From: Artemia franciscana
Lineage: Eukaryota; Arthropoda; Branchiopoda; Anostraca; Artemiidae
Assembly: GCF_032884065.1 (NCBI RefSeq)
Contig: NC_088873.1
Coordinates: 23,921,558-23,985,557, forward strand
Direction: 5' to 3'
DNA: 64,000 bases
Shown: positions 1 to 64,000 of the stretch, piece by piece
Layout of the letters: each line of letters starts with the position of its first letter
Position numbering within the stretch: position 1 is the first letter of the stretch
Made by a program: the position numbers and the translations under genes
The notes under the pieces: model-generated
Told to the model about the DNA's origin: nothing
Databases searched by the model: none
Seen by the model: only the letters and a program-made list of their open reading frames with translations

Positions 1-177
1 GTTCCTTCCCTTAAGAACACCTTGACAAACGGTTTTTAGTAATTACCTTAAGGTAAAAAAATGTCAAACACGAGCTTTAGCCGTGACACTAACGATGCTT
101 AAATGGCGCAGTAAAATGATAAAAATTGGATTTTAATCGCAAATTTAGGCATTTGATCAAATCGCCACAAGATATTT

Positions 178-1060
178 TCAAACAGTTCGTGGTAACGAAC
201 TGTAGTAAGGAGCGACCCGGCTCAATAGTAACCAAAACTCTAAAAAACGGAAAACCGAATCTAAAATTGATACCAATAGCTACAACAAAATAATCGCATT
301 TTAATGCTGATTTGAAATATATAAGTTTCATTAAGTTTAGTCTAATCCATCAAAAGCTACGAGCCTGAGAAAATTTGCCTTATTTTAGAAAATAGGGGAA
401 AACACCCCTCAAAGTCATAGGATCTTAACGAAAATCACATCATCAGATTCAGCGTATCAGAGAACACTACTGTAGAAGTTTCAAGCTCCTATCTACAAAA
501 ATGTGGAATTTTGTATTTTTTGCCAGAAGGCAGATCACAGATGCGTGTTTATTTGTTTGTTAGTTTCTTGTTTTTTTTTCCCGGGGGTGATCGTATCGAC
601 CCAGTCGTCCTAGAATGTTGCGAGAGGGCTCACTCTAAGGGAAATGAAAAGTTCGAGGGCCATTTTTAAGTGACCAAAAAAATTGGAGGGCACCTAGGCC
701 CCCTCTCAAGCTAATTATTTTCTCAAAGTCACCGGATCAAAATTCTGAGATAACCATTTTATTTAGCATAGTTAAAAAACCTTATAGCTATGTCTTTGAG
801 GACGACTTAATCCCCCACATTCCCCGTGGGAGGGGCTACAACTTACAAACTTCGACCAGTGCTTACATATAGTAATGGTTATTGGCAAGTGTACAGACGT
901 TTTCAGGGGGAGGGACGTTTTATTAGTTGGGGGAGGGGTTGAGAAGAGGGGGATATGTTGGGGGAAGTTTCCATGGAGGAATTTGTCACGGGGGAAGAAA
1001 ATTTCCATGAACGGAGCGCAGGATTTTCTAGCATTATTAAAAAAAAAAAAAAAAAAATAA
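178..1060 (+). repeat. Dispersed repeat family B, partial copy, hairpin end at left
   Basis: It opens with a perfect hairpin at 182-203 (ACAGTTCGT and ACGAACTGT arms, GGTA loop), followed by a shared block reading GTAAGGAGCGAC and CTCAATAGTAACC. The rest is non-coding with poly-G/C stretches and can be aligned by eye, inverted, with 4010-4907 and 14400-15236, and directly with 59205-60350. It runs directly into a family A foldback element. Small open frames inside it (e.g. 875-1060) are not coding. Confidence 0.8.
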
Positions 1061-1505
1061 AGTTAAAGTAAGGAGCAGCATTAAAAATTAAAATGAAGTG
1101 AAATTATTACGTATATGAGGGGTTCACCTCCTCCTAATACTTCGCTCTTTACACTAAAGCATTTTTAGTAATTTCAGCTATTTATTCTACTGCCTTTGTG
1201 ATTCAGGGGTCCTTCTTAAGGAATTGGGACAAAATTTAAACTTCAGTGTAAAGAGCAAGGTACTGACGAGGGGGTGAACCCCCTTATATACGTAATAAAA
1301 ACATATGAATACAGAAATTCGTTTTCTTAAACAGTAGTTGTCTACTGTTTTAAAAAGTAGAGTTGAGAGAAAGAGCCAAACTTTAGCGTAAAGAGTGGGG
1401 CGTTGAGGAGGGAGCAGCCCCTTTCATATACGAAGTAATTTCTATTCGTTTTAAGTTTTAATGTCGCTTCTTATTTTCCCTTAAAAAACTTATTTTTTTA
1501 TTTAA
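1058..1505. repeat. Family A foldback element
   Basis: The left arm contains GTAAGGAGCAGCATTAAAA, TATTACGTATATGAGG and CGCTCTTTACACTAAAGC. The right side repeats these in reverse (CTTTAGCGTAAAGAG, TTTCATATACG, then TTTTAATGTCGCTTCTTA). An extra partial right arm at 1245-1305 suggests nested or duplicated arms. No protein is encoded. Confidence 0.7.
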
Positions 1506-1689
1506 TAAATTACAGGAGCGTCTTGATGTCACGTTATGTCGGTACTTCACAAGTATAGGCACTATCCTCTGTCGGGGAAGTTTAAGAAGTCCATAGCGCG
1601 TAGACTTAAACCGACGATATTCAATCACCAAGTACAGATCCTTAGGACTACTTAAAGCAGAAAACTTCAAGAGTACCTAAAATAGTATT

Positions 1690-2110
1690 AAATAGTTCGT
1701 AGTAACGATCTATGAGTAAGAAGCTACGTGGCTCAATAGTAACCGAAACTCTAAAAACAAAATTGTGATATCAATAAACATATTGAGCTTCTTCATGGAG
1801 GAGGAGATTTCTGGCATGATTTTAAAAACAAACAGAAATTTAAAAAAAATTAAAATGGAAGTGCGGTAAGAAAAACTTTTCACCTGGAATCGTGCGCAAG
1901 AAATTTTCCTGTGAAATTTTCGGCTAGAATGGAGCTGTCTGGTGGGAATGTTCCTGGCAGAAGGAGGGGGGGGGGGGTTATTTGACATTGGAATAACTTT
2001 CCATGGAGTAAAAGATTTTTTTCATGGAGGGGAGCCTGATTTCCCAGCATTATTTAAAAACGATCAGAAATTAAATAAAAAACAAGTTTTTTCAAATGAA
2101 AGCAAAGAGA
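1690..2110 (+). repeat. Family B, diverged and internally deleted copy
   Basis: It starts with a decayed version of the family hairpin (TTCGTAGTAACGATC) followed by GTGGCTCAATAGTAACCGAAACTC. It then jumps to the distal part of the family, with repeated GGAGGAATTTT/CCATGGAG-like motifs, and ends in ATTAAATAAAAAACAAGTTTT, the usual junction to family A. Confidence 0.6.
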
Positions 2111-2171
2111 AACATCGAAACTTAAAAGAAACCGAAATTATTACAAGTATGATATTATCACAAGTGAGATA

Positions 2172-3159
2172 AACTACTATGGAAGCATATTTTAATTAAA
2201 TAATTAATATATAGAGTTGATTAGGTTAGGTATTTAATATAATGGGTTCTGGGCGGCCTGCTTTCCACAATTATCTGTTGTAGTTTCCCCAATTTTGTTA
2301 CTAAAGTATTATATTTTCATTATATTTAGGTATATTTCATTAGGATTAACCTAACTTCACTTCTTGAGCGGGGTCAGGATTACACGTAAGTACCATAATT
2401 TCTCTTCGTTTAAAATTTTTACCCCGCTAAACATACTTTTGTCTGAAACAACATCTTGTTTTTATCTTCATTTTAAAAGAAAACAGAAAGATATGCTTTG
2501 AAACTAATGTAATTTATGAGTTTTTCAATTAGGCCTACTATTTTCCCTCTAAATTGCTTATTTTGTTAAATCTCTTAGTCGTGAATTTGCAAACAGTAGA
2601 GGCTTTCAGCTTCAAATGTAGATCATCAAACAGTGAAACTTCAGAAGATCACAGCAAAAGGATCTCATTATCACAGTTACTTCGGTATCAAATATTCCAC
2701 CAAATTTAATGAACCCTTGATGTGCTGATCTTCATCATCCAATTATTTATGAAGATACCTTGATATACCACCCAGGGAGAAGGATTTGGTAACTACTATA
2801 TAATGTTTATCGAATCTTGCGTCCTTTTATAAACAGTACTCCCATGGTTGATTGGGTTTTGATTGAAGGCAACTTTGAGAAATAAGTTTCCTATCATTTG
2901 CTAGAAAATCAATTCCCGAATGAATGTTTTCAAATAAATTGTCATGATACCCAGAAAATGAAGCGACAAATTCGAGTGGTAAATGAATAATAATGTAAGA
3001 TTGACGCAGTGCGAAAACGAGTTAATTCACAACTCGGTACTAAAAGAGCCAAGTCCTGAGAGGTTATAAAAGTGATCTAAGTGCTAAATCAGTGTAAAAG
3101 TAACCTAAGTCTTTGTTCGGTGCAAAGAAATCCAAGCTAAGTCTTATATTAGTAATAAA
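2172..3159. other. AT-rich spacer, no gene seen
   Basis: I see no coding signal here. A stretch near 2280-2400 (TATATTTCATTA, TTAACCTAACTTCA, AAGTACC) resembles 5700-5830, so both may derive from one dispersed repeat. Confidence 0.5.
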
Positions 3160-4912
3160 TAAAAAAGAACAAGTTTTTTAAACGGAAAGTAAGGAGCGAC
3201 ATTAAAACTTAAAACGAACAGAAATTACTTCGTATATGAAAGGAGATACTTCCTCATCAACGCCCCGCTCTTTACGCTAAAGTTTGACTCTTTCTCTTAA
3301 CTTTACTTTTTAAAGCAGTAAAAAACTTTAGCGTAAAGAGCGAGGCGTTGATTAGGAAGCATCTCCTTTCATATACGAAGTAATTTTTGTTCGTTAATGT
3401 CGCTCCTTACTTTCCGTTAAAACAACTTGTTCTTTTTATTTAATTTCTGAACGTTTTTGAATCAATGCATGTTTTAATTTTGGCTCTCCGCAGATGAATA
3501 ATTAAAACGAAATTTGCATATTTTTTTTTTTTTGCTAAATGGCTTTCTCATAGTTTTGATTGAATGATTTTGAGAAAAAAGGAGCGGGGGAGGAGGTCTA
3601 GTTGCCCTCCGATTTCTGGTTACTTAAAAAGGCAACTAGAACTTCTAATTTTTTTACGAATGTTTTTAGTAGTAAAAGATATACGTCACTTGCAAATTAG
3701 CTTACGTAGCGAACTTCCGTATTCTCATGTTCTTATTATGTATACGAAGGGGTTCACCCCTCGTCAGAACCTCGCTCTTTACGCTAAAGCTTAAATTTTG
3801 TTCCAATTTCTTAAGAATGACCCCTGAATCACAAAAGCCGTAGAATAAATAGTTGAAATTACTAAAAATACTTTAGCTTTAAAAAGAGCGAGGTATTAGG
3901 AGGAGGTGAGCCCATCATATGCGTAATAATTTCTGTTCGTTTTAAATTTTAATGCTTCTCCTTACTTTCAGTTGAAAAAACTTTTTCATATTTATTTTTT
4001 CATTATATTTTTTTAAATTATGCCTGATAATCCTGCGCTTCCTTCATGAAAATTTTGTTGCCACATGACAAATTCCTCCAAGGAAAGTTCCCCCAACACA
4101 TCCCCCTCTTCTCAACTCCCCCCCCAACCTAAAAATCCCCCTGAAAACATCTATACACTTCCAAATAATTATTACTATATGTAAGCACTGGTCAAAGTTT
4201 GTAACTTGTGACCCCTCCCACGGGGACTGTGGGGGAGTAAGTCGTCCCCAAAGACATAGTTATAAGGTTTTTTGACTACGCTGAATAAAATGGCTATCTC
4301 AGAATTTTGATTTGGTGACTTTGGGAAAATAATTAGCGTGGGAGGGAGTCTAGGTGCCCTCCAATTTTTTTGGTCACTTAAAAAGGGCACTAGAACTTTT
4401 CATTTCCGTAAAATGAGACCTCTCGCAATATTCTAGGACCACTGGGTCGATACGATCACCCCTGAAAAAAACAACAACAAAAAACAAACAAACAAATAAA
4501 CACGCATCGGGTCAATACGATCACCCCTGGGAAAAAAAAATAAATAAAAAATAAACACGCATCCTTGATCTGCCTTCTGGCAAAAAATACAAAATTCCAC
4601 ATTTTTGTAGATAGGAGCTTGAAACTTCTACAGGTTCTCTTATACGCTGAATCTGATGGTGTGATTTTCGTTGAGATTCTATGACTTTTGGGGGTTGTTT
4701 TCCCCTATTTTCTAAAATAAGGCAAATTTTCTCAGGCACTCAACTTTTGATGGGTAAGACTAAACTTGATTAAACTTATATATTTAAAATCAGCATTATA
4801 ATGCAATTCTTTTGATGTAGCTATTGATATCAAAATTCCATTTCTTCGAGTTTTTGTTACTATTGAGCCGGGTCGCTCCTTGCTACAATTTCGTTACCAC
4901 GAACTGTTTGAT
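3160..4912 (-). repeat. Near full-length 1.75 kb composite repeat (A + A + B)
   Basis: From left to right it holds a foldback A unit (3170-3440), a spacer with GAACGTTTTTGAATCAATGCA, a second A unit (3735-4000), and an inverted B block (4010-4907) that ends at the family hairpin, here slightly decayed (ACGAACTGT arm at 4899-4907). The same order occurs at 13540-15236 in the same orientation, which defines a real element of about 1.7 kb. No transposase or reverse transcriptase frame is present, so the element appears non-autonomous. Confidence 0.75.
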
Positions 4913-6200
4913 TGGTTACTTCGAATCTCTGAAATGCCAACTTCGACGTAAATCAATTCTCCAACAAGGACATGCCCAGGTTTTCTGTTGGGGGGGGGGG
5001 TATAAATTGTTTTTAAAAACGCATCAGAAATTTGTTGATATAAATTTTGTTGTGTTTTTACGAGTAGGAAAAAAACATTCTGGGGGGGGGGTGAATTTCA
5101 AACCCGGTAACCAGGCCCAGGACACAGCCTTGAACACCGACTGTGAAAAACGCACTCACCACCTATGAGAGTTACGTGAATGAACCATGAACCATCACGC
5201 GTCGAAAAAAATACGAAATACTCAAATTTATGAAATAGGAGGCATGCCTCCACATATACTCCCTAAATGACCTCTGAGTGATCAAGTCAAAAATCAGAAA
5301 AATGAATAATTTCTGATACCACACTGGTTAAGAATGACAAAAATCGGACAGGAGTCTGATTGTCCTTCAATATCGGATATTTTATTGTTACCCTTTCATC
5401 ATTACATGAAAAGGGTCACTTTATTTTAGAGGTTGATTTCTTAGGTTTATTTTTATTTTTCTGCTCTGAGCACAGCTAAGACTTATAAGCAGCCAAAGGG
5501 TGGTTTAGGGCATCAGAATTATCTTTCCAGGGCCTAATTTGATCCGTAGATCCAATCTTGAACGAGTAGATCCGTAGATCCAATGAAAAATATTTTGTAC
5601 CTATATTTTATTTAAATATTTAGTTGGTATTTTGGCTAGGTTAGGTTAGAATAGGTTGGTTTATGTTACATATTTAATGTATGCTATGCTTTACCCCCAC
5701 CTCACTAACATGCAAATATATAGCTCAAATTTGTTACTGAACTATTATAATTTTATCATACTTAGATATATTTCATTATGAGTAACCTAAATTCAATGCT
5801 CGAGTGTGTTCTAGCTAACAGGGAAGTACCTAACTCCAATGAGCCCTTCCCTAGGTTTCTACGACCATCTGTTCTATATGACGAGGAAAAGATTTCCTCG
5901 TCAGAGAGAAAAGATTTCGCGATGGGGAACTTAGTTCTGAAGGGTATCCCGAGCCTAATTAGAGTATTGTCCATTTAGCCTACATAATCAACAGTTAAAT
6001 TATAGCCTTATCATGGGAACAGAGACAGGGCCGACAAGAGCCATATTAGATCGACGTCAGGCATCTACGCAGGAAATTTTTTTAGAGGGCCAATAATAAA
6101 AAAAAAATCTTTAACAATTTGAATTAGTAATTTGAACTAGTAAGGCAGGAATTTTGGGATTTCAAGGGGTTCTCCCCAACACCTCTCCCCTCACGTCAGG
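4913..6200. other. Spacer with one small unrecognised open frame
   Basis: It contains poly-G tracts near 4990 and 5085 and a block at 5640-5830 shared with 2200-2400. An ATG-initiated frame of 66 codons lies at 5778-5978 on the + strand, but the opposite strand is equally open there and the start lies inside the shared repeat block. I do not recognise the peptide and give it little weight. Confidence 0.4.
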
Positions 6201-6206
6201 GTTGCT

Positions 6207-6233
6207 AACTGGACACATTTTATGTGTCCAGTT
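6207..6233. repeat. Perfect 12-bp hairpin at an array boundary
   Basis: The arms AACTGGACACAT and ATGTGTCCAGTT are separated by TTT. It sits just before the first unit of the 300-bp array and may mark an element end or the site of insertion. Confidence 0.8.
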
Positions 6234-8030
6234 AATGGATGGTTAATTCGGAAAAATTAGAAAAAATGAGGTATTTTTAACTGACGAACGGGTGATCGGA
6301 TCTTAATAAAACTCTAAATCCCGACCGGATGCTTATTTTAATCCCGACCCGACTTCTGTTTTAAATCCCAACCGGATCCGGTGACATTGGGGGGAGTTGG
6401 AGGGGGAAACCTGAAATCTTGGAAAACACTTAGAACGGAGAGATCGGGAAAAATAAGCACAAGTCGTAGATACGTGATTGACATAATCGGAACTGACCCA
6501 CTCTTTTTGGGGGAGTTTGGGGGGGGGATTAATTCGGAAAAATTAGAAAAAATGAACTTATTTTTAGCTTACGAACGAGTGATGGAATCTTAATTAAATT
6601 TAATATCTGGAAGGATCTCGTGCCTCAGAGCTCTTATTTTAAATCCTGACCGGATCCGGTGACATTGGGGGGGGGGGGGGTGGAGGAGGAAACCGGAAAT
6701 CTTGAAAACGTTTAGAGTGGAGAGACCGTGATGATACTTGGTGGGAAGGATAAGCACAAGTCCTCGATTCGTGATTGACATATCCAGACTGTATTAGTTC
6801 TTTTTGAGGGAGTTTGGGAGGGGGGGGGGGGTAATTCGAAAATTAGAAAAAATGAGGTATTTTTAACTTACGAAAGGGTGATCAGATCTTAATGAAATTT
6901 GATATTTAGAAGGACCTCATGTCTAAGAGCTCTTATTTTAAATCCCGACCGGATTCGATGACACTGGGGGGAGAGTCGGAGGGGGAAACGGAAATCTTGG
7001 AAAACACTTAGAGCGGAGAGGTCAGGATGAAACTTGGTGGGAAGAATAAGCAAAAGTCCTAGATATATGATTGACATAACCGGACCGGATCCGCTCTCTT
7101 TGGGGGATTCGGAAGGGGGGGATTAATTTGAAAAAATTAGAAAAAATTAGGTATTTTTAACTTACGAACGGGTGACTGGATCTTAATGAAATTTCATATT
7201 TAGAAGGACCTCATGTTTCAGAGCTCTTATTTTAAATCCCGACCGGATCCAGTAACATTGGGCGTATTTGGAGGGGGGAACCGGAAATCTTGGAAAACGA
7301 TTAGAGTGGGGAGATCCAGATGAAACTTGGTGGGAAGAATAAGCAAGTCCTAGATATTTAATTGACATAACCTGACCGGATCCGCCCTCTTTGGGGAAGG
7401 TGGGGGGAGGGGTTTCAGTGCTTTAGCGAGTTCGGGGCTTCTGGACGTGCTAGGACGATGATAATTGGTAGGCGTGTCAGGGACCTTCACGAATTGATTT
7501 GATAAAAGTCATTTCCTCGATTCAACCACCTGGGGGGGGCTGGAGGGAGGGGAAACCATTCAAACGGAGGTATGTTTATCTTACGAATGGGTGATCAGAT
7601 CTTAATGAAACTTGATATATAGAAGGATATCATGACTCAGATGCTCCATTTTCAATTTGGGACATAGGGGGTGGAGGGGGAATCAGAAATCTCGGAAAAC
7701 TCTTAGAGTGGAGAGATCGGGATGAAACTTGATGGGAATCATAAACACAAGTTTTTGATATGTGATTGACATAACCGGACCGGAATTGCTCTCTTTGGGG
7801 GAGTTGAGGGGAGTTCTAATACTTTGGCGAGTTCAAGAATAAGTACAAGTTATAGATACGTGATTGACATAAGCGGACCAGTTCCTATCTTTGGGGGAAT
7901 TCGAGGGATTTCTAGTATTTCGGCGAGTTTGGTGCTTCTTGACGGGCTAGGACGATGAAATCGACAACTCTAGTACCGAGTCTAATTTTAGCAAGTGCCA
8001 TATGAGCTCTTGGCTTTTGTTTTTTTTTTT
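6224..8030 (+). repeat. Array 1 of ~300-bp G-rich units
   Basis: A unit reads GGTGATCGGATCTTAATGAA, then AGAGCTCTTATTTTAAATCC, CGACCGGATCCGGTGACATTG, a G-run, TTAGAGTGGAGAGATC, GATGAAACTTGGTGGGAA, and a second G-run after CGCTCTCTTTGGGGGAGTT. The TCTTAATGAA landmark recurs near 6300, 6570, 6880, 7175 and 7590, at spacings of about 273-416 bp. The array ends at CATATGAGCTCTTGGCT (7999-8016) plus a T-run, the same end motif as array 4. No protein is encoded. Confidence 0.85.
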
Positions 8031-8574
8031 TAGCACCCAGGTTTTGCCAGAGAGGTTTTGTTGTAAGCAACGGATTTTCTCCAAAGTAAGGGATTTACAT
8101 GTTTATACGAGTTTCGTACTCTCCCACTAAGTCAGTTTGTATGAGTGTTTTTTATGGATTTTTTCGTTTTCAGTTTATATTTGACATTAACTGGCCACTT
8201 TGAAAGAAATATTATCGAGTTTTCAGAGACTAAACAAGTATTTTCGAGTTTTTGAAATTTCAAGATGGACATATTTTAGCTAAAAATAACACTTTTTTGG
8301 ATGCTCAGCACGGACCAACAAGTTGGGAAACCGTGTCTCCCGTATGTCCCTGACCGAGTGAGTACACTCTAAAGATTTTTTCTTTGTTAAGAAGTTCATG
8401 TATTTTTCAGATATGAACTATTTTTAGATAATGTAGTGGTTTGGGTCTTAGGTATTACAGGTCAAAGCCAATGGAAAGAGAAGGGATGGAGCTTGATTCC
8501 TATTAAAACTACTTCTCAAGGTAGCAAAATGCCCACCACCCCTTTCTCGCTTTAATAGTTGCAAAGGGTTCAAA
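8031..8574. other. Spacer, nothing recognised
   Basis: AT-rich sequence with no coding, RNA or repeat signal that I can support, apart from weak similarity to the start of the family C element that follows. Confidence 0.4.
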
Positions 8575-9230
8575 AACTCGGGTAAAATTCTAGTTACTTG
8601 ACTTCTTGCTATCTCAGAAATGGTTTAGGTTAGGAAAATGAAACTTTCAGGGATGAATCTACAGACTAAAGTATGCCCCGGGAAGGTATTTTGAAGCAAC
8701 TACCTCCACTCCTTCTCCCTCTAGATGGCCCTGACCTTTTATGACCTTTAAAATATGTGTGTTATAAAAGTGAAACCTTGCAAAATGGATCTTCTGCTTG
8801 ATTGAAGCACGACAAAATTGTTTTCAGCTTTATAACTTTGCTCAATTTCATTTTATAAGGTTTTAAAGATATGCAAATACATTTTCTAAGTTTTGAAAGA
8901 AAACATTGATATGGCTCAAAATTCTACTCAAATAACAGGAATTGCATTTTCAGAACTAAAGGCAGAGAAAAAGTAACTAGTAACTGAAAATTAAGGTAAA
9001 ATGTTGTTTTGTCAAAATTCCAATAGGCATAGACCTGTCATGTAGGCAAATTTCAGGGCCCTCTAGCGGGAGAAGAAGTGGAGGTGGGTACAGTGGGTAC
9101 TTTAAAATACATTCCCGGGACATACTTTAGCCTGTAGACCCATCCCTGAAAGTTTCATTGTCCTAACCTAAACCCTTTCCGAGATAGCAAGAAGTCAAGT
9201 AACTAGAATTTTACCAGAACTCTTTTGACG
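8575..9230. repeat. Family C foldback element (~185-bp arms)
   Basis: The left arm at about 8580-8755 (CTAGTTACTTGACTTCTTGC, CCTAACC-like block, CCTCTAGATGGCCCTGA) is repeated in reverse at about 9040-9225. The middle is AT-rich. A related copy lies at 25400-25985. No coding capacity. Confidence 0.75.
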
Positions 9231-11279
9231 ATTTCTTTTTAGGGAATGATGAGTTTTTGTGGCCTCGAAAGGGCTTAGAAGTATTGAATAGCCCAGGTCT
9301 CTGACGGATTTTTGCGAACCAATCTATATGTGCTACAATAGATAATCAATGTTCTTCTTACCATAACCTCTGTCGTTCAGTCCTTAGTAAATGCTTCTTA
9401 AGATGACACAGAAGTTGAATAAAAACTGGCTGAGGACTGTCAGTAGCCTAGACTCTAAAATTAATATAGGAATGCAGACAGGAATGATGCTTCAGCTTCG
9501 GTTCGGGTAACCCTCTGTTGAGCGATGACGGTGGTTTCCGATAGCATAAATTTGCAATAATGGTAGGTGTGGCAGCATCAATAAAACTACAGCCAATCAA
9601 AACTTAAGAGCTCTTCATCCTGGAGGAATGACGAAGTAATAGATCTACCGGATGCTGGCTCTTCATTTACTTTAGGTTGGTTGATTTGAGTTAATTCAGC
9701 TTATCTGAAGGAGTAAACTGTGTATAAATTTAGATAGTAGGCCTACAATCATTACCTATCTCAACCATTAGACAAAGCCGAAAGGAGATGCAAGTGCTCC
9801 GGAGAACAATTAAACAAGTAGAAAAATAAGCGATATTATATTTTTTCACGGGTCGACAAGTCACATTTTTCTTGAACTCCAAGCTTGGCTTCTCTTTTGT
9901 AACACTAACTTTTAAAGAATCTAATTTTAAATTAATTTATTCCAGTATAAATTTAAAAATTGGTAATTAGTAATGTGATGTTATTATTAGATGTTTTTAG
10001 AAATACAAGTGGGTTTCAAAATCTTGAGTTGATTTCAAAGGCATTTTCAGAAAGATTATGCTAAAATACGTGTTCCAGGGCAATATGCACTGGACCGCTG
10101 ATGACAGATTAAATGGGAAGAGCTGTTTGGACGCGCCGATTATGTAGTAGCCAAAGATTACTGAGTTTGATCATACTATATAAATTTATATACAGTTGAA
10201 GGAATCACCGTAAAGAAGATAATCCTACTTTTAACTCGTGCCTTGAACTGGCCGCAGAGCAGAACATAAAAGGGACGAAGGGGGGAAGCACCCCGGGGCT
10301 GCGGCGAAACAAACCAAAGAATAAAATCATAAAAAAATCCCAAAAAATAGAATTAATCCAACGTTTAAATCGTTTAAATTGTGATACCCGAATACTTTGT
10401 CAAGCATAATAATACGTAGCCTCTGCCCTTTCCTTCTTGTTTTACTTTAAGGGTTTATTTGTGCAATGGGATGACAGAGCAATATAATGGGCATGGGTGA
10501 GGCTCCAACGGCTGTTGCTGCTTAGCTAGGTAGATAGCCTATATAGGCTCTCCTGTTTATTATTAAGAGTTTTCCGGGGGTACCAGTCCACAAAAACATA
10601 GGGGCGGTTTTTTTTCTGAATGAAAAATACAAAAAAAGTATTTTTCATAATCTACCCCCACCCCGATTGGTACCCTAGCGAATTTCCTCATTTTCCTCTA
10701 AATTTGTCTGGCTTAGGGGTTTTGACAAACCCTCCCTCTAAGATGTAGAATCAAGCATAGGCGCCTAATGACAAAATGGCACTTTTATTTCGTTTAACGT
10801 TTGATTAGTTGCAATAAAGTTCATACTTACGTCATTACTCCATGATGAAACACTGTTGCACTTACATTGTGTTTAGTTTACATTTAAAGTTTATAAGAGT
10901 TTTCTAACAGCAAAATTTTTGTCTTAATTGGTCTAGTCGGCAGCCGCTTGTCTTAATTGGTGGATAACGGTAAAAAGGATCCTTCATTTTTGGGCATTAC
11001 AATACTAAAGTAGAATTCCGTTCTATTGTTCTTATTCATTTTAGATTTAAAGCAAATTACGTTTACAAACATGATCTTCTCTAACTGTCTTGTAAGGAAA
11101 GGACAGAAAACAAGGAAAAACAAAAAATAAGAATAAGGAAAAGCGATGCAATAAGGACGCTAGAAAGAGGCATGGACTCTTCTTATCTAATCATCATATG
11201 CATGAATTAATATATAAAAAAAGTTTTCCCATAAAATAAGTTTATCAAAGAAAGGAAATGTAACCAAATGAGCAGAACC
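9231..11279. other. Spacer with a small perfect hairpin
   Basis: No gene or known transposon was recognised. A perfect hairpin lies at 10620-10648 (ATGAAAAATAC and GTATTTTTCAT, 7-nt loop) and is framed by GGTACC-containing sequence on both sides (about 10574-10680), consistent with a small foldback element. Confidence 0.45.
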
Positions 11280-11700
11280 AAATGAAACCAAAATGAACAG
11301 AAAAAAAGTCAAATAATCTTCCAAGCGTAAAACTACCACAAATCATCATCAATAAATAAATCGAACCCACGACTAGCTGAAATTACAATAAATAAGCGAG
11401 TCAAACTAAAAATGAGGAAAAATTAAAATGACTAGGTTGACAACCTCCGTGCCGTCTCAAGACTAGAACATACTTTGCACTTTATTGAAAAAAAAAATAC
11501 ATAAAAAGTAGCTTTATTTTTTTGAGTTTGATAAATACAAATTGTTAAGACTTTCAGGAATAAACATAAGTATGTGTATATTAAACTGACAATCCACGAT
11601 AATTTTTTTTCAGTAAAGTGCACAGTTACAATGATATTGCAGGCTATTATAAAGCGGCGATACCTACGATATTGCTTATATGCCCTTTGGAATACCTGCA
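11280..11700 (+). repeat. Dispersed repeat family H, copy 1
   Basis: Shares CAAATAATCTTC, ACAATAAATAAGC-like, CTCAAGACTAGAACATA and ATTAAACTGACAATCCACG blocks with 47440-47830 in the same orientation. Neither copy encodes a recognisable protein; an 89-codon minus-strand frame here is a repeat by-product. Confidence 0.65.
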
Positions 11701-13420
11701 TATATATAGTTTTTTTTTAATTGAAGCTCCCCCTAAACGTTCCCTAAAAGTTTCACCTTAATACCCTCAGCGTTATTAGTTACAGCAACTGTAGCCTACT
11801 GGTAGCGTCAATAGCATACACATAGTGCCTTCTGGCTAGTTCAAAATTCGCAACAACTTATCCTTAAGGGTCTAACTTACTACTGTGAGCTGTTCTTGAG
11901 ATATTGCTTTGTCAGCTTTGTCATCTTTTTGAAAATCTGCATGCTCATAGTTCGTTCTGATTTAGTTAAACATCTACCCAAACATTTCTTTAAAGCTTCA
12001 CCTTAATACCCTTAGCTTCCGCAGTAGCAATAGGTGTAGTAGCATTAGCAGCAGTATACGCATAGTACCTTTGGTTTCTTCAACATCCTCTTCAACGCAC
12101 GCTGAAAGTTTCGGCTTAATATCATCAACCGTTTCTGAAGCATTTCTGATGTGACTGCTTGACAACCTGTGTGGGTACAGTGTATTTCCGAATTAGTTTC
12201 CTTAGCTTACAGAGTAGCAACAGTAGGATTAGTAGCAGTATGTGCATAGCACCTTTTGTTTCTTTGACATTCTCTTCAATGCACGCTGAAAGTTTCAATT
12301 TAAATCCATCAGCTGTTTCTGAAGCATTGCTGATATGTGGTAGTTTTAGCAGTAGTAGGATGCAAATATTATCTTTTTGGTCAATTGGTCATATCCGTTA
12401 TCATTTCCTGGAAGTTCCAAAATAATATACTCAGTCATTCCTGAGGCAAGCCCTTTTGACAACCTGTATACACATAACATGTTTTGACTTTGTTCAACAC
12501 TCCCTTCAACATTCTCTGAAAGGCTCACCCGAATACCCTTTGTATTTTTAAAAAGTAGTAATAATCTTTATGGGAAATCAATAGCATACGCTGTATGTAA
12601 ACAATGAAGGAATTACCTAACTTACAGCCCTTGCCCTGGGGGATGTGTGGAGGGGGGAGCCGACATCCCGAGAGGCATAATTAGTGGACCTTTCAATAAT
12701 GCTGAAGGAAAATTTCACATGATGTTTTTTGGAAATGATTGGTGCGGGGGGACGGGGCCTTGTTGCCCTCAAATCACTTTTGATTCTTAAAAAGGGTACT
12801 ATAACATCCATTTTCAAAACAAATGCCCCATCCGAAGTATATATGACCACCCATTTCGTAGAACGTTTATGCCTAAATGCCCCAGAACATAACTTAAAAC
12901 CTTTGCCCGAAGGGTCTGGTGGGTCGTGTTAATTGTGGGGGCATTGTTGTATGTCCTTTGCTTTATTTCGAACAAGATGGCTATCTCACAATTTCAATTA
13001 GAAGTGTTTGGGGAAAAGAAGGTGTTTGGGAGGGGGGTCGCCCTCCATCCCTTTTGGCTCTTAAAAGGGAACTAGGACTTCCAATTTCCAATGAAAAGAG
13101 CCTCCTTCAAAGTTTATACAACCACCCGCACATATAAACCTTATATACTCCTGCGGCATAACTTACAACTCTTGCCCAGAGGGTTGTGGGGAAGTTGTCA
13201 GCCTCAAAACATAATTACTGGTTTTTTCAACCATGCCAAGTAAAATGGCTAAATCAAAATTTTGATTGTATGTGTTTTTAAGAAATGATGAGCATGAGGG
13301 AGGCCTGTTTGTCCTCCAATCGCATTTAACTATTAAAAAAGGCGCTAGAACTTTCGATTCCCTACCGAAATTGCCCCCTTCAAAATTTTGCAACAAACAC
13401 TTCTGTACGAAGTACCCTTT
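11701..13420 (+). repeat. Dispersed repeat family F, copy 1
   Basis: The first half contains repeated AAAGTTTCACCTTAATACCC and TAGCAGCAGTA-type motifs with trinucleotide drift. The second half has repeated blocks with GCCCTTGCCC, ACTATAACATCC and AAAAAGGGCACTA-like motifs. The same blocks occur reversed at about 44080-46960. The spacing suggests internal tandem duplication followed by decay. Confidence 0.6.
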
Positions 13421-13539
13421 TCAAAAAAAAAGAAAATTTGCCCATATCGCTCTTTGCTTAGACAGCGCTATTGCGTTGCCTATGATTAGACAAGGCAAGA
13501 TATGTTCTCCGTGATTTGTGTTCAAACCACTTAAGATAT

Positions 13540-15236
13540 TAAATTAAAAAACAAGTTTTTTTTTTTAACTGCAAGTAAGGAGCGACATTAAAACTTAAAA
13601 CGAACAGAAATTATTCCGCATATGAGAGGGGCTGTCCCCTCCTCAACGCCTCACTCTTTACGCTAATTTTTTTTATTGTTTTAAATGTAGAACTGTGACA
13701 AATAGTCAAACTTTAGAGTAAAGAGCGAGGTGCTGAGGCCTTTCATATACGGTATAATTTCTGTTCGTTTTAAGTTTTAATATCACTCCTTACTTGCAGT
13801 TAAAAAAACTTGTTTTTTATTTAATTTCTGAACGTTTTTGAATTAATGCATATTTAGATTTTGGCTCACCGCACATGAATAATTAAAATCAAATTTGCAT
13901 ATTTTTTTTTTTTTTTGGCTAAACGGCTTTCTCATAGTTTTGATCGGACGATTTTGATAAAAAAGATGTGGTGGAGGAGACCTAGTTGCCCTCCCGTTTT
14001 TGGTTACTTAAAAATGCAACTAGAACTTTTTATTTTTTTAAAATGTTTTTATTACTAATAAATATACGTAACTTACGAATTAACTTACGTAACGAACTTC
14101 TATATTTGTATATTTTTATTACGTATATGAGGGGGTTCGCCCCCTCGTCAACACCTCTTTCTTTACACTAAAGCTTGAATTTCGTCCCAGTTCTTTAAGA
14201 ATAACCCCTGAATCACAAAGGTCGTAGAATAAATAGTTGAAATTACTAAAAATACTTTAGCGTAAAGAGCAAGGTATTGTGGAGGAGACAAACCCCCTAA
14301 CATACGTAATGTTTTCTGTTTGTTTTAGGTTTTAATGCTGCTCTTTACTTCCAGTTAAAAAAAAAACTTTTTTTATTTATTTTCTCATTAGTTTGTTATT
14401 TTAATAATGCTAGAAAATCTTGCGCCCCCTTCATGGAAATTCTCATCTCTTATGATAAATTCCTTCATTGAAAGATAATACCACGGAACCCCCTCGACCC
14501 AACCCCACCCCAACGTGAAAAAATCCTCCAAAAATGCATGTACACTTCCCAATAACCATTGCTATATGTAAACAATAGTCAAAGATTGTATCTTGCAGAT
14601 CCTCCCGCGGGGACTGCAGGGGATTAAGTCGTCCCCAAAGACATAGTTATTAGGTTTTCCGACTATGCTGAACAAATAGCTATTTCAAAATTTTAATCCG
14701 GTGACTTTTGGAAAAAATGAGCGTTGGAGGGGGCTAGGTGCTCTCCAATTTTTTGGTCACTTATAAAGGGCACTAGAACTTTTAATTCCCTTTAAAATGA
14801 GCCCTCTTAAAACATTCTAGGACCAACGGGTTGGTACGATCACCCCTGGGAAAAAAATAAAAAATAAAAAAAATAAAAAAACACGCTTCCGTGATCTGTC
14901 TTCCGGCAAAAAATACAAAATTCCGCATTTTTGCGGATAGGAGCTTGAAACTTCTACAGAAGGGTTGTTTGATACGCTGAATCTGATGGGGTGATTTTCA
15001 TTAATATTCTATGATTTTTAGGGGGTGTTTCCCCCCCATTTTCTAAAATAGGGCAAATTTTCTCAGGCTTGTAACTTTTGATTGGTAAGGCTAAACTTGA
15101 TGAAACTTATATATTTAAAATCAGCATTAAAATTCAATTCTTTTGATGTAACTATTGTTATCAAACTTTTGCTTTAGAGTTTCGGTTTATTATTGAGCCG
15201 GGTCGCTCCTTACTACAGTTCGTTACCACGAACTGT
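13540..15236 (-). repeat. Near full-length 1.7 kb composite repeat (A + A + B), copy 2
   Basis: Same block order as 3160-4912: foldback A (13550-13840), GAACGTTTTTGAATTAATGCA spacer, second A (14100-14390), inverted B (14400-15236). It ends in a perfect family hairpin at 15215-15236 (ACAGTTCGT, TACC, ACGAACTGT). The preserved hairpin and complete order make this the best reference copy in the window. Confidence 0.8.
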
Positions 15237-16009
15237 TTGATACCTTATGATTCATGTTGCACCATTTATGGTGAGGCTCAGCCTGACTCTTAAATTTGTG
15301 CACTGAAATTAAAGTAAAAATTAAGGCAAATTGGTCAGTTGGTAAAATGGGAACATAAACTACAACGCTTTAGAAATATGAGCCTGCTACCGTTATGATA
15401 ACCACCAGGGTTTATGCGCATACTTTTTTTTCCTCGCACTTAGGTGATAAAAAAGAAGAAGAAAAAAGCCATTACTGAATGTAAAGCAAGAAAAGTGGTG
15501 CTGTAAAGCCAAAAAAAAGGCAGTGTTTCAAGTAGAATCTTTATATCCTATTCTTTCCTGAAAGGAGCATTGAATTAGAAAATAAGAAAAAAAAATGTAT
15601 TTCTAATTTTTATATTTCTGTTCATATTGTAAGTACATTGTTGTGTGTTATATTGTAATAGTACTATGAAAATATACACTTCTTAAATATTATGCTTCAC
15701 ATTCTATTAACCTAACCGACTACCATTTAGCAAGGCTTAGGCCTCAGGTAATATTTGAGAGGGTCAACTTATTTTTAAATAAATAATTTAATGCATCTTT
15801 CAAAAGTAGTGGAAATAAATTGTAAATTAATAAAACCTGCACCTTTAATAAATATTACATATAATCAATACCATTATTTATCCTTTCACTATAAGCGAAA
15901 ATTTCATTACTAAAGTATTGACGGAGACATGGGTGACAAAATGACTCCTCCTGGAAAATCCGGCACTGACTCGCTGAAAATAGACTTTGTCTCAGAAGGG
16001 TAGAAGTCA
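15237..16009. other. AT-rich spacer, no gene seen
   Basis: Contains scattered AATAAA-like and ATTAATAAA motifs but no supported gene, tRNA or transposon structure. Confidence 0.4.
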
Positions 16010-16500
16010 AATATCAAAGAGTTCGTGGTAATGAACTGTAAGTAAAGAGTGACTCAACTCAATACTAACCAAAACTTTAAAAAAAAGAAGTTTGATGACA
16101 ATAGACATGTCAAAACAATTGAAATATTATGCTGATTCTAAACATATAAAGTTCATTAATTTTAATGTTACGCATAAAAAGCTACAAGCCAGAGAAAAAT
16201 TAGCCTAATTTTTAAAGTTGGAGGAAACATCCCAAGAAGTCAAGCGATCGTAGTAATAAATTCACACTATTAGATTCAGTATATCCAAAAATTGTACTGT
16301 AGAGCTTTTAAGTTCCTATATACAAAAATGTCGAATTTCCTATTTTTTGCTGGAAGAAAGATCACAGATGTGTGTTTATTTGTTTGTTTTTCCACAGGGA
16401 AAATTGTATCGAGCCAGTGATCCTAGAAGACTGGTATCGAACCTCATTTGATTGAAAATAAAAAGTTCTAGGGCTCTTTTTGTGACCAAAACGTTTGTAT
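16010..16500 (+). repeat. Family B, 5' part of a diverged copy
   Basis: Starts with a decayed family hairpin (AGTTCGTGGTAATGAACTGT) followed by GTAAAGAGTGACTCAACTCAA, and continues through the GAAGAAAGATCACAGATGTG block before losing similarity. Confidence 0.65.
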
Positions 16501-18475
16501 ATTTGTTTAATTATATTTTATGAAACGGCATCGTTTTATGAGCACAGTACTTTTGCTAACACAGTAAAAACTGTCTATTGTTTCCACGCTATCTGTCAGG
16601 TTTTTGATGGACAGTAAAGCTTAGAGAATTTTTTTAAGTATCTCAAATAAACTAAATATTTATAAAAATAAGAAAATAAAGGAATTACAAAAAATACACA
16701 AAGCAATAGCCTATTCATGAAAAATAAAATAGGAACCGTTGGCGTTCAGTTTTACTGAGTAATGCCGTTGTGTTAAATGGACAGTACTGAACAATGTCGA
16801 TATTTTTAACTTTTTCATCAGACACTGATACATTTAACGCATTCAAACTGTGTAATTAAAAAAATTAAAGCATTTTCAAATTAATTTTTTCAAAGTAAAG
16901 CATTGAAACTAAGAAAGAAACTAAGAAAGTCAAATAAGAATTTTCAGTGCTTGCCGTTTTTGAGAAAGGCCGTATGTGTTGAACATTACTGAGTAAAATT
17001 GATATTTTTTATTAAATTTTGAATACTAAAAACCAATATATTTGATAGTTTTATACTTCATAACTATAAAACATTAATGCTTTTTGAGCAACTAGATCAC
17101 GACAATAGCTCCTGGGGAGAAGTGAATAAATAAAGATTAATAATAAAACACAAAAATATCCGCATTTGTTCAGTATATATAAAACTAGACATTTATTACT
17201 CTAGTGGTTTTTAGGTATCGGCTCATTGGTACTCATGAATGCTAAATTTGACGGCGTGTTTTTATCGAGATTATCCCCTTTTTAGATTGTTTTCATTTTT
17301 TCCATAATTATGCGAACTTTCTTATGCAGCCTACTAATTACTTGGATGTTTTATTTGAAACTTGAAACAGATACATATTTAGAATCACAAAAAAATCTGA
17401 CTCTTTGATTTAATGTAATCAATATTTAGGCTCTTATACTTTCGTTATTGCTAAGGATCACTAATTATTTACCATTCGTTACTATGAAGGATTTGAGTTC
17501 TTTTTTCTTTACTCCAACCGTACCATAGAGAAAAAACATTGTAAAAACTGAACCTGGATCATTCAGTCACACATTAGAACAAATATTGCCAATATCAAAA
17601 ATCAAAGCCTATTGGCAGGCAGCCAACCGCGGACCAACGCACATTTCGTTTTTCATTGCATTTCTCTACTCTGCTCTCTTTCCTTCGGTTTATTCATGCT
17701 TGTTTTATAGTCCCAGGTTTCTAGGGGCCATGCCCCTGCCCCCCCCCTGCAGGTAGCCATGATATCTTGCATTATCTACCAAGCAATAATTTTCAACTGT
17801 TTTAAGTTTCAAATTTGATCCTTAAAAAAACAATTGTTTTTAATTTCATAAATTTACAATGTTCACTTCTTTCGTTTTACTATGTCAATCAAAATATTTC
17901 TTTCTTGTGCTAATTGAAGGTGTAATAAGACCAGTTTATTTTACTGCATATACCGTCTAGCTTATCAATATTCCCATTTCCAACATCCTACTTTGTCGAT
18001 TGGTGGTAGGACTAGTTTCTACAGTTCTTTGTACAAATTATAATTACGATCTTGCACATTATATCTTCAGAGGGAGACGCGTGCGACCGTTGGGTTTCAT
18101 TATTGTTCAACGCAGCTGGGACAACGTATCGTTAGAACATCTGCCTGTCTCATACATAGATATTGATTCTAAGCCATTGCTTTACAATATGATTTTGGGG
18201 GGATATAAACCATGATGGTGAAAAACAGGTTCCGGTTTCACATCCCTTTATTAGAGCTGAAAGACATGACGCATGATGGATAAATCCAAGAAAATAAAAT
18301 ACTAGAGTTCCAAATGGGTTTTCACCTTATTACTTCGTGATTACTTTCTTAAGCAACTAAGTAATAATAAGAATGAAAAATCAACGTAAGATCCACCGTT
18401 TGAATTTTAGACTCAAGTTCAAATATTATTTAAAACAAAGGTAAATATATCTTGGCCAAAATTGACTTGTTCAAG

Positions 18476-18478
<3 letters not shown>
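16501..18478. other. AT-rich spacer, no supported gene
   Basis: A 71-codon frame at 18000-18215 (+) was considered because an acceptor-like CTTCAG precedes part of it, but the peptide resembles nothing I know and no donor is evident. Short C-rich stretch near 17735. Nothing else supported. Confidence 0.4.

Positions 18479-18554
<76 letters not shown>
18479..18554. repeat. (TA)n microsatellite, ~76 bp
   Basis: Pure alternating AT for 38 dinucleotide steps, followed by interrupted TATC/TATT motifs to about 18576. It creates an artificial Ile-Tyr open frame. Confidence 0.98.
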
Positions 18555-18556
<2 letters not shown>

Positions 18557-19569
18557 ATATCTATTTATATATATTCGTCATTCGTCAGCATTAGTGTCAC
18601 ACTTAAACTGTTTAAAAGCGAAGAACAACTACCGACGATTCAAGACACAAAAAATCGGTAGACAGGGCTTCTCACACCTGACTGGTCAAACACTCCCGTT
18701 CGGTCCAAATTTATTGAATAGTCTATTGACTTAGTCGGCATGTGATCAGGGCAGGGTGGGCGACTTAGGGTATGTAGCTTTTTCTCCCTCCCATACGTCC
18801 AGATTTTTAAGAAAGCTCGTTTATTTTATTCGTGTTGTTCTTGCTATTCTTCTTAGTCGAGAAACTTACTGTACTCTTACAATTGTTGAGAAACTTGACA
18901 ACTTTGCCCCACACCCTTCTATGAAAAAAAAGGTGCATATTTGCCTATGATTCCAAATAAAAATGAAAAAATTGTCACGGAACTGTACAGAGAGTGCCTA
19001 GATGACGAATAACTAACAACATTATCTGCTGCAACATAATCAGCCTATAGTGGACCCTTTTAAATTTGAAAACAAAAATCTTTCGCAGGAAAAAGAGCAA
19101 AAATCTGCTTGAAATACTTCAACATAATTAGGCTACTGAACAGAAAGCAATTTCCATTCCAGAATACCATAGGAAAAACCATACCTAAATTACCTGTGCT
19201 CTTTAGGTAGTTTTTATTTTTGTGGAAGTTTCCAATCAATCAAGGCACTAAATAAATTTCAATCGCATCTTAAGCCAAAAGCAATTTTCGCTTTATGTAT
19301 GACTTGATCTTTACCAGAAACACAAACCGTATGGAACGTGAATATTGCGTATTTTCACAATTAGAATCTATACTTTATACATTATTTTATACTGATGTTA
19401 AGGTATCTAGACAGTATGAAATACTTCATACTGAATACAATACAATACAATAGGAAATTTAAGCTATTTTCTTGAAATATAACATTTTCTGTTAGGTTTT
19501 TGTTTATATTTAATGCGTTAAATCTCAAAATAATGTTGACTTTGGATAGTTTCGGACACATTTTTAATG
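18555..19569. other. Spacer, no gene seen
   Basis: AT-rich sequence between the microsatellite and the hAT element. No coding or structural RNA signal supported. Confidence 0.4.
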
Positions 19570-19577
19570 ACTTACTG

Positions 19578-20218
19578 CAGTTGTTTCCAACCTGTGGGAG
19601 GCGCCCCCAGGGGGCGCGAGACTGCTGCAAGGGGGGCATCCAGCTGTTTCCAAAATATTACTTTCGAATACAAACCAAAAAAGTCGAATAGATGTCAAAA
19701 AATGAATCAGCTGTATACGTAATCCACACGAGTAAAGGCTAAGAGTAAAGGACGATTTTACCTACTTTGACAAACAAAGCCTTAGAAATTTTATTGCCAA
19801 TTGTAACATCTTACCTATGTGAAACTGGTTTTTCTACAGTAGCTGTCTTAAAAACAAAGTATCTATCTCGCTTAATGATTGAAAAGGAACTGAGAACCGT
19901 GATTTCTTCAATGATCCCACGATTCGAGAAAATTTATGCTGAAAAACAAGCTCAACCGTCGCATTAAATTTTGTTGTTGTAGTAGTATTAATTATATATT
20001 TTTTTTTTTTGTTTTATTATTATATTTCTTATAAAAAATATATTATATTCTTACATAATATTGTATACTATTTTTTAGCCCACTAAATAAATTATAATAT
20101 CAGTTGAGTATTAATGAAATTTTATTTTTAGATAACTTAACGGAACACGACGTTTTTTTTTAAAGGGGGATGCACCATTTTTTTAAGGGGGGCGGTACAA
20201 AAAGGTTGGAAACCACTG
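19578..20218 (+). mobile_element. Internally deleted hAT element (ZBED5/FAM200-like), 641 bp
   Basis: The ends are inverted repeats of the hAT type: CAGTTGTTTCCAACC at the left and GGTTGGAAACCACTG at the right. Flanking 8-mers match at 6 of 8 positions (ACTTACTG at 19570-19577, CCTTATTG at 20219-20226), the length expected of a hAT target-site duplication. The left end carries a GC-rich palindrome (GGCGCCCCCAGGGGGCGC). Inside, only the last part of the transposase survives. The size and lone C-terminal fragment indicate a non-autonomous deletion derivative. Confidence 0.85.
19758..19967 (+). pseudogene. hAT transposase C-terminal fragment
   Basis: The frame reads LTNKALEILLPIVTSYLCET, then GFSTVAVLKTKYLSRL and a tail ending QAQPSH before a stop. 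This matches the C-terminal dimerisation region of hAT transposases of the ZBED5/FAM200 group, with its YLCETGFS and KTKYRSRL-type signatures. The catalytic domain and zinc finger are absent, so it is a relic and cannot be active. It lies entirely within the 641-bp hAT element. Recognition rests on remembered family motifs, not on a search. Confidence 0.85.
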
Positions 20219-20226
20219 CCTTATTG

Positions 20227-21239
20227 TAAGATCCCACTAGAAAAGTTTAGTTTGAATCATGCATTATTTCAGAAACATCTTTATTACTACACCAATTTAA
20301 TTTCGGTAACACTAGACACTACATTGCTAATAACACTAGGTAACATTGCTAGAGCATCATTAAGTGTTGCAGTAGCCTTTAGTCGGATTTACCAGCAAAA
20401 ATGTTGCACGGACAACTTTTTAGTTTTGTTTTCTTCACCATCGACTGAATCAGTAGTTGTCAACCTCAAGAAGAATTTGCTCTTCAAAATACCGAACAAA
20501 AAAGCAAATGATTACATGTTCCTTAAAGGCGCTTTCAATACGTGCTAATTCTTCAAAAACAAATTTATTCTCTAATTCATGACTCCCAATCAATGTTAAA
20601 GACAGATCAATTTAGGCGACCATGTCCTAGACGCGTCCTAGGGACCCAAGCTTGTCCCTAGAGAAGGACGAGAAGGAGTCCCTAGAGAAGGATCATTCTT
20701 GCTGATAAGTCACTATTTCTGATGGAATGGGAAATTGCCAAACAATGAAAACATAAAGCCTGCTTGCTTTTGAGTTATTAAGTCCAGCGTTCTAAAGTGT
20801 CTTATATCCCGTCTATTTGGCTGTAGGTACCCTCCGTCCAAATTTAAGTGAATTTATGGACAAATTAGTTTGGAAGGTAGATAGAACTCAAAGGTGGTGG
20901 ATGTTGCTATGACAAGAGTTAGTGCAGTAATTGGTTTCTTCTTCTTCCTGTGCTTTTCTTTTATTTGTTTTTGTTTTTCTGTTTTTTTTTTGTTCCTCTA
21001 CTTCGTCTTATCATGTTATGTGAATGATGAGTGTTCAATAAATAAATAATAATAAAGGTAGTGGATGTATATAAATTCATCCATTCTGCCCCTTTGGCTC
21101 AAAATCACTTGCCTCGTAAGTATCAAGCAGATGGAAAGTCTACGAAGGGAAAAACGATGATGAAGATGATAATTCTTATGTGCCATCGGCCCAGGGTCCT
21201 TTCCCCGTAAAAAATTAAGTCAATTAGTTAAGATTCAAA
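20227..21239. other. Spacer with possible LINE-like tail
   Basis: No coding gene supported. The stretch around 20940-21060 is T-rich and ends in AATAAATAAATAATAATAAA, which resembles a retrotransposon 3' end, but no coding part was found next to it. Confidence 0.35.
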
Positions 21240-21375
21240 TAATGCATACTCGTAATGAGAAAGGGGTTGAGGAAAGGGCGCTACCCCTCATATACATAAT
21301 AATTCCTATTCGATTTTAGTTTTAATGTTGCTCCTTACTTTCAGTTGAAAAAAACTTGTTTTTTTCATTTGATCA
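21240..21375 (-). repeat. Family A, single arm
   Basis: Matches the right arm of family A (GAGGAAAGGGCGCTACCCCTC, TATACATAATAATT, TTAATGTTGCTCCTTACTTT). The left arm is missing. Confidence 0.65.
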
Positions 21376-23097
21376 CTGCGAAGAAAGGAGCAATTTCTTC
21401 AGCAATAAGGGACTTATTTAATTTTAGGACAAATATGTTTTCCCTTTCCTCTGCGACAGTCCCTACCCAAAAAATAAATGACGAACTGCAAATTAAAAAA
21501 TAAAAATAGCTTGTAAAACAAGACGGCAGCTTTTTGGACCCGTGGGAAGGATTTTTTTTTTTTTCTGTGTATTTTTATAAGAAAATATTTAAGCCGTTTT
21601 GGCCAGAGAGTTTTTGTATATCTTATTTTCTTTTACACTTAGATCTAACTTCTTTTTAGAACTGCCTGCTGCTCGCTTGTTTGGTTGAACACACCTTTCA
21701 CTTCGAAACTAAACACTTCTGAAAAAAAGACAATCTTAGCAGAGAAATTTCAGATCATTTTCTCTAACGGAGACTATAAGACTTCACTTCAGTTCACACT
21801 GTTGTCTCAAGGATGAGCAAAAACCATCTTTTTAGCCTCACGCGAGAATTAATCGCCGCTTTATAAATGTAATATCGTAGCCATCAGTCCGGTCAGAAGT
21901 CCACACTTTTCTTAAAAACTGCAGAGGTTAATCAGCCATAGAGGAAAAAAAAAACAATAGGAGAAAAACAGGAAAAATCAAATGTATTGCTCTTGCCATA
22001 CAATTTTGGTTTAGTGGCTTTCTGCTGACTTAGATAGTTGATGAGCTATGTGAATGAAACTTTTATAAACGGATCTGGAAAATAAATTAGGGCATCAGCA
22101 GGTGCGTAACAGCTTCACCTCTGTTAACTTCACTTCTTGTAGGGGTTTAAAGATTCTATAGCAACTGTTTCAAGTTTAACTTAAGTCATCTTTTCTTGAA
22201 CTTCGTGCCTTGACAAAGCAATAGTAATGATATTAGCCAATTTTTAGTCCATATTTAGTTTCAAAATCAGAATAATTAATTTTAGAATCATTCAAGCATT
22301 TCGAGCAAGGAAAAAATTGATACGTAGGCTCTTAGACAGTTTAATAAACGCTGGGGTGTAGATCCATTTCTGAAAGCCCTGTTTCCCTAGCATTAACACA
22401 TCTACGCTCGTTAAAGTCAATGACCGGGCAAGTGAAAGATAGGTAGAAATAGACATTTGAAAATGCCTTCATAACCCTTACAATCCACAGAAAAATTCCC
22501 TGGCAATTTCATTCACCTAGTAAACTGCTTTCAAAGTTAACAAAATGTATCTAACTTGTAACATTGCCCATAAAATGTACCCAATAGAGAAATAAAATAC
22601 AAATGAAAACAAAGTGAGTTGAAAACATTACAGGGCATCCTTTGAAGATAAAAATAATTCGTTTATAAGAGAATAGCCAATTATGTTCTCTTTTCACTCT
22701 CACATTCCCTTTTTTTAAATGTGCAAGATTTTGTCTTATGGTGTTGATTACTTGAAAATGCTTATTCCATGAATTACAATCGTGGCTGAAGAATTTCAGA
22801 AAAAAAAGTTGATAAAAACAATGAAAAAAGTCGGTGTTGTTATGACAAGGTCTATTTCCCAAAACAAAAAATATTTTGCAAGAAAACGGATCTTCATTAA
22901 CCTTAAAAAAGAAACAAAAGTTATGCTATACTTCATGGAGCTTTTTCACACTAAAATCTCTGGTTTTACGCCATCTATATTTCAAAAAGAAAAACAGAAA
23001 AGTTGCTAGAAGATACTGAGGAATTTTCTTCAGAGTTTATTGACTCCTAAGAATTTGATAGAGCCTAGCCTAAGTTAAGGGAGTGAAGCAGAGAAAG
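21376..23097. other. Region upstream of the Shisa gene, promoter not resolved
   Basis: This should contain the 5' untranslated region and promoter if transcription starts nearby. I see no convincing TATA box or initiator, and an untranslated upstream exon cannot be excluded. Open frames at 22551-22862 (-) and 22782-23009 (+) overlap on opposite strands and look like chance openings. Confidence 0.4.
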
Positions 23098-23152
23098 ATG
23101 GGGAAAGGGCTTTTAGCCCTTATATTGCTTTTGGCTCTCAACTTATTAACTG
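23098..23152 (+). CDS. Shisa-like exon 1: signal peptide
   Basis: The ATG lies in GAAAGATGG and is followed by 18 residues, MGKGLLALILLLALNLLT, a textbook signal peptide with a basic n-region and Leu/Ala/Ile core. The exon ends ACTG before GTAAGC, leaving one base that joins TT of the next exon to make Val19. Cleavage is likely after Gly21. It is too short to show as a long open frame, but its phase is exactly what exon 2 requires. The 10.8 kb intron that follows makes this the least certain exon; a different first exon remains possible. Confidence 0.78.
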
Positions 23153-26100
23153 GTAAGCACAATAAAATTAGTGATAAGCTTGGCAACGTGTTCCATTGTG
23201 TTTTCACTTAGGAGGTTGGATGATCCTTGATGGGTAGCCTATTATCAATAAATTTCCAGCCTAAAATGTACCCTAGGAACATATATTAATATAAGTCTAG
23301 AATTAGGGATGTTGATAAAGAAGCATGTTAAGAAAACAATTCCTATTTAATAGAATATTATGCAGAATAGCCTAATTGTAGTTAACACATTTCCAATGAA
23401 GATTGGTTAATTTATAGCAAACTGTACTACTGGCTTTTGTATAAAGTGAATATACCACTCATTACCTTTACTTATGCTCTTTACAAATATAATAATTGCT
23501 TCTACCGGAAATTCAGATTTAAGCACTTTTTGACCTCTTAAAAATGACCTAAATATGGGGTATAAAAAAGGCTTAAAACATTGGTCTCAGACAATAAACC
23601 TTTGGACTCAAACTTACCATTTCATTATAAATCCATCTTTTAATGTTATATAATCCACAAGCAGTGATTTTCCATAATTAAATTGGATAAATAAACTTTA
23701 TCAATGTTATGGCATTTTCTTCTTCCTTGACATCAAATTTTAAATAAAAGCATGCGTTTTTGGTCGAAAATATGAAAGCTGGCTATTACAAATGCCAGTT
23801 ATACTGTTTGCTATAAATTTAACTAGGCTATATTAAATACAGTAATGGTTAGTTTATGTATTTAATAGGCTATATGCTATACTTTATGCCCACCCCCCCG
23901 ATGTCCAAATATATAGCCCAAATTTGTTTCTAAACTTTTACAGAGTTGTGATTTCAAATATCCTATTATTTTGTAAAAAATGACCAAAAACACATGCTTT
24001 AATTGAAATTTTAGGAACAAGGAAGAAGAAAACACCATAACATTGATAAAATTAATTTTGTCCAATTTAATTGCAGAAAATCAGTGCTTGTAGATAATAT
24101 AACATTAAAAAATGGATTTAGGCCTATAATGAAACAGTAAGTTTGAGTTCAAAGTTATAAAGTTTGAGACCAATGTTTTAAGCCTTTTTTATACCCCATA
24201 TTTAGGTCATTTTTAAGAGGTCAAAAAGTTCTTAAATCTGAATTTCTGGTAGAAGCAATTATTGTATTTGAAAAGAGTATAAAAAAAGGCATTGAGTGGT
24301 ATATTCACTTTATACAAAAGCCAGTAATACTGTTTGCTATAAATTTACCTGAAGATCCACTGTATTTTACCCTTCCCCCCTATTATACAAGTATACAGTC
24401 CAATTATATATTTGAAATACATTTTGCCTTGCATCCCTTGTGTTTCAACATGTGTACCCATAAATTGAAACAAGTTTGACAAAAACCACAAATCACATTA
24501 GGCTACCTTAAAATTACCCTAAATCCCATTGTCCAGCAAGTAAAAGTCCTGTTGAGTTACAGGCCAGTTATGATGAAAAGCCATTGCGTATACTCAGTTA
24601 CATTTCACTCTAGCCTATCTTCCATAGTTTAATGCACAAACTTTTATCACACATCCATCTTAAAGGCATTAACACTCAACAGAGGGAGACAACAATATCA
24701 ATAAAAATATAGATCTTTTATTTGGGCTATAAATTTACACATTAGGGGGTGGAAAGTAAAGCAAAGTAGAGCTTCAGTAAAAATATATAACTAGAATTAG
24801 GATTCTGCATAACCTATTGTGAAGTATAAATTGTTTTTTTTTTAAACATGTTTCCTTCTCAACAGCCCCAATTCTAGACATACCATGATACTAAAGAGAT
24901 TGCACTACCTATTATTAGCATTGCAGTGATTGTTCCCAGCCTGTAGATATTTTGGAAATACTTAGGGTAAAATTCTAGACAAGCTAATGACTTTTGTATA
25001 AAATGAATATACCACCTGATGCCTTTTTTTATGCTCTTTACAAATATAATAATTGCTTCTACCAGAAATTCAGATTTAAGCACTTTTTAACCTAACCTAA
25101 CCTTGTTATAAATAATTTTCGTACTGAGAAAATGTAGCATTATTTTTTTGATGGAAAAGATGGCACTGAGAAAACATAGTATTATTTTACAGAAAATGAG
25201 CAATAAGTCATACTCTAATTGAAAATTTGTCATTTTGAAGAGCTCAAAAAGTGCTTAAATCTGAATTTCTGGTAGAAGCAATTGTTATATCTGTAAAGAA
25301 CATAAAAAAAGGCCTCAAGTGGTATATTCACTTTATACAAAAGCCAGTTATACTGTTTGCTATAAATTTACCCTTTTGGCTATATTGGAAAGGGGTTTGG
25401 TTAGTAAAACAAATCTTTCAGTAATGAATTTAGGACTGAAGATATAGACTACTCTGGGAAGGTGTTGCTAAGCAACTATTTTAACCTTCTTCTCATTTCT
25501 AAGTATTAAAAATTTGTCTACATGACAGGGCCTTAAGCCTGCCTATTGGAATTTTGACAAAACAACATCATACCTTAATATTCAGTTTCTCTTTCTCTAG
25601 TTTTAGTTTTGAAAATGCAATTCCTGTTATTTGCAGTAGAATTTTAAGGCATGTCTTTGGGTTTGTTCTAAATTAATGAAATGTATTTTAGGATCTTTGA
25701 AATCTCATAAATTGGGATCAAGCAAAGTTGTGAAGCTGAAAACACTTTTCTTGGGCTTCATTTAAGTGGTAGATCTATTTTGCAAGGTTTCATTTTTATA
25801 ACTCAAAGATTTTTCAAGTTCATCAGAATGTCAGTGCCCTCTAAAGGGAGAAGGAGTAGAAGTACTTAAATACCTTCCTGGAACATTCTTTAGTATGTAA
25901 ATTCATCCCCAAAAGTTTCATTTTCTTAACCTAACCCTTTCTAATATAGCCAAAAGTGGCTTGTCTAAAATTTTACAATAGTTAAAAATGTCTAATAACA
26001 AGCACAAGTATTTCAGTGAATGAATCCCCTTCTGAGTATAAGCCTAGGAGACCAGCCATAAAAATGAAACATGTTGAGAAAACAATTCTTACTTCATACT

Positions 26101-29100
26101 ATGTAGAATAATCCTAGTTTACATATTTTGCAAGGGAAGAACCTTTATCTTCACTTCTTTTCTTGTATTTCTATTTTTTCTATCACATTGCTAAATATTT
26201 AGATCTTTTCTTTAAGCCTTGAAAAGCATTTATTAAAAAATGCCATTTAACCTAACCTGATTTATCACTATTTGTCTATTTACATGTTTTTGTAAGAAAT
26301 AATTAGATGGCACTGATGGTGTTTAATTAAACATAGAATATTTGCAAATGGAAAAATTTGGTTGAATCCATGTTTATTTTTCAGAAATTTGTTAAAAAAA
26401 AACCTGTACAACAGTGAAAGAAGTGAAGATAAAGGTTTTCCCCCAGTAAAATGTGTTAACTAGGATTATTCTGTGTGCTATGAAGTAAGAATTGTTTTCT
26501 TAGCATGTTTCCTTATGTATGGCTGGTCTCCTGGGTTTATACTGAGATAGTAGCTTGGCAGTGCCTTCCCATGGTATTTTTTAGGCTCTTGATTCAACCT
26601 GAAGGTTTCATTCTCCTAACTCAACTACTTCCCAAGTTAGCAAAAAGCCCCTAATCTAGAATCTCACCAGTGTATTTTATCCACCATTTCTATTGAGAGC
26701 ACTTAGAGACAGTGGTTTTCACAAGTCAATAATGCAAAAAACCAATTTAGTATAGAAGACAAGACACATCAGAAGATGATAAACAATTAAGAAATAGGCT
26801 GTTATTTAGGACTATATCTAAGGCCCTTAGGGGAGTGGTGCACTGTCAATAATATGAATATAATATTTTAAAATAACAAAAAAATAAATTTAATGGTAGG
26901 CCTGCTTCTTTTATTTTATCAAGATGTTTTCTTCCATAGAGCTTCTGACCTAGAATATTGTCAAATTGAGATGCAACCATGCCTAGTATTAAGTCCAAAC
27001 ATTTGACTATACCTATAACTTAATAGTAAGGTAATGAATGAGTCACCACAATATATTACTTTTCCACCAGCACAAAGATCAGCTTAATGCCATGGAATTA
27101 TATCCAATGAGTTACATACTATGATAATCTTGGTGCAGTATTTATAAACTGAAGAGTATAATGACAAAGTAATTGGGCCATTTAATTTCTCATTCCATAT
27201 TTTCAAAAAATAATAGGTATAGTTGTGACAGTTACAGCCCCTCCCTTAATTGGTCTGGACAAACCCCTAGGATATGTGCAAAATATAATTGATTTTTGCA
27301 GGTTTGCAATGTTTTGTGCTTATTTATTCTTGTCAATAGTTTGCTCACAGTGCTTAATACAGCCAATTTGAAAAACAAAGACAAAAGAACAACAAAGTCA
27401 GTAAAAGTTTTAGGCTAGCCTAGGTTTTTGGGTAATCTCTAATTAAGTCAGGGGGCTACCTTTGACTGACCATTAAGTTGTAAATTTCAAAGGAAAAATA
27501 CAAGACATTGCTGCCTCAATTTTTGTTGTAAACTTTTTAGAAGCCTTTTGTTGACAAATAAAAGAAATTTGATGTATAATATTGACAGTGCTGAATCCAG
27601 AAGAAAACGAGGCATCAAACGAAAAAAAAAATTCTAGGACATGGAACAACTGATTAGTGTTTAATTTTTCAGAATTGATACTTCCCCCCAACTAACCCAA
27701 AGAGAGCGGATCTGTTCTGGTTATGTCAATCATGTATCTAGGACTTCTGCTTATTTTTCCCACCAAGTTTCATCCCTATCCTCCACTCTAAGTGTTTTCC
27801 AAGATTTTAGCCTCCCCCAACTTCCCTAATGTCACCAGATCCAGTCAAGATTTAAAATAAGAGCTCTTTGACACGATATCCTTCTAAATATCAAATTTCA
27901 TTAAGATCTGATCACCCATTTGAAAGTTAAAAATACCTCATTTTTTCTAATTTTTCCAATTTAATCATCTCCCCCCCCCCCAGATGGTGGAGTTGGAGAA
28001 ACAACAATTTCTAATTTTATCTGGTTTGCTTTCTGATACGCCTGCCAAATTTTGTTATACTAGCTTACCTAGAAGTGCCTAAACTAGCAAAACCAGGACA
28101 GACAGACCAATGGAATTTGCAATCACTATATGTCACTTGGTAGATACAAGTGCCATAAAAATAGAAACAGGTGACCAGTTTCTATTTTCTGTTCTGTTTA
28201 TTTTTTTTTGGAAAAACAGATAACAACTGTCTTTTTTTGTTTATCTTGCTCTTTTTTAAGTTATTGCACCCTGTCATCTATACTGGGTGAGTTATATTGT
28301 ATAATTCCCAAGCTTGAATAAAGAAACCACCTTGAAACCATCCCAAATCCACTAATCCATCTTATTTTTAATCAACTACATGCACACACAATTTGACCCT
28401 GACTGCACAGGCAATTCTAAAACCTATTAGAGGTCCTGAGTATAGCAGGATTACATCCTTGACACCTCAAGATGTTGAACAACCTTAATATTACTGGCCT
28501 AGTATTAAGGTATGATGATTGAATACTAAACGTTCTCCATAGTTTCCTAAATAGTTAATGCTTCACCTAAAGTGATAAAACAGGTTAATAAGTAAAAAGT
28601 TGGCGGGGAGGTGGAATGGATCAGGCCTAAGCTGGTATTTCATTTCAAAGATTGAAAATCCCTGGGATCATGCTTATCAAATTGCCCACAGAGGAAGATT
28701 TTCTGATCTTTCAACTCTTCTAATTAATTAAAATTTTTCACCGAAGGGGAGGGTCCTTAGAGCTGTTCCTCTTTTTCTTACACTGGGGTAAAGAGGGGTT
28801 CAGATTGCCGACTGGTTGGTTTTGAAACTTAAAAGGGAACTAAAACTATTAGCTTTGATCATCTGTTCAGGATGATATTTATGCATGGGACAAAAGACAC
28901 TAAAAAGTCCAATATCAATATCAACTATTAAGTGATTATAAAATCCATTTGGCCATAGATCATTGATGGGATTTATTGTTTGATATTGAATGTTTTTTAT
29001 TAATATATCTTATCTAAATTTAAAATTAATCTAGATAGCCAATATTTCAAAGGATTAGTTGAGCAAGAGAAGGCTTGATCAAAACATATTGTTCAATGCA

Positions 29101-32100
29101 CCATGGACTGAAGAGTAAATCATGCACTAAGGCTAGGAAATGCTGCTGTTTTGCTCAGGTCCTCCTTTTCAATGTAAAGAGCAGAAAACCCTGGCCTATT
29201 CTTGCTTCAAATAATGTGCATATGCTTGATACTGCGCCATTTATTTCATTAATTTTGATGCTTGTCTCTACTGTCAAAGTCAATTGGCACGGCGCCACGC
29301 CCAATTCCATGTGAAAACTTAACATCTTTACCCGAAATGTTATTTAATTTTTGTTTTGGGGAGCAATCAAGATTTGAAATTTGGTTTAAGGGGTGGGGGT
29401 GTAAGAAAAAAAAAATGATGTTTTGACTGACAAATGGACTAGAAGCCACTTACTTTAGACACTTTTTCAGATGTGTACTGTTTATCTAATGTTTCTGGAT
29501 AAAAAACAAGTTTTGGTAAATTTTTTGTTGTTCATGTATTATTGACTGTGTTTTCGATAAAATATCAAAAATATGAAAGCCAAAGGAAGAAGGTGTAGAA
29601 TGTTTATGTTAGGTTATGCTATTTTAAGCCTTTTTTATACCCAAAAACTAGAAATATTTTGGTCATATACATGAGCTCAAAAAGGGCTTAAAGTTGATCT
29701 TAAGGAATGTTGAACAATTAAAGTGAAATTGAAGAAACTCTCAAATACAAAAGCACAACAGCTTGCCCATGAATAAAACGAAAAACAAACCAATGTTCAA
29801 ACTTTGAACTTGTCACTTAGAAACATTCTTTTTTTGAGTGTTCCAATCAGTTGTTTTTGCACATTGGATTGCTTGCACTATCCATGTCAAAATATGAATT
29901 TCTTTGGTTTTTGAGGTGGGGACTGTATACCTTTGGCCATGAGTTTTTGACCATGGTGATTTCAATGGTTACTTTTTATTTTGATCCAGTGCTATTTTCA
30001 AGAGGTTTTGGGCTTTTTTATGCAACAAATTCTCAATATATTTTTAATCAAAAATACCCTGTACACCCATTTCCAAAATTCAACTTGGCAGATGGATAGA
30101 GCTGAAGCTGAATCTCAGGTATGGAAAGATAAGAAAAATTTGTCCTTCATATATTGAAACCATAGGAGAGCAGAAATAAAATATACCAAAACTTTCAATG
30201 GAACATAAACATTAAATCTACTCATCAAGAGGTTTTCAAGGATACTTCACACTTCTGTTTCCATACAAAAAACATTTAAATGAGAGCAAGAGGGAGGGTT
30301 AAACGATCCCTTGACCTCTCATGCCAAAAAATGTTGGAACATATTTTTATTGTTTTGTTTTATTCTCTTGGCACTGTCTTTGGAGTTTGAGCATCAGAAT
30401 GGACTCTACTTTAAGGGGGCTCTTCTTTGCTGTAACCCACATAATGGGTGGTCTCTGAAAATCACTATTCACTTTGCCAGGGCTTTCTTAACCAGGCCAG
30501 GATTTACCAATAGGCTCACTAGGCCTGGACCTAGGAGTGCAAAATGTCAGGGGGTGCAATAAATTATCACTGAGTGATTTTTTCTTAATAAATACTGGAC
30601 TGCTGTGATTTATTGTCAAAGTGCTTGATGCACTCTGCTGCCGCGCTGCCTATTCACAGAAGAATGATTTTAAAACAACACAGGAATCCCATGGCCACTT
30701 ATAAATTGTCAGATGTCTCCCAAGAATGGCAGCTGAGAGTTTGGTATCATCCCTCTCTTTCATTACTTTCTGCTTATCAGTTGTGTTCTGTACAATGTTT
30801 CCACTATCCCTGAAAATATCACAAAAACGGAGTGGCAAAAAAGTTTGGTCGTAGAAGCATTAAAGCTATAAAGCCAGCCTTGTTCATAACAAGGCTCAAA
30901 ATAATACTGTAAAAATTGTAAATAAATCTAGGAGAAAAAATACCCTGGACATTTAGAGGTTCCAGCCATATTTTTTCCAGTCTAGGATAGTACAGTAGAA
31001 AAAAATTTGAACCCAAAAACAAATATTTCCATTAATCAATTATGTCCTGTGGTGGCGCAGTGGATTTGACCTTAGCTTGGTAATACAGGATTGAGAGATC
31101 GAATCACGCTACAGGAATGCACTGCAGGGCCGACGCAAGGACCTTAGTAGTCAAGAAGCGTCGTTAATTCTTAAATTAATCAATTATTTTGTATATTACA
31201 TAAAACTAGAACTTTTTCAGGAAAAATTACATTTATGGACACGCCTAATCTGTTTTAGCCTTCTGGAATTTTCAAAGCAAAAATGTCTGTGTACCATCCA
31301 AAACGGGCTTCCAGATGGCTGACTATGTAAAATATCTTCATTTGCAATTTAGAAGTTAATTTGGAAATAAGCAAGACACACATTATTTTTTGAAGACATA
31401 CAACTTTAGTATTTGTCTTGAGGATGCAAAAGTCAACATTTTCAGTTTTAATGGCTGAAAAACCAAAACCTTGAAAGATTGACAAGATAAAATATGCTTA
31501 GCCAACCATATCCATGAAATGAACAAATCTACCAAGGTTCATCAAAATCTGCAACCACAAGTTCTAAACTAACTTTTTTTTTGTTGAGCTTATATGGAAT
31601 GGCTCTGTGTATAAATGATAAAGCTGTACTTCTCCTAATCTCCTACAACATTCCATAAGACGAGAGTGAAATCATTTGCTTACTAAATAATCTAATATTC
31701 CATAATGATAGGACTCTTAGAGTGGATTTGCTTAAATAAATTGACAAAAACGATTAGATTTTTATGATAGTGACTTGCTATTGACTGACCAATATTTCAA
31801 ACTGTAAAATGTACAAAAAGTATGGTTCAATCCCACTTTCTAGGGATTCAGTTATCACTGATTTGTGTTTTTTTTACAACATATTCAAAATCAAACTACA
31901 CTCGTAAATATAAATCGAACTATAAACATTAACTCTTGTTGTACATATTGACGAAAACCAGGACAAAAGAATTACCATATTGGTTTGTTCTTGCTTTAAC
32001 AGGAACTAACTTATCTTGCTTTCTTGTTCTTGATGGTAGTGGTTGATGAGGTAGAATGTCACAGTGCTGAGATTTAGAAAGCAAGAACTTTTCAAAACTC

Positions 32101-35100
32101 ATTATCAGAGTTTTGTATCGGTTTTGGAGTGACGGCAGTCCTAGCACTTCCAGAACCTTTTCACAGGGGATGTCATGGTGGCCCAAGATGATTGATACCA
32201 CTTGTGTCTGAACCAATTCAAGCTCCTGACAAAGATACACTGTTCTAAGTGCTGAGTCCCTAAACAGGTCACGCATATTCCAGAATGGGGCGGACGTACG
32301 TTAGGTGTGCATACTTAATACTCTCTCTGTTCACACTGAACCTATGCATACCGTTTAAAGTCTGTAGACTAGCGTTTGCACTTTTAATCACGTTTTCAAT
32401 ATATGCAGCTAAACTGAAGTCATTGAAAAAAGTAAATCCAAGGATCTTGATACTGTTTGTTAGAGGAAATGGGACATTTGGCTCCATATCATGGCTTTTA
32501 AGTGGGTTAGAGCATACTATCTTTGACTTGTTCTGATTAATCTCAAGATTTAATTCCGTGCACTTTTTTGTGAAAACACTGAAAAATTCAACTGAATTGT
32601 GGCATCACAACTCTGTTTTGTACTAAATATTTCAGTATAACTGACAGGTCGTCCATGATCTTGATGCAGTCATCATAGTCAGGCTAGGGTATGTTCTGCA
32701 GCAAAAGGATGACAGATTGCCAAAGACTGTCCTTTTTGGCGAACCATCAAGGGCTAAACGGAAAGCCAATTGTCCTTGGTTTGGATGGGAGGATGTCGTA
32801 AGGAAAGATTTAAGGGAAATGTGAACTTCCTATGAGGGTTTAAAGAGGGAGGCTTTCAGTAGATTGGGATGGAGGAGAAGCATGTGTAGGTCTGTTGGCC
32901 TCAGGTGGCTTGGTGTTGTGGTGAGCTGTTAGTAGTAATTAGTAATAATAGAATTGACAAATGGTATAGGAAGTTAAACTCAACTACTTCATTGGCAGAG
33001 ACCAAGGTTTTACTGTCAAGTCATGTTTGCAGTAGCTTTACAAGATAATTGATTAATTCTACCTGCATTCGCTTTTCCCACATCATAACTTAATTTGTTT
33101 TTCTTTTTTTTTTAATTGAAGTGTGTTTAAGTTTGATTCTTTTTTCTCCATTACTCCATGGGTGTCATAACGTTTTTATGATGTTGGTTAATAAATTATC
33201 ATGATTAGTATCATTAACTATATTTGTTTTATTATCCTGCATAGGACTTTTTTTATAATTTATTCTTACAGGATTTACTAAAAAGGGTGATTATGGGTCG
33301 TCCACTACCTGAAAATGTTAATAATTTTTTGATCATCGTATTTGATGTTGCTTGTGCTATTTACTTCCTCTACATTTTGAAACAAAATCCCTCCCCATAA
33401 TTGTTTACAACGATTTTCCCCACAATTCAAAGAAAGTGTTTTTCCCCTATGCAAATCATCTAGTCTTTTCACCAAATAACATGAACAATCACTATCATAG
33501 TTTTCAAGTCCAGGATAATTACTAAACTACCTTCTTTTTTCGCATCAATGACATTAAACAACGTTAAAATTTCAAATGCAAATAAAATAAAACAAAATAC
33601 TATTACTTAACAAACTTTTTAAAACTAAGGGGTTCAATGTGTATCCTTAGAAATTTATCCTTTAAATTGATTTATTCTTAGACTAACTAGTCAAAATTGC
33701 ATCAATGGCCGTAAAGCCAGAACTAAAAAATATGTAAAAATGTTCTGTTTCTTATTTCCATTAAAGGAATAAACCTACCAGATCTTATAAAAATCTAGAA
33801 TCCTGAGCGCAATGGCCTGGTTGATTTAATATGGAATGATCTGCCTGCTATTTTCTGTTGCTTGTATAATTTGCTAAAATATTTTACTCTTAACATGATT
33901 TCACTTCTTTTTTTTATGAAAATTTTTAGGGTCAAACTTACCTTTCCTTTTGTCTTCTGAATTGTTTCTTTTAGTTTCTGGTGAACTGTGTCGTCGAAAA
34001 CAAAAATTCCTTGGACTAAAGACATATGAAACGTACTCATGCCCTCGTGATTTTGATGATGAGAAGAAAATTTATTGTTGTGGTGATGATGACGACCCTC
34101 CAAGGTGCTGTTCTACACCATATGGTGATGTCGATCCTGAGCTTGTAGAGATTGTAGGAAAGAAGTAAGTATTCTTATTGTGCTATGAGTTTATAATCAA
34201 GCTTTTTCCGGGCTTTCAAACAGTTAAAAAGCCTTAGTTGCGAAGGCCTGTAGCTTCATGTAGGTCCAATGCTGTCAGAGGCCTGGAAGATTGACCATAT
34301 TCAGTTAAGTGCTGTCATGGAAATTAACACCAACTAGTCCCCATTTTGCAGATAAACTTATTGTAGGGTACATACAGTGTACAAAAATGGAATATAGTGT
34401 ACACAGAGAGAGGTTATTTCTGATAATTCCATTCAAGCTTGACTCCTGTCCTCCAAAGGAAAATTTGAAAAGAACACGTTAACATAAACAAACAAACTGA
34501 TATCTAGGCTTGAAAAAAACATTGTTGGAGAAACAGGATCTCAAGGACCTCTAATATATAAGATTTTCTGCACAATTTCAGAAATTTGGCCAAGCAAGAA
34601 TTTAAGGAAAATAAGGTTTTCTTTTTTTAGGCAATCACACTACTTCAAATAGACGAACCAAATAGTTTTTGTTTTGTCAATAAAGGTATAATCTTTTTTT
34701 CTTTCTCTCTGTAAGAGAGAAAATGTATTTAGGATTAAATATACTTAACATTAGCCTGATTGTGAGAAACATAAAACCATTCAAAACCCCCAAAAGTTGC
34801 TTTGATTTACAAATAGCTGCTACAAATATTTGATAGTATCAGTGCAAGCTACAAAATATCGTAAGGCTAAAAAAAAAAGAAGAGAAGCGACATAACTAGG
34901 GCTTAATGCATAAATAGAATAAAAGGGAGGGATAAGAAAAAGTAAAAGTAAAGCTGCAAAAGACTTCTTCTAACCCTTAAAACAACGGTAGAAAACCAAA
35001 CTATAAGACAAAAATAAATTCCTGTGTGGATATGATGGATGGTTATGATATACACTAAGTGGTTCAAAAATTTAATATGGGTGGTTAATTATCAAAAGCA

Positions 35101-38100
35101 TCGTAAAAACTATATCGCAACAATGCCCGGAGACTATCAAGAAACACATATAAATTGAAAGTTTTGCTAAAATGAGGCCAGACTCTGGTTTTACTGTGCT
35201 GCTGGCCAGACCTCTTCAACACAGATTTTTAAAGAATCTAAGATTTATAGCAAATCCAAGCTCAAGGAACATGGGAAACAAAAAAATGTTAAATTTTCCC
35301 TTTTTCTATGTTGTCGTGAATGTAAAAATTAATGAATACTTAGTAAGTTTTCACTTGAATATTCTGCCACCTTTTACTCCATTTTAAATAAATCAGCTTC
35401 CTTTTGTCGTCTACAATGCTGCTTTCTTCTTGGGGGTTGCATTGTGTTCTGAGATAAGATAATATTTATTTTCAAAAGGCTATCACAAGCTCTAAGAGCC
35501 GAATTCGCTTTTATATGTCGCGTAAAAGAAAGAAAACAAAATTTCAAAATAATCCATTAAGTCAACATAACACACTCTACACGTTACATTAAGTCAAATA
35601 AACAGTCAACACATTAAAATCAAAAAGGTTTAAATTAAAAAGGCAAAATCATCAAAGATAAAGGGTGAATCAGAAAGTTTGAAACCCAAGTTGTCACTGA
35701 AATTGAATGCACAGAACAGTATTTGCTCAGGGAGGATTAGGCTGAACGGCTCTTGCTTTATGGTTGAAAGAATAGGCTCTTTTGTCAAGTCTGAAATGTG
35801 AAAGATGTTGTTGGATTCGACTGGCACATATTGGTAGGCAAAAACTGCTGAGCTATGACTGCTTGATGAACTGCTCGCTCGTAAGAAGATGATGGCTCAA
35901 TATCACTGTGAAGGTAGCAACGGTTCTGCGATTCTGCATGTGAAATGTGTCTGCTATCTGTGCCTTGTTAGAGCTGAAATTAGTGTCAGCTTTTGTGACA
36001 ACACCTGGTGTTTGCAGGCTGCCTGTGACGGAAGCGTTCTAATATGCTTTTTAAAATTCTTTTTTTTGACTTGTGTGCTGGCCAAGGGGGCTGCTAGAAA
36101 ATTCTTCTTGGTTGATTGTCGCTGGTGATATTTTCTTAAAGGTATATATGATAATGAATTGTAAAAAAGATTCCACTTACAAGAAGCCGAGCTGGTGAGG
36201 CGTCACTATACACTATTGTGGCTCTATATTTTAAAAATGTGAGCTTTATGTGTGTGAAGCTGCTGGACATGGGATAATTAGGAGACAACTTTTCGAACGT
36301 AATACTCTAGTCTCTCGCGAACTTGGAGATATTTTTAATATAATTATGCATGGGATTCCAAAATGGGTAAAATAGTGCTTCTGGTTGCATATGATTTAGT
36401 GTCCCTAGGATTCTTTCCTTTTTGATCTCGAAAGAAAGGACTGCAATAGTACACCACTTTGGGGTAGTATGTGATTTGTTTTGTAATCGCTTGAAGAGCT
36501 TCTTTTGTGAAATTCTGTTATTTAAGTTTTTGCAGAAGGTAATACTTGGTAAAACTTTTCATAAATACAATCAGATATTTTCCATCACCATTTTTTTTCA
36601 ATAATTTTTCAAAAACTACCTTATCTCTTGGCTCATTTTCATTCAGGACAGTCTTACTCCAATTCCACACAAAAGAAGCCGGAGATATTGGGGTTGCACT
36701 GTTGACCAATGGAGGTCAAAGCGTGTACACGCTACGCATTGGTCACCAAAGGAGGCTAGAGGTAGAGCTTACGTATTGAAAACAAAAGAGCGTACGTACT
36801 GAAAACAAAAGGGATTCAGAAGCAGAATATACGTACTGCTGATCGCAGGGGCTCTGTACTGTCTTCTAAAGGAAGTCAGAAACGAGGATGTGAATTTTTT
36901 TTACCGAAGCGGATCGGAAACGGAGCTTAATATTGACCAAAGGGGGGGGGGATGAAGCTTTCGCACTGAAGACCACAGAAAAAATTGTATGAAGGAACTA
37001 TGCAGTGTAGATCAATGGGGTATGAGACGAAGCGCACGTTGAGCGTAAGGGTTTGTGACAAGTCAATATTCCTTAAAAATTTTAAGGAGCAGAAATACTC
37101 TTAAGGTATATAAGTCATTCAGGTTTCAATTGACCAAGTGTAAATTCAAAAAGGAAATATTATTTTGAACTTGTTCTGATTACTTTAGTAATCGTTGACA
37201 AAAATAACTTTTGTCAATTGGTGTGATCCAACACACAGTTAGTATTCGTATGGTTATAACAGTTCATTCATGCTAAGGACTGGCAAGAAAAGAGCAAATC
37301 TTGGTCGTAGAAGCCGAATCTATGAAAAGCAGAATTTAGATAACTATTCATGGATCAGAAGGATTCACTCCAAGTGTGCTAATCTCCTTAATTTAATATA
37401 AAATTGCAAAACTTTGAAACAGAGAGAAATAACCCTCAAAAGTGATACATCCTTGATGAAAATTACATCACAAAATTCATCTCCAAGAGCAGAAGCTTTA
37501 AATTCTGAGCTATCAATACGAATACGATTTAAAAAAAAAAATAAATCTAGAATAATAATTAAAGAAGTGTATTTGTTTGTTTTCACCATTGGTCACCGTG
37601 ATGGACTTGCGGTCGTAGAATATCATGGAGGGCTAATTATAACATAAATTGAAGTTCTAGTGTTCTTGCTAAGTAACAAAAGTGACCTCACCACAAAGTA
37701 GTACCGACCTCTGTCATTGTGTTCCTCAGAAATTTTTTTTTAGCCTGAATAGAGCTAAGATGCTGTCAATCGAATTTTATAAGATAGGCAACCGACTTAG
37801 AACTTTTGAAAAGCAAATCTTTACCAAAGTAATAGAAAAATGTACGCAATAAAAATTTTTAACTAGCAATTGTTTAAACAAGATACGTGCTTCATATACA
37901 TGACTAAGTACTCAGTAAGATAAGATTGTTCAAATAAAATACATGAAACGAACGATTGTGTCCCATGATTTATACTTTTTTCGAGCGCGTATATTTATTG
38001 CGAAGACTGTATTTTTTCTTTCTTCTAAATTCCTTACAGCTTTGGACAATTTTTTAATAGGATTTGATATGGTGTTTACAACTCTTTATACATACATTAG

Positions 38101-38504
38101 TCTACTTGACTGAAAATAAATTAAAATGACCTTGAATTAAACATATAAGCGATCTGATATAACAAACAAAATTAGCAAAAGATGGTAATCTAACAACAAA
38201 CGAAAATAGGATAAACCAGTATTCTCTAACAATCTTCTGATGTCTTTTGGGCTAACCTTTCTCTGTAATTGTTTTTACTAACAATAATGGTTACCAAAGA
38301 TAATTGAGCTGGTAGAAAGTTATGTTTGGTATTTGTATTTTATTCAAATATGTGTGCATATTTATTCCTTTTCATTGATTAACACAAGCAAATAGTCCAA
38401 AAAGCTATCAGTCATTTTTTTTCTTCCTCAACAAATAGTTTTAATTTGCTGAAATGTGACTTTATGATCCTTTCTCTGATTGTAATTTTTGTTGAAAATT
38501 TCTG

Positions 38505-38561
<57 letters not shown>

Positions 38562-41500
38562 ACAGTTTTTTCTGGCAATGAATTTCAAAATATATAAATA
38601 CAATGATATGAAAAATCCTAATGAGCCCTACCAGTTCTTGTATAAATGGTAATAGTGGAGCAAAAATACTGTTTGACCTCAGGGAAATAGCAACAGATTT
38701 TTTTTTCTACACCAAAATGTTCAGAAAATTAGCTGAATTACATAAAAAAATCCACCAAAATCCCTCTTGCACAGGGGTCCCAAATTTGCCCTTGAAGGGG
38801 GAAATGAGGGGGAATCGATTTTTGTGTTTATAAATGTTTTGGAGCTTAAATAGTCGTTTCCTATCAAATCAAGCATAGCAAATCCGAATACGACATCAAA
38901 AATCCTGTTTTCTCTATCAGGATATTAATTTTTACCTTCATAGAATGGGGTGGAGGGTGAGTAAAGTACAGAGATCATTATTTGACGGATTCCTGCGACT
39001 AAAGGATCCTTTTATATCAAATAAATTAGTTTATTGCCAAATACGAGGCCAAAAAGCGTTTTTTTACTATTTACGTGATTTCCACCTTTGAGGGCCCTGT
39101 AATATGAGGCGTTGATTAGTATAACTTCTTAAATACCAACTTTTTAATCGGGGTCAAAACTTCAGATCAATCAGTTATAAAAAGGAACGTTTAGAACTCA
39201 GGTAAATCAATCACAAAAGAATTTTGATTTTAAAGCGCAATCTAAAGTAAGTTCTTATTCCTACTCGTCTTTATTATCGTCTTCATCATGTCTTGCTGCA
39301 GCGTTAGATCATAACGCCCCTTTAAACTCCCCACTGGCATAGCTGCAGGGTAAACCGTTCCAATGGCAGATGCATCTGAGAGATTCGTACACGCTGGTGC
39401 ACCGCACCATCTTAAGCATATTTTCTGGTGCTGGTGAAGCATCTGTCATAATGTGAAGATGCATATTCCGCGACAAAGAGAGGCGCCAAAACCACTCTTC
39501 GTGCTTTAGCAAATTGGACATGTCTTACCACTTCATTATTTGCAAATAGCACCTGTAAAAGTGGTACTTTGCGGCATCCAAATTGGCAGAAACTGCTCTG
39601 CCTGAACGAAAGCATTTGAACTTGCAACCCGCATAGTAAATAACCGCATCTGGACATCCTTCAGGGTCTTCTCATTACTTTTCTCTTTGTATATGTAGAG
39701 CAACGCTTTTTGATCTCCTAGTGGTTTGATCCTGGTTTTTATGAAGATCTTGCAAGCATTCTTACAAATACCATCTTTAAGTGACACGGAAACCAACGCC
39801 GTAAAGTCTAGATGTTGTATCACAGCCAGACATTGCGTGGCAATCAATTAGATTTTCTGCTGCTTCGGCTCCTAGTTTGTTCTTGATCATTTTTATGTCA
39901 TACACTCGTCGGTTATTTTCATGTGTGTCTGTCTGCATTAAAATATCCCATGCATCAAGCTTGGCAGAGTACAGCAGAAGGACTAATAGGTCGGTATCAT
40001 TTCTAATCAAAGTAGTCGACAAAGTTTCGGCGTAACTGACTGCAGTTTGTACAACTAAGACGTCGGCATCATCCTGAGTATGTAGAACTTGACATCCTGA
40101 GTTCACCAGCCTCTCAGTTAGTAGGTTGATCAAGCATTCTTTATTTTTGGACTTCTCAAAAATTCCTCCTTACTTTTGATAATCTTCATGTTAGCAGAGA
40201 ATTCAGTCGTTGGATACGACAAACCTTAGACTCTCTTCAGTCGTATGAAATTTTTCGTCGTTGGCGTTTCAGTGTAAGAGTAAAAAACTACCACTGCATG
40301 GCCGAAATGTCTTTTGACATAATCTACGTAAGATTCTGCCACCTTAGAGTATATGGACCCGGCAGTTCACGGTATTTTGTGGATTAGCCAGTCACCGTCC
40401 AAAACTCTCTGGGAGGTTGGCAATGTCACTGGACCCTCTATCCACTCAATTTTCATCAGTGCATCTGTAGATGCTTTGTCGGCTGTCCTCATCACCTCGA
40501 ACGAACTAAAAAACAATGGTGCAAAAGTGCAGAGGTCGAACGGCAGAACCAGGTTCTTGTCAGAACCACTGGTACTAGCCACTGCGGCTAGACGTCGGAA
40601 GATTAGAGTTGGTTCGACAATTTACTTCTCGCTACCTATCACCACAGATGAATTCTCAGCCATAGTTACAGCTTTCTCCTTTCTCCTGAAGGCATATTTG
40701 TCAGTTTCTTTCGCTTTCATGTCCTTCAGAATCTTTTCTCTCACAGATTTGACATCGTCTATGCTTACAGATGATGAAGTGCGAACACCAGTAACCAAGT
40801 TCAACAGCTGTGAATCCTGCCTGAAGGGTTCTAGGGACTCAATGTATCGAACTATTTTTTCTTTGTCCACCAGATCTCTAGCTTTCCTCGAAGATATCCC
40901 TTCTGTTTGATTTTCAGCACTCAACTCTGCAAGTTCAAGCAAGTTCTGCATGGGTTTGTTAACGAGAACCAAAGTAGATATAGCAGATGTTCAAATTGTC
41001 TCCTGCAATTTAGTCGTGCCTCTACATCTTATCAGACCACCACTCATTTTATACTTCTCATTAACGTTTGTTTGATCACCAAATCAGGAGGAAGTGCCGC
41101 CTAGTAGTTGTCAGTTCACCGGATGAACAGGTAATCTTTTAACATTCTGTACTGCTCTGGGTTGTCTTTCCTCAACTAAAAAATCGACTGCACGAACATC
41201 CAATTGGACTTCGTGTAAAGATTGTGACTGGAAGCAGCAAAGTAAGGAAGTATTACTAAAAAAGACTACAGATAAAGCTCAAAATTGCCACTTAGTTCAG
41301 CTCTCAGGCTCCTCAAAATTCCAAGCAGGTCCAGATACTGAAACCAAAAACGGGCAGTTCTGGACTCGGATAATCGTTCTTTTAAACTATGAAATATTCC
41401 ATAGATAAGCTCTGCTACTTCCGACACCTGCGTTTCGTCAATGTTATATCCCTCAAGGAGTGACTCGTAAGTCTGTTTTGCCTTTTCAAGGGGTTCTGGT

Positions 41501-44500
41501 AGCATGCCATTGCCATCAAAAACTCTGCTGTTCAGTTTTGATAAAACTGATTGTTGTAAAATCCACCTAGGATAACTATAGCATTTCTTCAGCACGTGTG
41601 GCTGGCTCTGCATCGACGATACACTTTGCTTTCCAGTAAAGCCGTTGGTCCAAGGTAATGACTATAGTTTTTCCAGCTCGACTAGCGTGCTCATTAACAT
41701 GCATAAGTGTAGAATAAACACAGGAAATCAGAAATGATTATCCGCTCTTTCCAAAATCAGAAGCATAATCCTAAACAATATCACACGAAATATTTCTACT
41801 CAATGCTCGCAGATCCCAGTTTATTCTTTTGTCTTTTTTTTTTAAAAGTAAATAAAATGACACAAGCCTTTTATATAGCCTTGAACCCAGTCATGAAGCA
41901 AGTACTATTGTAGATGGCTCTAGTGATTAGATCAGCAAAAGAATATCATTAAAGAATGGAAAACCGTAAATTGAAGGGGAGAGGGGACTAGTTCATATAG
42001 ATCAATTTTCACAACTGTTTTAGGTAAGATGAGGTAGTTGACTGCGTAAAATCAAGGTTTTAACTTTATTTTCGAATTGGCTACCATTCATTTCATGAGA
42101 AACGATCAAAAAATACGACAACCTCTTAATTTCGAGTTATAACCCTCCACCCTCTTGGGGTGGAAATGGGCATAAGGGTACGGAAAAATGGAAACCTGAA
42201 TTCAGATTTAGAGTCATTTTGCTTGATTTGATAGGAAACAACTATTAACTCACAAATATTTTTAAACACAAAAATGGGTTTCCCCCCTCATTTCTCCTTT
42301 CAAGGGCAAATCTGGGACACTTGTACAAGGGAGATTTTGGTGGATTTTTGTGTAATTCAGCTGATTTTTCTAAGCATTTTGGGGTAAAAAAAATTCTGTT
42401 GCAGTTTCCCCGAGGTTTGACCAGTTTTTCTCGTATCTTTCCTCCACTATAAGTGCTTTTGATAAATTGCACTTGACTGGTCAACAAGCTTGTTTATCTT
42501 TCAGTGTTGACAAAATACTTGGTATAATAGCCGGCATTGTGGTGTTTGTTCTTGTCGGGTGTGTCCTCTGCTGTTGTTTATGTCCTTGCTGCATACTTTA
42601 TAGGAGAAGACAAAGGGGAACTACTCATTCAAGTAAGTTTAATCTTTCTTAAGTATGTCTTTAGAGCTGTGATCCCCGACGTAGGGCATAGGCTCCACCA
42701 GTGGGGCATACAATTTATCGGTGGGTCATGTGCAGGATGTGTGCCCTTCATCTGACACTGCTCAAGAGCCTTAGCTTTGGAAAAATTTTTTCATGAGAAT
42801 GACATGACATTCATACGCATTTAATTTGCAAAAAAGATGCACGATAGTATTGCAATGACGTCATGCATTGTATAAAAGGTGCTGCTGTATACAGGCATAA
42901 ATTTGGTCTAATTAGTTTATTTTGCTAATACTATAAAAAAAAAAATAGTATAAAATAAGCCTTGAGGAAGACTCGAAAAAAGTTACCAAGTTAATGGCGA
43001 TTTTAATTCTCATTCAGGTAAATACGCGTAAAATTTTGAGTAACAAAATTTAAATAACATGAAGGGATATCAGTATTTTACGATGTATAGGTGGGGTATG
43101 GCCCAAAATCGGTTGGGAATCACTGTTTTATAGTTAAGTGACTTTAAGGAACATATATATTTCTTGGGTTGATTTTTTACTTTGTTTTGTTCAAACGATT
43201 TTTCTTGTTAAGATGACTATTACGATGCAATGAGTTGCATTGCTGTAACTGCTGTACAAAGGGCAAAAGACAATTTTACGGGAATAGAATTTTGGGCAGT
43301 TCGCGTTTTCATGGTGTCTTCTACTGTACTGACTTGAAAAAGGGGAATACATTTTTGAGAGATGAACAATGACGAATAAAGTCAATTGAATCCGCCATAG
43401 TAGTTGGTTATGTCTGCTTGCACTGAATATGATTGAAATGTCCTTTTATACCGTAGCAGGTGGAACTTAGCAGGGTCTTGTCCATGTTGCTTGTAGTAGG
43501 ATGAGTAGAAATTTAAGTTTGGGCAAAAAGCCTACAAAATGAATATTCCTTTTGATATCTGGCTTTGAATATCTACTACTACTACTACTACTACTGACAA
43601 CTCACCGCAGCACCAAACCGCCTGAGGCCAACACAGCCACTCACGATCCTCCTCCATCCTATTCTATTTAAAGCCTCCCTCTTTACACCCACTGTCATCA
43701 CTGTAGCCTCCAATATTCCAATGTTCGTTCGCAGACTTATCTTACTGTTCTTCCAAACTTTTTTCATCTGTAAAAAACACCTTGGGTGGCTATTCTACTT
43801 TTAACATCTTCATTGCACCCACCGTCTTTACTAATAATGCTACCAAGGTAAGTGAGGCTATCTACTTGATCGATCTTTACCCAATTTCAGGTACAATCAT
43901 TTATCATAGGCAGTGCTGTACTTTTTTTTTGGTTTGCTTCTTGTAGAATAGGGTACTTCGTATCGAAGGAGTTGTCGTAGAAACTTTGAAAAGGGCTCAT
44001 TTGATTTGAAATTGAAAGGGCTGCCTTTTTAATATCGAAAGTTATTAAGTCGAAACTTCGAAAAGGGCTTCTCCGATTGGAAATTGAAAGAGCTAATTCA
44101 CTATTTAATAGTCAAAAGTAATAATAGTGTAACAAGCCCCCCCCCCCTCCCCATATTCCCAAGACACATCTAATCAAAATAATGAAATAGCCATTTTGTT
44201 AAGTGTAGTTGAAAGATCTGGATATTATGTCTTTGAGGATAACAACCTATCCGCAGCCCCTAGTGCAAGGGCTGTAAGTTATGTCCAAAGGGCATATAAG
44301 GTCTTTATGGAAATGGTGGTCGTATAAACTTCGGAGTGGGCTCATTAGATTGGAGATCAATTGTTTTAGTGCCCTTTTTAAGAGTCAAAGTGACTGGGGG
44401 CATCCACCCCCCACGTCATATTTTCCTCAAATGCATCTGATAGAAATTTTGGGATAGCCATTTGTTCAAAAATAATCCAAAGACCATATAACAAGGCCGT

Positions 44501-47500
44501 TGGGGCTTATGGAATCCCTAGAGTCTGGGGTTAAGGGTTGTTAGTTATGCCCCAGTGTCATATAAGGTTTTTATGGAAGGGGAGGTCGTGGAACTTTAGA
44601 AGAGGCTCACTTGATTGGAAATGTAAAGTTCTAGTTCTGTTTTAAGAGTCAAACATGGTGGAGAGCAACTAGCCCCCTTCCCTGAAACCCTCTTTTCCGG
44701 AAACGCGTTCAATTAAAGTAGTAAATTATGAAATAGCCATTTTGTTACCAATAGTCCAAAAATCGCATAGCAATGTTTTTAGAGTGGACACAATCCCCCA
44801 GAGCTGATGGGCAAGGGTTGTAAGTTATGCTCCGGGGTATATAAGGTTCTTATCGAACGTGGGGTCGTATGAACTTTGGATGGAACGGAGTTCATTTGGT
44901 TGGAAGTCTGAAGCTTTATTGTCCTTTTTAAGAGTCAAAAGTGAATAGAGGGCAATCAGCCCCTCTTAAGCCGTTCCCCAGAACCCACCCTATCAAAATT
45001 TTAAGAGAGCCTTTTTGTTCGGCATTGTTGAAAGGTCAAGTAATTCTGTCTTTGAGGATGTCAACCTCCTCACAGTCCTCAGGGCTGTAAGTTAGGCAAT
45101 TCGTTCATACATAGTGTATGTTAGTGAGAAAGGTATGCCTTTTTGAACTTTACTTTCCAAAAAGACGAAGGGTATTCAGGTAAGCCTTTCGGAGAATGTT
45201 GAGGGGAGCGTTGAACTAAATCAAAAGATGTTATGTCTATATGCATTATCAAAAGGGTGTAACACAGGAATAATTCAGTATATTAATTTGGAAAATTCAG
45301 GAAATGATAAGGAAGATGATCAAAAAGGTAATATTTGCATGCTACTAATACCACCGTAACTACCACCACTACTACTACCACACTACTCCATTTACAGTAT
45401 TGAGGAGAAATTTGAACAAAATCAAAAGATGCCATGTGTATGCACATTGTCAAAATTACGTTTCTTAAGAATCGACTTGGATATTAAGTTGGAACTTTTA
45501 GAGAATGCTTAAAGGGAAGATAATTTCACCAAAAGGGAATATGTGCACATTTCTACTAATTCTACTATTACTGCTACATTTACTACTAGTACTACTTCTA
45601 TTGCAACTACTTGTAAGGTTAAGAGCATTGAGATGAAAATTTCAAGAAGTATAGGAATACAGGTTATCAAAAGAACATATAAGCAATGTAATAGCAATGG
45701 CTAGTTGCATTAAGTTGAAATGTCCAGGACTTAATGAGACGGATGTTCTACTGACCAAAAGGCAATCTACTGCTGCTAGTAGTGGTACCTCTATTCAACA
45801 TTATTACTAGTAATGTCAATGCTACTACTGTGGCTAGCATTACAATTATGCCTAAGGGTATGGAGGTGAAATTGTCAAGGAATTTTTAGGGGGAAGGTGA
45901 ACTGAATCACAACACCCCGTCTTTATGCAGATTGTTAAAAGGGTATAACAGGGATATCTTAGGAACAGTTTGGCGCGTAAAGTTGAAACTAATAGGGCTT
46001 GTTGTGAGGGATTTTGAACTAACCAAAAGATAATATTCACTCTATTGCTACTGCATCTACTCATACTACTACTACTGTTACTATTAATGCTACTTCTATT
46101 GTTACTGCTGCCACTAAAGCTTAGGCTACTGCTACTACTGCTATTAAAACTAAGGGTATTAAGGGGGAAAATTTGGGATATATAGAAACTGCATGGAACT
46201 AATTCGAAACACGCTATGCCCACGCAGGTTGTCAAGCAGATGCATCAGAAATGCTTCAGGAACGGTTGATGGTATTAAGCTGAAACTTTTAGTGTATGTT
46301 GGAGGGGATGTTGAAAAAACCAAAGGTGCCATGCTCATACTACTGCTAATACTGCTATAACTGTTGCTGCTGCGCAAGCTAAGGGTATTAAGGTGGAGTA
46401 TTAAGGTATATTTAGGCGGATGTTGAACTAAATCAAAACAAACTACGAGCAAGTGAGCTTCCTAAACGGTGACAAAGCAATATCTGAAGAACAACTTATA
46501 TTATTAAGTTAGGCCTTTAAGGGTAAGTTGGAGGGAATTGTGAACTAGCCAGAATCCATTATGTGTATACTTTTATAACTAATGACCATTATGTATAACT
46601 AATGACGCTTAGGGTACTAAGGTGAAAATTTTAGGGGGCGTTTAGGATGGGTTTAAATTAAACGAAAAAACTGTATGCATCCAGGTTTTCAAAAGGGCAT
46701 ATAAGCAATATCACAGGCAACAGCAATATATAATAGCCATTAACATGATTGAAACTTTTAAATGGGGTAATTCGATTCAAAATTTAAAGTTCTGGTGCCC
46801 TTTTTAAGAGTAAAAAGAGATTGGTGGACAAGCAGCTCCTCTCTCAAGCCCATTAATTTTCCAAAGTGCGTCCAGTCAAAATTTTGATACAGCCATTTTG
46901 GTAAGCATAGCAGAACTTTCTAGCAACTATGTCTTTAGGGATATTGGGCATTTCCACCCCCCCCCCCCCCCCCGCCCCAAATTATGTAATTGGACCATTA
47001 TGCTTCAATACTAAATGTTGCTTTAAACTTAATCAAAAGTAATGTGTTTATGGTTGATAATAAGACACCTCATCAATATACCGAGAACGACTGGGGGTAT
47101 TAAGTTGAAACTTTTGGGGCTACTACTATTACTGCTTCTACTCTTACGATTTAAATAAATAAAAAGAGTGTAAGTGTATCTAGTTTATCAAAGAGCATAG
47201 ATAGAATCTTTTGGGAATAATATTAAGTTTTATTTTTAAGGACAACTTCAGGAGTTTTACAATTAAATTAAAAAATACTGTTTTTGTCAGAAGGAAAAAA
47301 TATTAAAAAAGTTTCTCTAACATACAATTAGCAACCCAAGCTAAGGACTCTTATAGAAAAAACCCGAAAACATATAAAAAATTAAAATATGAAAAAAAAT
47401 TGTCAATAAAAAACGAACAGGAATCAATTAAAAAAAAAAAACTCCTCCCACAAAACAAGCTTTGCAAAAAGAAGTGAAGAGCTCCATTAAGCCAAAAATT

Positions 47501-50500
47501 AGCAGAAATAGATTCAAATAATCTTCTAAACTTAAAACTACCAAGAAATCACTGTCAATAAGTAAATGAAACTTAAAACGAACAGAAATTACAATAAACA
47601 GCCGAGTCAAATTTAAAACAAGCAAAAATTAACATATGTTGGGCTGATAACCCCATGTCTTCTCAAGATCGTAACATAGTTTGTGCTTTACTGAAAACAA
47701 AATATGTTTTGAATATTTCCACTTTTTTTTACTGTCATAAATACAAATCAAAACTTTAAGGAATAAATATTAGTATATGTTAATTAAACTGACAATCCAC
47801 GGTCATTTTTTTCAGTAAAGTGCAAATTATGTTCTGGTCTTGAGAAGGTATGGGGGTTATCAGCCCTACTCATGTTAATTTTTGTTCGTTTTGAGTTTGA
47901 ATCGGCTGTTTATTGTAATTTATCTTGGTTTTGAGTTTTATTATTCCTAATTCAACATAATTTGTTTATACTGTTGTTATTACAAAGGTGCAAACTGTAT
48001 ATTATTGTTTGTAGATGTTTCCCTATTAGCCACTAGGTCGTGCCGTTCTTAAGAAACGACATTGTAAGCTAAAAAATCTGTAATTTTGTTTAAAAAAATT
48101 CTGAATTTCCAGAAATCCATGTCATTAAACTCAACCGTCTATAATGGTTTTGACAAACGTGAAAGAAAAAACTCCCTCTATGTAACATACAGCTTTTCAG
48201 GTACATCTGTTACCGAAATAATATTTCAAAGAAGAAAAAAAGATCTACAAGGGAATTATGATCCTGGAACTGTAACACTGTAAAAAAAAGAGAATGTTTT
48301 ATAGAGAAAAAAAATTGTAGAGATGTTATTGTTTACAAACGAAATTACTGTATATAAAAGCACTTATGATGAGCACACTCCCTCTTTGATGTCATGATTT
48401 TCTGAGAGAAACTGTAATTGTCAAAAAAAAATCAAATGACGAAAAAAGTTTTAACGATTAAGGGAGAGGGTAGGGGCAGTAGCCAAACTCCTGTTTGTAG
48501 TAATTTTTTTTTTCGTTTAAAGTTTGACTCGAATATTCAAAGTTAATCTTTAATCGTTTTAATATTTATTTATTCATTTATATCAGTATCAGCTATCGTC
48601 ATGGTTGATCATTTATTTTAATTTTTGTTCGTTTTGTTTTTCGTTTCTGGTCCTTTTGAGTTTGAACTTTGTTTCGGTTGGTCTTAAGTTTAATTTTTTA
48701 CTTCCAAATATGTAATATTTCTTCGGAGCCGTCATTATAATGCCATCACTATTCCTCGGCAGGGGAGTATACACCCTGTACTTATTGAAGAAATAGGATT
48801 TTTAATGTTTGTAAATTTTAATGAGCACTTTGTCCGTTCAGTAAATTCTTAAACAATTTTTTGCGCGAATAGCTACTTTCGTTGAGTTCCCACGCTAATT
48901 TTCGCTAAGATATTGAGTAGAAACTTTCCAACTATTCCTATTATATAACCAGCCGCTTCACTAACTCTTTCTTTGATAAAAAGTCTTGATAAAATGTCGT
49001 AAAACATAACAATACCTCGCTTAAAAACAGTTGCTACAGCTCAGTGGCACAGATACCTCCTCCGCGAGATGGCGATGGAAGTTTGAGTCGCTCTGTAATA
49101 ATGAACAGTCTGGGTTTAAGTTAAAACTGGTATCTTTTAAGTTCGAAGTCGAGAATCAGACTTGATTGCTTTTCTTGCATAGCTTTAGGTTATCCCTAGA
49201 CGCTAGTAGATGGTGGTCTTTCCTTTTAACATCAATAACAGCACTCCTATGTATCCTAGTATCTTGTATCGATCCTGCCAGTCTTCGGTTTATAATAACA
49301 TAATCAGTGAAGTTTTACTATTATGTGAGTTCCAAATTACCTTACGGGCCATTTTATGACCCAAAAATGTATCGCTGCTGATGTATATCATTCTTTACTA
49401 GATTGCAGCTACCGCTGCGACCACGATTAGAACGTAAAATTTTAAATTTAATATATCATGTGTTAAAAATAATCTTGTATATGAAAATACATTTTTTTTT
49501 TCAGAGATTTCAAATATATTTAAATATTATGCCTTGTTAATTACAAAAGACGCTAGATATAGTGATTCAAATGAGTAAACAGCATGGGTGTACGCAGCAT
49601 CTCGTCCTGGATGGGAGGGGGCAGCCCAGTCTATGACGAAGGGGGGTGTGGATAGGATAAGGTCATTCTGACTATTCACAACACAATACTTTGTAACCAA
49701 GCTCTATCTTACCTTTTAAAACCTTTATTAGTTATATGATCAGCGTGTTATAACGTTGGTCTTCTTGGATTATAGATAATTCTTTCCTGGAAAGATAATC
49801 CTGGAAAGATCACGTCCTGGAAATTCTTTCCAGGACGTGATGCATGATCTTTTCTTGTTTGTCTTTTATTCTGTCACGGTGCATACTCATTATACATAGA
49901 CTTGTAAAACGAAGAAAAAACAATGTGTAAAAAGAAAAAGAATGCAATGATATCTGTCTATGATGATGGGTAATGAAATTGGCAATTAGTTCCCTCAAAG
50001 ATGGAAATATGTGGATGACTTGGAGATTCTTGAAATTTGTTGTAAGAACATCAAATGCGACTCCCTTGAAATCCTACTCCATATTTTGAATTAAGCTGAG
50101 AATCTAATCATAAAAGTAAATACCACCTCTAAATCAAATATAATGAAAATAAACTTCTTAAAATGTACTCGCGTTTTTCTAAATCCTATCCCACCTAGGA
50201 TGTCAGTGAAACAAGCTAAACTCTTTGGTGTTACCAAGTTTAATAACTTGAATGGAACATGCAATTATTTCCAATAATTGCAAACAAGCAAGCGCATCAC
50301 TATCCTTACTTAATTTATAAATAAGTCTAATTGCCCAAAGATGCATTGGAATGCTCATGTCCGGTCTTATATTCACAACTTTTGAGCGAACTTAGCTTCA
50401 AAATTGAATCAGTCCAAAATCTTTTGCTGAGTATCGTCTACAAAAAGAATAAAATTCCATACTACTTCCTCCTTAAATCTGCACGCATTACTACCTTAAA

Positions 50501-53500
50501 AGAAAAGAAAGATAAAATGCGCTTGCCTTCTGCCATATCCCCCATTTCCGATCTCCACAACAAGAACATTTCCCCCGATTTTTACAACTCCGCTACATTC
50601 CCCCCCCCCCCGCTTAGCATCCACAGCAATTCAAACATAGTCCCTGATCGCTGTTACCGAAATTTTTCGAAAAAGTGTCATCTCCTTTATTATGGAGCAT
50701 CTCAGTAATTCTTGATACAGATCCTGAACAAAAATAAATCCTTTCTCTTTTTTAGTTGATGGGATTTTAGTTGTTCGTTTTACCACTAAAAATTATAGGA
50801 TATAAGCCATAATAGTATATGCCCTGTTGGACCGATAGACAGGATATGAGGTTGAAATATGGTATTGTATTAGGGATTTTAAGGCCCATGTCGGTAGAAA
50901 TAGGGGTAGATGGTATCCTAGCCTAGGTAAGTTTGGTGTAAGAAAAGAAAATAGTAACGGTTATAGACTGCTGCAGTTTTGTAGGCATGAAAGTTTACTT
51001 GTAACCAATACAGTATTAGTCTTAAGATGGACCAAAAGTTAACATGATATTCACATGATGGTAAGACGGCTAACCTTATTGATTATGTTACTGTAAACCG
51101 AAGACTGGCATGATCGATACAAGACACTAGGGTATATAGGAGTCTGTTATTCCTGTTAAAAGTAAAGATCAACATCTAATAGTGTCGGGAGTTAATCTAA
51201 ATCTGAAATTTTGAACGATCATTCTTCATTTAAGCATATATTCTCGTATGAGCAACCTTAGCAGTACTTATTTAGTGGTTACTCTCTCCATAAGGGGACT
51301 TGCTACACAAATCACAGTAGTTCTATTAGATTCCTTATTTTATGTTATTTCTAAATGTCTTGATCACTTTTGGGGGAATTCTAGATAAGCTGCCACATAG
51401 TTAAGACATAGACTTACCTATAGAATCAGAACTTCATTCTTAAGAAGGGTGCTAGATGTAAGGATTTTTTTCTCAAACCAGCCCTTATTTATTTCTCTAA
51501 GACTTCTTGTTCTGCACGAAGACCAGAACAGAAAAAAAGATGTATGAAGAAGGAAAGGAGATTACAACAGTGCCGGACTTCACCCGTATAAAATTTGAAA
51601 TTGAAAGATATACCGAAGTTTTTACTCTATTTGTGTTCGGAGTTTTATTCGCTCTCTAAATTTTTCTTCGCTTCTTTCAGTTTTTTTTTGTTTTTAGTTT
51701 CTGTTGTTTTTTTTTCAATTTTTTCTGTAAATGTAGTTTTCATTTCTCCCATGTAAAAGAGAGATGTTGAACTATTCATTGTAACCCTTTAATGAGAGTG
51801 AAACATTATTTTCGGCGCTCAATATGCCAGTTTTTGCTTTACTGGAAGCAAAGAACAACCTCAAGAAGTAATTTTTTATTTTTATACATTAATATTTGAA
51901 ATGCTATATACTCAGTTGTACGTTACAAATGCATAAAAAATGATTTTCTGTCATATGCGGCAAATTTATGGTCTGAATTTTACGTAACTAACTATAAGAG
52001 GAATCTTAAACTTGTGAAGTTAAAAAAAAAAACATGACCATCCGTTCTATATGATGAAACCTGGAAAAATAAGTGGATACATCCCTATGTTACCAATACT
52101 AAAGTGCGATTCTCCTTGGTTCTCAAGATGAGGCATTATAAGCCCCCGATCAAGTTTTTCGCCTTTGAGGATTTCGATGATTTTTGTTTTCAAATCGAAT
52201 GGCTGTCTTCTTCAAGAGGTTTTAGGCTCTCTCTAAACTCTCAAATGCTGTTTTCATGATAATAAATTGTTCTGAAGCTGAACCTGAATAGTCAGACCTT
52301 CCGAGTCAGTTGTTCATTGTTTCACGCCGACCATTTTCTTTGAAATTATATGTTTTTCAATGTTTTTCATTAATTTTTAAATGTTTCAATACTTTCGTTT
52401 TCTTTGAAAACAGTTTTCGATTTTTTTTTATTTTGACTGGCTGTCTTTTTCAAGAGGTTTTAGCTCTCTCTAAACTCTCCAATGGTGTTTTCATGATAAG
52501 AAATTACTGTGAACTTGAACCTGAATAGTCGTTACAACTTTCGAGTCGGTGTCAGTTGATAATTGTTTCGTGCTGCAATGGCTTGATTTTTGCTCTCAAC
52601 TAGATTTCAGTCTCTGCAGCAACCATTATCTATCTGCTGCTTTGATTAACACCAGAGTTTATTTATAATAGAATCGACCATTTCATTTAATAGAATAGAC
52701 CATTTTGGTAATTTTTACGGTGATTCCACTTATGGATTTCTGAAAAAGGACATGAACAAAGAAAAACTTTAATTGAAAATCCCACGATTCACATGAAGGT
52801 CGACAATTCAATCTGGATTGTATCCCTGTCTGTATTTGTTATTACGATAACCTAAAGGTAATAATGATAGTAATAACTGTACTTTTAATAGTTCTAATAA
52901 TGATCGTACTTCTCGATTTTTCACAGTAAGTGGTTGTAGGGAGCGGAAGAAAAAGCAAATTAGCCAAAATGGAAAGAATTGCTGTTTAAAGTAGTTAAAG
53001 TGAAAATAGGACGGTTATTGTAATCAGAGAATAAAAAGGACTTAAACACCATGAACAGTTTGTGGTAATCTGTACCTTACTCTTTGGTAAACCTTAACTG
53101 TTCACAATCGCTTCTTAGAAGGATGGTTTCTAGTCATTTTCAATTCTTTTTTCAGCTTCCTACTCGGCTCACCCTTCAAATCCGACAAGCCACAACGCCG
53201 CACAGTATGTCCAAGTTCAGCCACCTTCTGCTCAGCCAAACAAGCCTGAGTTCTCACAATACCCAACTAATGCACCACCGTATCAAGCTGCTGCACCCTA
53301 TCCAATGAGTGGCCAACATCATGGTTCTGCCCCTTACCCAACAAATGGTGCTCCGTTTCCAAACAATAGCGCTCCATACCCGCAGTACCCAACAAGCGCA
53401 CCCTACCCCTCAGCTGGAGCACCGTATCCACCAGCTGCACCGTATCCATCTGGAGCCTACGGACAAAACCAAGCATTTATTCATCCAGGTAAGTCTATTA

Positions 53501-54994
53501 GAATTTCATAATTATAATATTTATCGTATAAAATTAAGTTCAGCTTTCTATTTTCGTTCGTTAATTTTATTACTATCTTGGTTCTGTGACTATCTACACT
53601 AGTTCTTCTGCCCTAGGAATGACGCATGGACGGATAATAAATAGACTTATCTATTAACAAATGAACTAACATCATTTTTATACAATTATAATAAGGGGGT
53701 TAGTGCCAGATTTGCCTCTCACTCAATCAGACTATCTGTCTTGGCTTTTTCTACAATTAGCCATGGCTTGATGCCCACAAATATTCGATTTTAATTCAAT
53801 TGGACTATCTGTCTTGGCTTTTTCTACAATTAGCCATGGCTTGATGCCCACAAATACTCGATTTTAATCCAACATCTACTGTGTTAAAACATCTACTATT
53901 TAAAAAAAATGCGACCAAAAATGGCACACTGAAATATTCAAGCGGGGTTTTCGTTATCCTTTCTAGGAACATTGATTTTAATAAAATGTTTAATCTGGTT
54001 TGCAAAAAAGGGTGGAAAAATGCTTTGTGAGGTTCCTTTATTTGTGCATTTGCAACTTGATCTTAACGCTCTAAAGAACAATTGTGCCGATTGCAACCAC
54101 ACTTCGTTTTCTCATTGGTGGTCCCGACAGCCAATCAAAGATTTTCAACCACAACCACCCACACTCCAGTCTCAGCTTTTATAATATATTTTCGACTACA
54201 TTTGATGTTCTGTAATATAAAGTCTTTGGCTTGAACACGAGTGGAATATTTGCTATTAGATACCAAGATTAAATTCAAATACCCAGATGTGAATATCTTA
54301 AGTAATAATGCATATGTTTCTGTTTGTAAGAGAAAGGGTACTAAGGGAAGTGATTTATATTATTTTTCAGGAGAGTGAAAATAAGATGCTTAGACATGAG
54401 AATGTCTTGCGTATTTTTGCGGATACTATTAGCTATTAATTGTCATGTTTCTCTCTGCCTTAAACATATGATTTATTGATTAATATTTAACTATTTCCAC
54501 TGTGTCAACTGAAAAAACATTTATTACTATTCGGAGAAAAAGTGGCATTGTATAATTTGTTGTCATTTACTTTTAGTAGAACCGAAATTATAAGCACGGG
54601 ATCAGGCACGTACGCTACATTTTGTTTCGGGTGGGGGGAGCAGAACAAAAAACAAACACTCGAGAATTTAAAAAAGAAGCGCCCAATAACTCGAAAATTT
54701 TAAGTTTTGTTTGTGAGAGGGGATAGGCCACGCCCTCTCCTCTCCCTGCAGCACAGAATAAATATTTGTTCAACTGGATTTATATTCTTGCCAAAGGTTG
54801 AGCTATATTTTCTAACGTTTTAGCATGAATGAATCGTTAATATGGTTTTGTTAATTAGCTACTTCCACAGAAAAATACATCTTGCGATATTGTATGACCT
54901 AAAAGTATCGTTTTCTTTTGCAGATGCTCCTCCACCATACACAACAACGGAAATGTACCCAAAGCAAGCCCCATTCAATCCAAACTGCCAGTAA
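23098..54994 (+). CDS. Shisa-family membrane protein (Shisa-5/Scotin-like), five exons
   Basis: The coding sequence joins 23098-23152, 33975-34164, 42505-42632, 53156-53488 and 54924-54994. That is 777 nt, 258 residues plus TAA. Order: signal peptide (1-21), extracellular/lumenal Shisa domain with six cysteines (C24, C41, C53, C54, C63, C64), acidic linker, one transmembrane helix (about 86-114) rich in cysteine, basic stop-transfer RRRQR (115-119), APYP-repeat tail (126-235) and C-terminal PPPY (238-241). Known Shisa proteins are type I membrane proteins; Shisa-1 type members retain Frizzled and FGF receptors in the ER, and Shisa-5/Scotin is an ER protein with a proline-rich tail. The short tail with PPxY, a WW-domain ligand, favours the Shisa-5/Scotin subgroup. 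All junctions are GT-AG and phases agree. The subgroup assignment is inference. Confidence 0.88.
23409..24351. repeat. Family D foldback element, ~380-bp arms (intron 1)
   Basis: The left arm (about 23409-23790) runs from TTTATAGCAAACTGTACTAC through CTTTTGTATAAAGTGAATAT and GCTTCTACCGGAAATTCAG. The same blocks return reversed at about 23980-24351, ending CTGTTTGCTATAAATTTACC. The loop holds a block shared with 5640-5760 (TACTTTATGCCCACC). In a transcript this would form a long imperfect double-stranded RNA about 260 bp after exon 1. Confidence 0.85.
24960..25375. repeat. Family D foldback element, second shorter copy
   Basis: Arms of about 130 bp (ATGACTTTTGTATAAAATGA to CAGATTTAAGCACTTTTTA, and reversed 25240-25375) match the outer part of the first copy. 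A further partial relative lies at 29620-29705. Confidence 0.8.
25400..25985. repeat. Family C foldback element, copy 2
   Basis: Shares with 8575-9230 the GACAGGGCC/GTGCCCTCTAAAGGGAGAAGG blocks, CCTAACCC and CCCAAAAGTTTCATTTTC motifs, again with inverted halves around an AT-rich middle. Confidence 0.65.
26030..26545. repeat. Foldback element with ~130-bp arms (intron 1)
   Basis: The left arm (GAGACCAGCCATA, GAAAACAATTCTTACTTCAT, TAATCCTAGTTTACATATTT, CTTTATCTTCACTTCTTT) is repeated in reverse at 26413-26545. A single-arm relative lies near 23320-23395. Confidence 0.75.
26546..27689. other. Intron 1 spacer, nothing recognised
   Basis: AT-rich sequence without coding or repeat structure that I can support, apart from the approach to the reversed 300-bp unit. 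Confidence 0.4.
27690..28160 (-). repeat. Array 2: single reversed unit of the 300-bp family with its hairpin end
   Basis: Reading on the - strand, it starts at TTTTATGGCACTTG, with a partial hairpin (28134-28152), then the CTGTCTGTC lead block, and one G-rich unit (CCAAGTTTCATCCC, GTCACCAGATCC on +) that stops at CAAAGAGAGCGGATC. This shows that one array unit plus the lead block can exist alone. Confidence 0.75.
28161..29865. other. Intron 1 spacer with a partial family D arm
   Basis: No gene supported. 29620-29705 resembles the family D arm region (AAGCCTTTTTTATACCC and AGCTCAAAAAGGGCTTAAA). Confidence 0.4.
29870..30115 (+). repeat. Dispersed repeat family G, copy
   Basis: Shares TTTTGACCATGGTGATTTC, TTTTATTTTGATC and TTTCAAGAGGTTTTGGGC-type blocks with 56225-56480, 56780-57030 and 52195-52566. 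An 82-codon open frame inside is not coding. Confidence 0.55.
30490..30560 (+). mobile_element. hAT-like terminal fragment
   Basis: CAGGATTTACCAATAGGC followed by TCACTAGGCCTGGACCTAGG resembles the ends of widespread hAT MITEs. Only one end is visible, so the call is tentative. Confidence 0.4.
31046..31180 (+). mobile_element. tRNA-derived SINE
   Basis: TGGTGGCGCAGTGGATTTGA matches an RNA polymerase III A box, and GAGATCGAATCACGC about 40 bp downstream matches a B box. It cannot fold as a normal tRNA and continues into non-tRNA sequence (CAGGGCCGACGCAAGGACC), as SINEs do. Confidence 0.7.
31181..31928. other. Intron 1 spacer, nothing recognised
   Basis: AT-rich, with no supported gene or repeat. 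Part may be 3' untranslated sequence of the adjacent minus-strand LINE fragment. Confidence 0.35.
31929..32680 (-). pseudogene. CR1/jockey-like LINE reverse transcriptase C-terminal fragment
   Basis: Reading from 32680 downward, the frames give KIMDDLS, then CTELNLEINQNKSKIVCSN, SIKILGFTF, YVRPILEYA, then after a frameshift VLEVLGLPSLQNRYKTLI and a tail with ARTNQYGNSFV. This order (motif near the catalytic DD, NLxIN-KSK, LG, VRPILEYA, GLPSL) is that of the palm/thumb end of non-LTR retrotransposon polymerases. A TGA and frameshift right after LEYA (32269) and another shift near 32590 show it is dead. The N-terminal half is missing. Confidence 0.85.
32681..32932 (+). pseudogene. RTE-like LINE ORF2 C-terminus
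   Basis: The frame reads RLGYVLQQKDDRLPKTVLFG, then GWEDVVRKDLREM, a TGA, and LKREAFSRLGWRRS ending in TAG. This is the typical C-terminal end of RTE-type reverse transcriptases (…RLPKxxLFGE… W-DVVxKDL…). One in-frame stop. It starts exactly where the opposite-strand LINE fragment stops, so one inserted into or truncated at the other. Confidence 0.85.
32933..33974. other. Intron 1 spacer before Shisa exon 2
   Basis: AT-rich, no supported gene. It ends in the polypyrimidine tract and TTAG acceptor of exon 2. Confidence 0.45.
33975..34164 (+). CDS. Shisa-like exon 2: six-cysteine Shisa domain
   Basis: The acceptor is TTTCTTTTAG and the donor AAGAA before GTAAGT. The peptide begins SGELCRRKQ, continues with SCPRDFD, then KIYCCG, then PPRCCS, and ends in an acidic stretch. 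This is the Shisa signature: one Cys near GE, a Cys-Pro with downstream Phe-Asp, CCG, and a final Arg-x-CC. The DDDD run between the last two Cys pairs (56-59) is unusually acidic. The reading frame stays open upstream of the acceptor, so the exon start rests on the splice site and phase rather than on a stop. Confidence 0.92.
34165..38507. other. Intron 2, 5' part, mostly unassigned
   Basis: About 4.3 kb without a supported gene. On the minus strand at about 35630-35895 roughly 90 codons are open, reading a Ser/His-rich start then VPVESNNIFHISDLTKEP and a hydrophobic end FDDFAFLI. I do not recognise it, and it has no clear acceptor. 36660-37060 has degenerate short repeats with ACGTACTGAAAACAAAAG-like motifs. 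Confidence 0.35.
38508..38559. repeat. Homopolymer A52
   Basis: An uninterrupted run of 52 A, possibly the tail of a vanished retroposon, about 95 bp from the left end of the 3.8 kb transposon-like element. Length may be unreliable in an assembly. Confidence 0.95.
38653..38880 (+). repeat. Left terminal inverted repeat of the 3.8 kb element
   Basis: Aligns by eye with the reverse complement of 42226-42453 over nearly its full length, with moderate divergence and several small indels. The divergence between arms implies an old insertion. Confidence 0.85.
39245..41722 (-). pseudogene. Decayed gene of the multicopy GCDTT/PIN-like metazoan family
   Basis: Reading down from 41722 in shifting frames: CVYSTLMHVNEHASR, then TIVITLDQRLYWKAKCIV; RTARFWFQYLDLLGILRSL; GGLIRCRGTTKLQET; LLNLVTGVRTSSSVSIDD; AFRRKEKAVTMAEN; DGDWLIHKIP with TGA replacing the expected Trp; GHAVVVFYSY; DADVLVVQTAV; NDTDLLVLLLY; HAMSGCDTTSRLYGVG; IMTDASPAPENMLKMVRC; and a Cys-rich end. 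This order matches a large multicopy family in cnidarian and arthropod genomes with a predicted PIN/XPG-like nuclease core (DADV, DTDLL, GCDTTS) and a tesmin-like Cys-rich tail. At least four frameshifts and several stops make it a pseudogene. Function of the family is unknown to me; I call it from remembered motifs. Confidence 0.85.
42226..42453 (-). repeat. Right terminal inverted repeat of the 3.8 kb element
   Basis: Partner of the left arm. It contributes part of the sequence just upstream of the exon 3 acceptor, so the branch point of intron 2 lies either in the remaining 50 bp or inside the element's terminus. Confidence 0.85.
42505..42632 (+). CDS. Shisa-like exon 3: transmembrane segment
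   Basis: The acceptor is TTTATCTTTCAG and the donor TCAA before GTAAGT. It encodes VDKILGIIAGIVVFVLVG, a Cys-rich continuation (CVLCCCLCPCC), ILY and RRRQRG. The hydrophobic run is long enough for one helix, and the juxtamembrane cysteines are plausible palmitoylation sites, a feature common in Shisa proteins. The exon is hemmed in by two transposons: the inverted repeat of a 3.8 kb element ends about 50 bp upstream, and a hAT MITE starts 34 bp downstream. Confidence 0.9.
42667..43125. mobile_element. hAT MITE, 459 bp, in intron 3
   Basis: Left end CTGTGATCCCCGACGTAGGG, right end (reverse complement) CAGTGATTCCCAACCGATTT. Flanking 8-mers CTTTAGAG (42659-42666) and TTTTATAG (43126-43133) agree at 6 of 8 positions, fitting a hAT target duplication. 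No coding sequence. It begins 34 bp after the exon 3 donor. Confidence 0.75.
43565..43595. repeat. (ACT)n microsatellite
   Basis: About eight ACT units ending at the 3' end of the adjacent minus-strand LINE fragment; such simple tails are typical of RTE elements. Confidence 0.85.
43596..43912 (-). pseudogene. RTE-like LINE 3' fragment with RT thumb motif
   Basis: From 43912 downward the frame reads DQVDSLTYLGSIISKDGG, then CNEDVKSRIA, a stop/shift, KKVWKNSKISLRTN, and near the end KREALNRIGWRRI and CVGLRRFGAAVSCQ. The last part is the same element end as 32681-32932. The middle of the usual C-terminal region is deleted. The (TAGTAGTAG) tail follows directly, as in RTE elements. Confidence 0.85.
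44080..46960 (-). repeat. Dispersed repeat family F, long copy with trinucleotide drift
   Basis: Repeated blocks of about 200-270 bp carry CCCTTTTTAAGAGTCAAA, TAGCCATTTTGTT, GTCTTTGAGGAT, GGGCTGTAAGTTATGCCC and TATAAGGTTTTTATGG motifs. The second half (45340-46480) alternates ACT/CTG-type triplet tracts with TATTAAGGTGAAA/TTAAGTTGAAACTTT motifs. It matches 11701-13420 in reverse. Open frames of 97 and 127 codons here are triplet-repeat artefacts. Confidence 0.65.
46957..46973. repeat. Homopolymer C17
   Basis: Uninterrupted C run at the end of the family F copy. Confidence 0.9.
47260..47945 (+). repeat. Family H copy 2 with a foldback core (47575-47945)
   Basis: Shares blocks with 11280-11700. 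Its core has arms of about 100 bp: CAATAAACAGCCGAGTCAAA, GGGCTGATAACCCCATG, TTCTCAAGATCGTAACATAG, TGCTTTACTGAAAA, returning reversed at 47810-47945. Confidence 0.7.
47946..49020. other. Intron 3 spacer, no gene seen
   Basis: A 65-codon frame at 48086-48283 follows an acceptor-like TTTCCAG but hits a stop in the phase required by Shisa exon 3, so it cannot be an exon of that gene. Otherwise unassigned. Confidence 0.4.
49028..49130 (+). mobile_element. Degenerate tRNA-derived SINE head
   Basis: CTACAGCTCAGTGGCACAGA resembles an A box, and GGAAGTTTGAGTCGCTC, about 40 bp later, a weak B box. Too degenerate for a tRNA gene. Confidence 0.45.
49160..49320 (-). pseudogene. RTE-like LINE endonuclease fragment
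   Basis: From 49320 downward the frame reads FTDYVIINRRLAGSIQDTR, IHRSAVIDVKRKDHHLL and ASRDNLKL. This is the conserved C-terminal end of the LINE apurinic endonuclease (DYV…NRR…D…DHHL). It is the same region as 51050-51200 on the other strand. Confidence 0.85.
49809..49841. repeat. Perfect 15-bp hairpin
   Basis: Arms ATCACGTCCTGGAAA and TTTCCAGGACGTGAT with a TTC loop, preceded by two further CCTGGAAAGAT copies at 49787-49809. Confidence 0.9.
49985..50720 (+). pseudogene. CR1/L2-like LINE reverse transcriptase fragment
   Basis: Frames give KYVDDLEILEI (the YxDD catalytic site), a shifted stretch with NPIPPRMSVKQAKLFGVT, then LLSELSFKIESVQNLLLS, IVYKKNKIPYYF, LLKSARITTLKEKKDKM, and a tail with DRCYRNFSKKC. 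Order and motifs match the palm/thumb region of jockey/CR1-type polymerases. Several stops and a frameshift near 50330 make it inactive. A 125-codon piece (50331-50708) is the longest open part. Confidence 0.8.
50860..51200 (+). pseudogene. RTE-like LINE endonuclease fragment
   Basis: The first part reads AHVGRNRGRWYPSLGKFGVR, then NSNGYRLLQFCRHESLL and NT. The following part, in shifted frames, contains the DYV/NRRLA and DVKSKD region. This is the GDFNAHVG…NxNG…LL…F motif order of LINE endonucleases. Multiple stops. Confidence 0.8.
51201..52190. other. Intron 3 spacer, nothing recognised
   Basis: T-rich stretches near 51670-51730; no gene supported. Confidence 0.4.
52195..52566 (+). repeat. 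Two direct copies of a ~130-bp family G block
   Basis: TTCAAGAGGTTTTAGG, CTCTCTCTAAACTCTC, TGTTTTCATGATAA and CCTGAATAGTC recur with a period of about 235 bp (52195-52322 and 52430-52566). Confidence 0.75.
52567..53155. other. Intron 3 3' end
   Basis: No gene seen; it ends in the T-rich tract and TTCAG acceptor of exon 4. Confidence 0.45.
53156..53488 (+). CDS. Shisa-like exon 4: proline/tyrosine repeat tail
   Basis: The acceptor is CTTTTTTCAG and the donor CCAG before GTAAGT. The first codon is split with exon 3 (Thr125). After a Ser/His/Asn-rich start with VQVQPPSAQ, the exon encodes at least six APYP motifs spaced by short Thr/Ser/Asn/Gly linkers, giving a low-complexity, Pro/Tyr-rich cytosolic tail. 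Composition and position match the proline-rich domain of Shisa-5/Scotin. Frames open on the other strand and in the +1 frame across the same interval are shadows. Confidence 0.92.
53730..53872 (+). repeat. Tandem duplication, 73-bp unit x 2 (intron 4)
   Basis: GACTATCTGTCTTGGC to CGATTTTAAT repeats with only a few differences (ATATTCG versus ATACTCG), so it is recent. Confidence 0.95.
54924..54994 (+). CDS. Shisa-like exon 5: PPPY C-terminus
   Basis: The acceptor is TTCTTTTGCAG. The exon encodes DAPPPYTTTEMYPKQAPF and NPNCQ, then TAA at 54992-54994. PPPY is a PPxY motif, the classical ligand of WW domains such as those of NEDD4-type ubiquitin ligases; such a motif near the C-terminus is typical of several Shisa proteins. 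The exon is too short to stand out alone, and it is supported by phase, motif and the poly(A) signal 97 bp downstream. Confidence 0.9.
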
Positions 54995-55090
54995 TCTGTT
55001 CTGCCTTTTACTTTTGACGTATTTACCATAGCCCTTTCTTTCTTTTATTAAGAAATGTTTTCCTTTTGATTCTTTATGTTAGACGAAATT

Positions 55091-55096
55091 AATAAA
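55091..55096 (+). promoter_or_regulatory. Polyadenylation signal of the Shisa-like gene
   Basis: AATAAA lies 97 bp after the stop codon, with GT-rich sequence (TTTTGTGTATGTAG) about 10 bp further on, as expected for a cleavage region. The 3' untranslated region would be about 110-130 nt. Confidence 0.75.
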
Positions 55097-55109
55097 CTAC
55101 CGATTTTGT

Positions 55110-56224
55110 GTATGTAGACTTTATTAAAACAAAAGATTAATCTTTTGGTAGATTATATTAGTGGAAATTGTAGGATGGCAATAAAGCCAGTTAATAAAGT
55201 ACAAGCAAAACAGGAGTTCTCAAAATCAGGTTAGCTACCTCACGTATATTATCCGTGGTAGTTTTTAAAATCATTTTGGTTTACCTAATATGAAAGGGTT
55301 TAGATTTGAGGATATCAATCAGCTAAATTTTGTAACAATTTAAATGTGGAGCCGAATATTGTGACTAGGGGGTACTGAAATTTGTTTTTTCTAATTTCAG
55401 TAAGTGTTTTTTTCAGATTTGTGTGTTTTTTAGGGTTATTAATATAAAAGTAGTACGTGGACACTTTAGCGTTAGAGTGAGACTTCTAGATAATTCCAAC
55501 CCTCATTATATACAAGATAATTAATGTTCTTCTCATGTTTTCACGTCGCCTTTCACGTTCGTTAAAAAAAAAGACTTGTTTCTTTTGTTTTTAACTCTTT
55601 TCTGTGTTAAAAAGCATTACTGGGGCTGTTGTGAATGTAAGTGGGCTGTTGTCCCCCTTAGCCCCTCGTCTGTCTGCTGAAATCTAGTGTTTGGATGTCA
55701 AAGGCTTTGAAAATGGTAATCATCCCTCTATTAAGTACACCCCTCAGTTTTTGCAGGGGGGGTAGTAATCAGAACTATAAAAAAAAGTTTTGATACCAAT
55801 CTATGTTTTTACCAATCTATGCATCAAAACAATCTGCTTTTCATGATGATTCCAAATATGTAAAATCTAATAAGTTCAAAGTTACTAGTTAAAGGTTCTG
55901 AGATAAGAAAAGTTTTAAATCGTGTACGAAAGTTTTTTCTAAGTTACGAGTTATTTTATTGTTTAAGTCTCTATGGACTAGAGTTCGTTCTTTACTATTA
56001 TTCTTGGATATAAAACAGGAAAAGGAATACTGCATTTTCTGATTTGGAATAGTAAAAGACGTACTGGTACCCCGCTATCACAACCGCTTAAGAAATGGCA
56101 CCAAAATGCAGTTTTTTTGTAAAAAATTGATTTTATTCTAACATTTTTTTGTATGTACCAGATACCAATTTACTTTGAAATGAGCTATTAAACATTTGTC
56201 CTGGTGAAAAAAAAAGAAAAAAAG
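55110..56224. other. Intergenic spacer downstream of the Shisa-like gene
   Basis: No gene supported on either strand. Confidence 0.45.
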
Positions 56225-57030
56225 AGACATATCAGTGGTATCCCTGGAGAAAGTGATTTTCCTTGTTGTTCAAGGTAGGGGGGCTGCAATGGCACGATAT
56301 ATGGTTTCTGACCATGCTGATTGCTACGGTGCATTTTTTGTTTCGATCTAATGCCATTTCGGAGGGGTTTCAGGCTTTTACTCGAAATCATCATAAGTTT
56401 CTTTTCGTTATATACTTTTAAGATTAACTGAAATAATAGTTACCATTCTTGAATCAGTGTCAGATGGTTATGCTGTTTCCAAATATATAAAATTTGGGAA
56501 CGGCTCCCAGTTCTCCTGAAACACGAAGGCCGTTTAATTAGAATAACAAACTTTTTTAAAGTACTAAAAACCTTTAGCGTAAAAAGAGAAGTAGTGAGGA
56601 GGGGGGCAGCCCCTCTTATATACAGTATTATTTCTGTCCGTTATAAATGTTGATGCTGCTCCTTACTTTTAGTTGAAAAAATGTTCTTTTATTTGATCAC
56701 TCAATAAAAATGAAGGTTAATACATTTTGAATGTATGTGGCTTTTCAGAAAGCCCTGAAAAGCTGCCAGCAGGACCCCTCAACTAAATTATGTCATATAT
56801 ACTGAAGTATTCCAACCGGAACAAAAAAAAAATAATATATAGAAACAACTTTGTTGTTTAATAAGTACCCCTTTGGGGAGAAGTGCACCGTATCCCCTAC
56901 GGTGCACTTTTTATTTCGATCTAATGCCATTTCGTAACTTTTACTTGAAATCACATTAAGTTTCTTTTCGTTATATACTTTCAAGATAAACCGAAATAAT
57001 ACTTACCATTCTTGAATCAGTGTCAGATGG
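56225..57030 (+). repeat. Family G copies flanking a family A arm
   Basis: 56225-56480 and 56780-57030 share GGTGCATTTTTTGTTTCGATC, TAATGCCATTTCG, AGTTTCTTTTCGTTATATAC and TTGAATCAGTGTCAGATGG. Between them, 56560-56700 is a family A right arm (CTTTAGCG, GGGCAGCCCCTC, TGATGCTGCTCCTTAC). Confidence 0.7.
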
Positions 57031-57208
57031 CAATTTTTTCTCATTAGGCAGTTTTTTTTCAAAACGCGCTTTTTAACTTTTGGTTACTGTGGACTACGGT
57101 TCGCCTTTTGCTAGCTTGCAGTTATAGCTGCAACCATGATATAGTTTATGGTAACGAACTGTAAATAAGGAGCGACTCGGCCCAATAGTAGCCAAAACTA
57201 GTGGCCAA

Positions 57209-57361
57209 AGAATCAAAGAGCAACTGAGGAAAAATTATGAAAATTGAAACTTAGTTAATTATTCTGTTGCGAAATAATCCTCTTGATAATAATAATAATT
57301 CTCTTGAATAATTAACTAAGTTTCAATTTTCATAATTTTTCCTCAGTTGCTCTTTGATTCT
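57209..57361. repeat. Perfect 56-bp inverted repeat, 41-bp spacer
   Basis: 57209-57264 (AGAATCAAAGAGCAACTGAG to TTAATTATTC) is the exact reverse complement of 57306-57361. It follows directly on a family B start (57148-57195). Confidence 0.97.
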
Positions 57362-57370
57362 CATTGAAGT

Positions 57371-57640
57371 AACTCAAAGCTGCTTTTCCCTACGTGGAGA
57401 ATTAGCGACAATTGTATTTATTATTATTGGTGGTGGTTTTTATGTGTTTTTAGATTAGTTTTCTTTTAATTTTTTATCTTGTGCTGAGGACGCCTTCTTT
57501 GGATACAGGCGAAATATCCGCGTTGTTTTAGTCTTTCCTCTCTACTGGCCGTCGTCTTGTTTGAAGTTTTCTTTTTGTAAAGTTTTATCTCTCTTTGTTG
57601 TTTAACGACTCCTGAAACAAGAAGGCCGTTTAATTAGAAT
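57371..57640 (+). mobile_element. Possible Penelope-like 3' terminal sequence
   Basis: Contains GTGCTGAGGACGCC, a short loop, then GGCGAAATATCC (57481-57519). Such CTGANGA-stem-GAAA patterns occur in the terminal regions of Penelope-like elements. No coding part is attached, so the call is weak. Confidence 0.3.
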
Positions 57641-57649
57641 AATAAACTT

Positions 57650-58680
57650 TTTATGGCACTTGGTATTAACCAAGTGACATATAGCGATCGCAAATTCTGT
57701 CGGTCGGTCTGTCTATGTGTTCTGGTTTTGCTAGTTTAGGCACTTCGAAATAAGCTAGGTCGATTAAATTTGGCAGGCGTATCAGGAATCAGACCAGATT
57801 AAACTAGAAATAGCCGTTTCCCCGATTTGACCATCTAAGGGGGGGGGGGACGGGGGGACGGTTAATTTGGAAACATTTGAAAAAATGAAGTATTTCTAAC
57901 TTACAAAAGGGTGATCGGATCTTAATGAAATTTGATATTTAGAAGGATATCGTGTCTCAGAGCTCTTGTTTTAAATCCCGACCTGATCCGGTGACATAGG
58001 GGGGGGGGGACCTAAAATCTTGGAAAACGCCTAGAGTGGAGGGATCGGGATGAAAATTGGTGGGAAAAATAAGCACAAGTCTTAGATACGTGATTGACAT
58101 AACCGGAACGGATACGCTCTCTTTGGGTGAGTTGGAGGGGGAGGGTTAATTCTGAAAATTAGATATTTTAACTTACGAAGGAGTGATCGGATCTTAATGA
58201 AATTTCCTATTTATAATGAACTTGTAACTCAGATCTCTTATTTTAAATCCCGACCGGATCCAGTGTCATTGGGGGAGTTGGGTGGGGGGGGGGTTTACCG
58301 GAAATCTTGGAAATGGCTTAGAGTGGAGGGATCGGGATGAAACTTGGTGGAAAAACTAAGCACAAGTCCTAGATACGTGATTGACGTAATCGGAACAGAT
58401 CCGCTCTCTTTGGGGGAGTTGGGGAGAGGGTTAGTTCTGAAAAATTAGAAAAAATGAGGTATTTTTAACTTACGAAGTATTGATAGGATCTTAATGAAAT
58501 TTCATATTTGGAAGGATCTCGTAACTCAGATCTCTTATTTTAAGTCCCGACCGGATCCATTGTCATTGGGGGGAGTTGGGGGGACCGGAAATCTCGGAAA
58601 TGGCTTAGAGTGGAGGGATCGGGATGAAACTTGATAGGAAAAATAAACACAAATCCTAAGTACGTGATTGAAATAACTTC
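57650..58680 (+). repeat. Array 3 of ~300-bp units with complete lead block
   Basis: It begins TTATGGCACTTGG with an 8-bp hairpin (57657-57676; CACTTGGT, ATTA, ACCAAGTG), then the CTGTCGGTCGGTCTGTC block, GGCAGGCGTATCAGG, and three G-rich units with TCTTAATGAA at spacings close to 290-295 bp (about 57912, 58195, 58490). It breaks off after the third unit. Confidence 0.85.
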
Positions 58681-59200
58681 CTACCGCTTCCTATTCCATG
58701 TTGTGCTTGTAAACATTAGGTAGCACTTTCGACACCCGGTCGTTCTTGGATTATTTAAGGAATGAATCCTTAATGATTAAAAATAAATTAATTATAGTCA
58801 AATATGACTGCAGTGTGGCTGTTGTAAATGAAAAAAAAATATGTAATACATATTCCACAAAATATATTTGGTTGCTACTAAAGTTATATTGTCTAGTGTT
58901 TTAATTCTGTTATAACACTAGGAAAAATTGTCAAATGTAAAAATTACTACTAGGAACAAATTCGTAGAATAGATTTTTTTGTGACAATTATTTTAGGTTC
59001 AATAATATATTAAGGTGAAACCTTTCGCTAGTTTTTTTTAATTGTATTTCGTTTAAAACCATAAAACATTGACAACTAACATCAGTTGGCGATATCTAAT
59101 GCGATTCGTCTAGTTGTGTGGCTGATCAACTCTGCACCTATCGTTGTTGTGCTATTTTTTTTTCTTCTTTTTTTATCAGCTAGCTGTGGCTTCGTCAAAC
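58681..59200. other. Spacer, nothing recognised
   Basis: AT-rich; no supported gene. Confidence 0.4.
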
Positions 59201-59204
59201 AAAC

Positions 59205-60350
59205 TGTAAGTAAGGAGCGATGTGGCTCAATAGTAACCGCAACTCTAAAAAACGAAATTTTAATATCAATAGGTATAGAAAAATAATCGAATTATTATGC
59301 TGATTCAAAATGCATAAAATTCAGAAAGCTTAGTGTTCCTCATCAAAAGCTACGAGCATGAGAAAACTTGCCTTATTTTCGAAAGAGGAGGAAACACACC
59401 CTCAAAGAATCTCAATGAAAATCACACAGTCAGATTCAGCGTATCCGAGAGCTCTACTGTAGAAGTTTCAAGCTCCCTTTTGCAAAAATACGAGATTTTG
59501 TACTTTTTGCCTGAAGAAAAATCTAATGCCCTTTTTAAGTGACAAAAGATTCGAGGGCAACTTGCCCCCTCCCACGCCCCTTTTTACTCATTTTTCGATA
59601 GCTATTTTGTTCAGCTTAGTTGAAAAGTCCAGTAACTATTCTTCGGGGACAACATGGCCCCCAACAGCTCCTGGGGAAAGGTTTATAAGTAATGAAATTT
59701 GCCCATTGTTTACTTGGAGTATTTGTTATAGAGAAGTGTACAGACATTTTTAGGGGGGAATTTCTGCTGGGGAGGTTTTCGGGGGGCGAACTTTCCAGGG
59801 AAAACTTTACACTGGAGGAATTTGCCAGAATTCATATACGAAATTCTTTTTATTTGTCTTACTTTCTCTTTGCCGGCTCAATTTTACATGTGGAGAAGTT
59901 AAGGGGAATTATTCGGGGGATTTTTACTTGGCTGAAATTGTCTGGAGTTTTTTTCGTAGGTGAGGGGGCGTCTACTGGAGAAATTCTCCATGTAGGAATT
60001 TTACACGGAATGAATTCTCCAGAGGAAATCTTATGTGGGTGCAACTGTCTGCTGGGGTATCTGTAGGTAAACTTATCCACGGAGGAGGGATATCAGGTAT
60101 AAGTTTAAAAATAATCAGAAATTGAAGTCTTTTTCAAATGAAAGTTCGCTAAAAAAAAATTCTCACTCATAATTTTCCACAAGAAATTTTCCTGGGGGAA
60201 TTTTCAGCTAGAATACAATCTTTTGGGGTGAATTTTTCTGGAGGAGGGAGGGGTATTTTACGTAGGAAGATCTTTCCATGGAGGAATTTTTCTGGTGGGA
60301 AGACTTTTCCATAGAGGGGGAGCTGGATTTCTCGGCATTATTTAAAAACA
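59205..60350 (+). repeat. Family B copy with expanded G-rich minisatellite
   Basis: Starts at GTAAGTAAGGAGCGATGTGGC, without the hairpin, and follows the family order. From 59750 it is dominated by degenerate GGAGGAATTT(T)C/CTGGGGG motifs, which produce a 124-codon spurious frame. Confidence 0.7.
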
Positions 60351-60354
60351 ATCA

Positions 60355-60680
60355 AAGATTAAATAAAAAAAGTTTTTTTCAGTTGAAAGTAAGGAGCAAC
60401 GTCAAAACACAAAACGAACAGAAATGATTACATATATGAGAGGGTTGCCTCCTGCTCAGTACCTCGCTCTTTGCGCTAAAGTGTGACTTTTTGTCCCAAT
60501 TCTTAAAGAACGACTCCTGCAACACAAGGGCCAGTTAATCAGAATAATAACTTTTTAATAAGTTCTAAAAATACTCTAGCGTAAAGAGCGAGGTTTTGAG
60601 GAGGGGATAGCATCCCTCATTTACGTAACAATTTCTGTTCATTTTTTATGCAGTTCCTTACTTTCAGTTTGAAAACTGAA
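60355..60680. repeat. Family A foldback element
   Basis: Both arms present: AAAGTAAGGAGCAACGTC to CTCGCTCTTTGCGCTAAAG, and CTCTAGCGTAAAGAGCGAGG to CAGTTCCTTACTTTCAG. Confidence 0.75.
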
Positions 60681-61604
60681 AGTATGTTTCTCGTGAAACA
60701 AAGAAAGAAAATCTCTGAAGCAAATTCCATCAGTTTTTCAGAAAAGAATGGAAATAATTTTTACTAGCCCGTTTAATAGTTTGAACAAGAATGAGTTTAC
60801 AGCTCTCCTTCATTTTCAGTATACAATCCTGGAAAGACCTGTGTAGATATTCCCAACTCCAAATTTCCTTGATTTTTTCGGGGGGGGGGGGGCAAAACCT
60901 TCGAAACAGCAGATATAAAGTAGCACCTTTTTTATTTAGTAACTAAATAAATGCAAAAAGTACGTATATCGGAAAATATAGATTAACTTTAATCTGTAGT
61001 ATTGTAGCGGATGGGGGGAAGAAGACTGAAGCCTCAAAAGTACGTTTTAGGCTCAGGTTATGTTCATAGCTATTTAGAACCAGTGATTAATCTATTACAT
61101 CCCACTGAAAGGGAAATTTTAGGGTTAACAGTGCAATATGGGTGCTGTGGGGGATAGTTCTTCTATTGCGAAAACGTCGATTTTAATGAAAAATGATAGT
61201 TTCTAGAATTGATCCATTAAAAGCTTTACTTTATCCTGAAAAGGGGAGATAAACGCCCTAATATCAAGGATAATTCTATTTTGCTGTTAAAAGCAAACTC
61301 TCTTTACAGAAAAAAATAACAGTACAATCGCTAATTACTTCAAAGAGGGTAAAAAGTTAGACAGAATTTTGGTTGATAATTGGGCAGTGACTTGACCGGA
61401 TAATTGCATGCTGTAAAATCCCAAAAAAAGGCTTCACACATGCATCTAGATTCTTAATAGATGTCCTAGTTTTTCCAGAAATAGTAAGAAACCATGGGAA
61501 AATTAAACATTTCACAAAATTTCGGGGGGGGGGGTCGAAGGCCCCCCACCTGCGTATATGCCAGCTTCTGCTGGCACGGATGCGTGCCACTGCTGCGTAC
61601 GTGC
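60681..61604. other. Spacer with poly-G runs
   Basis: G-runs near 60880 and 61522; no gene supported. A 77-codon minus-strand frame at 61357-61590 is not recognisable. Confidence 0.4.
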
Positions 61605-62730
61605 TACCGGATCCGCTCTCTTTGATGGAGTTGGGGGGGGGAGTAATTCGAAAAAATAGAAAAAATTGAGGTGTTTGTAACTTACGAACGGGTGATTAGA
61701 TCTTAATGAAATTTGATCTTAGTCGTAGATCTTAATGAGATTTGATTTGAATTTGATCTTGTGCTTTAGAGCTCTTATTTTAAATTCCGACCAGATCCGG
61801 TAACATTGGGGGGAGTTGCAGGGGGAAACCGAAATTCTTGGAAAAGGTGAAAATTGAGGTATCTTTATCTTACGAATGGGTGATTGGATCTTAATGAAAC
61901 TTGATATATAGAAGGATCTTATGTCTCAGATGCTCCATTTTCAATTCGAATTGGATCTGGGGACATGGGGGGTTGGAGGGGGAAACGGAAATCTCGGTAA
62001 ACGCTTTGAGTGGAGAGATTGGGATGAAACTTGATGGGAAGAATAAGGACAAGTTATTGATTCGTGGTATAGTTGGAATGGATATGTTCTCTTTGGAGGA
62101 GCTAGGGGGTGTTGATTTGGAAAAATCAGAAAAATTAAGGTATTTTTCACTTAAGAACGGGTGATCGGATCTTAATGAAATTTGATATTTAGAAGGAGCT
62201 CATGTCTCAGAGCTCTTATTTTAAATCCCGACCAGATCTGGTGACATTTGGGGGAGTTGGAGGGGGAAACCGGAAATCTTGAAAAACGCAAAAATTGGGA
62301 TGAACCTTAGTGGGTAGAATAAGCAAATGTCATAGATAAATGATTGACGTAACCGTACTGGATCCGCGCTCTTTGGGGGGAGTTAGGGGGTGGGTTTCAG
62401 TGCTTTGGCGAGTTTGGTGCTTCTGGACGTGCTAGGACGATGAAAATTGGTAGGCGTGTCAGGGAGCTGTACAAATTGATTTGATAAAGTCGTTTTCCCC
62501 GATTAAACCATCTGGGGGGCTGAAGGGAGAGGTAAAGTTAGAAAAAATGAGGTATTTATAACTTACGAGTGGGTGATCGGATCTTTAGCAATTTTGATAT
62601 TTAGAAGGACCTCGTGACTCAGAGATCTTATTTTAAATCCTGACCGGCATTAAGCCTCTGATTTTCCGTTTAAATCATTCTAATGATGCTTAGAATTTTG
62701 CTGGAGCTCATACCATATGAGCTCTTGGCT
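61605..62730 (+). repeat. Array 4 of ~300-bp units with 3' end
   Basis: Units with TCTTAATGAA near 61695, 61890 and 62170, then the distal block (GTGCTTCTGGACGTGCTAGG, GGTAGGCGTGTCAGGGA) also seen at the end of array 1. It ends at a 9-bp hairpin (GAGCTCATA, CCA, TATGAGCTC; 62704-62724) followed by TTGGCT. Confidence 0.85.
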
Positions 62731-63148
62731 GTTCCGGCCTCGTTACATGTGTCGTATGAGCTCTTAGCTCTTGTTTTTTATAGAAAGTTGAATCTGTATC
62801 TTTTATTTCCTCCTCGTGTGATCATCAATCTTTTAATTAAAAAAAAAGAAACAAAAGATGATATCATCTCAGATCCAAAACTGATGAGTAGCTATTATCT
62901 TTTAGCTTGTTTCGTACATAGTCATTTTACTATAGAGATAAGGTAATCTATAACACATTAGAATTTCTCTCTGATAGAAATAGTCGTAAGAATCCAGTTG
63001 CTCTCGTTGAAAATCAATTGGATTGTTTCAAAAGCTTAAGAAGTATTTGTTTTCATTTTATTTAATTTTTACCAAGGGAGGATTGTAAATATATTTGCCT
63101 GCGCTGTTTTTATTATATCCCTTTGGATTAGAAATGTGTCTCTGCATT
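62731..63148. other. Spacer, nothing recognised
   Basis: An 87-codon frame at 62683-62946 begins inside the array end and is not credible as a gene. Confidence 0.4.
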
Positions 63149-63334
63149 CAGAGCCGTTTCTAGGATCGGGGATACCCGGCCAAAGTTAACTAAAGCACTC
63201 ATTCCCGACTCAAATATAAGCAAAGAAAGCCACATCAAAGTCAAAAATTGTATCAAAGTCGGCAACCCTCCCCCCACAGGTGTGGCACCCGGGGCAGCTG
63301 ACCCGGTTCTCCCACCTCCCTTTGAACGGCTCTG
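63149..63334. mobile_element. Small hAT-like MITE, 186 bp
   Basis: The ends are inverted (CAGAGCCGTTTCTAGG and AACGGCTCTG), and the interior has the GC-rich GTGTGGCACCCGGGGCAGCT block common in hAT MITEs. The flanking 8-mers do not match, so the target duplication is lost or the ends are misplaced. Confidence 0.5.
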
Positions 63335-63518
63335 ACCAACTTCCTGTCGTCTGGTTGACTCCAGATTTTGCAAATAAACACGTTTCTGGTGAATACAGTG
63401 TTGTAAAATGAAGGTCAACCAAATCTATTTGTAAAGACTTATCTAAAACCTGCCATCTTTAACGCACCCAGTTAAAAATTAAATCTGTGATTGATATTTT
63501 GTATTATTTTAATGGTCA

Positions 63519-63725
63519 AACAGTTCGTTACCACGAACAAAAATTCTGTAATAAATATCAACAAGTTCATGGTAAAGAACTGTAAATAAGGAGCCCAGTA
63601 ACCGAAACTCTAAAAAATGGAATTTTGATACCAATAGGTACATCAAAAGTATCAAATTTTTATGGTGATTTCAAATATATAAGTTTCGTTTTACCCTTCA
63701 AAAGTTACGAGCCTGAGAAAATAAT
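63519..63725 (+). repeat. Family B start, with a duplicated hairpin region
   Basis: A hairpin half (CAGTTCGTTACCACGAAC) at about 63521 is followed 40 bp later by AGTTCATGGTAAAGAACTGT and the CAGTAACCGAAACTC block. The copy fades by 63725. Confidence 0.65.
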
Positions 63726-64000
63726 AATAATAAGTTATTTGTGACCCACTTGAAGCAGCCGAGTATAAAAACAAACACACAGAAAAACAAACAAAAAAAA
63801 ACAACTTCTGATAACACGTTAAATTACTGTAGAAAACATTTTAAAAGATCATGAAAAGCACTAATAGTAAAATGTATCGAGTCGGATAGTTTCTGGTGTA
63901 GCACTTTAAGTTTATTTAATAAATCTGGAGCCCCGAAATTTGTTACCATATCACTGTTCTTGTACCAGGGAGGAAGATATAACAAAAAACGGAGGAAACG

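Follow-up and report, generated by a model that had tools for sequence, protein, structure and literature searches.

When a decayed gene is framed by long inverted repeats, is it the remnant of a mobile element, and could its own protein have moved it? The question arises in a 64,000-nucleotide stretch of the Artemia franciscana genome (contig NC_088873.1, positions 23,921,558–23,985,557 of the forward strand; hereafter the window, in which positions are counted from its first letter). The initial annotation of a minus-strand gene in this window proposed an undescribed family of DNA transposons, with a predicted PIN/XPG-like nuclease as the mobilising enzyme. According to that annotation, the protein family is multicopy in the genomes of cnidarians and arthropods and has no known role.

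Limits and coding content of the element

The element extends from 38653 to 42449 and is bounded on both sides by the target-site duplication TAA (38650–38652 on the left, 42450–42452 on the right). The left terminal inverted repeat (38653–38905, plus strand), located at the 3' end of the gene, starts with TAGTGGAG, and the right one (42199–42449, minus strand), located at its 5' end, ends with CTCCACTA; both have matches elsewhere in the genome. With blastn, 38676–38875 paired with 42416–42220 at 83.7% identity over 203 columns. A looser alignment extended the repeats outward to TAGTGGAG at both ends and inward to approximately 38905 and 42199, and they were traceable over approximately 250 bp. 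The claimed inverted repeats were thus borne out; the left limit (38653) had been placed exactly and the right limit (42453) four bases too far out. The window element is a real, well-delimited copy of a DNA transposon.

The gene between the repeats (39315–41725, minus strand) contained many stops and frameshifts and corresponded approximately to residues 587–1447 of an intact, 1463-residue relative (tblastn with P0002 and P0003). The intact relative aligned from 41382 to 39315 (residues 747–1447 of 1463), and a second relative added 41725–41603, a stretch around TLDQRLYWKA (approximately residues 587–627). An open piece of 118 aa (39777–40133, minus strand) held the putative core of a FEN/PIN-like nuclease domain, whose counterpart in the intact relative was modelled, with the motifs DDADV, NDTDLL and GCDTTS. 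The Cys-rich C-terminal tail, which reads CSC...CDSEKCTCKKNGLEC...C..CKGSSCN in the intact relative, was recognized by alignment to that protein in eroded form at 39315–39524 (minus strand). All the features first noted in the gene (DADV, DTDLL, GCDTTS and the eroded tail) were therefore present. No Pfam family reached the cut-off in the pieces of the window gene, and none was found in its read-through.

This copy has lost the N-terminal part of the gene. At the junction (41725–41728), the copies L017, L023 and L027 carry an additional 1.70–1.88 kb; these segments, which are 91.8–93.2% alike, code for the N-terminal region of the same protein. The segment was also absent from L012, L014, L015 and L016. 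Approximately 1.9 kb at the deletion point of L025 was considered as a candidate for it and rejected, being another repeat, unlike those of L017, L023 and L027. Since the window copy is without approximately 1.9 kb of N-terminal coding sequence, part of the enzyme was lost before, or apart from, the later decay. The window copy is a non-autonomous deletion derivative that subsequently decayed, and without the N-terminal coding part it is a doubtful model for the element.

The window is repeat-rich overall. Other repeats of 0.3–1.4 kb, with at least two occurrences in direct and inverted orientation, were seen at 178–16400, 6240–7760, 57640–58680 and 61840–62620, and a tract of over 45 A (38508–38559), which may be microsatellite DNA or a retroposon tail, lay approximately 100 bp outside the left terminus. 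An open frame of 115 aa (31929–32276, minus strand) may resemble the terminal portion of a LINE-encoded reverse transcriptase. Directly right of the element, 42506–42633 resembles an exon and reads, by eye, as hydrophobic and Cys-rich (VDKILGIIAGIVVFVLVGCVLCCC...), so that the element may be intronic in a host gene for a membrane protein.

Recurrence of gene and termini in the genome

The termini and pieces of the gene were searched for in the window's own genome (1.27 Gb). Forty matches were scored for each terminus, from 371 candidates on the left and 340 on the right, so that both counts are lower bounds. The nuclease piece and the N-terminal piece each had at least 151 genome matches, distant families included (150 of 954 and 150 of 392 candidates scored, respectively). 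A gene piece lay inward of the terminus in 30/40 scored right-terminus matches, in all 30 in the orientation seen in the window, and no N-terminal piece was found within 5 kb outward of the 40 (N-terminal matches only were checked). The N-terminal piece started a median of 2221 bp from the right terminus (n = 27, range 1057–2764). Around the left terminus, a gene piece was found within 7 kb in 15/40 matches (chance approximately 0.002 each). The pairing covered all 40 of 40 matches of each terminus and 93 N-terminal matches, with 106 nuclease matches for the left terminus (own family; fragments adjoining listed ones omitted) and only 17 for the right; the window's own copy is counted in both fractions.

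In 20 genome stretches of approximately 10 kb, several copies had the gene and both termini, and others were single-terminus fragments. Compared with the window element, the copies averaged 80.4% identity across 80 aligned pieces totalling 42,471 bases (cross-matches between left and right termini included), and the window family is therefore old. In L050, picked by the gene alone, the left terminus was present, but the 6 kb examined showed no right terminus.

Single-terminus fragments (L011, L013, L018 and L028) might suggest that a short MITE had inserted twice, independently, at the flanks of a host gene, giving the two termini. This reading is refuted by the right-terminus matches, in which the gene lies inward and in the same orientation in 30/40, and we give it next to no credence: the distances to the N-terminal piece vary little, and the outer flanks share a TAA across the complete element. 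L011, L018 and L028 were themselves rejected as MITE-like, since each shows a single terminus only. The search for further copies of the termini, which had been named as a check, thus speaks against independent MITEs, and the proposal of a single mobile element made up of the gene and its termini holds: the combination recurs across the genome, flanked by short target duplications.

The duplications were compared in 11 two-ended copies, comprising the window copy, 8 of 13 same-family copies and one copy each of the more distant families B and C; L011, L012, L018, L024 and L028 were left out, one end being unrecognizable. An exact 3-bp duplication was present in 7/11 copies (chance 4e-10), with the sequences TAA, AAC, AAT, ATA, TTA, GTA and TAC. 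L010 and L014 had a duplication with one mismatch, and L017 and L027 had none. L016 and L021 were kept despite terminus mismatches; without both, exact duplications numbered 5/9. A 2-bp TA match in 9/11 copies, obtained with the terminus start shifted two bases inward, arises because TA is self-complementary. Typical duplications are 8 bp in hAT elements, TTAA in Kolobok and a 3-bp TWA in Harbinger. Over the lengths tested (2–8 bp), an exact repeat of 4–8 bp occurred in 0/11 copies, and hAT was rejected on this basis. Kolobok was rejected since the exact duplications, which are of variable 3-bp sequence, differ from TTAA, and Harbinger since only 2/7 of them are TWA.

Regular spacing was observed at two places. 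On C13, nuclease matches at 3765124, 3774709 and 3784292 and N-terminal matches at 3767204, 3776789 and 3786372 had identical scores, and they read as a tandem array containing the transposon gene, with three same-family copies spaced 9.58 kb. On C7, gene matches at 48828266, 48837124 and 48845998, in one orientation with approximately 8.9 kb spacing and each with a right terminus (48830744, 48839615 and 48848503), are possibly another tandem array.

Fuller relatives and the predicted nuclease

Distant matches to the N-terminal piece (30–36% identity to P0001) included long open frames. In family C (L029), an element of approximately 5.4 kb with ends TAGTAGG and TAC on both sides, a single open frame of 1463 aa (P0002) lies between the inverted repeats, and the next frames are at most 161 aa. 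In family B (L030–L033), the aligned pieces are approximately 97–99.7% alike. Its copy on C18 is approximately 6.5 kb long, with ends TAGTCCAGG and GTA on both sides, and its inverted repeats align at 95.5% over 528 columns. None of the four family B copies showed a complete open frame, the longest frame being 1212 aa. The B and C proteins are 41% identical overall and 41–46% in sub-regions, and acidic (D/E) residues of the central region are identical between them. The window's family (A), B and C all have TAGT...ACTA ends and 3-bp duplications; the repeats of these elements measure 140–530 bp, and one fused protein is encoded. The long inverted repeats of family B (for example L030, 654–995, and the C18 copy) show internal direct repeats offset by approximately 150 bp and approximately 74–78% alike, and may have grown via tandem duplication.

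Structure prediction gives the C-terminal domain a FEN/XPG-type nuclease fold. Five models were obtained, two of which were poor (pLDDT 51 and 55); the modelled C-terminal domain of the intact relative (pLDDT 74) matched the FEN/XPG fold. The best 50 of 1000 structural match chains (Foldseek) were FEN1, EXO1, GEN1, XPG/Rad2, XRN or plastid exonuclease, with TM-scores of 0.25–0.49 for the seven best matches. Modelling the protein against PIN/FEN folds, as had been suggested, therefore supports the prediction of a nuclease of this type. Compared with FEN1, EXO1, GEN1 and XPG of the FEN/XPG (Rad2) superfamily, the predicted domain is below sequence detection, and it sits in a transposon-borne protein of 1463 residues with other regions. 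Across all 1463 residues of P0002, no Pfam family was found, XPG_I included, and a PDB sequence search gave no relevant match. The XPG_I profile had four genome matches among 16 scored candidates, and none of them coincided with a listed copy of the transposon. With hhalign, the E. coli PolA 5' nuclease and Xni ranked 8 and 26 of 37 targets for the nuclease (PIN) region, which was not significant, and 6 and 19 of 37 for the whole C-terminal part; a profile built jointly from two FEN sequences gave an in-register alignment (p 0.011, without decoy control). Relatives outside the A. franciscana genome were not confirmed in viral_contigs or genome_contigs, which are poorly suited to animal DNA. 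Of the proposal that the nuclease is the mobilising enzyme, the predicted nuclease domain stands as a model; that it is the enzyme is doubtful, since the domain is the C-terminal part of a protein of approximately 1460 residues, the middle of which has acidic residues identical between families B and C.

Affiliation and proposed transposition

The AcademX nuclease is XPG-like, and DUF6589 is Academ-related. The Academ superfamily and its AcademX lineage go back to Kapitonov and Jurka (2010) and Kojima (2020), as cited in PMC4455052 and PMC10045372. A DUF6589 profile had no match in the genome, where a control likewise matched nowhere. Academ is a superfamily named in 2010, as cited in the available text of PMC4455052. 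Duplications are given as 3 or 4 bp for AcademX and 9 or 10 bp for AcademH, related to the encoded nuclease and helicase, in the available part of PMC10045372, and the mean length of Academ in bivalves as 5565 bp in that of PMC10294476. The accessible portions of PMC10799480 and PMC9004415 held nothing further on the nuclease, and a literature search identified no fuller account of AcademX.

Compared with the description of AcademX, as opposed to its sequences, the elements found here are alike in being nuclease-encoding DNA transposons, here by the predicted FEN/XPG fold, and in their short duplications, which are 3–4 bp in the available description and here exactly 3 bp in 7/11 copies and 4 bp in none. 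The 5.4 kb of family C is near the 5.6-kb bivalve mean reported for Academ in the excerpted source. AcademH was rejected, as the duplications are 3 bp (lengths of 2–8 bp tested) and no helicase family was found in P0002. That the family is undescribed is doubtful when a published lineage is characterized, in the text available, by a nuclease and 3–4-bp duplications; that claim is probably wrong, though AcademX is matched by description only. We consider it likely that 38653–42449 derives from an Academ-like DNA transposon of AcademX type, as an old copy with an internal deletion; the name is one that we infer from the description of the lineage.

A superfamily apart from Academ seems unlikely to us. 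In it, the FEN/XPG-nuclease protein would be the sole enzyme and would mobilise the element without a DDE domain or with another catalytic domain, a zinc-binding N-terminus and an unassigned catalytic middle being joined to a flap nuclease that makes one of the transposition strand cuts. The missing Pfam family in 1463 residues, the nuclease protein as the only large gene between the L029 repeats and the silence of DUF6589 in the genome, equal to that of its control, would agree with such a system, but a nuclease with short duplications is what the available literature describes for AcademX, and D/E residues identical in two proteins of 41% identity could form a DDE set.

KolobokP, KolobokE and KolobokD, Kolobok lineages with accessory nucleases (PMC9587614, available text), are similar in that they are DNA transposons carrying a nuclease besides a transposase domain. 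Theirs are His-Me, lambda-exonuclease-like or DnaQ nucleases accompanying a recognised DDE transposase, whereas the nuclease predicted here is FEN/XPG-like. Such accessory nucleases beside a DDE transposase would be a precedent for the nuclease protein being cargo or an accessory, with a different protein moving the element in trans. However, the gene is retained between termini of this kind in all three families (A, B and C), and the 5.4-kb element of L029 showed no other long frame; we judge this arrangement very improbable.

For the favoured Academ-like transposon, we infer a cut-and-paste chemistry. Fuller elements range in length from approximately 5.4 kb in family C to 6.5 kb in family B, have long inverted repeats starting with TAGT and code for a single large protein, of 1463 residues in family C, with a Cys/His-containing N-terminus, a centre with conserved acidic residues, a predicted FEN/XPG-like nuclease and a Cys-rich tail. 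This protein would bind the long inverted repeats. Its central region, a putative RNase-H-like DDE domain, would cut at TAGT and join the element to a target with a 3-bp stagger, giving rise to the 3-bp duplications, and the FEN-like domain may cut or trim a flap or junction strand arising in excision or integration. The window copy, once the N-terminal coding part was lost, would have been mobile only via the enzyme of another copy, and would then have decayed.

A protein without a Pfam family is hereby tied to TAGT termini and 3-bp duplications, and thus becomes a transposon's gene. Annotators could then leave such genes out of host gene counts, and the reason for a predicted flap-type nuclease in a transposon becomes open to testing.
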